Shown here piece after piece: positions 1-64,000 of a stretch of DNA of 64,000 bases (position 1 is the stretch's first letter; each line of letters starts with the position of its first letter). The position numbers and the translations under genes are program-made. The notes under the pieces are model-generated. The model saw nothing but the letters and a program-made list of their open reading frames with translations. It did no database searches and was not told where the DNA came from. The DNA is from Arctopsyche grandis (taxonomy: Eukaryota > Arthropoda > Insecta > Trichoptera > Hydropsychidae). The DNA lies in assembly GCF_051622035.1 (NCBI RefSeq), contig NC_135365.1, positions 2,842,501 to 2,906,500 on the forward strand. The letters are read 5' to 3'.

Positions 1-2035
1 TACAAACTCGGAATTCTCCACTTTACATTGATACAGAATTGTAATATTTCATTTGAGAATTCGACAAAGCAAACTACAGAAAGGTGGGAAAGCAAATTTT
101 GAATCAAATACCTGTATCATTTTTTTAATAAATATATGCAATGTTGAATATAGCGATCTTCTTTAAGCTCTCAATAATATATTGCCAATTTTGTAAATAA
201 TTCGTTTATTGAAATTAGTGGTCGATTGTCCTCTGATTGTTCAAATTTTATCTCAATTCGATAAAGGCTTTTATTGTGAGTAAATTTTTTATTGTTGACG
301 ATTTGTCAAAAGAAAAGATTCTCAAAACGAGCGGTCGTTACATCTCATTTAAAAATGAAAAAAAATCATCATTTTCGAAATGGTATAAAATAAAACGAAA
401 TTGTAAAAGCCATTATGCGACATTCTAACGTTGAGGTCAAAGTCGTGATTATCGTGAAAATTTCCATTTGATGCATTATAAATTTAATATATACACCACA
501 CTACGTTTTATTCGTTTATTTATTATTACAACACATCAACGTACGTTTAATGTATTTTTTTTATATATACCTAAATTCGATTTATAGTGAAATAATTATA
601 TGCGTCGTGTTCCGTTTCAATCCGAACAACAATAACATCCGTCATCGTAGCCCATTATTGTAACTATCGAATAGAAGCAGAGATTGAATCTTCGCGTGAA
701 GATAGCGAGCACGAAAATGCAAGAGATCCATTCGTTCCCCGGCAAATCCAAGTGCGCTCACATCAAAGAGCTTTTACTCAATAAGCACCTCTGACCCGAA
801 GAGCTTTAAATATGCACTCAAACCGAGACCGCACTAACGGGACTGCTGTATTAAATTTATAGTCAGTACGTTTCGTCTCAATTTATCCTCGATTCACAAC
901 ACTGCGAAGAAAATGCACTCTAAAAATAAACAATTCAAAGAAATACGTTATTAATGAGCGCCACGAGGCTATTTAAGGATCATTAACGGCAAAAAATACA
1001 CACGTTCAAGGTCATTTGAACAAATTAATAAATGGCAATTTATCCAGCTTAAGTACAATGTATTTTTCAATGACTAAAAGTATCATTTATAAAAATTAAA
1101 CGCAATTTACAACCACCCGTTTTACTGCCGCGCAGTAATAACGCGAAGATTTATCTTAAATGTTCAAATAAATTTTAAGAAAAATCATTAAAAAATCTTG
1201 AAAGATTTAATATATTTAATTACATATTATTTATTTAATAATAATATTGTATTTAATGGTGCAATAATGAAAATTGTTCATTTAAATAAATGCTATATAT
1301 TTCAATGCGAGTGCGCTTCGATTTATTCAGCCAGATTTGTGTCTATAAAAAAATAATTTTGTAAATTCATCTTCATTATAAAAAACTGTATAGTTTAACG
1401 CTTTAATTAAACAAGTTTAATAATTTTCAAAATGTACATTTAAATATTTTATAGCCGTTTTATATTCGCCGGTTTTTCAGCCGCACTGTGAAAAAAACAT
1501 GCGTGAAGGTGGCACTTCATCATCACGTCGGATATATGCAAATTCTTTCTAATGAATATGTATTATTATATTTCGTTAACAATTTATAATTGATTTTAAA
1601 TTATCTCATTCGAATGAACATACATAGGCAAAAAAAAACCGTATTGCAACAGCATTTCGTCCAATTAATTTCAATGGAATCTTCTGACATACGCTGTGTG
1701 AACTATCATCGTGTGAAAGGAAAACTCGATAAATTTACCGCTTATGCATGCGTATTATGTATGAGAGATTTCATTAAGCAAACTAGTTTATCTACTCGCA
1801 ATGTTTGTGTGTAATATGAGGCCACTGCATCGTAGCGTGTGCTGGACTAGTCTTTTTGCACGTTGCAAAAATAATGTCAGTTCCTGCAGTGTAATGAACT
1901 TGTTATACCGGAACTTCCAGAGCTTATCCGTCACCAGTTTTGCTCTCAGTCAACAAACACACTTATAAGCTCTAGAATGAGTGCTCTAGAGCTTAAAGCC
2001 AAGAACTCGGACTAATTTATCGCCCTATTATTTGA
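1..2035. other. AT-rich stretch without recognisable gene
   Basis: No reading frame here has coding character, and I recognise no repeat family. About 660-850 is less AT-rich than its surroundings but shows no exon signals I trust. It may be intergenic, or intron of an upstream part of dachs whose first exons I could not find. Confidence 0.5.
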
Positions 2036-2039
2036 TTAT

Positions 2040-2480
2040 ATGTACATATGGTAGCGTGTATGTTTAGCACCAAGTGATCAGTGGGTTTGATCCGCCATAC
2101 TGTTGGTTAGATTTGGGGGTATTTGGGACTCCAAATCGATCGTTTCTTATCAGTATTGCCAATTCATTGTTGAAACGGTTCCTCAAAATTGGCAAAAAAT
2201 CAACTTTCCTGTTGTCACAAATCTTCTGTATTTATTGTGTGTATAATTTGTAAAAATTATGTACAAAATATAAATCCATAGACGTCTCAATAGATTAATT
2301 ATGTAATTAATTAATTGATTAATTGTTATTTCGTGTTCTTCAGCTTCTGAAAATACAGTTATTTATGTAATAATAAAATGCTGCATTTATTGTAATTAAT
2401 TGTCCAGGAAGGCGCATTGGGGTCTTCCTGTAAAGCCTTCCTGTATACATATATGTAAAAATAAATATGTACAAACTAAT
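2040..2480 (+). mobile_element. tRNA-derived SINE, tail type B
   Basis: It carries the family core (CCAAATCGATCGTTTC, then TTGCCAAT, GAAACGGTTCC and AAATTGGCAAAA). It ends with the type B tail, in which CCAGGAAGGC and GCCTTCCTG pair around a loop starting GCATTGGGG, followed by an A-rich end at about 2455-2475. The head is degenerate. The same family recurs at least fourteen times in this window on both strands. Confidence 0.8.
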
Positions 2481-2684
2481 TACTTTAGTATGTAGGTTCA
2501 ATTGAACATTAAAAAAAAATCGGATGTGACTGACCCACGACTTAATCTACATATGTATTTGAGGAATATAAGAAGGATAAAAGACAAAATTTCATAATGA
2601 AACATACATACACGTTCACACATACCGACTGAGAGTATTGTCGATGCACATTGAGCGCAAATGTAAGGAATCTTACGAAAGACA

Positions 2685-3480
2685 AAAATTCTACTTCCGG
2701 TTTTCAGATTTGGTTAAATTTTTTTTTTTTTACTTAACATGAACATAATTATTATACACAGCAAATATCAAGAAGATAAAAATAATTTAAAAGGTCGAAA
2801 TAATCTAATGAAATATTGTTTTAAAAAAAATTACTACTTCCGGCTTACAGATTCTAGCCAAAACCTTATCAACTCTAAGTTAGTACATAAGAAATACAAA
2901 TATGAATTTTCAGCTTGATACGTTCAGGGGTGTGGAAAAAATCGTGTGATCACAATATTGTTGACTTTTCTAAGATTAAAAAAATCCCACTTCCGGTTTA
3001 TTAAATTTGATGATTTTTTTTTAATTTTATCACATTGATACAATAATTATACTTGGATTGTATCGTGAAGAACACACACATTTAAAGGGTCGAAAAAAAT
3101 AATAGAAGAAAAACCGAACATAGTAAACTGCTACTTCCGGTTGACGGGTGTTCACCAAATTTTAAAAATAGCTTGGTATTAAGGTTAAACTTTCAGATAT
3201 GAAATTTCAGTTCAATAAATTGAAAGGCTTCTGAGAAAAACATAAAAAAACCTCGATTCTCTAGAGTAAAAGTATTACTTCCGGTTGAGGTAAAAACATT
3301 TAAAACCCATTAATGTATGAAATTTATCATTTATATTACATGTAAAAAAATTCAGTCTGATCCGTTGAGTGGTTTGGGAGATAATTGAATTCAAAAATTA
3401 AAAAAAAAGAGGACACCTATATGTAGATAAGGAGATACCATTTCCGGTCGACTGAAAAATTTACATAGAATCGATTAGCA
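2685..3480 (+). repeat. Degenerate tandem array built on ACTTCCGGTT
   Basis: The motif ACTTCCGG (or a one-base variant) recurs near 2693, 2827, 2989, 3133, 3279 and 3443, a spacing of about 135-165 bases. After each motif come a T-rich stretch, a sentence-like stretch of AT-rich sequence and, in several units, a version of CAGTTTGATCCGTT. Units have diverged strongly, so this is an old array or an internal repeat of a larger element. One isolated related motif, TTTCCGGTCGAC, lies near 30510. Confidence 0.6.
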
Positions 3481-3960
3481 TTTTAGGAACCGATACTTAT
3501 GTTGGAGTTACTATGTTGGAGTTACACTTTGCACATGATCTACTCTTTAGTAGGACGTGGGGGTCCTGACTTTTGACTTTTATACGAGTGATTTACTTAA
3601 CCTTAGCTTATCTTGAGAGCTTGAGTGTACATAAATATGTAACATATGTAGTGTTTCAAATTCCAACATTAACTTTTGTGACATGTTTCTCTACTTGCAT
3701 TGTACACAAGACTTCAAGCGCTAATATGACCATACATGGGTTATTCTTAGCTGTCATTAACTGACAATAATTTTTTGCTTCCTGTTATGTGGCGCTCTGG
3801 ATGTAGCTTTATTGATTTTAAGTCATTATGGATGCAGTTTAACATCTACTGCTTCACTGTACTCAATTGAGACAATTCCCTTGTGTACAGGGGTGAGTTT
3901 TTGTTCCTACGACATATGTAGGTACTTCATTTTTATTTTATTTTAATTCAATTAAGCATC

Positions 3961-4270
3961 CACACTCGCCTAACAGATTGCTCCAAAGCGGCGAGTGTGC
4001 TAAACGGTTCACGGAAAAATGCACTAAATTGCACTGAATAATAGCGCAGTTTTAAGAAGTCCTAATTTTAAAAGGCGCTCAAAAAGAACTTACGCAATAA
4101 AATTTCACAAAAAAAATTAAGCATACAACTACCCTCGGATAACATACAACTACCCCTTGACGCTTTTTTGTGGAATTCTATTGCGCTAGTTCTCCTTGAG
4201 CATCTTTGAAAGTTTGGATGTCTCGAGAGTGCAACTATCTCTTGTGCATTTTTCCGGTCACCGTGTTAAA
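3961..4270. mobile_element. Foldback MITE
   Basis: TAAACGGTTCACGGAAAAATG at the left pairs with CATTTTTCCGGTCACCGTGTTA at the right, and internal segments around 4078-4110 and 4160-4200 also pair, so most of the 270 bases form one long imperfect hairpin. A separate small hairpin (ACACTCGCC / GGCGAGTGT) abuts it at 3962-3999. No coding capacity. Class not assigned. Confidence 0.65.
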
Positions 4271-4304
4271 CAGATTAAGACTCGAGAAATTATATATTAT
4301 ATAT

Positions 4305-4600
4305 ATTAAATAAATAATTATTACATACATACACATGTAAATCGAAACAACACCTGACATCTATGGTCAGACATTACAGACATGTAACATGTAACAATAC
4401 GAATTTTTACATTCAATAATCATCCACAGAGACATTTATGGAGAGAAATTTGGCGAAACCTGAGATAAAACAATAACTCAAAGTTTACAATAGAAAATTG
4501 GATAGGAAAAGCCAATTTTACAGGAACCGTTTCAATGAAAATTAGAAAAATTGGCAAATTCTGATAAGACACGATCGACCGATATGTACTTGAATATAGT
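4305..4600 (-). mobile_element. SINE, 5'-truncated, reverse orientation
   Basis: On the minus strand it shows the SINE core (CGATCGTGTCTTATCAGAATTTG, GAAACGGTTCC, then ATAGATGTC-type motifs). It best matches the type B copy at 22.4 kb. The head is missing. Confidence 0.7.
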
Positions 4601-5200
4601 GTGACGGCCATTTTATGCAATTGTAATAATTAGGCTGTAAATCAAGTTACAGCGTACCGTTCGTCGATTACCCTATGACCTTGATATCCAGTATTTAGCC
4701 GAAAAAATGGATTGAAAGTCGATTTTCTTTATTCCAAGTGCAGGAAAATGATTGTTTCACATCTCCAGGTCTGTTTTAGTGCGAATCCTGTTATGGTTTA
4801 TGACGTTTTTGAGTAGGTGTATGCAATTTAATTGCAGTCGGCCGCCGATGGTAATTACATGGTGGTGCAGCAGCTCGTCAAATGCACGGTTTTTCTTAAT
4901 CAGTGTAATATGCCTGGAGGTGCACGGGTTGGTAAATTGTCAATGTCATGAAAAATTACATGCATGGTGGGCGCCCTTGTGAAATTATCAGCATCGCTTC
5001 TCAAGCTTTTCTCAATTCCAAACTATAAATTGAAAAAATAGACCAAAATAATGTATGAATAGTATGTAGAAAATAAATCAAAAACATTACATAGTAAATA
5101 TTAATGTATGCTTTCCAGTTACTCGCCAAAAGCATACCATGTAGTGGCAAAATCGGTCAAGTAACTTGCAAGCGTAAGCTTAGTGTTATGATAAATGCTG
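4601..5200. other. No gene seen
   Basis: AT-rich sequence with only short frames and no recognised element. Confidence 0.5.
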
Positions 5201-5264
5201 ATAATGGTCAATGTCAATTTGAATTTTATATTAGTTTCAATAATGCTATATATGTACGGTAAAC

Positions 5265-5390
5265 GGGCCATCGCTCACAAGGCGATCGCTCCCACGAACA
5301 TCGGTCACATGGAACATCGGTCACACGTAACATCGGTCACATTAAAACTGGTCCCACAGAACATTACCCACACGGAACATATTTGTACAA
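5265..5390 (+). repeat. Minisatellite of about 16-base units
   Basis: Units such as CGGTCACATGGAACAT, CGGTCACACGTAACAT and GGTCCCACAGAACATT follow each other about seven times with increasing divergence at both ends. The flanks are ordinary AT-rich sequence. Confidence 0.7.
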
Positions 5391-5654
5391 TTTTTTTTAT
5401 AGTAATTTTAAACCGATGATCGCCAAACCTTTATACACATACATATATACATATAGGGGCACAGAATATTTTTATTTTTGGGGCGGTCCTGTCGAAATTT
5501 GATTTTCTAAAATTCAACTAGGTGTTTTTTGATGGTAAAATTTACTTAATATTAATTTAGGACCTAAATGTAACTAAATGTCTGAAATGCAACGATTGAT
5601 GCTCATATTATAGTTCTAGAACATTTCATCGCACGACCATTTCATCGCGTGGAT

Positions 5655-5990
5655 AATTAGCCAGCAGCATGGCTTGGTGTTTTCGATGATACTAAGCACC
5701 GAGAGGTTACCGTGCTCGATTCCGTGAGCTGACCTCGATTGAAAAGAATTTATTTTGAGTATAATCTGTAATGCTGCTGGTCAGACTTGGCTATTTGTGA
5801 CTCCAATTCGATCGTTTCCAACAGCGTTTACCAATTTATCTGATTTCATTGTTGAAGCGGTTCCTACATCAAATTGGCAAAAACCATCCTACACACTATG
5901 TCACTACTATTTGAATACGATTTCAAAAATTTACTATCTATAACATATGTATATGTCTCGCTAATTTTCTTATATACGTAGATCATTAAA
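5655..5990 (+). mobile_element. SINE, head type A
   Basis: It starts with the type A head (AGCCAGCAGCATGGCTTGG, then ACTAAGCACCGAGAGG). Degenerate polymerase III box A and box B positions are visible, followed by the core with CGATCGTTTCC and GAAGCGGTTCC. It runs into the ATTTACTATCTATAACATA segment typical of copies with tail A. Confidence 0.8.
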
Positions 5991-6129
5991 ACTTTACCCT
6001 CATATAACAACTAGTAACCAGATGCACGGATACGTACACTCGACCATTGTCTGTCAGTTGAATGCGCATGCGCATTGTCGGTGTAATGAACGATAATTCG
6101 ACGAAATAAGCCATTTATATATGTACATA

Positions 6130-6260
6130 CTAGCTTTATTACCCGGCTTCGCTCGGTATTTGTAATATAAACCGCTTAAACATGACTAATCTAATAGTAC
6201 TAAGCCCGCTTTAACCCACGGGGTCTACGCCCCCTAGGGCTCCACCCTCGGCGCCTACGC
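6130..6260 (-). mobile_element. Helitron-like 3' end
   Basis: Read on the minus strand it ends CCGAGCGAAGCCGGG, a few bases, then CTAG followed by T. That is the small GC-rich hairpin, CTAG terminus and T-flank expected of Helitrons. The last 60 bases match the copy ending at 18670. The other end could not be located, so the full length is unknown. Confidence 0.5.
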
Positions 6261-7005
6261 CCCCGGGAACTTCGAATCCTTTGAATCGGAGAAAGCGAAT
6301 TATTTGTTCGATGACGTCAGAAAAATAGACTATTGACGAAAAATACGTATGTAAACTTTAGTGTTTTATATGTAAGATGCATATAAGATTACAATTTGAT
6401 TTTACAAGACGTGTCAGTCAATAGGATTTCTTCTACAATATAATCAAGCTAAAAATCGTACACTACAATTTTACACGGTGTAAATCAAACTTCCATGCCT
6501 CCTCCTCAACCGAATTTCACACTTGACACTTTAGCACATCTCCAGCATCACAACACCATTCATACCAGTAAATATATATACATCTATATTATAATAATAT
6601 CCTGAGCTGTGCTTGAGATCGTTTGCGGACGCGCTCAACGGGGTATATATGCTTCTCGACAGAGTCAACTCTTTCGTTTTGTATTGGAACTTGTTCTGCG
6701 GTTGATCTCGTTCGTCATGCCTTCAAGGATAGGATATACCGATTATATTATACAACACACAAACCAGGTTCAGATTAATTCACCAAGAAAACACACGCTG
6801 AATATAATACATGTATTATTACCGTGTAATCATTAGAGGTACATCAAATCAAGCGTAATACCGGCGGAACGGAATCGGTGAAAAGTTACAAAATATCTAC
6901 ATAAATTTAAATACTATATTTTTTAATTTTGATGTTGGTTTATTAGTCTAGAACTTGTTAAAAGCCCCGTTTATAATAGAGCTAAAAGATTTTGCAAAGC
7001 AAAAT
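6261..7005. other. No gene seen
   Basis: A mixture of AT-rich sequence and a short GC-richer part near 6600-6730. No exon signals are convincing. Confidence 0.45.
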
Positions 7006-7400
7006 CTAGCCAGCAGCGTGGCTCGGTGGTTGTCTTGATACTAAGCACCGAGAGATTTAAGCACCGAGTTTGATCCAAATGATTTATTCTGAGTATAGTC
7101 TTTAATGCTGTTGGTCAGACTTGGATATTTGTGATTCCAAGTCGATTGTTTCCTATCAGAGTTTGTCAATTTATCCGATTTTATTTAATGGTTCCAAAAA
7201 ATTGGCAACCCTGTCCTAACCCTTTCGCAAAAATCATCTCGTTTAGAAAATGTTGAAAACGTCACAAGCATTTCGATTAAAAATGCTGCAAAAATTTGTC
7301 CATAGATGTCTTTGTGGCTGTTAATCTTTTGACCGTAGATATCGTGTTTAATAAGTGTGAATACTTGTACCTGTTTAAATAATTATTAATTTGTATAGCA
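7005..7400 (+). mobile_element. SINE, head type A
   Basis: The head AGCCAGCAGCGTGGCTCGGTGG and ACTAAGCACCGAGAG is followed by the family core and ATAGATGTCTTTGTGG. The 3' tail is poorly preserved. Confidence 0.8.
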
Positions 7401-7884
7401 ATCTGTTAGACGAGTGTGCATGATTCATTGTATAAATAAGAGAGCAGAGAGACGTCAAACCGTTACCGTCAGCTATTTGGCCATAGCACGCATATCGAAA
7501 TATCAACATTATAATAAAAACATTTTAACATTCATTATTTAGCCTATTAGTGAAGTAAAATATATATGAGGAATAATGCGAGCTTATTGTGCAAATTTTA
7601 TAAGATATAGTGTGAACACGATAAAGCTATAGGCGTTTAAACAATTAAAATCTGACAAAACGAGTGGGGGGCGGAAAGGCAAACATATAGAGCTACAGGC
7701 TAGAGGCAAAGGGTAAGCTGTCACCGTCTCCAAAATTTCTGGATTCTTAAACGTGTTTATTGCGATTATATTTCACCAACGAATTAGCGGAAGCAGTTGA
7801 AATCACTGTTGGCGGCCAAACCTTGCAAAATGGCAAAGTTTCAAAGCAATCGGAAGAATGTAATAATATTTTCAGACCGATTGG

Positions 7885-8046
7885 CAAAGACTTGCGAGCG
7901 ACTTGGTTGAGGGCGACCAGACCAATGCATGCAGGTAGATGGGACATGCCACACCCGTCAACTTGTTTGTCGCACACATTTCCATACATTTTTTCGAGTC
8001 GCGCAACTAGTCGGCCGACAATGTTGCACGGTGCGGCCCGGCCCAA
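7885..8046. mobile_element. Short GC-rich MITE, partial
   Basis: It matches the interior and one end (GCACGGTGCGGCCCGGCCC) of the two complete copies at 19619-19793 and 26211-26373. The left terminal repeat is not recognisable. The open frames on both strands here come from the repeat and are not genes. Confidence 0.7.
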
Positions 8047-8269
8047 AGTGAAGCTAATCAAAACCTTGTAATAATAATAATACAAATTAAAGCTCTTCAG
8101 GAATTTATCTACCTATACATATAGCAAAGCCAATGAAGCTTCTTCGTCATGCTTGAATCATTCAAACCATTAATATCTTCAGGTACATATGTAAAGATTT
8201 ATGACTCATCATCAAAGTTTATAGCAACATTTAAACCAAATCTACATATAACCCATACAATAGCAGCAA

Positions 8270-8880
8270 TGAATTAATACCGAATCATTGGCACAAAGGT
8301 CTCCTTCATCTGTGCCAACGCTCGTTGTTTACAAGTAGTGGGTACCGCGAGATGATATTCGAGAGCTCTCTGGTTTTTGACATTCTTCCCCTTTCGTTCG
8401 CGGAATGCTGGGATAGTGGACGAAACCACGAAGATTTTCCTCGTCAGGTGATTATTCATTTCACCTTCCGTACGGTTCTTGCATTCAAGTCACCTTCGCC
8501 GACCAGAAAGGAGATTTTGCAAAAGGAGGAGCAAAGGCCATCGTCTCGAAAGCTCCTCGCGAGCTTCGTCGCATAGGTGAGGTCGTCGAAATTGCATTTT
8601 CCACTTTTTGCACACGCGTTCTCGTCCAACACGAGCGACCAGTTGTCGAAAGTAAAACAAAATTCAAAGTATCCGACCTCGCCCCATTTAAAAGCGACGC
8701 TTCGAGCTTTTTTTGCTTGCTTGTTTGCTTCTCTCTCTCTTTCTGGCTATCTCGTTCTGTGTGCTGACATTCGTCTGATAAAGTTTTATTGTGTGTGCTT
8801 TTTTTTTCATCAACGTGTGTGATCTATGTATTATTACAGAGATCGTTTCTTGGTTTGCCTTGTAGTAGTGTGACATGGAA
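8270..8880. promoter_or_regulatory. GC-richer stretch, candidate 5' exon or promoter
   Basis: This segment is clearly less AT-rich than its surroundings and has no match to other repeats in the window. On the plus strand, CGTCGCATAG is followed by GTGAGG near 8572, a strong splice-donor match, and a CT-rich tract (CTCTCTCTCTTTCTGG) lies near 8730. Together these could mark an untranslated first exon of dachs, whose coding exons begin 9 kb downstream on the same strand. There is no protein-level evidence, and this remains a guess. Confidence 0.25.
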
Positions 8881-9589
8881 TCGATTCGATTGATAGCGTG
8901 TCTTGTATAATTGTGCTTGCGAAAGTTGATTCAGGGCTGATCGGTTGCTCAATCTTGTCAAGCTTTCAGCGATTCTCTACCACTTTGTGTTCTATTATCT
9001 ACTACATTTCCAAGGATTTCTTCGACAATTACTCACATACCTTGTGACAAGTACTCTACAATACAATTGTATCTTATCCATTGTTCTGTACTATCTCCCT
9101 GGGTTTTGTTGCCTTTTAAAGGATATATGTAAGATTGTTGAAAATATAATCTATGTACACATCTAGTCGAACAGTAAAATAGTATGATTTATATTATACA
9201 TACAAACACACATCTCGATAGTTGTATTCATCAGTGTTCAACTAAAGAACTGGTTTCAACAAGAAGTTACATACATAGGTCTCAAAAGGTGGCCTATTTT
9301 ATAGCAATTCAACACGATAGCGAATGTTTGTCAATTTTATTCCAATTCCAATGTCGGTTTATTGAAAAATTCCCAACTTTCTATGGTTTAGCTTTGGAAG
9401 CTTCCACTCAGGCAAACTTATTGGAGCATTGAATAAGAGTATGAACTCGAGACTTTGAACCAAATTTACTAAACATTAATTTCATTGCATTTATATTAGC
9501 AGTAGGCAAAATTTAAATCTTGATTCCAAGCTTTATTGTGAACCTCTTAATATATATATATTAATTATTAGCGTGTGGAATCTATGGTC

Positions 9590-10660
9590 TATTTGGGTAT
9601 ATCACTTTTGATCCTCAACTCATCTTTCACAACCACATCAAGACAGTCGTTGATGTTTTCTTTCGTCAACTCGGATTTGTCTTGAGATATGCTAGGTTAT
9701 GCTCCAACCATTTGTTTTCTCGCTTGCTTTTCAACTTGCTTGTGAGAAGCAAGCTATAGATATCGTATAATGCGATTGTGTAGAATCCACATGAAGCAAA
9801 TTACTATCTAATGGTTGAGAAAGTGCAAAAAGCATTTCTTCGTATCCTACATATGTATGTATATATGAAAGAGTATGGGTATTACCCATATCTCTACCCA
9901 ATTATTATTTTCCTTTTGGGCATGCTTGGGTATAATTCCCTTGAACTTATCATTAATTAGTTTTTTTCTTCAGTTTCTACGTGATAATACGTCATGCCCG
10001 TCGTTGCTGGAACAGTTGGAACTTAATATTCCTAATAATTATTTGTGTGGTAGACATCATCATTTAATGCTTGTATGTACATATGTATGTACCTCCTCTT
10101 CACACAGTTCTTCATTGAATGGCTCCTATTCCAAGAGCTATCCGACTTATCAATGAAATCGTTGCTGCTGAGCCTAAATGTAATATTTCCTCCTCAGTGA
10201 GCGTAGGTTATCGGAGATTACTAAAACGTGTTTGTATGGTAGCCTGCGCTCATCATTATTTTCATAATTAAATGTAATGTATGAGTGGAATTTTGATCTT
10301 CCCTCATCCTTTTGGGCCTCGCAGGGATTTTTGTATTTGCGGCTGGTTCTTAGATATTGATACTGGCTGTAGATGCAAGACATTCCCTACTTCGTATTTT
10401 AATATTCGATATTTTTAATTTATCTGCTATTATTAAAATGCTATCGTTTTGTTATAATTATGTATACGTGTAATTTTGTCCGTGTATATATGTGTATATT
10501 TTTATTTTTCTCATCTCTCTGTATTATTTCGACCATTGTGGCGCATTAAGGATTCTGTAATGCCACAATGGTCCAAACTTAAAGTTTAATAAATGAATTA
10601 TGTATTATTCTTATTAGCTAGAACAACTTTGCTGACCGCGTATTTTACTCACTAATGTCA
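9590..10660 (+). mobile_element. Jockey/CR1-type LINE, decayed 3' part
   Basis: Translated pieces resemble the C-terminal part of Jockey/CR1-group reverse transcriptases: YLGITFDPQL at about 9595, LRQLGFVLRYARLCSN at about 9667, VEKVQKAFLRILH at about 9810, and LRDNTSCPSLLEQL then IPRAIRLINEIVA toward 10165. Several frame breaks show it is dead. The 3' untranslated end carries a perfect 12-base-pair stem-loop at 10531-10573 followed by AATAAATGAATT. Confidence 0.7.
10531..10573 (+). repeat. LINE 3' stem-loop (tail type C)
   Basis: GACCATTGTGGC pairs perfectly with GCCACAATGGTC around the loop GCATTAAGGATTCTGTAAT. A second copy, with the loop shortened, lies at 18731-18760. SINE tails in the window share the loop but not the stem. 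Confidence 0.8.
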
Positions 10661-11860
10661 TCTTAACTGAGAATTACGTTACGTATGTATGAGCGTGGGT
10701 AGTTTTAAAGCCAACTTATGGAAAAGATAAAAGATAAGAATGTTTACGAGCGAACTTCTTTTTATTCCTGCATAACTATGACTTAAGATCAAATAGATGA
10801 GTATCATTATTCATTGGTTATGTTTGAAGCGTAGATTCTATCACCTTGGAGAGCTATGGGGTCAACTGAATTATTTATCATCGAAGAAACTTCTTCCCAA
10901 GTGTATAACAGCTAATTGAAATCAGAACCTGCTAAAATCTTTTGGCAACACCTCATTCAATATCAATAACAGCGTCCTAAATATAGCCCACGATTCTCAC
11001 ACGACTTTTTTTTGTATCTCTGTAAGATGGTCTCAGCAACAGGGCATTCATTTAAATTTGATTCCATTCCACAATGATTATAATAACACTACTTTTTGAT
11101 CGGCCGACATGCTAACTGCCATCTCATACTGTGGCGTAGTGCTGGGTATATTCAAATTTTATCGTATCGATTTTTTTTCTTTCAATATCGTATATGAGCT
11201 TAATTTTTTTCCTCTTCTGGTCTTATAGGCAATCTATCCTCTGGACAGGTACCACTGTTTCGCGCAACGTTTGATGTGTCCGTTTTTTTTTTCTTCTTCT
11301 TCTTCTTCCAGCGAGTTTATTTCGTAACCGGCTCTCGGGTCCCACGTGTGGTGTGGCTAATCAAAATATTGTTGTCAGCGGTGTGTGTACCCTGAGGAAT
11401 GTGCTATGTACAAGTGGCTTTAAAAAGAAATGAGACGTAAATGAACGAACCCGGGTCCGGAGGCTGTTCAGCTCTGGTCAACGAACCCACGAACCAATGG
11501 CCAGGGGCGCTCCTCGCACTCTCGCACAGATCAAACGACACAAACAACCACCTGAGTTTAGATATGGTATGTACATATGCAATGAGATGCTGGGGACATG
11601 TCGTGTGTCCACTCGGTGAGCTAAGACTTGGCTCAAAGTTGGACCAAGTTGAGCTCAATGGCGGTGGAATCTTATTGCGATTATGTGTGGATGATCGCAA
11701 TGAGCTGACTTGACCCAGTTTTTAGTATGATGAGTTGAGCCGTTATCTTTGATCAGAATTTTGAATCAAATCTTACAGTTGTTGATTGTTTCTGCTCTGA
11801 TGACTTGCTGGAAATAAATGATCAAAGGATTTTGATGCTTCTGGATTCAACATTTTATAG
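10661..11860. other. No gene seen
   Basis: There is a CTT microsatellite near 11290. The two overlapping frames at 11404-11713 sit on opposite strands and have no recognisable domain. Confidence 0.45.
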
Positions 11861-11862
11861 TG

Positions 11863-12091
11863 GGCTACAGACGCTCCGGAATTCCGGAGAGGTCTACCTT
11901 GAGGTGACCCATGTTGACGCAGACAGCAACGTATGTAGGAAGATTCGTCTTTAGGTTGATTTACCTTGAGGTCGGCTCAACCTGTATGCGCTTCGACCTC
12001 AAGACGAATTTTCCTACACACGTTGCTGTCTGCGTCAACATGGGTCGCCTCAAGATAGACCTCTCCGGAATTCCGGAGCGTCTGTAGCCCC
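11863..12091. mobile_element. Long-armed foldback MITE
   Basis: Left arm starts GGGCTACAGACGCTCCGG and the right arm ends with its complement CCGGAGCGTCTGTAGCCC. The arms are about 95 bases each with few mismatches and leave only a short loop, so the element is essentially one hairpin of about 229 bases. Inside each arm is the palindrome CCGGAATTCCGG. Arm identity is high, suggesting fairly recent movement or selection for pairing. Confidence 0.8.
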
Positions 12092-12450
12092 TTCGGCATG
12101 CGTTGCAATGCCACAATAACACATGCAATTCCCGTTTCCGTTCCCGTCTCAAGTGATGGTTGGAGCTCAACTAACGTCTCTTCAAAACCGTGTCGTCATA
12201 AACCAACTGGTAACGTGGCTACCAACGAACACATTTCCTTGCCTAAACAATGGCGCTTCAAAGTTTCGCGTCGGTAAAATCGTAATTACGAATATTATTA
12301 TTAAGAGGTTTTTTCCCTTTCTTTTTTCACAGTAAGCTTCCCGTACATGCATACAACAAATCCTGAAAGTTCCATCGTAATCGGTTGAGTGGTTTAGAAG
12401 CCTATACGAGACAGACAGACATTCAATTTTATATACATATATTGCATTAG
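12092..12450 (-). mobile_element. Helitron-like element, truncated at its 3' end
   Basis: It is the reverse-orientation relative of the complete copy at 30850-31265. Shared parts are TGCGTTGCAATGCCACAATAA, GGAACTTTCAGG with the ATCGGTTGAGTGGTTTAGAAG stretch, and the ACATTCAATTTTATATA start. The CTAG end is missing where the foldback MITE abuts it, so the MITE landed in or beside it. Confidence 0.55.
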
Positions 12451-13425
12451 TATGAATGTAATTTGATGAGAGCCAAACTTGTCCGAGATTTGAACGTTGT
12501 CAATTAAGCTCATTTATCATTGTCAAAAGCGTTGATATCAACTCTCATTGGTATTAGCTACCGGTTGACATACTAATTGGTTACACATTTTAAACTCTAA
12601 TGCTACATTTTGATGTTCTAATATAATTTCTGGAGTGGCAAAATAATATAAATTTTAATACTATATGTAGGTAGATAGTATATTCTTTTCTCTATCTTTT
12701 ATATTATATTATATAATGATTAAGACATTGAATGAAATCCACAATTTCCTGAACTTTGAAGGTTTTTAGAGCATGTTCCAATACTTCAACTATGAAAATA
12801 CAATGACTCTTTTGTATTTATGTTTACAATTAAGGGTGCCCCCCCCCCCCTCACATATTTTTGTCCAAAAAACTAACTTGATATATTTTATGCAAGGAAA
12901 AATGACTTTTTTTAACAAATTATCGACTTCTTTTACAATATGTTCTAAAAAGGAAAAAATGCGATTAATAATAAATATATAATTAGAAAAATGAAGAATA
13001 TACATATGTAGATGTTACCTTCCAAAATATAGTTAAAATGTTTAACACCCCTGTTTACAATCATAGTCAAAATTCTGACAAATTGGTAAACTTCTTCGTT
13101 TTCACTGAGTAAATATAATGCTTATTAAAATTTGAAGATCTAGATCGCATATTAATAAAAGACAAATATATGACGATAGTTATATTAGCTTCTTGACCGG
13201 TTTCCAAATGACTAAACTTTTCTACAGTACTTTTAATGCAGAATATTGACCATGATCACATTGATCTGAAACTTTCTTCCTCAGACAAGATAGCATTTTT
13301 GACGTGTTTTTCCAGTGATGACTAGAGGTAGGACCGGAAGCGTGCCTTTTATTGTTCAATTGTTGTAAATCCTTTGTAAAAAAGGTTCGGCAAACCTTTA
13401 ACAATGCATTTACAACATTTTAACA
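12451..13425. other. No gene seen
   Basis: AT-rich, with a short poly-C run at 12839-12850. Frames on both strands overlap and lack coding character. About 13240-13420 may be the 5' part of a decayed element preceding the LINE end. Confidence 0.45.
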
Positions 13426-13429
13426 ATAT

Positions 13430-13866
13430 ACAGCCCCCTCTGGGTCCGGGCTTTAGTGATGACGTATGGATTTGAAACTTAGACATTGAACGCCAAGTTA
13501 TTAAACAAAGTCCAATGCAGTCAAATAAGTATGGAACATTGTATTCTTGGCATAACGAGCAAAGACAGAAAACAGATAAGTATGACAAGAGTAATGGATA
13601 TAGTGGATAGAGTGAAGAGATTGATATGGCAATGGGCGGACCACGTGGCTAGAAGAATGGACGAAAGGGGGAAAAAAGAAGTGCTAAAATGGTACCCGAG
13701 AGAATGCAAAATAGTAAAAAGAAAACCGCAGGGAAGATGGGTAGACGACATTAGGAAAATGTGTGGGGTGAGATGGATGAGAGTTGCACAAAACAGAGAC
13801 GAGTGGAAGCGTGTTGGAAAGGCCTTCATCCATCAGTGGATGGTGAACGGCTGTAGATGATGATGA
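13430..13866 (+). mobile_element. RTE-type LINE, 3' end of reverse transcriptase ORF
   Basis: A 124-codon open frame (13486-13860) has the C-terminal signature of insect RTE-type endonuclease-reverse transcriptases: LGITSKDRKQ, VKRLIWQWADHVARRMD, KRKPQGRWVDDIRK and RVAQNRDEWKRVGKAF. It is followed by the ATGATGATG-type simple tail expected of this clade. It is 5'-truncated. Related fragments lie at 17.4, 42.8, 44.3 and 47.2 kb. Confidence 0.85.
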
Positions 13867-13869
13867 TTA

Positions 13870-14940
13870 AAAAAACTCCTATTTTATTTGCCTCTTGATC
13901 TCTATTGTTACTGAGATATTGTTAACTCTATTAATGAATTTAAATGACAATTCGATTATGTTATTGTTCCAATAGCAAGTCCTTCAATACTAGATCGGCT
14001 TTTAAATATAGCTTTTTTGGATATTTACAGAATTTAAACTGTCAACTACAGATAGTGTGTAAAATATACGGAGTTCGATCTGCCTAAACATTTTCAATCC
14101 ATCTGATTATGTACTGCAACATTTACCAAATTACCCAAAACGAATTACCATACGAAAGAAAATTCTTAGAGTAATTTTAAAATATCAACACAACAGTATA
14201 CATTAATAAGATCGCCTCTCGTTTATTACATACATATTATTGTTCGACAACAAGCACCAGTCTTCCCTTTTGTCGACGAGTTGTTTCCACTTTTAATTTT
14301 GGGCAATTTGGTCGGTTTTCGGTCGGCAATTTGAGCCTCTTTTTTCTCGTTTTTTTTATTCTTATTTTTTGTAGCCGAGCCTATTTCATGAATTCGCTCA
14401 TTTTTTCGAGAGATCGGGCCCTTTAATAATATATTCGATCGGCATGCCAACAGCCCGCGGCCATCTCTCCTCATAATTGTTGCATTTATTATGTGCAATA
14501 AGAAGGGCATTGAGTGCGTCTTACATATTATCATTATCTGCATACTCAACGGCGATATCAAAGGTGCAGCGGTTTGTGACAGCCCTGATTCTCACCCTGA
14601 TAAGGCTAGGTATTTAATTATACTGTAAGTGAAACCTGAGAAAGGTAGGGGAGTCTTCTTGCTCGGTGAAGTGTTAACAGTCAGTAATTATAATGCCGAG
14701 GAAAAGGAACAGGATTCTTAACAATTGTTATTAGTATTGTTAAACGAAATGGCTGTAATTAAACGAGGATGTTGTTAAAAGATCAATTTTCATATATGGA
14801 AATTATTATACAGGTGGATTCGTTGGTTTGAATGGAACTATTTGTTTCAATTGCTTGATGGCATTTCAAGACAGATTTCATCTGAATGTTTCATAATTGA
14901 TGTGTTTGCAAACAAATTGGCAGAAAAGTTTCTGGTAATT
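13870..14940. other. No gene seen
   Basis: A 111-codon minus-strand frame at 14226-14561 has a lysine-rich, low-complexity end and no known domain, and I do not call it a gene. Confidence 0.4.
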
Positions 14941-14961
14941 CGTCTGTCATTAAAGAGACCG

Positions 14962-15032
14962 TAGTACTTAGCAGGTAGTAGGTAGTAGGTAGCAGGTAGT
15001 ACTTAGCAGGTATTAGGCAGTACTTAAAGAGA
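14962..15032 (+). repeat. Short imperfect tandem repeat
   Basis: Variants of GTAGGTAGCAG follow one another, then a second block with TACTTAGCAGGTATTAGGCAG. Confidence 0.6.
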
Positions 15033-15149
15033 CCGACAGCTCATATGTCAAACATAAGAGGTTTTTGCTCACAACATCACTGTCTTTCAAAGACAAATAA
15101 AATAATCACAAAACATCAAAGGGAAGTTTTATGATAACCAGCAACATGT

Positions 15150-15340
15150 TAATTGGATTATTACGCACATTTCAATCACCCAAAAGACAATTTTTGCCAT
15201 GAAAATCGCGAATACGGAATATTTGGTACTCGAGTTCACGTTAGTATGATGGACTTTTCGGCTGCCAGATGATCTGTTATAGAGATTTTAGTGACTTTTG
15301 GGCGAGCGCTTTGTGAGCAATAATCACTGAACCCTGCAAA
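15150..15340 (+). repeat. Dispersed repeat, also at 60.2 kb
   Basis: The stretch with AATTTTTGCCAT, AAAATCGCGAATACG and AATATTTGG recurs in the same orientation at about 60200-60330. A shorter inverted relative is at 56330-56410. Class unknown. Confidence 0.6.
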
Positions 15341-15344
15341 ATAT

Positions 15345-15685
15345 GTATATCAGTGGTTAGCATGTAATGCTTTCGATTGTGTGGTTCTATCCTTGCCTTT
15401 GTTGCTAGCCAGACCTTGGATATCTGACTCCAAGGTTGATCGTTTCCTTTCAGAGTTTGCCAATTTATCTGATTTCATTGGAAAAACAAAATGCCTATCC
15501 TATCCTATATCTCAAAGAATTTGAGTTTACAGTATCTCAAAATTTGTTGATATTTAAAAATTCTGCAAAGCTTTATGCATAGATGTCTCTATGATGATTC
15601 TAATGTTTGATGAGCGATGTTTGTAATTAGCCTTGAATAATACTTATAGGTGTAAATCTGTATTAATAAATAAATAACTACTTTT
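15345..15685 (+). mobile_element. SINE, head type B
   Basis: It begins AGTGGTTAGCATGTAATGC and continues TTGCTAGCCAGACCTTGG into the usual core, ending near ATAGATGTCTCTATG and an A-rich tail. Confidence 0.75.
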
Positions 15686-15689
15686 AATA

Positions 15690-16485
15690 TGGTTGTAATA
15701 TATGACGAAGTTTAGGCTTTTTTCAATAATGATCTTAAAATTGAATTTTAATAAAATGTAGATAGAATTTGAAGAGTATAGTCCGTTGTATTATATCTCG
15801 CTACGATAAACATCGAAGCTTAATACTCAATGAGAAACTTTTATGATTTCTTGATGAATAGCCATCTGTTAATGATTTTCTATTAATAATAGCTGTTAAT
15901 GATTTTCGTACTTGCCAAACATGGGACTTAATTGCTTAGAGATCTGTAGCAATTATCGTAACTACAGATTTGATCTCATCATATTGAGGGATAAATTGCA
16001 CAACTTGAGTTGTATAATTTGAACTAAAGGGGAAAAAATAATAAAAATTTTCCCTACAAGTCGTTGAGCTATAAGTTGTCAAACAAATCGCTCCATTAGA
16101 TAATTATCAATGTAGATAGACAATTGCATTTCTAATTTTAATGATTATTGACCGCAATAAATATAAAATATTTTGAGTCCTTGACAAACCTACTACCAAC
16201 TACCTTCAAATCAATTTTGCAATATTTTACTATACTACTTAAATCAAGAGATAAATTGCACTTTGATTGGGTGCTTTAAGGAATTTTACCATATTAAAGG
16301 TGAAATGAAAAATACTACCGACTACCAATTGATTTGTCCCCATATGTTTACAGGCGATAAATCATCCAACAAATTGCGTCAGTTGCTAGTTAATAAAACA
16401 GTTTTTTTACTAATATTTTAATGATTATTGACCCTTAGAGTCATCTTCAAGTTTATATTGTAATCATTATATGCATATTTTTTGT
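15690..16485. other. No gene seen
   Basis: AT-rich. Two stretches (about 15950-16090 and 16230-16390) look like diverged copies of each other around GATAAATTGCAC. Confidence 0.45.
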
Positions 16486-16489
16486 TTTG

Positions 16490-16928
16490 TTTTTACATAT
16501 ATTTGCCACAGTGACATTACAAAATACTCTAACGTGTCACTGTGACCAGACATATAAGTATAACACAAATACTTTGTATAAGAATACAGACATATAAGCA
16601 TGATACAAATACTATATATATAAGAATTAGCGAGACATATATGTTATAGATAATAAAATTTTCATTCAAATAGTGGTGACATAGAGAGTAGGATGGTTTT
16701 TGCCAATTTGATGTAGGAACCGCTTCAACAATGAAATCGGATAAATTGACAAACTTTGATCAGAAAGGATCGACTTGTAGTCACAAATACATCCAAGTCT
16801 GACCAGCAGAATTCAAGATTATACTCGGAATCAATTCTTTTCAATCGAGGTCAACTCACGGAATTGAACCCAGCAACCTCTCGGTGCTTAAGTATCAACG
16901 CAACCACCAAGCCACGCTGCTGGCTAAT
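16490..16928 (-). mobile_element. Full-length SINE, head A with tail A
   Basis: The minus strand reads head A (TAGCCAGCAGCGTGGCTTGG, GGGTTCAATTCCGTGAG), the core, then the tail A stem-loop at 16505-16547 in which CACAGTGACA pairs with TGTCACTGTG. It is followed by an A-rich end. This is the best complete A/A copy in the window. Confidence 0.85.
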
Positions 16929-17245
16929 ATATACATGGGAAGTCACAACGAATACAATCAATCTGTAATGATATTTGGATGTATAATATGTATGTATATC
17001 TAGAAAGAACACCATTTAGCCAAATTTCATACTGAATCATCCTGTACAAAATACGTACTTCAATACAAAATATTTACATTCTATCCATAATAATTACCCG
17101 GCTCATGAATCCGTAGATGATAATCACCGGTGCCCGTAATTATATCGCATATTATAATGTTGTACGTGTAAAGTCGCGGAACCGTTACGATTACACAAAA
17201 CGTTGTATAACTTGTGCTAAACAAAGGTAATTTTTATTTTCGCAG

Positions 17246-20200
17246 ACGCTTCATCTTCCAACGAAGCCGTACATCTTCAGCAGCGTTTGCGCAGCCTAAG
17301 CACCGAGTTGGTAACGTTGAGGAATCGACTGCACGTCAGCCAGCCGACTCCCAACAAACAACCGGTGCTACAGCCTCAGGTGGGTACCATTTTGCTCAAA
17401 TTATAGAATAATGTTATATTAACTATGCATAAACATCGGAATGGTAAAGAATAGTTGGACGAAAGAGGTACTCAAATGGTACCCAAGAATCAAGAGGATG
17501 TTAAAGGAAGCAAAGAAGGGTACAGTGTGTGGGGTTAGGGTATTGAAAGTTGCTCGGAATTGACAAGTGCTTCATTCAGTAGTGAATAGTTTGTAAATGT
17601 TAACTTTAACAAATTAATTGAGGAATCAAATACGTGTGACATGTGTATAGGAAGAACTGGTGATGAATTGATGTGGTTTTTCAAAAAGGATCCAACCCAT
17701 TTGAGCAAAATTTTGATTATATATTGTAAATATTGTAAAAAGATCACTCATAAATTGAACTCTCTTAATATCTGTCAATTTTTATTTAACACCAACATTT
17801 GTAAAAATTTGTTGCTCTACTTTTTTAGTGTATTCTGTAAAGTAAAAGTTGCTGCTTTGTATTATATACATACATATATATTTTCCATTCAAAATTTAAC
17901 ATGTTTTAATTGTTGTAATAATTGTTTTTTATCAAAATTTCAACACAAGCAACCGTCAAATAAATCGCACATGCCATTTTAAAGTTCACGCAAAAGTTGC
18001 TACTTCATATTGCACACCGTTTGGAAGTTTTTAAATCAGGCAAACTTTTACCAATAAGTTGGGTTTTAGTTTGATAGTAATTTAAAACAATGCAAGCACT
18101 AATATCAATCTCAGAATGATAACAATATTGTTGCTTGTTTGGAAATGCTCTATTTTGGCAACACATCAACACACGACAACTGTTGCTGCAACTATCAAAA
18201 AATAACTACATAACGAATTTTTTTTTGACAGAATTTCAACAATATATAATACATATGTACATATATAATTTTTATAGTGGATATACGCAAGTTGCCAATA
18301 TATTATAGCTAGCAACTAATTCCAAAACATTGTTGCTTCTATGTTAGAATTGTAAAACATGAATCAACAGCAACTTGTATCGTTTCTGGATGCTATAATA
18401 TATTCATTCGATTATATTTGGATGTAGATTATTTATTTTAATATTATATCTAATATATATTTTCGAAACAGACTTTGTATGTATGTTTGTTTGTTTGGTT
18501 CGTAGAATCCAAAGAATAGAATTTAATAAAAAAAAAACAAAGGAATATTCAAACAAATTTACATAAAATAAAACTATTCAAATAAATTCAATCAAATGTT
18601 TACTATTAGATTAGCCATGTTTAAGCGGTTTATATTACAAATACCGAGCGAAGCCGGGTAAAAACACTAGTATTCGATATTTTCACTTTATTTTTAAATA
18701 TATTTTTTTCTCATCTCTCTGTAGTTTTTCGACCATTGTGGCGCATTAGGGACAGTGGTCCAAACTTAAACTTAAATAAATGAATTATTCCTATTATATT
18801 AGCTAGAACAACTTTGCTCACTACTTTCATCTTAACTGAGAAATGCCACTTAAATGGTCCAAACTTAAACTTATATAAATAAAATAAATAAATATATCAA
18901 CAATGTGCTGCCAGTGTTGCTTGTACACAAAAATAGTTGCCGGAAATTAATTGCTTTTGAGATTTTGCTAAATCAACACGTTAAAAGTATTGTAGAACTT
19001 GCGTTATATGTATTCATGTCATACATGCAACTTTAGTTCCACAGATTCTCAAGATTTTTTTTTCACTTTTGAATTAATGATAAATAATTTCTACAGGTAC
19101 CTATCGGTGGATTTGGCCAAGGTCAACCGTCACTTCAGGGAGGGCCGGTGGTTCCTCCGAGGCACACTCCGGCACCCCTACCTCCCCCTCATCACCTCCC
19201 AGCCCAGCCCCCGGGTAAGTCCGCACCAATTATGTATATACCCCACCGTTCGTGGAATATTTACATGTGTGTAATTTGTGGTCGTTGAGTACTAATTTTT
19301 TTTTTTGATATTTTCCCAACCGTTCAGAGTCCAATGTGTCGACGTTCGGTGTGATGAAGATCGGGCGGGCGGTGGGGGCGGCGCCCCTCGAGGGCGGAGC
19401 CCCGGCCGAGGCTGGAGCGCGCGCCCCCCACCTGCCCGACCTGACACACCTGACGGGACCCCTCACCGAAGACGCCGTAATCAAGTGTCTTCAAGCTAAA
19501 TTCTACGCTAACAAATTCTATGTAAGTACATATCTATATACATATATAAAAATCAATGTTTGTCTACTACGTATCCCGCATTTCTCGTCAAGCCCATACG
19601 AAACGTAGTACTACGTAAGGGCCGGGCCGCACCGTGAAACTTTGTCGGCCGACTAGTTGCACGACACGAAAAAATGTATGGAAATGTGTGCGAAAAACAA
19701 GTTGACAGGTGTGGCATGTCCCATCTACCTGCATGCATTGGTCTGGTCGCCCTCAACCAAGTCGCTCGCAAGTCGCACGGTGCGGCCCGGTCCTAACCCG
19801 CCAAATAGCAACAGTAGTTGAAAAACGTAGTACTACGTAACTCGCTTAAGGTGTGTTAGAATTAAAGAGTCATACATATATTAAAAACTACATGAAACCC
19901 GATGTTAATGCATACTTAGGGTTGTCAGGCGTCCCGATTAATCGGGATTGTCACCAGTTTTAAGTCTCGTGTCCCGTTGTCCCGAACAAACCTCTCGGGA
20001 CCCAAATGTCCCGGTTTACTACTTTTTAAATTCCTACAGAAGTTTTTAACTCTGAATTAACATTTAAAAGTCGATGTCTGGACCAGACAGTCTGGTGAAC
20101 ACTGCAGCAATATTCAACAATGAACTATTTGTCTCTGTCTTTCTCTACTTTCTGGAGAACTAAGTGTAGAAGGGAGACAAAAAATGTGTATTAGGCATCA

Positions 20201-23200
20201 ATCAATTTATCTTGAATCGATAATTTTCTCACACTCAGAATGAATCATCACACGCAGACACGGAATAGACATCGTCAGAACAGAAAGACTAGAAGATTTC
20301 TGTGATTTTGCTAATATTGAATATAAAAATCTACTCTCACATTCAAAAACTAGGTGGCTATCACTATAACCTGCAATAGAAAGCTATTTGAAGCTTTAAA
20401 ATCTTTTTTTTAGCTGAAGAAAAAGCACCAAAAACCTTATTAAATGTTTTCACTAATCCTATCAGTGAAGTCTATCTTTGGTTTCTTCATTGTAATTGTA
20501 AAACTTTTCATTTACACATATTAAAAATAAAAGGGAAAAAAAGTCGATTATAGATATTCTAAATATTAGGGATATTTGTGACTCCAAATCGATCGTTTCT
20601 TACCGGAGTTTGCCAATTTTATCTGATCATTGTTGAGACGTTTCCTCAAAATTGGCAAAAATCATCATCAGAAATCTTCTGTATTTATTGTACATATGTA
20701 CAATTTGTAAAAATTATGTAAAAATCTAAAATCCATAGATGTCTCAATTCCCGGTTTGATTTGCATGAAATCTGACAACCCTACGTACGAGTATCTGAAT
20801 TCGAAATCGTTGAATAAATAAGCAAGTTGTAGAATGACACTTGGTAGTAGCGTGAGACTTGCGAGAACCGAGCATGCTGTCGCATTCGTACAATATGTTG
20901 TAACACTGAAAGGACGTAAAATAATTTCTTTATTTTTTTAATTATTTATTATTTAACAATATAATTCAATGCTAGGCCTTTAAAAATATATTACTGTAAG
21001 TTTTGCTGTCCATAACATGACGTTGACAATTACTTTTATTGTCTAAAAAATATATATACGTATTCCATACATAAATTAATAATATCATCAACTTACATAT
21101 TGTATATTACAATTTTATTAATGTAAATATTTCGGTCGGTCGCTCAGGGCATCTTCGACGTCCGGTTACTTCCCTATTGTTTAGGCATGTACCCGGATAT
21201 GTATTCCCACGACACTCAGTCCAACGGTATCGGTCACTTCTGAGAAGGGACCAATAGCGGCCAATTCGGTGGCCATTGCTTAGCCTACTTGCACTTAGTC
21301 TAGAGATAATCCTTGAAACCAATTATAACGGTAACACAGTCTCTGGGATGCTACTCGGCCTAATCCGATTGCACTTACTCGGCGGTGTACGTAACATTAT
21401 TATACATAATAAATTAAATAAATATTGTTGATCATGCAGGGATATTATCACTAATTAAATTTAGGCGTATAATAATTTAATTACGAGTCTTGCAATAACT
21501 GAATTCGACTGCTTATGTATAATTTTATTTACAAATTACAAAATACAATTTGTACGCCTATAAATGCATGTCAATCGATAATTGAAAATCAATTTTTCAT
21601 ATGAAAATTTTCTTTTCAATTATTTTTAACGCAATTCCCTTTAAAAAATGAATAAACACAACATCATTCTGTAATATTTATTAGAAACATAAGCTAGATT
21701 TACACAATTTGAATACTCATCGAGCACACACGTGTGTGTGTGTGTGTGTGTGTAATAAATAGCGGAAAACATCTTCGCAGTGTAATGGACCATTAACGAA
21801 ATTAAAAATTAGTTATGGATGGTAAAAAAAAGCCGCCAATTATGTATTACATAAAAAAATAAAGTCCGTAATTGAAATTGAAATTTATTATTGATTCCGG
21901 CCCGTGGAATTCTGCCGTATGGATAATTTTCCCCGACGGTCGAGGAAAACGCGTGGAAAATTTCATTTGAAAATATCGATGCGGAAAAATTCGAAACATT
22001 TCCGACATGCCGTCTGGTGTTGTTGGCGAAAAAAAAACTGAAAGTAGTATTTCGACTTTTATTCAGAAGCCGTGGAAGAGCTGATTATTATAGCCGGTGG
22101 TTCTGAACGTGGCTCTCGGAGACGATCGTCCCTAAAATGGAAGTCAGACTGTAAAATAAAAACCTCAATAAAGTTAACGAGACGAGACATTTTTTTATGT
22201 TTGCCGTCAGTGGGATTCCAACTTTAACCGTTTCGGTGGTTCCGGCTTCTTCGCGCAACCGTTTCTTTTTGTATTTATTTTTTGTTATTTCCCCCCCCCC
22301 CTCCCCTTTTAGCCTGACACTTCTTCTATAACAGAGATTCGTAACCTTTTCCATTCTATCGTCGCCTTTTGCCGATCTTTTTTCTTCTCAGAAAGTATGC
22401 TTAAATGCATTAACCAGCAGCGTGGTCTAGTGGTGAGTGTTTAATTCTTTCGTGCATTATGTCACGGGTTCGATTCCCACTAGAGTCGTTGTTGGCCAGA
22501 CCTTGGTTTGTCGAGGTCGATCGTTTCTTATCAGAATATGCCAATTTTTATGATTTTCATTGAAACGGTTCCTGTTAAATTGGCTTTTCCTATCCAATTT
22601 TCTCTTGTAAACCTTGATTTGTTGTTAATCAGGTTTCGTCTGATTTTTCACCTTAGATGTGTGGTTGTTTATTGAATGTAAAAATTCGTATTGTTACATG
22701 AAAAATGTTATTGAACGTATTTATACGATGTTTGTAATATCTGACCATAGATGACAGTTATTGTTTCGATTTACATGTATATGTAATTGGCCAGGAAGGT
22801 GCATTGGAGTTTACCTGTCAGGCCTTCCTGGTATAATATAAATAAAAATAAAACTAAGAAATTTTTTTATAAAAATATATACTTTATATATATAACAACG
22901 TGGTTGATACGTTGTTATATAGCCGGCAGCATGGCTCGATGGTTGCGTTGATACTAAGCACCGAGAGGTCGACGGGTTCGATCCCGTGAGCTGATCTCGA
23001 TTGAAAAGAATTGAATATATATAGAATTTTAAAAGAGTATAATCTTAAATGCTGCTGGTCAGACTTGGATATTTGTGACTCCTCTTATGTCACCACTATT
23101 TGAATATTTATTTTTTACATACCATATATACCAAGAAGCCTAAAAGGTGAACCCTAATGCGCCTTCCTGGCCAATTACAAACAATGATATATAATTTTTA

Positions 23201-25906
23201 GAATAATTTTATTAAAGGATTCATAGACTTCTATTGATAAGTTTACCCGGAGAGATAAGAACCCGATAACTGAGAGGTTACTCGGTTAGATCCCGTGCTA
23301 ATCTTTAATGTTGCTGGTCAGACTAGGATATTTGCGACTCCAAGGCGATTTCATTGTTGAAAAAATCTGATTTTATTGTTGAAACGATTCCTCCACCAAA
23401 TTGGCAGAAACCATTCTACCGGCTATGACCTATGTATTTCACCACTACTTGAATGATTGAATGATTTCAAAATTTTACTATCTATAACATAGGTCTCTCG
23501 ATAATTTGAATACGATTTCAAAAATTATCTAAATATAACATAGATGTTTCGCTAATTTTCTTTTATAAAGTATTTGTATTGTGCTTATACATACATACGT
23601 ATGTCGGGGCACAGTGACGCTTTAGAGTATTCTGTAATATCAATGTGGCTAGTATGTAAATAAAAATAAAATAAAATTTAAAAATTCGCTTTACAGGGTT
23701 CTGGGTAAATTCTTCGAAAATGATTAGTTCGAAATCAATTGCTCGGTTTGGTCAGTGTATGTACATATATATACAGTTACAGTCCAAGTGTACATTTCGT
23801 TCGTTCATGTGTACATACTAGTTTATTCATACACGAACCAATCTGGTCACTTATAGTGTACACAAAAGAACAAATTGACAAACGAAATAGTTTGTTCATG
23901 CACCAACTATTAATTTAAACTCAATCGTTTGTAATGTGGTTTCCATAGGATTTCCATTTTATATACTTGGCGTCTTGACATCTCAAAGGTTTTGACGGCT
24001 AAAAGTTTCATGCGACACCTGGTGAGTCTATTTGAAGATAGCTTTTGACTGTTGGTACTTGAACTAAAACCAATAGTTCATGTATGAACAGACTAGTATT
24101 TTTATGAACGAACTAGAGTGAATATTTGGATTGTAGCATAAATAGTATATGTTCGATACAGTGTACGTCAAATAGAAAAGAATTTTATATATGTATATGA
24201 TCCAACTTTAAACCATGGATCTGCAAACCAGTGTAAAATTTCCAGTCCAACATATCAGGAAAGTTCTAGATTTTAATTCGACTTGAGATAAAATTTGATT
24301 TTTTTTCTATCACTGGTATTTTTATGGTAGTTGTTGATGCTGATGATTTACTGATCTGACTGGAGTCTGTGAATCACTGGTTAAGAACCTCTGTTCTATA
24401 ATATAAGCGGCGAAAAAAGACGTTCCATTTGTGCTCCATTAAAATTAAGTCTCGTGACGTGACTGATTTTTTTTTTATTATTCTTTAATCTCAAACGTGT
24501 TTCATTAAAATTGAATTTTGAGAAAAAAATTAATGAACTCTCCGATTCTTTCATTGTGTAAAAGGAAATCATTGTTGTGATTAATTCGATCGGATCTGTT
24601 TCATGCTTATTAAAAAGAAATGCACTTTCTTATTTATCTCGTATTAACTTTAGTTTTTATCTAAATATAATCTGATGGATAGATTTCTCACGTTCCCGAT
24701 TCATTCTGAAAAAAGTTACCACTTTTCGTGGGGTTTATTGAGTTGTCACTTAATTTTGACGAATTTTCTATTGAATCTGTAAATCTTACGTATTGCATAT
24801 GTAAATATCACTTCATCATTAATTCTACATGCTACCAACTTCATCATTAATTCTACTCAGGCATGCCAACCTAATCATTCATACATGCACTCTTATAAGT
24901 TTCAATAATAGTTCCTACACTTATTTAAAAAAAAAGGTGATGTTTTGAAAATGCTTAGGTAAAACGCATATACTGTCCTTTTCATTTCGACCAACTGCAT
25001 TTCGTATATAGTAATAGTGTAAATCTCTAATCATTATACACTGACTAGTAAGTGTATGCATTTTCAAAATCTCCCAGTAACAGTATCCACGGCAGAAAGA
25101 ATGAACATGTTTACTAGTAAATTCATACACTAGCCATCTGTACGCAGTCAATTTTTACGAAAGGAGTAACAAGATGACATTCTTAACAAGTATATAGCCG
25201 GGCTATGACGGATTAAACTAAAAACTGAAAGAATTCGACATTATATCGAACATATTATTAATGAACAAAATAAAATGTAACCTAACCTAAAATCGTAGGT
25301 AATACGGATGTTCGTAATTGTTAAACTTCTGCAGTGGATTTAAGCTTGTTAATTATTGTCTATTTCGTATCAATTCAACAATAAATTAGATATTTGAACA
25401 CAACCAGTTACATATATTCTTGAGCATGAAATCCATTGCTCAATCAAACTTTGGTCAGCTGTCAGACCACTAAAATTTCATTCGTTATCAAATTAACTAG
25501 TGCACAGCAGCAAGTGCATGAATTTGCGCGTCAGTGTATACTTTGTCTAGTCAGAGTATCTGCGGAATCTAGTTTCGTAAGCTTTAGCTAAAAACCAAAG
25601 CTAGTGTACACACTTACTAGTCAGTGTATACTGATTCAAGATTTGACGCTCTTACTGTAACACCTATACGAAATGCAATTGGTCGAGAGGTCCATATACG
25701 TTTTACCTAAGTCTTTTTTTACAACGGATAAATTATAGTAGCTTTGAATTTAAAATACATACATACGTCTATTTTGTTATGTCCACGCGTTGAAATCACA
25801 GTAGCTCGTATTCCTTTTTAGAAGAACTTTATTCAGCCCTTGAGTTGACATTTTCCTCAGATTATTTTGACTCACATTACTCTGTTTGCTACCTCAGACA
25901 TAAGTA

Positions 25907-25979
<73 letters not shown>

Positions 25980-28900
25980 TTGTAACCCAAATATTAATCT
26001 CTTCGTTATTTCATAAACAGTATACTAACACTGTGTAGTTTTGATCTATTTCCCATCTGGGGTAGGATGACACGGGTAAAACGCATATGCTGTCCTTTTC
26101 ACCCCATTTTAACCAATAGCATTTCGCACGTACAATTTTCTACTGTCTGCACGAAATTCTATTGGTCCAGAGGCAGTGAAATAGAGAGCACGTATGTATG
26201 TTTTACCTAAGAGCCGGGCCACACCGTGCGACTTGTGAGCGACCTAGTTGAGGGCGATCAGACCAATGTATGCAGTTAGATGAGGCACGCCACACCCGTC
26301 AACTTCTTTGTCGCTCACATTTCCATACATTTTTTCTGGTCGACCGACAAAGTTGCACGGTGTGGCCCGGGTCTTAGTCTCTTCCTACAGCGGACGGATT
26401 ATACTAGCTTTTAATTTGAAAGTTATATGTATACTTTGTAATGTGCACGAGTTGACATCACAGTGGCTCGTGTACCTTTTTAGAAGAACTTATGCAGCCC
26501 TTGAGTTGACATTTTCCTCAAATTGTCTTGACTCACACTACTCTGTCTGCTACCTCAGACATAAGTATAAGTATACGCAGTGGCGGACTGGGACTGAAAT
26601 TAGTGCATGCCAGGAGTCAAAGGGGGCCCACCCAGGTTAAAAAAAATTGTACCCCCCCCCCCCCATATAACAACATTTTCTTCTTTCCACCAAGCTAAAA
26701 ATCAAGGGTAAAAAAATATAAAATTTTCAAAAATGGGAATAAACAAATTTAAGTACAAGAAAAATGGCAAAAGCAAAATAGATCCATAAATTACATTGTA
26801 TATTTCTTTTTAACCCTTGTCCTAGGTAAATAGAATGCATCATAAAAGAATGCGGCATAAAAGCGGCTTTAACTTTCGGTAGAAAACAATCAGGGACGTC
26901 ATTTCAGCTTTTTCTTCGGGGGGGGGGGCAGGCAAAGATTGGTCAAATTGAATTTTTTTTCAAAACATCTTTTCTATATCGGAATAAAAATGGAAAATAT
27001 TCTTTGCATACACCTTATTGAGTTATAAAATATGAAAAAAGTAAGCTTATTTTTGATAAACTAATTATAAAAAAATATTATATAAAAAGTGAAAAAGCGC
27101 CGCAGACGAAAATTTTTTTCCAAAAATCTTCACATGGTCAGCAAAAATCGACCATCAAACTGAGTCACTAAAAAACTATCAATTAACTTAATTTCTACCG
27201 ACTGTCTTTTCAATTTATCTATGTATATACATACATACATATGTACGTAATAACAATAGATAAAGTTTTGTGATCATGCGAAAATCGGGATTTTGGGGAG
27301 GGGGCCCCTATCCTATATTTCCATATACATGGATGTGTCTAGATTACAAATAGATTTTATATTCGGAAACTGTTTAAAATTGTGTATTTAAATCTTACTA
27401 TATCGTCGAAGTATAATCAAATGTTATTTTGAAATTATGAAGTAAATTTAAATCGCTGGTTGATGATGAATCGTTCTATCAAAATTGTTTTAAGCAATTC
27501 AGTTTATATTATTCACGGAAATTTGTTTATTCTCATTTTTATTTCAGTGGGTAGTTGTTACATAGGTATTGGTATATACATGATATTGAGGTTAGAAATG
27601 GGCCCAGCAAAAGGGCCCACGCAAATGTTGAAACTTACATTTCGAGCCTAATAAAAAAAGTTAACCGATCCTTGGGCTGTTAAAGCATGTATTAGTTGTT
27701 TGTGTATATAGTAAGAAATTTTTTTTGTTGAAATACCCAAACTTTAGGTCCCAAAGTGCAATATCCTATAAATTTTTACACACGTGAAATAGTTAAAAAG
27801 TAATTTAATTTTACTGAGAGCCCATATTTTCTAACAGATAGTGGGGCCCACATGCCATCAGGCATGTTCGCTTGTATGGCCAGTCCGCCACTGAGTATAC
27901 GTACATACTTGTTACCCAAATATTAATCTCTTCGTTATTTCATAAACAGTATGCTAACACTAGTTTTGATCTAAACAAAAAATTAAATAAAAAAGTTAAA
28001 TTTGTGTATGCTGTAAAGTCAGTAAGTGTGAAAAACAACAGAAAAATGCGTTGTATTGACATAGGCATTGTATGTATGTAGATATGGGACTACTCGGAGC
28101 CAAAAACGAGCTCGTCATATTTGTATTTAAACAGCTGGATACATTTGGAGGTGAATTCTCGAATGTTGGTGTTGTCATCGTGTCGTCTTTCTCGTCGATG
28201 ATGACGAGGAGGAGGCTTCAGAAAGCCGGAGCCGTCGGTTGATGTTTTATTCCGGACGCAGCAGCGGCCGGTCCACCATCATGTTTACGATATTGACCAC
28301 AGAGCAAGGTTTGCTTTCCCGAAAAACTAGTTTGAGAGCATATTTGTATGCGGCCCGGCGGGCCGGCTCGCGGGGCAAGGCCCCCGCTGGGGCTTATCCG
28401 ACCCCACCGACACCCCTCCTCCTCCTCCTCCTCCTCCCCCTCCTCTTGTATTTCTAGCGAATTCCATTCAAATTCAGAAACCCACACTCCAATTGATGCC
28501 TCCATGTTCATAGCATCGATGGCCCTTTGACCTGCACGACTCCATATTTGGATTTGAACAACTAAACTACCAACTATAACACACTATATGTTACATATGT
28601 TGTTATAATATATGTTGTTGTTGTTTTTTTTTTAAATCTCCATACTTGTCCACGCGTTCGCCACATACCCACAAACAAACATACATCACGTCCGTTTTTT
28701 TATACATATTGTTAAGACCACTCCCCACTTAAATGTATTATATTAAAAACTGCGAACAATGGAACGGATTTTGAAAATACTGAAAATAAATAACGAAAAC
28801 GATACTGCTAACTGAAATTTGACTAAAATTTAAATTTCACCCATATACAGTGTACATATTTTTAGAATTTTGGCTTAGACTACTTTAAGACTCATCATCA

Positions 28901-30849
28901 TCATCATACCTGATTTGGTATACCTCTGCTGAGATATAATTGATTTAATATTAATATATATTTTTTTGATTTTTAATGCTTTTTATTATTACGAAATTAT
29001 GTTAACAATACATCTTATATCTATTTTAATAGCTACTCATCTACTGATCATTTTCTATTTTACAATTTAATTTAATTTGGTTGGTAATCATAGTATTATA
29101 TTATTCTAATGTTAATGTACAGCATAATAGGAAAAAGAGCTCAAAAACCTATTTACAACTGTATTTAATGAATATAATATATTGAAAATAGCCTTATTAA
29201 AATAAGTTATTAATTTTTATAAAATACAATATTTCATTCTGTTTTACTGTCGATATTTGACATTACTTTACATAACTTTTTTTTAATGATTTTGGACCCG
29301 GATCCGTCGGGTTTTGAAAACCCGGGTTTTCAGTAACCCTAGAGCACAGCAATAGTGCACATATAATATGTGCCAACTACAATGATAGAATTGCTGCTTA
29401 TCATAAAAGCAGCTGCTTTTTTCATTTGTTATTAATTTTTCATAGTAATTCTATAATAATATAGTGTGGATGTGTAGAGGGGTTTCCGACATCGGTGTTA
29501 AATACGCACCAGTAGTGGTAGAGGTAGTTTATTGTTCTTGATCCGTCGGCCTGCCGGTTCCGAATGAAGCACGGACTAATACCGTCTAATATTTATACCT
29601 CGGCGTGAGCACTCAACACAAAGAGATCATTGGTCGATAGACCGCGAGACCTTATTGGTTGTTGTATACGGCTCGTTGATACGCTGAGGCTTTTTTGACG
29701 CGAACGCGAGGTCAGGTGATTAGTGATGGTAAACCAACGGTCCATGAACACCAACTACCTAATCTCTACGTTGCAATAATAATATACACAGAAACATAAT
29801 GGATGTATTATCTATGTTCTTTGCATGGACAAGTATGTAGATTTCAAAAAATCAATATTACAATTATCAAAAGATCATAATCGTGGCGTGAACACTGACA
29901 AAAACTGACTGTGGTCGGCTGAGAGAGCGTGTGGGGATGGAGTGAGGGGGCAATGCACAAAGACAGCCATAAATAACACACTAAATATAGTGTAGATATA
30001 TACTTATATATGTGCATATAATATATACGAATTGATCGCAAGGGTTGTGCATGCTTAAACTGCTAGCGACAGTAGCCTTGGGTGTGGTTTATGTATCAAT
30101 TCCATTCCAAAACCACGTGTTGAAATATCAACGGGCGCAACACTGGTATAATTATATTAATAAATTTATTATTATAAGTAAATATTTTGAGATGGTTTCA
30201 ATGAAAAATAACATGAATGTTTTATTGTTTTAAAAAACCACAACCAAATCTATTTAAGAGATTTAGAATAGGAAGGTTGGATCTTATTCTTTAAATTTAT
30301 TAGATGGATTTCGCTTAGCTCTTATATGTATATGTATGTATATACGTTTTTATTGTATTATAAATTGAATTTACTGTTAAGTTTGATGACGTCACCAATA
30401 CTATCACCGAAATATAACCGTACAGTTATAAAAAATCAATGAATGTAATTTAAATTGACAAGGAAAAACTGTGAGAGAAATAAAAAGGTATCTGTAATTA
30501 AGGTACACTTTCATTTCCGGTCGACCCATTTTCATGGAACTTTTGTCTGCGAAACGTATCGATCCGTAGGAGTAAAAATCGTAGAACTGATTTTTTCATT
30601 ATCAAAAACTTTTATTTAGTTTGGCATGTATCTTTCGTACCTCTAGAGCTTTTTCAGTTGAGTCATTTAGGTTTGAGATGACGGCCGACGCTCTTTTTGA
30701 CAGTTGGATTAGGATATCCGCCATTAATTATAAAAAAATTGTTATAAAAACTGTCTGTTTATGCAGTGCTTAAATTACTGTAAATGTAAACATGTTATCG
30801 GTAAATGTAAACATGCTATACATATTACATATAATCTATAAAAGATAAA

Positions 30850-30925
<76 letters not shown>

Positions 30926-33900
30926 AAAATGAATGTATGTGTGTGTGTGTCTCGAATAGGCTCTTAAATCACTGAACCGATAACGATGGAACTTTCAGGA
31001 TTTGTTGTATGCATGTCCGGGAAGATTACTGTGAAAAAAAAACGGGAATGAGTGTCATTGTAACCCAATTTCAAATGTGTTCGCTGTCTGCGTTTTTCCG
31101 ACGAATGGGAACGAGAACGGAAACGGGAACGGGAATGGGAATGGGAATGGGAATGGGAATGGGAATGGGAATGGGAACGGGAATGGGAATGGGAACGGTA
31201 ACGGGAACGGGAACGGGAATTGCATGCATTATTGTGGCATTGCAAAGCATGCCGGGCTCAGCTAGTATGTACATATATATAAACAAATAGTTTCATAAAG
31301 TAAAATTTTAGAAAGCACAGATGCGATGCGGTGCAAACGATCGACAAGCGCCAGACAGACTGAACCACAGATTAACGACACGTGTACCTTATGCGTGCGC
31401 ACTGCTCGTACTTACACTAAGCGAAATCTACCCGAAGTCCCGACATACTTACCCTGTATACGTTCTGTGCTTCTGATACTTTAGTTCCGAATTTTGCCTT
31501 ATTAAACTCGCCAGAAAGATCCAACTCAATTTTAATAATTACCATTTTAATAATTGCATCTGTGCATATCGAAAGGTTACTCGTCATCTGATGTGCAATC
31601 TATCATTCGTGAAGTCGAGAATTGCGTTTAAAGCAGCCATCCAGTTAATCTGTGGTTCAGTCTGTCTGGCGCTTGTCGATCGTTTGCACCAAACCCCACA
31701 GATGATACACAGAAGGTTCTGAATTTCTATGTTTCTAAGAAAGCACAGTAGATACAGGCGATTATATACAGAATGGATTCATATAAATATAATTATATTG
31801 TGCTGACAATGTCATTTAAAGGGGTTCATTATTCCGAGCAATTATTATACAGCCTACATATAAATGTAAAATGTGGCTGCAATGAATAACAATCAAACTT
31901 ATGTAGATCACGATATTATGGGGCGTAAGGGAGTGAAACGACGGAATATTGTACACTCGACTGTTTAATATGACGGGCGGGAAGGAAGTAAAGCAGCGGC
32001 AAACCAACATGGCTGAGTTGGTATCAGTTCTCAGGAACCGAAACTTGACTATGTCGTAGAGCCGTTACAATTTTTACGTACCTCCTTTACGTTTCACTTA
32101 CGATTACAATTCAGGAAAAAGTTTATACTTAGCCATATTGCTCATTTTGGTCATCAATATATGTAAGTAAATGGAGCCTCCGCCATTACGATAGTGATAA
32201 AATATCGTATAAGAAGCATTTCAGGTCCGAAGATTTTTAATCTCGGTGACAGTTGGTAGTCATTAATTTTATACATAGATGGCGGTAGTAAAAAAAAATA
32301 TTGGTGTTTTTATTCAAAATAATTATATACCTGTAGAAGGTCTGCTTTATACAAATACATATATTGCATAAATATGTAATGTCACTATTACTTAGTTTGA
32401 AAATAAATAAATTAACTAGATAATATTAAATATTGAAAATACACATACATATATGTAGATATAAAATTAAAAATAATATTTTGTACATTTTAATTATGTA
32501 AAAATTTTAATGAATTATTTCAGACTAATGTGGGTCCTATTCTGGTGTCCATAAATCCTTACAATGATGTCGGCAACTCTTTGACTTTGAGGAGTGCCCG
32601 AGGAGGCACTCCGAGACCTCAACTGGCAAGGCTTGTTCATGAAGCTGTTCGTCAACAAGCCGACACCGGCTATCCTCAAGCTATTATTTTATCAGGTAAT
32701 TATTTCAATACAATAAATTCAACTCTGGAATAATTTGAATGTTTTATAATACATATATTGTAATTATTTATTAGGCACAAGTGGTTCTGGAAAAACCTAC
32801 GCATCTATGTTACTACTGAGGCAACTGTTTGATGTGGCTGGTGGAGGTCCAGAAACTGATGCCTTCAAGCATTTGGCAGCGGCTTTCACAGTTCTTCGAT
32901 CACTCGGATCGGCTAAAACGGCTTCAAATTCAGAGTCCAGTCGTATTGTAAGTGTGATGATTTGTAATTTTGTTTAAAACCTTAAAAAATGTTGTACTTA
33001 TGTGTGTTGTTTTCATTTCAGGGGCAATTCATTGAAGTTCAGGTGACCGACGGTGCACTTTATAGAACCAAGATACATTGCTACTTCTTAGATCAGACCC
33101 GAGTCATAAAACCCTTGCCCAATGAGAAAAACTATCACATATTTTATCAAATGCTTGCCGGATTAACGCATGAAGACCGAGTGAAGTTGAATTTGAATGG
33201 TTATAGTCCTCAGAATCTACGCTATTTGCAAATGGGAGACACCAGACAAAACGATTCTGAAGATAGTGCTAGGTTTGTTGGTTGATAACTTACAATTTGT
33301 TCGAAATTGGGTTCAAATATATAATGTTTTGTTGTTGTTTCAGGTTTCAAGCTTGGAAAGCTTGTCTAGGAGTTTTGGGTATACCTTTTTTAGACGTAGT
33401 GAGAGTTTTAGCAGCCGTGCTATTACTCGGAAACATTCAGTTCGTTGACGGGCATGGATTGGAAGTCGACATCAAAGGCGAATCTGAACTGAACGCTGTC
33501 GCCAATCTTTTAGGAGTCCCCGGTCCGTCTCTGTTCAGAGGTTTGACAACTAGGACTCACAATGCACGAGGACAGCTAGTGAAGTCAGTTTGCGATGCAA
33601 ACATGTCCAATATGACCAGAGATTCTCTGGCTAAAGCTCTGTACTGCAGAACAGTGGCGACGATAGTGAGACGAGCGAACAGTCTGAAACGTCTCGGATC
33701 AACACTCGGGACTCTGAGCTCAGACTCCAACGAGAGCGTCCACAATCAAGGAGAGGTAGCCAGCCAGCACGCTTCCACAGTCGGAGGCAATGCTGGTTCC
33801 AAATCCATGACAGCTTTGAACAATGCCGTGCGACATGCCACAGATGGATTCATCGGAATCTTGGACATGTTTGGATTTGAAGATCCCAAGCCGAGCCAAT

Positions 33901-36900
33901 TGGAGCACTTGTGCATAAACTTATGCGCTGAAACGATGCAGCACTTTTACAATACACACATTTTTAAATCTAGCATTGAGTCTTGTCGAGAGGAAGGGAT
34001 ACAATGTGATTTGGAAGTTGACTATGTTGATAACGTGCCGTGTATTGATTTGATCTCTTCTCTTCGTACCGGACTTTTGAGTATGCTTGATGTGGAATGT
34101 TCCATACGAGGTACAGCTGAATCGTACATTGCCAAAATGAAAGTGCAACACAAAGCCAACACGAGATTATTTGAGCCTAAACCTCTAGAGCCGAGATTGT
34201 TCGGCATACAACACTTTGCCGGGAAGGTTATATACGATGCCTCTGGATTTTTGGATACAAATAAAGACGTAGTGCCCGATGATCTGGTGGCTATATTTTA
34301 CAAACACACGTGTAACTTTGGATTTGCAACACACCTCTTCGGGAGTGAGCTCAAAGCTTTGTACTCATGTGAAACGGTTCCTAGAGGAGTCAGTTTTAGA
34401 ATATCTCCCACGTCTCACACTGACTTGCTGAACGGAGACGAGCCTGTTTCTACCCTCACCCAAGACTTCCACACGAGGTTAGACAACCTTCTGAGGACAT
34501 TAGTGCATGCGAGGCCTCATTTTGTCCGGTGTATACGGAGCAATCAATCAGAAACACCGATGAGATTCGACAGGGCTACAGCTATACGCCAAATAAGATC
34601 GTTACAAATTTTAGAAACGGTAAATCTGATGGCAGGTGGTTATCCGCACAGGATGAGGTTCAAAGCTTTCAATACCCGATATCGACTGTTGGCACCGTTC
34701 AGCCAATTAAGGAGGGTTGAAGAAAAGGCGACCGAGGATTGTCTCTTGATTCTGCAGCATGCCGTCAATTCGGCGTCAAAGCAAGAAGATATAGTAGTAT
34801 CTACGAACTATGCGTTGGGTAAAAGGCATATATTTTTAAGTGAAGGAATTCGGCAGCAGTTGGAGAAGATGAGGACGGACACGAGGCAAAGATCCGCCAC
34901 TATAATACAATCTACGTGGAGGGGGTGGCATCTGAGGAAAAGATTTGCTACTTTGAGGAAAGGTCAAGTGACTGGACGTGTGACAAACGGTAATGGAATT
35001 GTGGGGGCTATGTCAGGAGTGGCACCAGCCGTCACGGGGAGGACGGCAGCCATCACCAGCGCTCGTCCCAGACCTCAACCAATAGCCGGTACACCTCCAC
35101 CTGATCCCACAGATAAATGTGACACAAAGATGATACAGCAGACGTGTAATTTATTCGGATTGGACTTGGTAATTTAAATTTTCTTTAAGCGATTATAAAA
35201 ATCATTACAAAATGTTCTCCCATTTGAAGTGATCTTGTTAAAATATTTGAATCTTTTGAGCATTATATTTATTTATTTATTTTTACATACATATATACCA
35301 GGAAGACCTAACAGGTAAACCCTAATGCGCCTTTGTGACATAGTAGGTAGAAAGGATTTTTAGCCAATTTTTAATCGGGAACCGTTTCAACTCTGATAGG
35401 AAACGATCGACAAATATCCAAGTCTGACCAGCAGCATTACAGATAACTCGGAATAAATTCTTTTAAATCGAGGTCAACTCACGGAATCGAACCCGGCGAC
35501 CTCTCGGCGCTAGGCAAAAGCCCAACAACGGAGCCATGCTGCTGGCTATATGCTTTTGGTGCTCTAATCCCAAGATGTTCCTCTCAAGATTACAACACTA
35601 AATCTGACGAAAACTTTGGATTCAATCATAGATGTAGAATAACCTAGATATGCCATTACATACAAATTTCGTTGGAGATCTTGTCGCCACTAACTGAGGG
35701 GTGCGGAGGGTTTAACTAGCAGGGAAGTGGGGAAAAAAAGGAAGGAACGCAGTGGTCAGCAACCAGTTTATGTACACATGTACATGCACTGAAGTTTTAT
35801 TTTATTTATAACTTTATTTTATTGGACACTCCGCGTGACAGTAAACCAAACTAATAAATTCATATTAAGAAAAAAATATTTAGCTATACACACTATATTA
35901 AACTACAAATTTATGTTACTATAATAAAACCATCATTAACTATTACAATATTTAAACATTAGTAACTTCCACAAGGATCAATTTTAAAGCTGACACTTTA
36001 ATATTTAGTTCATTGTTTGTAGTTTTAAACTTAATATCGATTTCTGAATTTCCTTCAGTGCCAACAAGATATACCTGTGGCAGAGGTCGTCGACCGCTGT
36101 TCCATCAGTGCTTAGAACACTACATACATCGCGCCGATATATCATTATATGTTTAAATACTACTATAATTGAAGACATTATATATTAATTCTTACTTATG
36201 ATATGTGATACCATCCGCCTTTTTATGTTTTCTTGAGTAATTGTAATACAATTTCACTGAATACGTTGGCATTTTCGAATCAATTTCGAACGCCAATCAA
36301 TCTTCCGACTTAGAAGCTAACTAGGTACTGAGAGAGAGTGTGCATGCACTTTACTTTCCTTTGGGTTTACATGCACCAAAAGGGTGATCGGCTTAGAGCG
36401 TCAGGGCGTATCTATGTATTCTATATCTATGTCATCAGATGTATTCTTAACGACTCGAGACCCAAAGTCTTATTTTTTACTTTTACATACTCATTAGTTA
36501 GTCTTCACAGTTTTGGCGATCTTTCTTCCCTGAATGAGGAATATGTCTACAAAACTAAGGCAACAAACTTCCTTGATATGTTTATTCAATCTACTTGTAC
36601 TCAATTCTTGAATGGGAGAGCATTTTTTAACATCAATCAGATCAGAGCAAACCTCTACAGCAAAATATATCAATATTCTAATGAAATCTTCATTTTTCAG
36701 GAACGTCCACCACCCGTGCCTCCGAGCAGACCGTACACGGTAGCTGGCAGTCTAAAGTTAGGTTACCCGCAGACGAGATTGATGAAGTTGAACTTCCCAG
36801 ACCTGCCAGAGGGTAGTTGTGACTACGTCCTCCGCAAAGGAGACACGGTGATAGTGGTCGGTGCTTCACCCCGTCGAGGACATTTGATCGTCGAGCACAA

Positions 36901-37000
36901 CAACACAACGTTGCACGTGCCGTTTCAGTATATGGAGCTGGTGAAGCACACGTCTCCTGTCCCCACGTCCAACATACCGACAGCTCCATTGAACATATGA
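17246..37000 (+). CDS. dachs: Unconventional myosin Dachs (5' incomplete)
   Basis: Dachs is a myosin-like protein at the cell membrane that acts downstream of the cadherin Fat, promotes growth by antagonising Warts, and drives planar polarity. Eight exons join in frame: 17246-17379, 19097-19214, 19328-19521, 32524-32695, 32775-32947, 33022-33272, 33344-35168 and 36701-37000 (stop TGA). That is about 1,054 residues, with at least one upstream coding exon missing. The order is a short helical segment, a proline-rich stretch, the myosin head, one IQ motif (IIQSTWRGWHLRKR, about 34902) and a C-terminal segment with a PPPVPPSRP motif and an SH3-like part. The head has the P-loop GTSGSGKT (about 32775) rather than GESGAGKT, a switch I-like SNSESSRIG, and switch II DMFGFE (33864). 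A serine-rich insertion precedes switch II. The non-standard nucleotide pocket and domain order match insect class XX Dachs better than any conventional class. The 13-kb fourth intron is full of transposons. Confidence 0.92.
17435..17590 (+). mobile_element. RTE-type LINE fragment, highly decayed
   Basis: The stretch GAGGTACTCAAATGGTACCC to TGTGTGGGGTTAGGG parallels the 13.5-kb LINE end (KEVLKWYPRE ... MCGVRWMRVA) with many changes. It lies in a dachs intron. Confidence 0.6.
18480..18670 (+). mobile_element. Helitron-like 3' end
   Basis: It ends CCGAGCGAAGCCGGGTAAAA, then CACTAG followed by T, and matches the inverted copy at 6130. The 5' TC end is not certain. Confidence 0.5.
18690..18895 (+). 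mobile_element. LINE tail type C, two partial copies
   Basis: The first part matches the 3' end of the 9.6-10.6 kb LINE, including GACCATTGTGGCGCATTAGG and the AATAAATGAATT end. A second, shorter piece (ATGGTCCAAACTTAAACTT) follows. No coding sequence remains. Confidence 0.65.
19619..19793. mobile_element. Short GC-rich MITE
   Basis: GGGCCGGGCCGCACCGTG at the left is mirrored by CGCACGGTGCGGCCCGGTCC at the right, 175 bases in all, flanked by TAA on both sides. The TAA flanks would suit a PIF/Harbinger-type insertion, but the other complete copy (26211-26373) does not clearly have them. Confidence 0.75.
19917..20783. mobile_element. hAT-like non-autonomous element containing a SINE
   Basis: Termini TAGGGTTGTCAG and CTGACAACCCTA are perfect inverted repeats resembling those of the hAT element at 45.6 kb (TAGGGTTGCCAG). 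No 8-base target duplication can be read. About 20570-20755 is a truncated SINE core (CCAAATCGATCGTTTC to ATAGATGTCTC) inserted within it. No transposase remnant seen. Confidence 0.65.
20784..21130. other. Intron sequence without recognised element
   Basis: AT-rich part of the large dachs intron. Confidence 0.5.
21135..21396 (-). mobile_element. LTR fragment (fossil)
   Basis: Part of a long terminal repeat of the same family as the solo LTR at 47759-49466, in reverse orientation, sharing GTACACCGCCGAGTA at its start. It is incomplete and old, with no internal retroelement sequence next to it. It shows the family's LTR without the insertion found in the other copy. Confidence 0.65.
21726..21753 (+). 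repeat. (GT)n microsatellite
   Basis: An uninterrupted GT run of about 13 units after an ACACAC start. Confidence 0.9.
21754..22405. other. Intron sequence without recognised element
   Basis: It includes a poly-C run near 22291. Nothing coding is apparent. Confidence 0.45.
22411..22857 (+). mobile_element. Full-length SINE, head B with tail B
   Basis: The head has a box A-like GTGGTCTAGTGGTGAG and a box B-like GGGTTCGATTCCCAC, typical of a tRNA-derived promoter. Then come GTTGGCCAGACCTTGG, the core and tail B at 22791-22831 (CCAGGAAGG pairs with CCTTCCTGG), ending in an AATAAAAATAAAA tail. This is the reference B/B copy. Confidence 0.88.
22918..23200. mobile_element. SINE head A followed by an inverted SINE tail B
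   Basis: 22918-23105 reads forward as head A with box B GGGTTCGATCCCGTGAG and an internally shortened core. 23110-23195 is a tail B in reverse (CCTAATGCGCCTTCCTGG). Two insertions abut in opposite orientation. Confidence 0.7.
23240..23690 (+). mobile_element. SINE, head A with tail A
   Basis: A head A remnant (CTGAGAGGTTACTCGGTTAGATCCCGTG), the core, and tail A with GCACAGTGA and a TTTAGAGTATTCTGTAATA loop near 23609-23650, then an A-rich end. A short segment around the ACTATCTATAACATA motif is duplicated internally. Confidence 0.75.
23691..24950. other. Intron sequence without recognised element
   Basis: AT-rich part of the dachs intron. About 23800-24110 has recurring GAACGAAC/TTCATGTATGAAC-like motifs that may belong to a foldback element, but I could not define its ends. 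Confidence 0.4.
24954..25711. mobile_element. TIR element of about 760 bases
   Basis: Left end CTTAGGTAAAACGCATATA and right end TATACGTTTTACCTAAG are inverted repeats, and internal pairs (CCAACTGCATTTCG / CGAAATGCAATTGG) extend the match. A short relative with the same ends lies at about 26073-26210. No coding capacity. Class not assigned. Confidence 0.65.
25725..26065 (+). repeat. Left unit of a local duplication
   Basis: This segment (CTCGTATTCCTTTTTAGAAG, GCCCTTGAGTTGACATTTTCC, CTACCTCAGACATAAGTATA, then CCCAAATATTAATCTCTTCG) recurs at 26380-27975, where it is split by a 1.3-kb hAT element. Both units follow a GTTTTACCTAAG element end, so the duplication probably included part of that TIR element. 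Confidence 0.75.
25910..25978 (+). repeat. (TA)n microsatellite
   Basis: An almost pure TA run inside the left duplicated unit. The right unit has almost none at the matching position. Confidence 0.9.
26073..26210. mobile_element. Short TIR element, relative of 24954-25711
   Basis: GGTAAAACGCATATG at the left and ATGTTTTACCTAA at the right, with CCAATAGCATTTCG and ATTCTATTGGTCC inside, match the ends of the longer element. Most of the interior is missing. Confidence 0.6.
26211..26373. mobile_element. Short GC-rich MITE
   Basis: GAGCCGGGCCACACCGTGCG and GCACGGTGTGGCCCGGGTC form the terminal inverted repeats. The interior matches the copies at 7.9 and 19.6 kb. It abuts the end of the preceding TIR element. 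Confidence 0.75.
26380..27975 (+). repeat. Right unit of a local duplication, split by a hAT element
   Basis: 26380-26577 and 27894-27975 together match the left unit at 25725-26065. The break falls exactly at the AGTATACG target duplication of the inserted hAT element. Confidence 0.75.
26578..27893. mobile_element. Non-autonomous hAT transposon, 1,316 bases
   Basis: Perfect 14-base terminal inverted repeats CAGTGGCGGACTGG and CCAGTCCGCCACTG are flanked by the 8-base target duplication AGTATACG (26570-26577 and 27894-27901). The GGGGGCCCAC subterminal motif is repeated near the other end as GTGGGGCCCAC. 8-base duplications and CAG...CTG ends are diagnostic of hAT. No transposase frame remains, so it must be moved in trans. 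Perfect ends argue for a fairly recent insertion. Confidence 0.9.
28185..28515. other. GC-rich island of unknown nature
   Basis: GC-rich sequence (GGCCCGGCGGGCCGGC, then a CTC/CCT run) stands out in the AT-rich dachs intron. A 97-codon minus-strand frame covers it, but the glutamate run simply reflects the CCT repeat. It could be an enhancer, an alternative promoter or a small nested exon. It matches no other repeat in the window. Confidence 0.35.
28516..29460. other. Intron sequence without recognised element
   Basis: AT-rich part of the dachs intron. A short ATC repeat lies at 28892. Nothing else is evident. Confidence 0.45.
29463..29780 (-). mobile_element. LTR-like insert (fossil, tentative)
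   Basis: A sharply bounded GC-richer block in AT-rich flanks. On the minus strand it has a TATAAATATTAG promoter-like motif followed later by AATAAAC, the order seen in LTRs. No internal retroelement sequence is present, so it would be a solo LTR. Family not assigned. Confidence 0.35.
29781..30845. other. Intron sequence without recognised element
   Basis: AT-rich part of the dachs intron. It includes one TTTCCGGTCGAC motif related to the 2.7-3.5 kb array. Confidence 0.45.
30850..31265 (+). mobile_element. Short Helitron-like element
   Basis: It begins TC after an A, has a long (TA)n stretch, then AAAAATGAATGTATGTGTG, CACTGAACCGATAACGATGG and GGAACTTTCAGG. It ends GCATGCCGGGCTCAGCTAG followed by T. 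TC start, CTAG end, a GC-rich 3' hairpin region and A/T insertion flanks all fit Helitrons. The interior carries a (GGGAAY)n minisatellite at about 31100-31220. Related copies are at 12.1-12.45 and 62.7 kb. Confidence 0.6.
31100..31220 (+). repeat. Hexanucleotide minisatellite GGGAAC/GGGAAT
   Basis: About 19 six-base units within the Helitron-like element. All reading frames are open through it (encoding repeats such as Asn-Gly or Gly-Met), which explains the four overlapping frames there. None is a gene. Confidence 0.9.
31316..31704. mobile_element. TIR transposon, 373 bases, unoccupied copy
   Basis: Inverted terminal repeats of about 45 bases share GGTGCAAACGATCGACAAGC. They are flanked by CACAGATG on both sides, giving element bounds 31324-31696. 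It is the inverted relative of the element at 61719-62568 but lacks the piggyBac-like insert found there. The 8-9 base duplications suggest a MULE-, hAT- or P-like family. No coding capacity. Confidence 0.75.
32070..32305 (+). repeat. Dispersed repeat, also at 44.5 and 56.7 kb
   Basis: ACCTCCTTTACGTTTCAC, CCATATTGCTCATTTTGGTC, AAAATATCGTATA and ATAGATGGCGGTAGTA recur inverted at 56640-56910, and in part forward at 44515-44685. Class unknown. It lies just upstream of the dachs exon at 32524. Confidence 0.65.
35270..35552 (-). mobile_element. SINE, head A with tail B
   Basis: The minus strand reads head A (TAGCCAGCAGCATGGCTCCG, GGTTCGATTCCGTGAG), a shortened core, then tail B (GCGCATTAGGGTTTACCTG, TCTTCCTGG). 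It lies in the last dachs intron. This head/tail combination differs from the A/A and B/B copies. Confidence 0.8.
35622..36075 (+). repeat. Dispersed repeat, direct copy at 63.6-64.0 kb
   Basis: From ATAGATGTAGAATAACC through AACTTCCACAAGGATC to TTTCCTTCAGTGCCAAC, this copy is nearly identical to the one that runs off the right edge of the window. Each copy differs by small insertions. No terminal repeats seen. Class unknown. Confidence 0.75.
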
Positions 37001-37610
37001 ATGAACAATGACATATTTATTTAAAAACGTTTACCATAATTGGTTTTGTACATAATGAATTCTTGCGTGCCAATTTTTCACTTGCCATTGTAAATACGTT
37101 CGATCATTTCATCCCCGTTCACATTGAAAGACATTTTTTATATAGAAAAATATTATTATACACAGTATTTTGTACTTAGATATGATTTATTTTTATATAC
37201 CTTCGATTTTTTTTTTTGTGAATTTTAGTTTATTGGTACCATAACAATAAGTAATTTACCAGTAGAGTAAAGTGTTATTATGTCTGTATTTCATTTTCAG
37301 CCTGCAAAACAGTATTCGCTTATATATTATCGTTTATTTTACGTAGCTTAAGACTTAAAGTAGGCAACGATTTGTAATAATTTAAATCAGAGACTCGAAC
37401 TGAAGCCGAAATGAACTGAACCGTTGATAATCTTTTGTATAATATTAATTAAAAAAAAGTACCAAAATTGCAGATTTAAACCAAAACTGAATCTTTTGTT
37501 TCTGTAGGTTTGAGTCCCCGATGGGTAAACACTAGATTTTTGTATTAGTATTGTTTTTACGTAGTGCGAAATTTAAATTAATAAAATTTATAACGAATAT
37601 ATTAGCGTAA
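37001..37610 (+). other. Probable dachs 3' UTR
   Basis: Sequence downstream of the dachs stop codon with no recognised repeat. An AATAAA signal at about 37581 is the first good polyadenylation candidate. The boundary is inferred. Confidence 0.4.
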
Positions 37611-37944
37611 GATTAGAGCAGCGATTCCCAACTGACAAAACTTTTCTCGACTCGTTGAGGTTCTACAAGATTTCCCAAGAAAGAATCCTTACACTGAAAA
37701 GCTTAGGAATCGTTGTATTAGAGATACAATATTTTCGTGCGAGCATTTTGGAAACAAAGTAATATGTATCGGAGAAGTCCAAAGCCTTCCAATTGTGTTG
37801 TTCCAAATCAAATTTGAGTCTATAATTGGCATTAGTATTTCATAATCGTGTAACTAAATATGTCTTGATTGAAGTTCTCCAATACCAAGCAAAGATATGT
37901 ATGTTAAAACAGACTCAAACTAGCAGCTGATGACGCTATAACTA

Positions 37945-39170
37945 CTAGCATATCAAATTAAGTCTGAAGGATCCCACTGCTGGGTGTAGGCCTCCTCCAA
38001 GATACACAATTTTGATGTGTCACAAGTCAGTCTTGACCAGTGTGCACCTTTGTGCTTCATGTCATTGGTCCATCTGGTCCATTGACGGCCCACACTTATT
38101 TTCCCGTCTCTGAACTGCTATGCAGCGTTCATTCATAACAGTCTTAGAATGTGCTGGACTATATATTTAACCTTAGTGGATCGTTTATGCTTGGGATTTT
38201 CCTCTCCGTAATCTTTTGGGTCACGCAAGGCAGAGTCCAAATCTGTTAACCATACGTGATAACTGTGTGCACCTTTGTGCTTCATGTCATCGGTCTACGT
38301 GATCAATTGGTGGCCCACACTTCTTTTCCCGTCTCTGAACTGCTATGCAGCGTTCATTCATGAGTCTTAGAATGTGCTTGTTCACATCTTGGCCTTAGTG
38401 GGTCGTCTATGCCTGACATTTTCCTCTCCATAACCTTTTGAGTCACGCAAGGCACCTTTAGTTAGAGTCCAGATCTGTTAACCATACGTGACAACTGAGT
38501 GCACTTTTGTGCTTCATGTCATCGATCTATCTGATCAATTGGTGGACCACACTTCTTTTCCTGTCTCTGAACCGCTATCCAGCGTTCATTCGTGAGTCTT
38601 AGAATGTGCTGGACCACATCTTGGCCTTAGTGGGTCGTCTATGCCTGGCATTTTCCTCTCCGTATCCTTTTGGATCAGGCAAAACACCTTTAGCCAGAGT
38701 TCAGATCCGCTAACTGGTGCCACGCACTGATTAAAGACTTGACTCTTTAAATTTCGAAGTAATTTCAATCGGAGCATATTATTCACGGACCAGCCCAACC
38801 ATATACCTGTCTGCGAATCTCCACCAGTTGAGAAACGTAAGAAGATGACCCAATTATACTATCTAGTCCATCACCTCGATGTTTGTCCATTTGAACAGTG
38901 TCTGTGATTTCATTGTGTATGTCATTAACGTAATCATTTGTCGTCACTGATCAGACTCGACTCTTTAAATTTTGAGGTAATTTCAATTGGAGCATGTTAT
39001 TCAGCCTGCTGAAAGCCGACCAGCCCAACCATATACTTCCGTCTGCGAATCTCCACCATTTGAGAAATGTCAGATGAACCAAATATATTATCTGGTCCAC
39101 CACTTCGTTTGAATGTTGTCTGTGATTTCATCGTCATCAATCAGATCTTAAATAAAGACGATGTAATTGA
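37945..39170 (+). repeat. Tandem array of about 230-base units plus a second duplicated block
   Basis: GTGCACCTTTGTGCTTCATGTCAT recurs near 38040, 38268 and 38498, each followed by TGGTGGCCCACACTTCTTTT and TTAGAATGTGCT. 38730-38935 and 38945-39150 are a second pair (GACTCTTTAAATTT, GACCAGCCCAACCATATAC). The leading CCCACTGCTGGGTGTAGGCC resembles motifs seen in insect LINEs, so the unit is probably derived from one. Confidence 0.75.
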
Positions 39171-40240
39171 AGTGTATCATTAATATAATTGCGTCATTTG
39201 ACAGGCAATCAGCAGAAGGTTTGAGGCTTGCCAATTACATAGACATAAATCGACGATTACATTTCAATATTTGGAAGACTTGGACTATCTTATATTATGT
39301 TATAATTTGAAGAAGAAAAAAAGAAGATTAAATGATCCCTACTGTAAATATATTTTTTCAAATTGGCATATTAAAAATTATGATTAAAATTTACCTTAAA
39401 GTAAAAGGAGAATGTTTAGGAATGTATTAATAAAAAAAAATTCATGTTTCGAATAAGCTTTCATTGTAATATCATATACAGAAATAATTTAAATAACAAA
39501 TACAATTTTTTGTTTTTTTTTTTTTGACGAAAGGTGGTTTTCTTTTGTTTTTTAAATAATACGTCAAATTAAAATCACACACTTAATATAGACTTTACGA
39601 TAAGCAACAACATCTTGTACAAATATGTTTATGATATTATATATTATATTACAATTAAGATAGAAATATAAATATACAATGCAAAAAACGTGTTTTATTT
39701 TATATTATTATTATTATTATTGAACGCCCCAAACAACAACATTGACGTTATTAAAGCGAGGCTCAACAAATGGCACATTAAACACTTTTCAACAATAACA
39801 TACCGATCCGATTCCATTATTCAGTTATAGAAAATAGGCTATTTAAAACGTATCAACATCATCGGCTAACAATAATAATACCGTTCGCAATTATTTATTC
39901 GAGAATATAAAATAAAAATTCGAAGACCATGAGATTCATATTTATAGATTCGTAGAAAACAAAACTGGTTTTTTTATTTTTTTTTGGCATAGATTAAACA
40001 AATTTTATAGATTTAAATATATGTAGAAACAGGAATAAAATATAATTTTATTTGAGTAAACTCAGTCTTCTGCAGTATTGTATTGTACGAGACGGGATAG
40101 AGTTATTTCGTAACTAGTGAAAGTGCACTATTCTACGCTAAAATTCTTTAGACAGATTTTACACACGACTCTCCGACACTTAAACTGTCATACTTCATCA
40201 TGAAAAAACATCCCGGAATGTTTAAAAACTTGTCGAAGAT
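39171..40240. other. No gene seen
   Basis: Very AT-rich, with several poly-T and poly-A runs and nothing coding. Confidence 0.5.
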
Positions 40241-40243
40241 TCG

Positions 40244-40822
40244 TTAACCCTTTGAATGCTGACCAACGCCAATCGACGTTTTGCCAACAAGTCCATGAAC
40301 CTGAAAAACGTCGATAGATGTATTTTGAGCATACGAAACAAAAATATTACCCGCTAAGCCTTACCAGGTAGCATTGAAAAAAAAATGCATTGAATATGGT
40401 TCGTGTAATCCATGTCAATGTTTATAGACTGGTTTACACCAGAATTCCTGAAATTATAACCATAGCAGAATTTCCCGATGGAAATCCTAACTGCCGAGTA
40501 TTTTAGATTGTAGCTCGGCATTTAGATTGTGAACATTACATTTTAACAACAATGAAGAAGATGGAACTAGTTTTGCAAAAATACATTCAATAATAGACTT
40601 CTTTGTTTATTTTATATGGTTGCAAGATATATCAAAGAGTCTTAACACACCTTTACAAAACTCGAAATCCTCAGCGGTAGTTATCTAGGGTTTGTTTTAA
40701 TTAGCTACAATTTTTATACTGGCTTTATATTGGATTTCTAAATAATTCTAGTTGGAAATGTTGGCGAAATTTTCAGCGTGGCGGGCCTTCGACAGAAAAG
40801 ACGTCAGCACTCAAAGGGTTAA
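40244..40822. mobile_element. piggyBac-like MITE
   Basis: TTAA at both ends (40244-40247 and 40819-40822) flanks inverted repeats CCCTTTGAATGCTGAC and GTCAGCACTCAAAGGG. TTAA target sites and CCCTTTG ends are the piggyBac hallmark. 579 bases and no transposase. Confidence 0.85.
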
Positions 40823-41600
40823 GCAGATTTTTCTCCAGTCAAACGGACATATTGAATAGCTTTTCCCGTCCCAAGTTGTACATAAGAGATCCAAAAAAAA
40901 ATTGTATAGTTTACGGATTATATATGTATATGTAATGAAAATAGCGTGTATTAAAAAAGTTGTGCAAGTATAAAAAAAATTATACATTATATAATAACTT
41001 TCCAACAATTGTAAAGAATACATTTTTTTTTTTTACTTCAACATTTTACAAGATATTTTGGCAGTGTATACTTATTGAAATTGACAACAATAAATGCTTT
41101 CAGAAACATTTGTACTTAAGTTATATATATATATATGATATATTTTAACTCGACTATTTTTTACTTATTTTAAGTTATTTTGAACACATGCATCAGTATA
41201 ACAATTTTATCGACATGCAAATTTTAAAACATATAATAATATACATATATATAATATCTGAAATTGCAATTTAATATAATACATAATTAGAAATGAAATA
41301 GTATTTAAAATTTACATACAAATGTTGCACAATCATTTTTTAATTTATTTTTCAAAATAAATACTTAATTATTTTTTTATCACTCTTAACTATACTATAT
41401 CTTTGTAAACGGAATGTCGTTTAAAATGCAATAATATGTTAGGAACAATTTTACGACGAAGAATTTCATTCTACGAAGACGTAAGCAATAAATGTGATGT
41501 TGGAAAAATATTTTCAAAAATACTTTTTTTTTTTTTGGAATTAAAATATATATTATACATCAGATTTTTAATAGAAAAATAAGCGTAACCGAAATCGTCA
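40823..41600. other. No gene seen
   Basis: AT-rich. The overlapping frames on both strands lack coding character. Confidence 0.5.
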
Positions 41601-41603
41601 CAA

Positions 41604-42096
41604 TAAAGGTCTATTCATACGATCAAGCAGTTCACGGCTACAGCACGGCACAGCAACTCACGTAAACGACAGCTTCTATTCATACTATACAGCAACGCAC
41701 GTTTTGGCACGTTCAGACAAGTTTTGGCCGAGTGCAAGGCAAAATCGACTTACATATACATTACAGAGCGCGACGATACGGCGCAATATTGCTTGCGTCC
41801 AGTCAATATTGCCACATTAGGACGTTTCAAAAATATTCATGCGCAATTTCCTTAGTAGGCGTGCACTCGCTACTATGACGTCACGTCGTGCGTGAATATC
41901 TCCACAAAGGCCACAGAAAATCAGTTTTTCTTGATAAGTCACGGTGACATGTACTGTTGTTTAGTATGAATAGACTTTTTCGGCTACTGCTGTTACGTCT
42001 ACGCCACGTTTGGTATGAATATGTCCAAATTAAGTGTACCAAAGAAAACTTTTCATACTGCTGGTTACGTGCAATGCTAGTATGAATGGACCTTTA
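41604..42096. mobile_element. TIR element with TA flanks
   Basis: AAGGTCTATTCATAC and GTATGAATGGACCTT form the termini, each flanked by TA as in Tc1/mariner-type insertions. The terminal motif recurs inside (CTATTCATACTATAC, AGTATGAATAGAC), so the element has internal copies of its own ends. Less AT-rich than the surroundings. No coding sequence. Confidence 0.7.
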
Positions 42097-42606
42097 CTCG
42101 TACCATCGCCGATGAACTATCACATAATTAGGCCTGATCTAACGAGTCATTGCGACAGCCTCGAGTTGACACAGTATCACATTTAAATGTAAAAAGGCAG
42201 TGAAAAGAGAATGTGTCACTAGGAACGATTCCGTCACTTCAAAATTTACAATAAAAAAAATTATTGCTTAAAAAAAATAAATAGTTAAAGTATTACAACC
42301 GTCGTATAGTGAAGTAAAATTTGAAAAAATCACGACAATTCAAATGTGAAAATGAGACGAAAATAATTGATTTGGTCCATCTCCCTGTCGACACAGGCTT
42401 GTACATCAAAGACGACACAACTTAAATAATTCTCAAACCACAGTGAATACCAGAAGCGATTTTTTTTTTGTTTGTTTTTAATCATTATCATTTTTTTTTT
42501 GTAGATGCACCAGCAAGGGGTTAATAATAATAAATATCATGACCGAGTAGAGCGGTCAAAAGACATCGATATAAAGGATATGTTTTTTGAGTACAATGCG
42601 TTTGGA

Positions 42607-45600
42607 TTATTGCTCTTGCGTCGGAGTGCTGCAGAAGCAAGACGGCTTGTCGAACATTTCGCTGGAGATGGTGTCGTTCTCCGGAGACGTCGGATCGGGT
42701 TCGACGATGTTCAGGTTCGAAAACAGCTCGCTGTCGACCACCTCGGTGCATATCTGCTGCTGAGTAACTGAAACGAAAACAATAAGCTATCTCTATGGAA
42801 CATTCTGGAATATTGGTAGTAATTTTTCGAACATCGTTCATCTTTATTTCTCTCGGGTACTATTCCAGCACTTCTTCCATCCATTCTTCTAGCTATATGA
42901 CCTGCCCATTGCTATTCCAATCTCTTCACTATATTCCGTTTCCTATCTCTCCTCATTGTGCTGAGCATACAACGTTCGGTGCCACTATAGTATGCGGTCT
43001 ACCTTTGAATCGCAGTCGACTTTTTTTTTTTATTTGTATCGTAGCAACGACCTGTTTATTATAATTTTTATTTTTTATAGGGCCAACCCTAACATAACCT
43101 AACCTAACCTGACCCTTAAATAAATAGGTGTTGGCTGCTAAGATATCTTTTTTTTTTTGAAGTTTCATTTCATCAATATTTTCACAAAAAATAAAATATC
43201 ATATTTAAGGGTCAGGTTAGGTTAGGTTAAGTTACTCAGAGTAGCCACGGCGTACTCGACTGTCTCCGAGAATGCTGTGCTGGTAGTTGCAGGAATCATT
43301 CCGATCGATCTGCTCGCGAAGGAGAGGAAGCAACTCTTCGACGGCTCGTGAGGCAATGCATCGGAATCCCGAGAAGCAGCGACACGCAGACGGAAGGATA
43401 TACGGCAAAAGCTGATGAGGTGCTGGCAGAGGCGGTGGGACGAAGAATGTAAGGGACACTGGATCTACAGGATCATCCCGTCCATGGGCGACTGGGTTCA
43501 GAGGAAACACGGGGATACCAGTTTCCACTTGACACGGCTGCTGACGGACCACGGCTGCTTTGGCAAGTACCTCCACAAGATCAAAAAGGAGGCCGAAACA
43601 AAATGCTACCACTGTGAAGCCGAAGTGGACGACGCAGAGCATACCCTTTTCGGGTGCCCAGCTTGGGCGGAAGAAAGAGAAAGAATGGAGGAAATCGGAG
43701 TGACCTCACCCGAAAACCTGGACAAGAAACTAATAGAGAAGATGGAAGCTTGGGTAATCATCCGACACGTTCGCGTCAACGGTGATGAGCAAGAAGGAGG
43801 CGCACGAACGAGAGAGAAGATTGCATGTGAGATGAATGGAAGAAAGATCGACGAGAAACAAAGAATGAACGACGACGAATCAATGGACCCCCACTCTTTG
43901 AAGTAATACACAGAAGTCCCAGAGAGTGGAGGTCGGGGGTGGGGTTTAGCTGGTAAAAATCCGGCACTACCCTGCAGTTTGGACTGTAGGCTGTCTTCCG
44001 AAGATTTCCCACCTCCAGCGCAGCGAAAAAAAAAGGCTAGGTTAAGTTAGGGTTGGCCTTATTCATTTAAGATTAGGTTGTTAGGGTCGGTATTATTCAG
44101 TCTCATTGTCACACGCGAGAACTGATACTGCATATTAATGTAAAAACGTAAAGGTAGATCGCATACTAAAGTAGATATGTATGTGAAGGCAGACCGCATA
44201 CTAAAATCGGACCCAACGTTCCACACTACTTCCGAGTGCATTGGACTTTGTGTAACATTTTAGCGTTCAATGTCCAAGTTTCACATCCATACATCATCAC
44301 TGATAAAACACATTGATCGAAGATCGTTATGTTCAGATAAAGTGGCATTTTTGATTTGAAAAGACTGCAAAAATCAAATTGCGCATTTTTTTAAACGCTC
44401 ACATCTTTTAAGTGAGGAAAACCCGACAGAAATGATGAATTAATGTGAATAAATCTCCATACTTGTCGACGCGTCCGCCACATACCCACATACATACATG
44501 CATCTCGTCCGTTTTTACTTACCTCCTTTACGTTTCACATGGCTTTCGTGTCAGTGGTCATTTTTTATATCTCTTATCTCTTATCCGATCATTTTCATAC
44601 TTTGCCATATTGCTCATTTTGGTCATCAATATACGTTAATGTATCGTCTGCCATTACGTTGGAGATAAAATATCGTATACAACGGGTTTCAAATTTCGAG
44701 CTCATTGAGTTGCCTGAAGTCTACAACGCCGACGTCAACCGCGTTATACTGGCTTCTAACCTTTTCGCCTTGATATGCCCATTACAGATTTTAATTGTTT
44801 AAGCGCCTATAATTATATACATGTAGGGTTGAAATTGAACGAAAGGCTGATGTATGGGCTATAGCTGAGAAAGAGTATGTTACGACTGATTGTGAGAAGG
44901 GGATGAAAAGGGGCAGAGATGTAACGGTTAGTCGCAGTTGGACTTGTGCTCCGCGCGGTTGGTCGCTAAACCTCCGCACGTATCGTCTTGACTGAAAACG
45001 CAAGTGTTTGGTCTTCTTCTCACCTCAACCGCAACATCCCAACCGTGGTTCTGAACAGCGTCATCTGTCAGGATTCCCTACCACATATATTATTATAATT
45101 ATAATTTACCGATCAAATTTTGTATGTTGTCCATTAAGGCTCTGCTATTTAGCAGATTTTTCGAAGCTATATTCAATACTCCACTCCAGTTGTTCAATTG
45201 ATTTTCCTAAAAGAAACCAAGATATGTAGACATAATTTTATATACGTTAATGAATTTCTCTTCAGTGTCGTTACCATTTTCTTGAGCAAATTCTCCATCA
45301 AAGGTTCATAATTGACGCCCAACATTTCCTTGATCTCTATCGAATTGCTTATACTCTCTTGGATGTTATTCCTCACCGTGATGATATCCTTGACGATGTT
45401 GCTGCAGACGGGCACGGCCGCGTTACTATCGCTAGCATCTCTCAAAGCGCTCTGAATCACACTTGAATGCTGGTTTATATAATCGATGCAGTTGCGGAGC
45501 TCGATCAGATCAATGTTTTGCTTCTCTGAAACCAGACGAGTTGTACCGTTAAAAATATGCACTGAATATATGTATCTACTTCCACAAGCCTGGTATAATT

Positions 45601-47064
45601 AGGGTTGCCAGGCTGCAGAAAAATTGTTAGTTATATTTTCGCAAATAAAAATGGAATTTCCCGAACAATATAAAGAATGCATGCGCGAGTATACTTCTTC
45701 CATACCAGGACATAATAGTGATGTGGAGAGAATATTCTCGTTAGTGACGATTCAATGGATTGATGAAAGAAATAGACTTTCTATAGATGTAGTTGAAAGT
45801 ATTCTACAATGCATTGAAAGCTATGATTTCAACTGTTGCCAAATATATGATCATGTACTAAAAAATAAGGTAGTCTTGCAGAAGTTACAATTAATACATA
45901 ACACTGTTCGACACGAATAATGGTTCAGAGACGAGATATGACATTTCTTATAGATCTATGCCCAGTAAAAACGAATCTGGTAATAAAAATTGTTGATTGG
46001 CTCGAGATTCGGAGATGTGTTTTTTAAATCGTGTGATTTTTCTATATCTTGGACTCGTTTGGTCGATGTCTCAAAATCTTGATTCTTGTAAATACGAGTA
46101 AATACTAGTACGAGTTTTTAGCTCGCAATTTTACCGATTTAAAATCCATCACACTTCCAATTAACCCTTTTAAACGAAAACAAAAAATAGTGTAGCCAGA
46201 ACACTATCCCAATCAACATTTTTCAATAGAAAAAACTCAATATAAAATGGTATTAACAGTGGAAAGAAATCCCAAATGAAAATACGTACTTTTGACTTTT
46301 AATTTGAACTGGACGACTACTTAGAGACATTTGAAAGCTGAAAAGTACTACAAATGAAAGATAAAATACCCGACTATAGATTCCAATATTCATTTTAAAC
46401 AGGAAATTGACAGATTTTGAGACATCGACTGAACGACTCCAAGATATAGAAAAATCACACGATTTAAAAAACACATATCTCCAAATCTCGAGCCAATTAA
46501 CAATTTTTATTACCAGATTCGTATTCACTGGGCATAGATCTATAAGAAAAGTCATATCTCGTCTCCGAACCAAAAAAAAAAAGTCGTCATTTGTCGAACA
46601 GTGTAATTGTTGTTAAAATTTTATTTTCTTATGTAAAACTAAGTGGTCTAATATTGTTGATTCTTTCGGGTTTGGAGTCCTGGTTTGACTTGGAAGAAAT
46701 CTGGCAGCCCTAGGTATAATACATAGCACTGTGGAATATTGACATTGATGTAATGTCAATGAAAAGTTCGAGTGTATGCATATATGTATGGAGGTAGTGA
46801 AGTACTGTTGATGTTGTGCAAGCGATTGAGGGTGTTCATGTGGTGGTGCTGAAGGTGACAGATGGTGTTGGTGTGGTGGTCGAGGCGCGCCCCCGAGTAG
46901 TGAACGGCGGCCGTCAGCAGAGCCCCCGGGGCAGGCGCTGCGCCCCCAACGCCCCCCTCGGCGCCCCCATCACTCCCCCCGGCCTCCGCCCCCGTCATTT
47001 CCGCGCGAACGCCGCGCGCTGCAGCCGTTATCCTTGTCGACCAAACGCCACGGACTGCGGCCAT
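42607..47064 (-). CDS. Unrecognised gene, at least three candidate exons
   Basis: I do not recognise this protein. Three minus-strand exons look real. A GC-rich first exon, 47064-46806 (start ATG in GGAATATGG; MAAVRGVWSTR, an alanine/glycine-rich stretch, then a His-rich segment), ends in phase 1 at a GTACTT donor. Exon 45525-45275 continues in matching phase and encodes an 83-codon helical segment (KQNIDLIELRNCIDYINQ to YEPLMENLLKKM) before a GTAACG donor. The last exon, 42767-42607, has a good acceptor (CGTTTCAG) and codes for an acidic C-terminus (TEVVDSELFSNLNIVEPDP) ending CSTPTQEQ-stop. The phases of the last two exons do not match, so at least one small exon between them is missing from this model, or they belong to different genes. 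A hAT transposon and an R1-type LINE sit in its introns. The exon at 45.3-45.5 kb is the strongest part. Confidence 0.45.
42795..43035 (-). mobile_element. RTE-type LINE fragment
   Basis: The minus strand encodes pieces (QWAGHIARRMDGR and preceding RNIVKRLE) of the same reverse-transcriptase C-terminus as at 13.5 kb, with frame breaks. Confidence 0.65.
43078..44075. repeat. Inverted flanks with telomere-type TTAGG tracts
   Basis: GGCCAACCCTAACATAACC at 43081 is mirrored by GGTTAAGTTAGGGTTGGCC near 44039-44057. AACCTAACCTAACCTGACCC at 43093 is mirrored by GGGTCAGGTTAGGTTAGGTT at 43207. TTAGG-type units therefore bracket the LINE between them on both sides. Confidence 0.65.
43235..44035 (+). 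mobile_element. R1-clade LINE, 3' part, in TTAGG-type repeats
   Basis: An open frame (43415-43906) has the C-terminal zinc-knuckle region of R1-clade reverse transcriptases: WGDTSFHLTRLLTDHGCFGKYLHKI-like order, then CYHCEAEVDDAEHTLFGCP and WAEERERMEEIG. The 3' end is a poly-A run directly followed by GGCTAGGTTAAGTTAGG, and the 5' side is GGTTAGGTTAGGTTAAG. That context is what telomere-targeting R1-clade elements (TRAS/SART) choose. It is 5'-truncated. Confidence 0.75.
44245..44350 (-). mobile_element. RTE-type LINE fragment
   Basis: GCGTTCAATGTCCAAGTTTC and CATCCATACATCATCAC are the reverse complement of the 13.45-13.5 kb LINE segment (GATGACGTATGG ... CATTGAACGCC). Confidence 0.6.
44510..44690 (+). 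repeat. Dispersed repeat, relative of 32.1 kb
   Basis: It shares CCTCCTTTACGTTTCAC, CCATATTGCTCATTTTGGTC and AAAATATCGTATA with the copies at 32070-32305 and 56640-56910. More diverged. Confidence 0.6.
44822..45085 (+). mobile_element. Solo-LTR-like fossil
   Basis: It begins TGTAGGGTTG and ends CCCTACCACA. It is the inverted relative of 51289-51545. TG...CA ends and the lack of coding sequence fit a solo LTR, but a TIR element is not excluded. It lies in an intron of the unrecognised minus-strand gene. Confidence 0.45.
45592..46720 (+). mobile_element. hAT transposon with transposase remnant
   Basis: Termini TAGGGTTGCCAG and CTGGCAGCCCTA (45600-46712) are flanked by the 8-base target duplication GGTATAAT. 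Near the left end, an open frame to 45920 encodes the hAT C-terminal dimerisation region (PGHNSDVERIFSLV then RNRLSIDVVESIL). The rest of the transposase is absent and replaced by a palindromic block. It is internally deleted and not autonomous. Confidence 0.88.
45925..46615. repeat. Palindromic block inside the hAT element
   Basis: GGTTCAGAGACGAGATATGAC with about 140 following bases at 45923-46075 is repeated in inverse orientation at 46440-46580, with unique sequence between. The right arm plus centre match 53690-54245 in reverse. So a second repeat family forms a hairpin within the hAT element. Confidence 0.75.
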
Positions 47065-47227
47065 ATTCCCCGACCCTACTGCCAACTCATCTATGCAAAC
47101 ATGTGACACTTCTGTTTGCTTTGTATGATTCCAATTAGATACCCAGTACGAATGGAAAATAATAATCATTTCCGAGTGCCTTGTAAGCCATATGAAATAG
47201 TTGACCATATTTGATATTTGATCAAAT

Positions 47228-47725
47228 TATATTCTTCTTCTTGTTAATGCCTTGTCCGCATCCGAACGTTGGCGACCACCTCGTCGATTATTTGAATATA
47301 TCCGCATCGGTCTTCAGCGGCTCGGACTAGCTCTTCGGCGCTCATATCGGTCCACATGCGCATGTTTCGAAGCCAAGATAACTTTTTCCTGCCAATTCAT
47401 TTTTTTCCTTCTATTTTCCCCGTGGTTATCAAACGGAGAAATTCGTATTTTGGACCCCGTATCATGTGTCCGAGGTACTCCATCTTTCTCCGCTCGATGA
47501 CAGAAACAAGTTCCCTGCCTCTCCCCATCATGCCGAGGACAGCTTCGTTTGATATCTTTTTGGTCCACGGAATCTTCAGCATACGCCTATAGACCCACAT
47601 CTCAAAAGCTTCAATGCGGCTGATCATCTTGGTTTTCAGAGTCCACGTCTCACATCCGTGTAGTAATACTGTCCAGACGTAGCTCTTCGCGAATCTCAAC
47701 CGCGTATGAAGATTGAGATGCTTGT
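47228..47725 (-). mobile_element. RTE-type LINE, 3' end
   Basis: A minus-strand frame shows the typical end of the reverse-transcriptase ORF: SYVWTVLLHGCETWTLKTK, IEAFEMWVYRRMLKIPWT, RKMEYLGHMIRGPKYEFLR and, after a frame change, MSAEELVRAAEDR with VVANVR. A different lineage from the 13.5-kb copy. 5'-truncated. Confidence 0.8.
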
Positions 47726-47962
47726 TTGTAATTATAAATTATATTGATTATATTATATTGTAACGTACACCGCCGAGTAGTTGCAATTGGATTAGGCCGA
47801 GTAGCATCCCAGAGACTGTGTGACCGTTATAATTGGTTTCATGGATTATCTCTAGAATCTAAGTGCATGCAGGCTAAACAATGGCCACCAAAGTGGCCGC
47901 TATTTGGTCCCTTCGCTGAAGTGACCGATACCGTGGGACTGGGTGTCGTGGGAATACATTCT

Positions 47963-48292
47963 AAGCCCGCTTTAAAGGTCACGGAATTTGACCCTTAAAG
48001 CCCTCAACATGAGGCCACCACCCCCCCCCCCCCCCCCGACGAATACAGTCCAAGAGACCCTTTCGTCGGAGAACGAGACGGTTGTTCATGAATATCGCAC
48101 AAGAACAACCGAACATCACTGTTCTAATAAAAAAAACCACACTGTACATAACCAAGTACAAAATTAACAACAACGCATGAACACATAAAGCGCGCATGCG
48201 GTAGGAAACAAAACCTGAGATGTGCCGTGCGAATGCACGCACACCTCAAGTAAACATACATGTACGCATGATTATGCGTGCATAAGCACGCA

Positions 48293-48335
<43 letters not shown>

Positions 48336-48761
48336 CAACCACAAATACACACACTCACCTAAACAGCAAACGCACACACACACACATTCACAGAATATAA
48401 TATAAAAAATAAAAAATTAATCAACACATAAATGCTTTTGCAATTAAGTGGAGTAGTAGCATTCAGGGGAACACAGCTTCCCAAAGCATTCCGCGAACTT
48501 TTCGAAAGCTCTAAACGATGCTTTACTCATTATTAGATCCCCATGATGTAGGGGGCCAATGAGAGAACCCCTGACGCTGTCCAGCAGAACCCTCCTCTCA
48601 GCCTCCATCCCAGGACAGGACCACAGAATATGATCTGCATCCTGCTCCGGAAAAGAATACGGACAAAAGGACTCAGATACCAAGCCCATAGATGCGAGCT
48701 TGCCGTTAAAGTGGCCATCACCAGTTAAAAATTGACTGCTCCAAAAACTGTGGGAATACAT
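47963..48761 (-). mobile_element. R1/LOA-type LINE 3' end
   Basis: A minus-strand frame (48761-48444) encodes a reverse-transcriptase C-terminus: SQFLTGDGHFNGKL, then ESFCPYSFPEQDADHILWSCP and MEAERRVLLDSV, the Cys-His knuckle of R1/LOA-type elements. The sequence beyond the stop would be its 3' untranslated region and contains (CA)n and poly-C runs. It was inserted in the solo LTR together with, or before, the adjoining SINE. Confidence 0.65.
48296..48336 (+). repeat. (CA)n microsatellite
   Basis: About 19 uninterrupted CA units. Shorter CA runs lie at 48375-48386. A poly-C run lies at 48020-48038. Confidence 0.9.
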
Positions 48762-49262
48762 AACCAGCAGCGTGGTCTAATGGTGAATATAGAATTATTT
48801 CGTACTTGATGTTACGAGTTCGATTCCCCGCTGTCTCGTTGCTGGCCAGACCTTGATTTGTCTAGGTCGATCGTTTCTTATCAGAATTTGCCAATTTTTC
48901 TGATTTGCATTGAAACGATTCCTGTAAAATTGGCGTTTCCTTCCCAATTTTCTGTTGCGAACCTTGAGTTATTGTTATATCTTAAGTTTCGCCATATTGC
49001 TCACCATAGATGTCTCTGTGGTTGTTTATCGAATATAAAATTCGTATTGTTACATGAAAGTTATTCATCGCTATTTATCGTATTAATACGATGTTTGTAA
49101 TATATGTATACCGACCATAGATGTCAGATATTTAGATTTACATGTATCTATGTAATAATTATGTGGACCAGGAAGGCGCATTTGGGGTTTACCTGTTAAA
49201 CCTTCCTGGTATATTTGTATATATGTATGTGAAAATATGTATGTAAAAAATAAAAATAAATA
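48762..49262 (+). mobile_element. Full-length SINE, head B with tail B
   Basis: The head AACCAGCAGCGTGGTCTAATGG and box B GAGTTCGATTCCCCG are followed by the core and tail B (CCAGGAAGGCGCATTTGGGG ... CCTTCCTGG), ending in AAAAATAAAAATAAAT. It shares the head of the 22.4-kb copy and abuts the inverted LINE end on its left. Confidence 0.85.
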
Positions 49263-49496
49263 TCCGGGTACATGCCTAAACAATAAGGAAGTAACCGGAC
49301 GTTGAAGATGCCTTGAGCAACCGACCCGTTATAAAGCGGTACTTAGGCGATATCAAGACATTCTGGACGGAGCACTGCCAGTGCGTGTATCTTCTTAATC
49401 ACCAATAAATGCTGTGACACGACTTTGGCCTTTTTACTTGGATCCTCCACCCACCCCTACGCAACAATATTATTAAAAAAAAGTTGGTGTACTTTG

Positions 49497-49592
49497 TAGG
49501 GATATAGCACAACTTGTACCATACGAAAGAGAGACCAGGGTTCCTCACTTCACACCCAGTTTCGTATGGTACAAGTTGTGCTATATCCCTAC
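49497..49592. repeat. Perfect 33-bp inverted repeat
   Basis: TGTAGGGATATAGCACAACT... at 49497 is mirrored exactly by ...AGTTGTGCTATATCCCTACA ending 49592, with a loop of about 30 bases. Both arms are identical over roughly 33 bases, which is unusual in this degraded setting. The first part resembles the start of the LTR-like block at 54619 (GTAGGAATATAGC). Confidence 0.85.
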
Positions 49593-49689
49593 AATCTCAT
49601 CTATTTCACCATAATACACAAGTCTTACGATGGCATCATCAAGCTCCTGTACAAATATGGAGAGCTAACCTCACCTGGAATTATCTTCG

Positions 49690-49840
49690 CTACTCAAGGG
49701 CAACAACCCAATTTTAATTGCTTTACAATAAGATCGCGAGCCCGTAGAAGTTTCCAGAAGGATGATTTCATCACTCGATCTTACACCAAGCAACCTCGAA
49801 GCACAGCTGCACACTGACCTGACTGAAACTTCCTTATATC
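49690..49840 (+). repeat. Fragment shared with 54.65-54.75 kb
   Basis: CCAGAAGGATGATTTCATCA, CTCGATCTTACACC and GCTGCACACTGACCTGAC recur in the LTR-like block at 54619-54995, in the same orientation. Confidence 0.65.
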
Positions 49841-50279
49841 TCTATTGTACCGAGAGCAAGGCTTGTCTTCCACAGAACTTTCCAGGAATCCAAAAACAAC
49901 TATATTTGTACTAAATATACCTCCACACGCCTGGTGTGGAGGATCCATTACCGATTGATTGACCAGACTAGATTCGAATGATAATGAGGACGAGGGGGAT
50001 GGATACAAACTTTTGTTAACTCTCAAACAGGGTCCTTCAACGTTTTTCTTATATTTTTAATTAAAAATTGATAATAATTCATATCAAAACATATTTTCAA
50101 ATGTCTATATTATTTTAATTCATATAATTCGATATAAAATATGTACATGAAGAAAAAAAATGAAACATACAACATCCAAATATTACATATATTTTTAAAA
50201 ATACGCAAAAAAATAATTCCAATAATTTATTCAATGAAATGTGCACATGATTATATTCCACAGCTTTCCCAATAAGTGT

Positions 50280-53200
50280 TCACCTTACACACGGTGAATA
50301 AAATACATCATGCATCGCATACTTCCAAGTCCACTGTCTGGCCAAATGCTCAAACCTCTTTCGGTCGTTAACGTACATGTGACCCAACGATGGCTCCATA
50401 CAAACCTAGAAAGCATAATTCGGTTATTAACTCCATCGAAACAAACCAGAGATTCAAACGACCAATGCAAACTACTAACTTGAGTGTACGGATCCGTCAG
50501 AAGACTTTGAACAGATATCAAAACCTTGGTGATGGTGAGAGCCAAAGACCAATTGTGATGAATCGAATCGATTCCGACATCTCCGTGGCGAGAAACATTC
50601 GGGTGCAAGATTTTAGTGAGGAATCTTACGACGGGAGGATTGAGAGGATAGCTGAAAGTTTCATTAGCATAATTAAAGACCACATTACAATTGATAACTG
50701 AAAATTTAAGTTTCAAAAAATACCTGTAAGGAACTTGAATGTAGAGATAAAATATACCACCTTCATACGGTGAACCGATTGGACCTGTTAAAGAAGCTTG
50801 CCAATGACAACACTTATTATCTAGCGGAATTGCAGCAATACCTTCAGGGGGATCGTTATGCATTATCTGAAACATTTAAATATATATTTAAATACGCTTC
50901 CAGACAGAATAAAACACATTATTCAGTTGAAATTGTTACTTTAAGCTCGTTTCTTAATCTTTCTCGGCGCCAAGAGTTTTCTTCGCCGATCGGTTGAGAC
51001 TGAACGGCCATCTGAACCAAACAAGTATAGCAAAAACAAGAAGTCATCAACGATCTGTACGTCAAAAGCTTATCGTCGTTGTTGATCAACGACCTGTACA
51101 ACGGCCACCGCCTGCTGATGTACACGGACCAGTTCTGATCCGAAACGTGAGCCTTCAAGAGATGTCTCCATTGTCGGCACACCATACTGACGCTGCACAG
51201 CGAAAGGTCGTCCAAGTATTTAAAAATACACAGAAGCACTAAAAATTACATCATAAAATTAAACAATTGTATTATTATTTAATATATATGTGGTAGAGTA
51301 TCCTGACAGATGACGCTGTTCAGGACCACGGTTGAGATGAAGATCAAACACGTGCATTTTCAGTCATGTTGTTTATTAAGACGATACATGCGGAGGTTAA
51401 GCGACCAACCGCGCGGAGCATAGGTCCAACTGCGACTAACCGTTACATCTCTACCCCTTTTCATCCCCTTCTCACATTCAGTCGTAACTTACTCTTTCTC
51501 AGCCATAGCCCATACATCAGCCTTTCGTTCAATTCCAACCCTACATATATGATACTGTCAAAGTGTATTTTCAGTTTTAATATATGTCAAATGGCGTCTT
51601 AGGTCATTCATATCCGAATGCAATTCAACTAGTAAATTATATCTCTACGAGCGCAAATACACTTTCAACAATGTGCGCCAGTTGTAATATAACAGCTCTG
51701 ATGTTTTTACGAATGCTTTAGAATTCAATAATGCGTTGTAACGCGACGTTCTCCCGAGTGTCCTTTCAGTTGGTAGCGGTAGTAATCTTTAGGGTGGCAC
51801 CAGTGACTTTACCGCGCCAACACGATACCCCTCTCGGGCAATATCGAGAGCAGCTCTCTCTACATCCAGCCGTCAGCCGGGAAGGACCTGCCTCTCCAGC
51901 ATCTCCACCGAGCGTCTTCAGAGACGCCCAGAGATCGCCATCTTGTGTCCACACGAGGCAGTACGGAGTTTGTCTCCTGCCTCCCCCTCCCGCTGCTGTG
52001 ACCCGACCAGCGGTGCTTCAACGAGAAGACGACCGCAGAGCCAGCTTCCCGAGCACGAGGAAGCTGTTATCAACGAAGACGACTTGCAGTCAGGAATCTC
52101 CCCGACTATATACATATATATAACTATCCCAAGGTTAGTCCACGTTTCTACATAACCCGACCCTTGGAAGAATAACGGAGTAAACGCCCTCTGCACTCCC
52201 ACCGCGAGATCAGATAAAAGCGCGTAAATCCGTTCGTCACAGCGTTAATATTTGCTAGATATTACGAATAAAGGTAATGAGTACCGCATTACAATAACTC
52301 TAAATGTGTTTAAAACAAAAATGTGACTTTCCGACTCAATTAATTAGCCGAAATACGTTTTCATGAAAACCTAACCTCTCCATCTTACCTGTTAGCAACT
52401 TACAGTTGAACTGTATTTTCAGTTGTAGTATATTTTAGACCAGTTGAAATGTTGTTCGCTGTATGAATCAACTAATGCGGGTTAGACGGAATATATTCAA
52501 ACTAGTCAAAATATATTACAACTGCAAATACGCTTCAACTACAACGGTAGTTGGTACCAGGTTAATTGGAATATTTTATTTTATTTTTACATACATATAT
52601 ATACCATGAAAGCCTAACAGGTAAACCCCAATGCGTCTTCCTAGACAATTAATTACAAACATTTATTGCATAAATCGCTGTATTAATGAATTAATCCATA
52701 GAAACATCAATGGATTTAGACTTGTACATACATTTTTACATATTGTACATAAATCAAATTCAGATATTGGTGACACGGGTGGGATGGTTTTTGCCAATTT
52801 GATGGAGGAACCACTTCAACAATTAAATCTGATAAATTGGCAAACTCTAATAGGAAACGATCGACTTGGAGTCACAAAATCCAAGTCTGACCAGCAGCAT
52901 TAAAGATTAGCACGGGATCGAACCCGGTAGCCCCTCGGTGCTAAACATAAACGCAACCAGCGAGACATACTCCTGGCTCGGTGGTAATATATAATATATT
53001 TCAACTAGTTAAAATATATTACAACTGGAATATATATTACACTTCAACTATATCATATACAATTGAACAAACCTTCAGGTGGTAGCTTTTGAACCAATCC
53101 TGGCTCCATTTGATCGTTCGGTTGAGCATTCGAAAGCATTTCCAATCTGTTCTCAATGTTCGGAAGCTGATGTGGAAATATCATATTCTTATAAGCTGCG

Positions 53201-55818
53201 ATATTATTCTCCACCGGGATTTCATCGTCGTGGTTATTATTATTAGGATTCTAAAACATATATTATGCATAAATATTCTATCAAAATCTATCAGTAAAGC
53301 TTATGTGTGTGACTCACTTGATCTAATAGCCACAGTGGTATGTTGTTTTGAGAAATGTTGAGACGCTTTTCAGCAGGATAGTTAAGATCGGAAGGTTCAT
53401 CGTTGCCAGAGTCTCCATCGTCGGTCTTCTCGCTGTTGATACAAGATGTAGGAAACGTAGATGCATAGTCAGGAAAGAGAAAAGCATGGCAGGTTATGCA
53501 TACGGGCTCGCCGAAGTTTGGACCATAGTAACCATTGCATAAATTACACGACGCAGCCTATATAAACAAAACATCATCAAATTTCAGTATTATTTAATCT
53601 ATATAATGTCTACTTGGTCTTGGAAATGTGGAGTTCTGCTGAAATAACACAATATTAGATTTATTTATAAATGGAGTTTCGAAGATGCATAGTTATTAAT
53701 CGGTTCGGTGATTACACGGTTCGACAAATGACGACTTTTTTTTTGGTTCAGAGACGAGATATGACTTTTCTTATAGATCAATGCCCACTGAACACGAATC
53801 TGTTAATAAAAAATGTTGATTGGCTCGAGATTCGGAGATATATGTATGTGTTTTTTACATCTTGCGATTTTTCTATATCTTGGTGTTGTTCGGTCGATGT
53901 CTCAAAATCTATCAATTTCCTGTTCAAAATGAATATTGGAATTTATAGTCAGGTATTTTATCTTTCATTTGTAGTACTTTTCAGCTTTCAAATGTCTCTT
54001 AGTAGTCGTCCAGTTCAAATCAAAAGTCAAAAGTACGTATTTTCACTTGGGATTTTTTCCCACTGTTAATACTATTTTATATTGAGTTTTTTCTATTGAA
54101 ACATGTTTATTGGGATAGTGTTCTGGCCACACTATTTTTTGTTTTTTGTTTAAAAGGGTTAATTGGAAGTGTACTGAATTTTAAATCGGTAAAATTTCGA
54201 GCTAAAAACTCGGTACTAGTATTTACTCGTATTTACACGAATCTGAATTGAATTAAGAGGGATAATATATTAAATTGTCTTAATATGAGAATTAAATAAA
54301 ATTCCACTTATAAAAATCATATTTCGACTATTCTTGTGGATTAAAAACAAAAATTCGTTTATTTTATCGAGGTAAGCCAGTTATCAATAGAATTTGGAGC
54401 GATCTGTAAAGGAAAGTGTTCATGTTCTATGAAATAAAATAAAATATAATATAATACATTCATTTGAAGATGGCCGTTCGAGATGCAATTACTCACTGCA
54501 TTTTTCACTCCGATATGCAAACCCCTCTTCACACCCATGCAAGACTATTTTATGACATTATAATTTAGACCCATCATACAAAACTTGACAACTCTTTAAA
54601 CTTTCATTTGCTTAAACAATGTTGGTGTAGGAATATAGCGAGTAGGATGAAGAATAATTAGCTTCCAGAAGGATGATTTCATCACTCGATCTTACACCGA
54701 GCAAACTTGAGGCAGAGCTGCACACTGACCTGACCTCATTGCCGGTGGAAACTTTCAAAAGTATGATCTCGTCACCCGGAGACAAAGGATAACCTCGAGT
54801 TCCCGAAATCAGGATGACATCACTCAACCAGTATATAATACAGAGCATCAGAATCAGATGCCAGTTCAGCCATTCCTTCCGCTGAAGTAGGCAGCTAGCC
54901 CACTTCCCAGCGAATATATTATACTTGTAATAAACTTGTATACTGATTATAAATAAACGATCCTCTTAAAAACTCAACCGAGTTTCCATAGGCCGGGACA
55001 CTGGTCAATTCGGCTAGTGATCGATACAAATTTCGATACGATCTCAGTATAAGAAAAATTGATGTTAATTAGTCTGTAGCGCGGCTGTCTTCCATAGAAT
55101 TTCTGAACTTTGCACGGGATTTTGAGCCTTATATGTGCCTATTTCAACTGTTTTAAGGTTCAAAATTGGTTGAATATATTACTGAGAGTTGAATGTCATC
55201 TATTCAATTTGCTTAAAATTTATATATACCAGTCAAAATTAGTTTTTTGTGGAACCATACTGAAACCCCGTTTATGTGACGTCACGTCTGTTGAACAATG
55301 GCGACGATACGTCTCAATTGTATGAAGAATGATTATTTGACAATTAAGCCAAAACTACGAGATATATGATGTATTTTATTGTTCAAAAGAATACTTTGTG
55401 TTAATTAACATATCTGGTTACTTGAGTAAATATTAAAATCTGTATTTAAGGTCGAAAACTCGATTGCCAAATTCGCGAAAAAGGTGCCGCGATTAGGGTT
55501 TGTTCGCTATATTTATTGCCGCGGGCAAAGGGTTAATCGACATGAATTCAATCTTGCATGGAAAGTATAAAGAAGAAAATTTGTTGCGGAATAAAAAATT
55601 GGTCAATAATGTGTAAGAAATTTCGCCATACAAGATGTAAGAGGATGTATCAATTAGTACTAATTGGTATTAATTAGAAATATTGTGATGTGAAATGAAC
55701 GCAATACCGGGAATTCGAACTCCAGGTCTTGGTGTACGGATTGAGGGGGAGAATCCTGACGAAGTTTTTCGTTGAATTCCAGGGAATCGAGGTAGGCTGC
55801 TGTCAAGGACACGTCCAT
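50280..55818 (-). CDS. morgue: Morgue: zinc finger, F-box and E2-like protein
   Basis: Morgue promotes ubiquitin-dependent loss of the apoptosis inhibitor DIAP1 in Drosophila. Minus-strand exons join in frame: 55818-55708, 53557-53318, 53250-53073, 51238-50940, 50866-50724, 50651-50480 and 50405-50280 (stop), 422 residues. Domains in order: an acidic N-terminus, a four-cysteine zinc finger (CNLC...CITCH), a linker, an F-box (LPPEVLLCIFKYLDDLSL, split by an intron), then a complete ubiquitin-conjugating fold (DPPEGI, GPIGSPYEGGIF, PLNPPVVRFLTKILHPNV, QSLLTDP). The E2 catalytic cysteine is a glycine (GDVGIDS where GxICLD is usual), as known for Morgue. An alternative first exon, 54538-54497 (MGVKRGLHIGVKNA), has a strong GTGAGT donor and the same phase. 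I prefer 55.8 kb because its composition looks more coding and it has a plausible leader, but that is a judgement. Confidence 0.93.
51289..51545 (-). mobile_element. Solo-LTR-like fossil
   Basis: Inverted relative of 44822-45085 with ends TGTGGTAG and CCCTACA, flanked by TATA on both sides. It lies in the morgue intron directly upstream of the F-box exon (about 50 bases from its acceptor). No coding sequence. Confidence 0.45.
51732..52297 (+). mobile_element. Solo-LTR-like fossil, GC-richer
   Basis: It starts TGTAACGCGACG and ends CGCATTACA, and the GC content jumps at both edges. It contains a TATATA motif (about 52108) followed by AATAAA (about 52268), the order expected in an LTR. The 130-codon frame across it has no known domain and is treated as chance. 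No internal retroelement genes. Confidence 0.5.
52568..52985 (-). mobile_element. SINE, head A with tail B
   Basis: The minus strand reads a decayed head A (GCCAGGAGTATGTCTCGCTGG, GGTTCGATCCCGTG), the core, then tail B (GACGCATTGGGGTTTACCTG), ending in an A-rich stretch. It lies in a morgue intron. Confidence 0.8.
53690..54250 (+). repeat. Dispersed repeat, also inside the 45.6-kb hAT
   Basis: GTTCGACAAATGACGACTTT, GGTTCAGAGACGAGATATGAC and CCAGTTCAAATCAAAAGTC match 46090-46610 in reverse over more than 500 bases. The 132-codon frame through it is matched by a frame in the other copy, but both are interrupted and no domain is recognised. It lies in the first morgue intron. Confidence 0.7.
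54619..54995 (+). mobile_element. Solo-LTR-like fossil
   Basis: It begins TGTTGGTGTAGGAATATAGC and ends GGCCGGGACA. TATATAATACAG at about 54832 and AATAAACTTG at about 54930 suit an LTR promoter and polyadenylation site. Part of the same family recurs at 49690-49840. No internal genes. It lies in the first morgue intron. Confidence 0.45.
55065..55536. mobile_element. piggyBac-like MITE
   Basis: TTAA at both ends, with the right terminus GCGGGCAAAGGG. It is a direct relative of 61877-62390, and the left terminal repeat has been lost by an internal deletion. 472 bases. It lies in the first morgue intron. Confidence 0.7.
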
Positions 55819-55934
55819 CCTGAACGGCAAAACTGACAGCCACTCTTTGCTGCTCTTCTCTCCTTTCCCCCCGCACAACAAACGCACTGCACTGCACTGC
55901 TGCCAACCTAACCATCTATTGATTTTTTATGCAA

Positions 55935-56635
55935 ATTATTCGGGGGAAATCGAGGCAGAGATCGGATCCGCGAACAAACGTTCACGGGCAAAACGCTCAA
56001 CGACATAATGTACGCGATAGAAGGTTTACGAAGAAAACGTTCATACATTCAAAAACTAAATCTTTTACGAAACATATGTACGTTCAAAAATTCAGTGAAA
56101 CGTATAGTGGCGATGATTTACAGATTAATAAACAAATATAGGCATTGTCACGTTCCAATGAAAGATTAATAAATTTTAGTTTACTCATTCCACCGCTGCC
56201 ACCAAAATTATCATTGTAGCGTTTCAATGAAAGATTTATTTATTTTTTAAACTACTTGGTTAACCAAGTAGTTTAACCTAACCTAACCTAACCAAGTTTT
56301 ATTTATTATTACATCTGGCACTCAAAAACCCAATCAATAACGAGAATTCAAGTGCCAGATATTCCGTAATCGCGATTTTCGTGCGGGCGATCGTAATGTG
56401 CATAACAATCCGATTACCTTTCGTGCTATTATCTATATAATAAATAAATCATTTTTGGTCTAGTGCCCTTTTTATTATGTTTTCAACTTACTTGATTACT
56501 TACATAATTTCAATTTATCCTGAACATAAGCTTATAATAAAAATAATTCAAGCTCAGTTACGTTTTCTCTTGAAATCCATCGAACATTTGTTTGGAAAAG
56601 AAAGATAAAGTTCATCAAAAAGAAAATAATTTGTA
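55935..56635. other. Intergenic sequence between morgue and tilB
   Basis: It includes a short AACCTAACCTAACCTAACC telomere-type tract (about 56275-56295) and a fragment of the 15.2-kb repeat at 56330-56410. No gene. Confidence 0.5.
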
Positions 56636-56639
56636 TATA

Positions 56640-56915
56640 AAATTATTATTTTGAATAAAAACACCAATTTTTTTTATACTACCGCCATCTATGTATAAAA
56701 TTAATGACTACCGACTGTCCCCGAGATTAAAAATCTTCGGACCTGAAGTGCTTCTTATACGATATTTTATCTCTATCGTAATGGCGGAGGCTCCATTTAC
56801 TTATATTGATGAGCAAAATGAGCAATATGGCAAATTATGAAAACGATCGGATAAGAGACAAACTTTTTCTGAATTGTAATCGTAAGTCAAACGTAAAGGA
56901 GGTATGTAATATGTA
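56640..56915 (-). repeat. Dispersed repeat, relative of 32.1 kb
   Basis: In reverse it matches 32070-32305: TACTACCGCCATCTATGTAT, TACGATATTTTATC, CATTTTGCTCAT and ACGTAAAGGAGGT. Class unknown. Confidence 0.65.
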
Positions 56916-57356
56916 ATAAAAAAGAGAATAAAAATCGAAGCAATTCACCCCCTGGGGGGAATCCTCTATTGATTGGAAACCTCAAGACTGAATCATTTCG
57001 TTTCGTTTCACTGGTTTAGATTTACTCAAAAGTTAACACTTAAAACAATATATTATATCAATTAATATAATATAATTTTCTCAATCAGAGAACAGAATCG
57101 CCATTAAGGGCACAGAAAATCTAATAAACAGTAATATCATTGGTTCTGAAGTCTAATCAGTCAAAAACTTTTGAGCTTCCCAAAGTTCTAGAAAATACTT
57201 ACCTGCAATTCTTAATATTAATCAATTTAATATAATTTCATGTGTTTTGAAATGAAACATATGCATATGTATGCATGTGTATATCAACGCCATTAATAAT
57301 CTCCATAGTAACAAAAGCTTTATCCATTCTGCTTGTTCGTAGATAACATTTCGACG

Positions 57357-59022
57357 ATGGTGAAAAGTATACTAATTTTTAAAACCACTTATAGATTCAT
57401 TATTAAGTAGTTTATAATTCCACAATCATTTTTTCAGTCACGGTTGAACTCGTTAGAAAGAAAGCTGAGCATCACGACAGACTTTTGGCACCGTTGCAAG
57501 AAATATCATTGCATCAGGAATCGATAGAAAAAATCGAACACATTCAAGACTGGTGTCCCAAATTAGAAATACTGCTGTTGCAATCGAATATCATATCAAA
57601 AATAGGTAGAAACTACATTCGAATACAAGAATAAAATCAATTATATTTATAAATGTGTCCGTTTTCAGAAAATCTCAATAAACTGAAGCGATTGGAATAT
57701 TTAAACCTCGCTCTGAATAATATTGAACAAATAGAAAACTTGGAAAGATGTGAATCACTACAGAAACTAGATCTGACGCTTAACTTCATCGGAGACATAT
57801 CCAGCGTGGAAAACTTGAAAGACAATTTCAATCTCCGTACGCTATATCTGAACGGGAATCCTTGTACAGGTTTGATGATTCAATATTAACCATATATGTA
57901 CATATATGCTTGATGTGTTTAATTTGATTGTTTATATAGATTTTAGAGGATACAGAGAATATGTAATAACGATGCTTCCACAATTGGAAGTTTTGGATAG
58001 TGAGGACATTAAAAGATCAGATAGAATAATAGCGATGCAAAATTTCTTCACAATAAAGGACGATATGGTTCAGCAACAAGAAGCTTACAGATTGAAAAGA
58101 ATGGCTCAAAAGAAAAGGTTAGAAAAGGAAATGGAAGTAAAATGGAGAAACGAAGATGCTGATCTTGATGATGAAGAGCGGACACGACGGTACTATTCGA
58201 TGATCTTTTTCCAATACTGCATTAGATTTATCTTAAATAGAGGTTTATTGATTAAGATTTTGGAGTGAAAAAAGCGAGCATTGTCCGGAAGTACGTGTTG
58301 AGATGGAGCGGCAAACCCAACTGAAACGTGATGCTAAAAAACCCAAAGAAGTCAAAGTGGAGAAAAAGCTACGAGCATTATTCGCCTCGGACGGAAGACC
58401 TTATAACATCAACGAAGCAAAACTGCAGTTTGTTTTCAAAGACGATGATCCGAATCAATTCGACTTGGAAATATTCATTTATAAGTAATACACAAAATGG
58501 TGGTGTATAGTGAGAATAGTTTATGTACAAAATTGAATACATTTTGTGATTCATTGCAGGTATATGGATACGGCATTGATAGATGTAGACTTGCAGCCAT
58601 TGTACGTTAGAGTTACGGTGAAAGGTAAAATCTTCCAGATAAGTTTACCCGAAGAAGTGAGCATCAACGAGTCGACGGCTAAAAGATCTCAAACTACAGG
58701 ACATTTATTAATAACTATGAAAAAATGTAACGTTACTGTTTATTCGATCAATGAAATCACAAGTATAAATAAAATCGACAATAGAGACAACAATTCCAAG
58801 TAAGTCATTACGAAATTGTGTTGTAAAATATATTCAGATTATGTTTTATTTATTTATTCATTTGTTTCCGATGATAGAAGAGAATTTTTGGAAATCGGAC
58901 CACCAGATAATATTTTAGATCTAACGAAAATGACTTGTAGTAATAGTCAAAGGAAAAATCCATCAAAAAGATTAATCGCATCGGACTTTGAAGATAACCC
59001 AGAAGTTCCCCCACTGATTTAA
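57357..59022 (+). CDS. tilB: tilB / LRRC6 (DNAAF11), dynein arm assembly factor
   Basis: It is needed in the cytoplasm for assembly of ciliary and flagellar dynein arms, in insects in chordotonal neurons and sperm. Seven exons join without a gap: 57357-57366, 57438-57605, 57669-57869, 57940-58189, 58257-58484, 58560-58799 and 58878-59022, total 1,242 bases, 413 residues plus stop. The 10-base first exon (M-V-K) followed by [12 protein letters not shown] matches the family's N-terminus and decides the start. Exons 2-4 encode leucine-rich repeats ([39 protein letters not shown]) and the capping segment [16 protein letters not shown]. Exon 4 ends in a charged coiled coil. Exons 5-6 have the CS/p23-like region ([30 protein letters not shown]). 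The C-terminus [11 protein letters not shown] is identical in human LRRC6. The acceptor of exon 5 is weak, but the family motif [11 protein letters not shown] supports it. Length is normal. Confidence 0.96.
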
Positions 59023-59201
59023 AAATATAATATAAACGTACTAAAAATAATATATGTTATTTCAAGTAGCCATAGGAATATTCTTTCTTTCTTTGTCGAC
59101 TGAGGTAATGAAAACATTAACACATTACAGCATGGGCGGTCCCAAAACCATATGATCGCATTGTCGTGATGAATACCAGTCAATGAAAGCATATACCTAT
59201 A

Positions 59202-59640
59202 TAACCAGCAGAATAGACTAGCGGTTAGCATATAATGCTTTGAACAGAGTGGTCACGGGTTCTAATTCCACTGGTTTCTAATTCCACTGGTTTCTGCTGG
59301 AACCTTTGATTTGTGACTCCAGGTCGATCGTTTTCTATCAGAGTTTGCCAATTTATCTGATTTTCATTGAAACGGTTCCAAGAAATTGGCAACCTTACCC
59401 ATTTTCTCACAAAATCTCGAGTTTTCAGCAATCTCGAATTTAACTGAATTGTATAAAATGCTGCAAATTTTCAAATTTGAACATAGATGTAGTATGTAGA
59501 TGTTAATTGATATGTATTATATTTATATATTTTGTATAATACTAATAATATTTGTATCAAATGTACAATGTTTCTGGCCAGGAAGGCGCATTGGGGTTAC
59601 CTGTGAGGCCTTTCTGGTATAAATTAAAGATAAAAAACAT
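59202..59640 (+). mobile_element. Full-length SINE, head B with tail B
   Basis: The head (ACCAGCAGAATAGACTAGCGG, box B-like ACGGGTTCTAATTCCAC) carries a small duplication of CTGGTTTCTAATTCCA. The core and tail B (CCAGGAAGGCGCATTGGGG ... GCCTTTCTGG) follow, ending in an A-rich run. Confidence 0.85.
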
Positions 59641-60055
59641 ACTTTCGAACATAGTGGTCACGGGTTCGAGTCCCACTGGTTGCTGTTGGCCAGACCTTGG
59701 TATATGACTCCAGGTCAATCGTTTCTTATCAGTTTGCCAATTTATTTGATTTTTATTGAAACGGTTCCAACAAAATGGCAACCTTTACCCATTTCTCGCA
59801 ATTTTCAGCTTCTCGAATTTCGCCGATTCGTATAAAAATGCTGCAAATTTATAAATTTGACCATAAAATGTCTCTGTTGATATGTATTTACTGAATTTCG
59901 CTGAATGGTTTAAAAATTAGACCATAGATGTCTCTGTGGATGTAAATTGATGTATTCACTTCGTATAATATTATTAATAATACTTGTATCAAATGTACAA
60001 TGTTTCTGGCCTCGACCTATTAAGCATTCCTGGTATAAATTAAAAATAAATAAAA
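59641..60055 (+). mobile_element. SINE, head B with decayed tail B
   Basis: Directly adjoining the previous copy: box B GGGTTCGAGTCCCAC, GTTGGCCAGACCTTGG, core, an internal duplication of ATAGATGTCTCTG, and a tail reduced to GCATTCCTGG plus an A-rich end. The tandem arrangement suggests insertion into the A-rich tail of the first copy. Confidence 0.8.
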
Positions 60056-60194
60056 TATGTTATACATTAAAATATATTTACATCTAAAAAATAAAATAAA
60101 ATGAAAAATATTGTAAATATGAGTTATGACTCTAATTCAGGTCACACCACTTACGACGGCCTACTCCCACTTTACCGAAAAGATGCGTATGATA

Positions 60195-60340
60195 TGATTG
60201 GTAATTGGATTATTAGTCACATTGCGGTGGTCACAGACAATTTTTGCCATTAAAATCGCGAATACGCAATATTTGGCACTCAAGTTCTCGTTAGTACGAT
60301 GGCTTTGTGACCAGTAATCACCGAACCGATATGATTATGT
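60195..60340 (+). repeat. Dispersed repeat, relative of 15.2 kb
   Basis: AATTTTTGCCATTAAAATCG, AATACGCAATATTTGGCACT and AATCACCGAACC match 15150-15340 in the same orientation. Confidence 0.6.
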
Positions 60341-60524
60341 ACTGTAAGCTGCTTTTACGCACCTTTTCCGAAGAGCGGGGGTGGGTGTTTAAAGATAAAT
60401 GGATTAAAATATGTAGACAATATTCGAATCTGGTATCCATTTTTTTATTGTTTTCCAAGGAGATATTCAAAGCGTTTTTAATCTAGGATTGTGCCTGATA
60501 TTCGATATGAACTTGTGGGGCAAA

Positions 60525-61693
60525 TCAAGCTATGATAGAAGTTTTGAGTAGTCCTCTGTCTCCGGCGAAAACGTTCAGAATTAAATTAGGCCCGTCTCTT
60601 ACTACTGCACCGAAAGAGTGCATATCGCAGCAGAACGTCAATCCGTAGTTGGGCCGTTCGAAGTTGTTGTTCTTCTTCAGATTATTCAGCCATTGCACTT
60701 GTTGACAGACGCTCGGACAGAATACGGTGTTTCTGACTTCGCTGATCGACAAGAAGGGATTGTTCAAAACCACTAGAACCAATGCTTTGTGCTGCGATTT
60801 GTTGTAGATGATGGTGTATATGAACTTCGGAACCGGATATCTCCTGCCAGGTTTGAGGAACATTTCCTGATGTCCATGCTGGGTCGGCAGAGTTAGAACT
60901 TCATGAGTGCCGATGAAAATTTCCACAACGTCCGTGCTGTTGTGGCAGAATCCGCTTGCAACGTCGAGTACCATGTTTTGGTAATTTCCATCGGCGATGC
61001 TCCGCCACATGGCCACCTTGTTCGATGAGAAGTTGGTGATGCGTCTCTTCTGATTGTAGAAGAACCTCGGCGACAGCAGTTTTGTAGCGGTTAGAGTTTG
61101 GTCGGCGAAGTTGAAATTTGTCTTACCGAAGAGTGTGAGCATTTTTTTGTTCATCGCCACGTCGTCGTAGTACACTTGCTCCGATTCGACTTTGGCTGAG
61201 ATGTCGTACATTTTGTTGAAGTTCTCCAACATGCTGATCTTGTTGTGGGTGTCGTGATGTTGGTCTTTCTCGATGTTGTTTCGGTTGTGCGGAGTCATGT
61301 GGAGGAAGATGGTTCGCTTGTCTTCCGGGTCGTAGCACACCTCGGCCAGGTGTTCCACGTTCGAGGTTAGCGCGTTGTGGTATTGGAACGAGCGTCCTTG
61401 GAGTGAGTTGTTGCAGAATTGGACTTCGTGTGATATGTCCTCGTAGTAGTCGGCTTGGCAGCCCAATTCACTTATGTGTTTGGTTTCTTCGGATATTTTG
61501 AAGTAGCCGTCGTCGCAAACAGTCTTCAGTACGCTCCTCCCCGGATAGGCTTTGAAGGTAGTTTTGTGGCAGTGAAGTGTGACTTCATCGCCGTGGGATG
61601 CCATCACCAAGTTTTCAGCTGCCGTGTGCGAAGTCACTTCTGGTAAATAGTCCGGCAGGCAGTCGTAACAGTCGACGTCTATTATACATGGCT
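60525..61693 (-). CDS. Secreted non-specific endonuclease-like protein, last exon
   Basis: The minus-strand exon runs from an acceptor (CTTTGCAG) at 61693 to a stop at 60525, 388 residues. It matches the insect DNA/RNA non-specific endonuclease family that includes gut dsRNases. Family landmarks are paired cysteines near the start (CIIDVDCYDCLPDY), ASHGDEVTLHCH, the fold core (EIFIGTHEVLTLP, RRYPVPKFIYTIIYN, ALVLVVLNNPF) and the end LTFCCDMHSFGAVV. At the catalytic position, where relatives have YLARGHL with the essential histidine, this protein reads TLTATKLLSP, so the RGH signature is gone and nuclease activity is doubtful. The upstream exon with the expected signal peptide is not identified. 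A methionine 5' of the acceptor lies in transposon sequence and is not the start. It could be a binding or regulatory paralogue. Confidence 0.85.
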
Positions 61694-61709
61694 CTGCAAA
61701 GTACGATGT

Positions 61710-62577
61710 GTAAAAAATGGGTTTGGTGCAAACGATCGACAAGCGCCAGACAGACTGAAGCACAGATTAACTGGATGGCTGCTTTAAACGCAATTCTCGA
61801 CTTCGCGGATGATAGATTGCACATCAGATGACGAGTAACCTTTCGATGTGCACAGATGCAATTATTAAAATTGAGTTTAACCGTTTGCCTGCGGCCGTCT
61901 TCTATGGAAGCTTTGCGCGACAAGTCTGTAGCGCGGCTGTTTTCCATAGAATTTCTGAACTTTGCACGGGATTTTGAGCCTTATATGCGCCTATTTCAAC
62001 TGTTTTAAGGTTCAAAATTGGTTGAATATATTACTGAGAGTTGAATGTCATCTATTCAATTTGCTTAAAATGAATATATACCAGTCAAAATTAGTTTTTT
62101 GTGGAACCATACTGAAACCTCGTTTATGTGACGTCACGTCTGTTGAACAATGGCGACGATACGTCTCAATTGTATGAAGAATGATTATTTGACAATTAAG
62201 CCAAAACTACGAGACATATTATGTATGTTATTGTTGAAAATAATACTTAATGTGTTAATTAATATATCTGGTTACTTGAGTAAATATTAAAATCTGTATT
62301 TAAGGTCGAAAACTCGATTGCCAAATTTGCGAAAAAGGTGCCGCGTGCAGGGCTTGTTTGCTATATTTATTTCCGCGGGCAAAGGGTTAATAAGGCAAAA
62401 TTCGGAACTAAAGTATCAGAAGCACAGAACGTATACAGGGTTGGTATGTCGGGACTTCGGGTAGATTTCGCTTAGTGTAAGTGCGAGCAGTGCGCACGCA
62501 TAAGGTACACGGGTCGTTAATCTGTGGTTCAGTCTGTCTGGTGCTTGTCGATCGTTTGCACCGCATCGGTAAAAAAT
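61710..62577. mobile_element. TIR transposon containing a piggyBac-like MITE
   Basis: Inverted ends with GGTGCAAACGATCGACAAGC (61727 on, and 62520-62562) are flanked by the 9-base duplication GTAAAAAAT (61710-61718 and 62569-62577). The element spans 61719-62568. It is the inverted relative of 31324-31696, enlarged by the 510-base insert. Its left target duplication forms part of the pyrimidine tract of the endonuclease exon's splice acceptor. Confidence 0.85.
61877..62390. mobile_element. piggyBac-like MITE, complete
   Basis: TTAA on both sides, inverted ends CCGTTTGCCTGCGG and CCGCGGGCAAAGGG. The relative without the insert at 31.3 kb has a single TTAA at the matching site, proving the boundaries. 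A shorter relative lies at 55065-55536. No coding capacity. Confidence 0.9.
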
Positions 62578-62694
62578 GTGAAAAAGATTTAATATGTTAT
62601 ATTTCATCGTCTTTTTACGTGTAAATGTTGTGTCGTAATTAACATTCAGTTATTCTGAATTATAAATGTATTTATAATTGTTATATATTATACA

Positions 62695-62800
62695 CTAGCT
62701 GAACCCGGCATGTGTTGCAATGCCACAATAACGCATGCAATTCCCGTTCACGTTTCTAGATGTGTTTCGATAAGTGAATGTTTCAGTTTCAAATTAGTAC
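62695..62800 (-). mobile_element. Helitron-like 3' end
   Basis: The minus strand ends TGCAACACATGCCGGG, a few bases, then CTAG followed by T, matching the element at 30850-31265. The 5' part is not recognisable beyond about 62800. Confidence 0.5.
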
Positions 62801-63590
62801 TTAATAATCAAATTAAATTACATTAATGATACTTTTTCGGAAAAACGCAGGCGGTGAACACATTTGAAATTATTCAATTGTTTGTTACATAGTTAACTAA
62901 GAAATAATTTAATAAAATAAAGTAATTATTTTATGTCCTCACAATGTAACACATTGCACGAATGCGACAGCATGTTTGGTTCTCGTCTCTACATCGGATC
63001 GACTGTAACTGTATGTGGTTACTTTTCCTAAAAATGTTAACCTAGATTGAACCGTAAATAATTAAAAATAAATCTCAGGTGAATAATGTCAAATAAATAC
63101 ACAAAGTACATTCTTCATTAATTATTATAATTGAAAAAAACTGTCTGATTGCATTTATTACGACTTGGTTGGTCTGTGTTGCCACTCTGAGGCATGCATC
63201 AGTGTAGCCACTCTCACGATGTATTAGTGGTGCTACAAGAGAACTGTCCAACTGACAGAGGGCTCCTCACTACAACTACGTATTACAATGAGTTACCAAT
63301 ATAAAACATCAAATCAAGATCTATATCAAAAGAGAAATATGATGAGTTTACTGCCTTCCATATCTCCTATTTATCCTGCTCAAAATTCAAGCCATTTTGG
63401 ACTTTTTTTAATACTGAAAATAAAAAAATTCCAGGCTACCTAATCCACAATACCCCATTTGCATCGATTTTTATTGCAATAGTATGCTTGTATATGTATT
63501 TAATTCACGATAAAACAATTTTCCTATTTACCAATGGTGAAATTTTGACGATTTACTAAATGAAATCTCTAATCGCAAGTTTGAGTTCGA
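62801..63590. other. No gene seen
   Basis: AT-rich, with only short frames. A slightly GC-richer stretch at about 63170-63290 has no match elsewhere in the window. Confidence 0.45.
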
Positions 63591-63591
63591 C

Positions 63592-64000
63592 CCATAGATG
63601 TAGAATAACCTAGATATGCCATTACATACAAATTTCGTTGGAGATCTTGTCGCCACTAACTGAGGGGTGCGGGGGGTTTAACTAGCGGGGAAGTGGTGAA
63701 AAAAAGGAAGGAACGCAACGGTCAGCAACCAGTTTATGTACATATGTACATGGACTAAAGTTTTATTTTATTGAACACTCCACGTGACAGTAAACCAAAC
63801 TAATAAAGCCATATTAAGCTATACACACTATATTAAACTACAAATGTATGTTACGATAGTAAAACCATAATTAACTATTACAATATTTAAACATTAGTAA
63901 CTTCCACAAGGATCAATTTTAAAGCTGACACTTTAATATTTAGTTCATTGTTTGTAGTTTTAAACTTAATGTCGATTTCTGAATTTCCATCAGTGCCAAC
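63592..64000 (+). repeat. Dispersed repeat, direct copy of 35.6-36.1 kb
   Basis: ATAGATGTAGAATAACC to TTTCCATCAGTGCCAAC matches 35622-36075 closely in the same orientation. It runs off the window edge, so its right end is unknown. Confidence 0.75.

What the first reader, a model, noticed from the sequence alone, without database searches (positions are those of the whole stretch)
10531..22831. SINE and LINE tails share a stem-loop whose stem sequence has been wholly replaced
Three tail types have the same fold and an alignable loop, but unrelated stems. The LINE tail at 10531-10573 has stem GACCATTGTGGC/GCCACAATGGTC and loop GCATTAAGGATTCTGTAAT. SINE tail A (16505-16547, 23609-23650) has stem CACAGTGACA/TGTCACTGTG and a loop with TTAGAGTATTCTGTAA. 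SINE tail B (22791-22831, 2405, 49170, 59578) has stem CCAGGAAGG/CCTTCCTGG and loop GCATTGGGGTTTACCTGTTA. Both arms of each stem are complementary although the sequences differ between types, which is covariation. Known LINE/SINE pairs share 3' sequences recognised by the reverse transcriptase. Here the fold and loop appear to be what is kept.
Basis: partly seen in the sequence, partly recalled or inferred. Interest (0 to 1): 0.75.

Follow-up and report, generated by a model that had tools for sequence, protein, structure and literature searches.

The report
LINE and SINE tails share hairpin
In what looks like insect DNA, short parasitic elements and a longer jumping gene end in the same kind of RNA hairpin, whose loop letters are kept while paired stem letters change together, as expected if the jumping gene's copying enzyme reads that hairpin; a similar pattern is already known from plants.

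Summary
A covariance model finds eleven hairpin tails in the window: one on a LINE-like copy, the rest on SINEs, SINE fragments or (type C) behind a SINE. Built from types L, A and B, it found a fourth type, C (4002-3958, minus; E 4.5e-5), with a perfect 10-bp stem unlike those it was built from. Two-sided changes occur in 6 of 10 outer and 1 of 4 inner pairs. The stems are not 'wholly replaced': in representative copies LINE shares 6 of 10 pairs with A and 6 of 10 with B, though A and B share only 4. The 'loop' is an internal loop plus a 4-bp inner helix. Fifteen SINE loci share all or part of one core but carry A, B or C tails. Best reading: stringent-type LINE tail recognition, with SINEs borrowing tails from related LINE subfamilies. 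Precedents: monocot L1/SINE tails with compensatory stem changes (PMC3747384) and zebrafish stem swaps (PMC4176376), though stem changes harmed eel UnaL2. New member of a known kind. Limits: four independent types, no genome held, no LINE with stem A, B or C seen, LINE clade unknown.

The parts
9560..10573 (+). 5'-truncated, decayed LINE-like copy 1 (start approximate): C-terminal part of a reverse-transcriptase ORF (about 9560-10260, frameshifts and stops) followed by a 3' UTR with hairpin L
   Evidence: three-frame translation; LINE character recognised from recalled C-terminal motifs, no Pfam match above cutoff
10531..10573 (+). hairpin L: 12-bp perfect stem GACCATTGTGGC/GCCACAATGGTC
   Evidence: 51.4 bits; z -4.99
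18731..18760 (+). hairpin L of LINE copy 2; 3' part of the loop and inner part of the 3' arm deleted
   Evidence: E 0.075
16504..16547 (-). SINE tail type A on SINE S6 (16930-16504)
   Evidence: 10 of 10 pairs
23607..23650 (+). SINE tail type A on SINE S10, decayed stem
   Evidence: 7 of 10 pairs; z -0.23
2402..2446 (+). SINE tail type B on SINE S1
   Evidence: 9 of 10
22789..22833 (+). SINE tail type B on SINE S8 (22411-22860)
   Evidence: 10 of 10
23129..23172 (-). tail-only B fragment (S9b) beside truncated SINE S9; one base lost in the 3' arm
35296..35339 (-). SINE tail type B on S11; 5' arm partly lost at a junction with the SINE body
   Evidence: 8 of 10 pairs
49166..49211 (+). SINE tail type B on SINE S12 (48761-49240)
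   Evidence: 9 of 10
52602..52646 (-). SINE tail type B on SINE S13
   Evidence: 8 of 10; z -0.20
59576..59619 (+). SINE tail type B on SINE S14
   Evidence: 10 of 10
60008..60055 (+). remnant of tail B on SINE S15, interior deleted (start approximate)
3958..4002 (-). new tail type C: stem CACACTCGCC/GGCGAGTGTG, loop GCTTTGGAGCAATCTGTTA; lies behind SINE S2, separated from it by about 50 bases and a DNA-transposon-like insert
   Evidence: found by model R1 that did not contain it (E 4.5e-5); (z -3.27)
7397..7439 (+). 3' half of a type C tail on SINE S4 (5' arm lost)
   Evidence: blastn 84% over 45 nt
54393..54449 (+). degenerate type C-like tail; none of the 15 SINE loci lies upstream of it
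   Evidence: blastn 78% over 58 nt

Best explanation
These hairpins are the 3' recognition signals of a stringent-type LINE lineage, and the SINEs carry copies of them so that the LINE's ORF2 protein accepts their RNA as template for target-primed reverse transcription. The outer stem is read largely as a helix of fixed length, so its letters drift with compensation. The internal-loop letters (GC.TT on the 5' side, TGT.A on the 3' side) and the inner helix are read more specifically. The tail types L, A, B and C most likely come from different subfamilies of one LINE clade, and the SINE core has exchanged tails among them. Shown: relatedness of L to A and of L to B, fold, compensatory changes, one SINE core with different tails. 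Inferred: recognition by the LINE protein, and LINE subfamilies with stems A, B and C.
For: Hairpins at the 3' ends of SINEs and in the 3' UTR of a LINE-like copy. End-to-end alignment without structure. Two-sided changes in 6 of 10 outer and 1 of 4 inner pairs; 21 such cells against a shuffled mean of 8.0, 0 of 500 shuffles as high, slid controls at most 8; on the MAFFT alignment 13 against 4.9, 0 of 500, slid at most 3. Type C found by a model lacking it. Tail exchange: S2 lies before a C tail, yet its body is 79.5% identical to S8 over 278 nt and 88% to S12 over 193 nt, both with tail B; S4 carries C with a core and body related to S14 and S15, which carry B. Published: in zebrafish ZfL2-1 and ZfL2-2 a stem swap kept activity (about half of wild type in ZfL2-1), a loop change or stem disruption abolished or strongly cut it (PMC4176376, sections read).
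Against: Only four independent tail types; 7 of the 11 aligned tails are of type B. The number of pairs with two-sided change is not above shuffles (7 against 5.3, 82 of 500; 5 against 3.9, 156 of 500). A against B is chance-like in the arms. No LINE with stem A, B or C is in the window, and no SINE with stem L. In both LINE copies about 100 bp of further shared sequence follows the hairpin. The LINE identity rests on recalled motifs and its clade is not established. The alignment was fitted to the structure. In eel UnaL2, changing stem sequences strongly lowered retrotransposition even with the loop spared (PMC4176376 discussion), so stem letters are not always free.
Confidence: 0.65

Rival explanations
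1. One and the same LINE protein mobilises all four tail types, reading only the internal loop, the inner helix and the presence of a stem; stems vary freely and the SINEs changed them in place.
For: Loop letters are kept across types; zebrafish stem swaps kept activity; related SINE bodies carry B or C tails.
Against: The apical loop differs between types; S2 has about 50 bases between body and hairpin C that S8 and S12 lack, which fits capture of a larger 3' piece better; in UnaL2 stem changes were harmful.
Confidence: 0.25
2. Stem covariation arose without selection: template switching within the hairpin (quasi-palindrome correction) copied one arm onto the other, producing matched changes in clusters.
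For: The compensated differences between representative copies all lie at pairs 4 to 9, and 4 of the 11 tails have a full 10 of 10 outer stem.
Against: Does not explain the conserved loop letters or the inner-helix A-U/G-C change, nor the hairpin's place at the ends of both LINE-like and SINE copies.
Confidence: 0.1
3. The LINE tail and the SINE tails are unrelated hairpins and the loop resemblance is chance.
For: A against B is weak over the whole hairpin and chance-like in the arms.
Against: LINE against A: 0 of 20,000 random hairpins as similar; 10 motif hits against 0.14 expected and a fourth type at E 4.5e-5.
Confidence: 0.03

Closest known systems
Monocot L1-lineage LINEs with maize and sorghum SINEs (Ohshima 2013, PMC3747384; section 4.3 read, legend of Fig. 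8 seen as a passage)
   Same: 3' hairpin shared by LINEs and SINEs, compensatory mutations in a variable stem, conserved loop letters, read by the author as stringent tail recognition
   Different: Plant L1 clade; conserved UCU loop and CGAG flank; here probably an insect, other loop letters, an inner helix, and three stem types on SINEs with one core
Zebrafish ZfL2-1 / ZfL2-2 and eel UnaL2 (L2 clade; PMC4176376, introduction, two results sections and discussion read)
   Same: Stem-loop in the 3' tail needed for retrotransposition; in the zebrafish LINEs the stem is exchangeable and the loop specific; upper and lower stem regions
   Different: Vertebrate L2 clade with assays; in UnaL2 stem changes were harmful; here no assay and clade not determined
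Lepidopteran SINEs PxSE5/SfSE1 with PxLINE1 (PMC8010984, 12 of 16 passages seen)
   Same: Insect SINEs sharing 3' tails with a LINE; tail exchange proposed
   Different: Sequence identity of tails is reported; the words stem-loop and hairpin have 0 occurrences in its main text

Membership tests
SINE/LINE pair of the stringent type | LINE and SINE share a related 3' tail | tested here: met
   tails are related, not identical
SINE/LINE pair of the stringent type | tail forms a stem-loop with conserved loop | tested here: met
   (7 of 9 tails folded)
SINE/LINE pair of the stringent type | a LINE with the same stem as each SINE type | tested here: inconclusive
   none in the 64-kb window; whole genome not held
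SINE/LINE pair of the stringent type | hairpin lies at the 3' end, followed only by a short A/T-rich or simple tail | tested here: inconclusive
   by eye met for 11 of 12 SINE tails, S4 less clear; for both LINE copies about 100 bp of shared sequence follows
SINE/LINE pair of the stringent type | retrotransposition depends on the tail | not testable with these tools
   needs a cell assay
tRNA-derived SINE | tRNA-like head with A and B boxes | tested here: inconclusive
   B-box-like word within one mismatch in 5 SINE loci, S8, S9, S10, S11, S13; A box judged by eye; box consensus recalled; ARAGORN finds 0 tRNAs
L2/CR1-clade LINE | reverse-transcriptase phylogeny | not tested
   only a decayed C-terminal piece is present; no Pfam match above cutoff

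The most novel reading that the evidence does not exclude
A single insect SINE core has repeatedly changed the stem of its tail (A, B, C) while keeping the internal-loop letters, so that one LINE protein reads all types: a natural stem-swap experiment that isolates which tail letters the enzyme reads.
Probability: 0.25. Interest if true: 0.5.

Novelty: new member of a known kind. Interest (0 to 1): 0.36.

Why it matters
It offers a natural test, probably in an insect, of a published two-part recognition model (stem read as shape, loop read as sequence): four stems on one loop, three of them on SINEs with one core. The covariance model made here could find partner LINEs and SINEs that a plain sequence search may miss, as it did with type C.

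Tried and rejected
Whole-genome search: no genome held, so genome-wide consensus, copy numbers and a search for LINEs with stems A-C could not be done. Public collections: tail and core patterns gave 0 matches in viral contigs and the B loop 0 in genome contigs; one 23-nt core match in a goat-omasum Bacteroidaceae MAG has only matches of 12 to 26 nt to the SINEs and is taken as chance. A LINE peptide matched 41 stretches by pattern in viral contigs, none confirmed as a relative. Rfam: no family at gathering score. My first hairpin scan with loop similarity was too loose, returned many chance hairpins and its output was cut; it was replaced by the covariance model and the motif test. The idea that the tail at 35339-35296 is an A/B hybrid was dropped: its 5' arm sits at a junction with the SINE body. 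The MAFFT alignment with C shifted one C arm by a base and lowered pairing to 84.4%; the model alignment places it. A second model with the inner helix found no further type: below E 0.1 it lists the same 11, four opposite-strand readings of known hairpins (E 0.0017 to 0.045, expected since stems are palindromic) and LINE copy 2 (E 0.069). Sequence words of the tails and core were not found in the paper library; some searches were the topic searches, and only the sections and passages named were read (also passages of PMC6740152). I make no claim that this family is unpublished beyond these searches.

Full report
What the window is. No genome is held for it. A long ORF (33273-35177) that I recognise from memory as a dachs-like unconventional myosin points to an insect; the species is not known.

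The hairpins exist. The LINE tail at 10531-10573 is an exact 12-bp stem with the loop as stated. Tail A at 16504-16547 is on the minus strand; the second A copy (23607-23650) is decayed, with 7 of 10 pairs and a fold no better than shuffles (z -0.23). Tail B occurs at the four stated places and at three more (23172-23129, 35339-35296, 52646-52602, all minus), plus a remnant on SINE S15. I folded 9 of the 11 tails with short flanks: 7 reach z -3.07 or lower, 2 (23602-23656 and 52650-52598) do not.

Stems are related, not wholly replaced. MAFFT, given no structure, aligns the tails end to end. On the model alignment, with one copy per type (L, A1, B4, C), LINE and A have identical outer pairs 2, 3, 6, 7, 8, 10 and compensated changes at 4, 5, 9; LINE and B identical pairs 1, 2, 3, 8, 9, 10 and compensated changes at 4-7; A and B share only 4 of 10. 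Against random hairpins of the same composition, the LINE/A score was reached in 0 of 20,000 trials for either A copy, LINE/B in 0.19% or 0.005% depending on the copy, and A/B in 2% to 20% (loop alone 0.1% to 3%). The 5' arms alone are more alike than chance for LINE/A (about 1.7%) and for one of two LINE/B comparisons (1.0%; the other 6.6%), but not for A/B (36% to 56%).

Covariation. On the MAFFT alignment of 8 tails, 5 of 10 pairs have changes on both sides, 91.3% of cells pair, and 13 cells carry two-sided changes against a shuffled mean of 4.9 (0 of 500 as high); slid controls give at most 3. With 11 tails aligned to the model and an inner helix added, 7 of 14 pairs have two-sided changes, 91.5% of cells pair and 21 cells carry two-sided changes against 8.0 (0 of 500), slid controls at most 8. 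The count of such pairs by itself is not above shuffles (156 of 500 and 82 of 500). Seven of the 11 tails are of type B, so the effective sample is four types, and the second alignment was fitted to the structure.

The loop is structured. Columns 19-22 pair with 28-31 (UAGA/UCUG, UGGG/CCUG, UGGA/UCUG; 93.2% of cells, one pair with A-U to G-C change). Between the outer arms the invariant columns are C15, T18, T19, G23, T30, T32 and A34: four in the internal loop, two in the inner helix and the first base of the apical loop, which otherwise varies.

A fourth type was found. Model R1, built from 8 L, A and B tails, finds 4002-3958 (minus) at E 4.5e-5. Its stem CACACTCGCC/GGCGAGTGTG is perfect and its loop GCTTTGGAGCAATCTGTTA matches a motif restricted to letters seen in L, A and B, though I wrote that motif after seeing C. 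The motif hits the window 10 times, each with at least 8 of 10 flanking pairs in the best of nine small offsets; 200 shuffles average 0.14 hits. Half of a C tail also ends SINE S4 at 7397-7439, and a degenerate one lies at 54393. A second model finds no fifth type.

The carriers. Fifteen SINE loci share all or part of a central core (sequences, blast table), with by eye two kinds of tRNA-like head. Tails: A on S6 and S10; B on S1, S8, S11, S12, S13, S14, S15; C on S4 and behind S2; none recognised on S3, S5, S7, S9. Tail types do not follow body types: S2 is 79.5% identical to S8 over 278 nt and 88% to S12 over 193 nt, yet S8 and S12 end in B and S2 is followed by C. An insert with 21-nt terminal inverted repeats (4004-4264) and about 50 further bases separate the S2 body from its hairpin, so that link is less sure than the one of S4, whose C tail lacks the 5' arm.

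The LINE. Upstream of hairpin L, frames at about 9560-10260 read like the end of a LINE reverse-transcriptase ORF; this rests on motifs I recall, since Pfam gives no match above cutoff. A second copy (18731) has a shortened hairpin. In both, about 100 bp of shared sequence follows the hairpin, and copy 2 then repeats part of the tail. I take this as read-through into flank in a progenitor, unproven.

Mechanism. Hayashi and others (PMC4176376, sections read) showed in two zebrafish LINEs that the stem may be swapped if pairing is kept (about half activity in ZfL2-1), while the loop may not, and proposed that a conserved protein region reads the stem and a variable one the loop. The same paper recalls that in eel UnaL2 stem changes strongly lowered activity, so stems are not free everywhere. 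The pattern here is what the two-part model predicts. Ohshima (PMC3747384, section 4.3 read) described compensatory changes in a variable stem with a conserved loop in maize and sorghum LINE/SINE tails. So the kind is known. What is added is a probable insect case with four stems on one loop, tail exchange on one SINE core, and an inner helix.

Noticed in passing
4004-4264 (-): DNA-transposon-like insert with 21-nt terminal inverted repeats (86% complementary) between SINE S2 and its C tail, with a longer inner inverted repeat of 69 nt arms (75%).
   Followed up: partly
18601-18673 and 6127-6199: A 94.5% identical 73-nt repeat followed in the first copy by CTAGT; it resembles a Helitron 3' end from memory.
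   Followed up: no
18855-18886: LINE copy 2 carries a second, partial tail about 100 bp after the first (90.6% over 32 nt).
   Followed up: partly
55071-55370 and 61923-62222: 300-bp direct repeat at 98% identity, the most alike long direct repeat among those listed (20 of 44 families shown).
   Followed up: no
43352-43906 (+), 47397-47738 (-), 48444-48776 (-), 13483-13860 (+): ORFs that read like C-terminal ends of other LINE reverse transcriptases (recalled); the first has a zf-RVT match below its cutoff. No tail of this family at E below 1e-4 beside them; one weak hit at 43630-43607, E 8.8.
   Followed up: partly
38040-38695: Tandem units about 232 bp apart, 85-91% alike.
   Followed up: no
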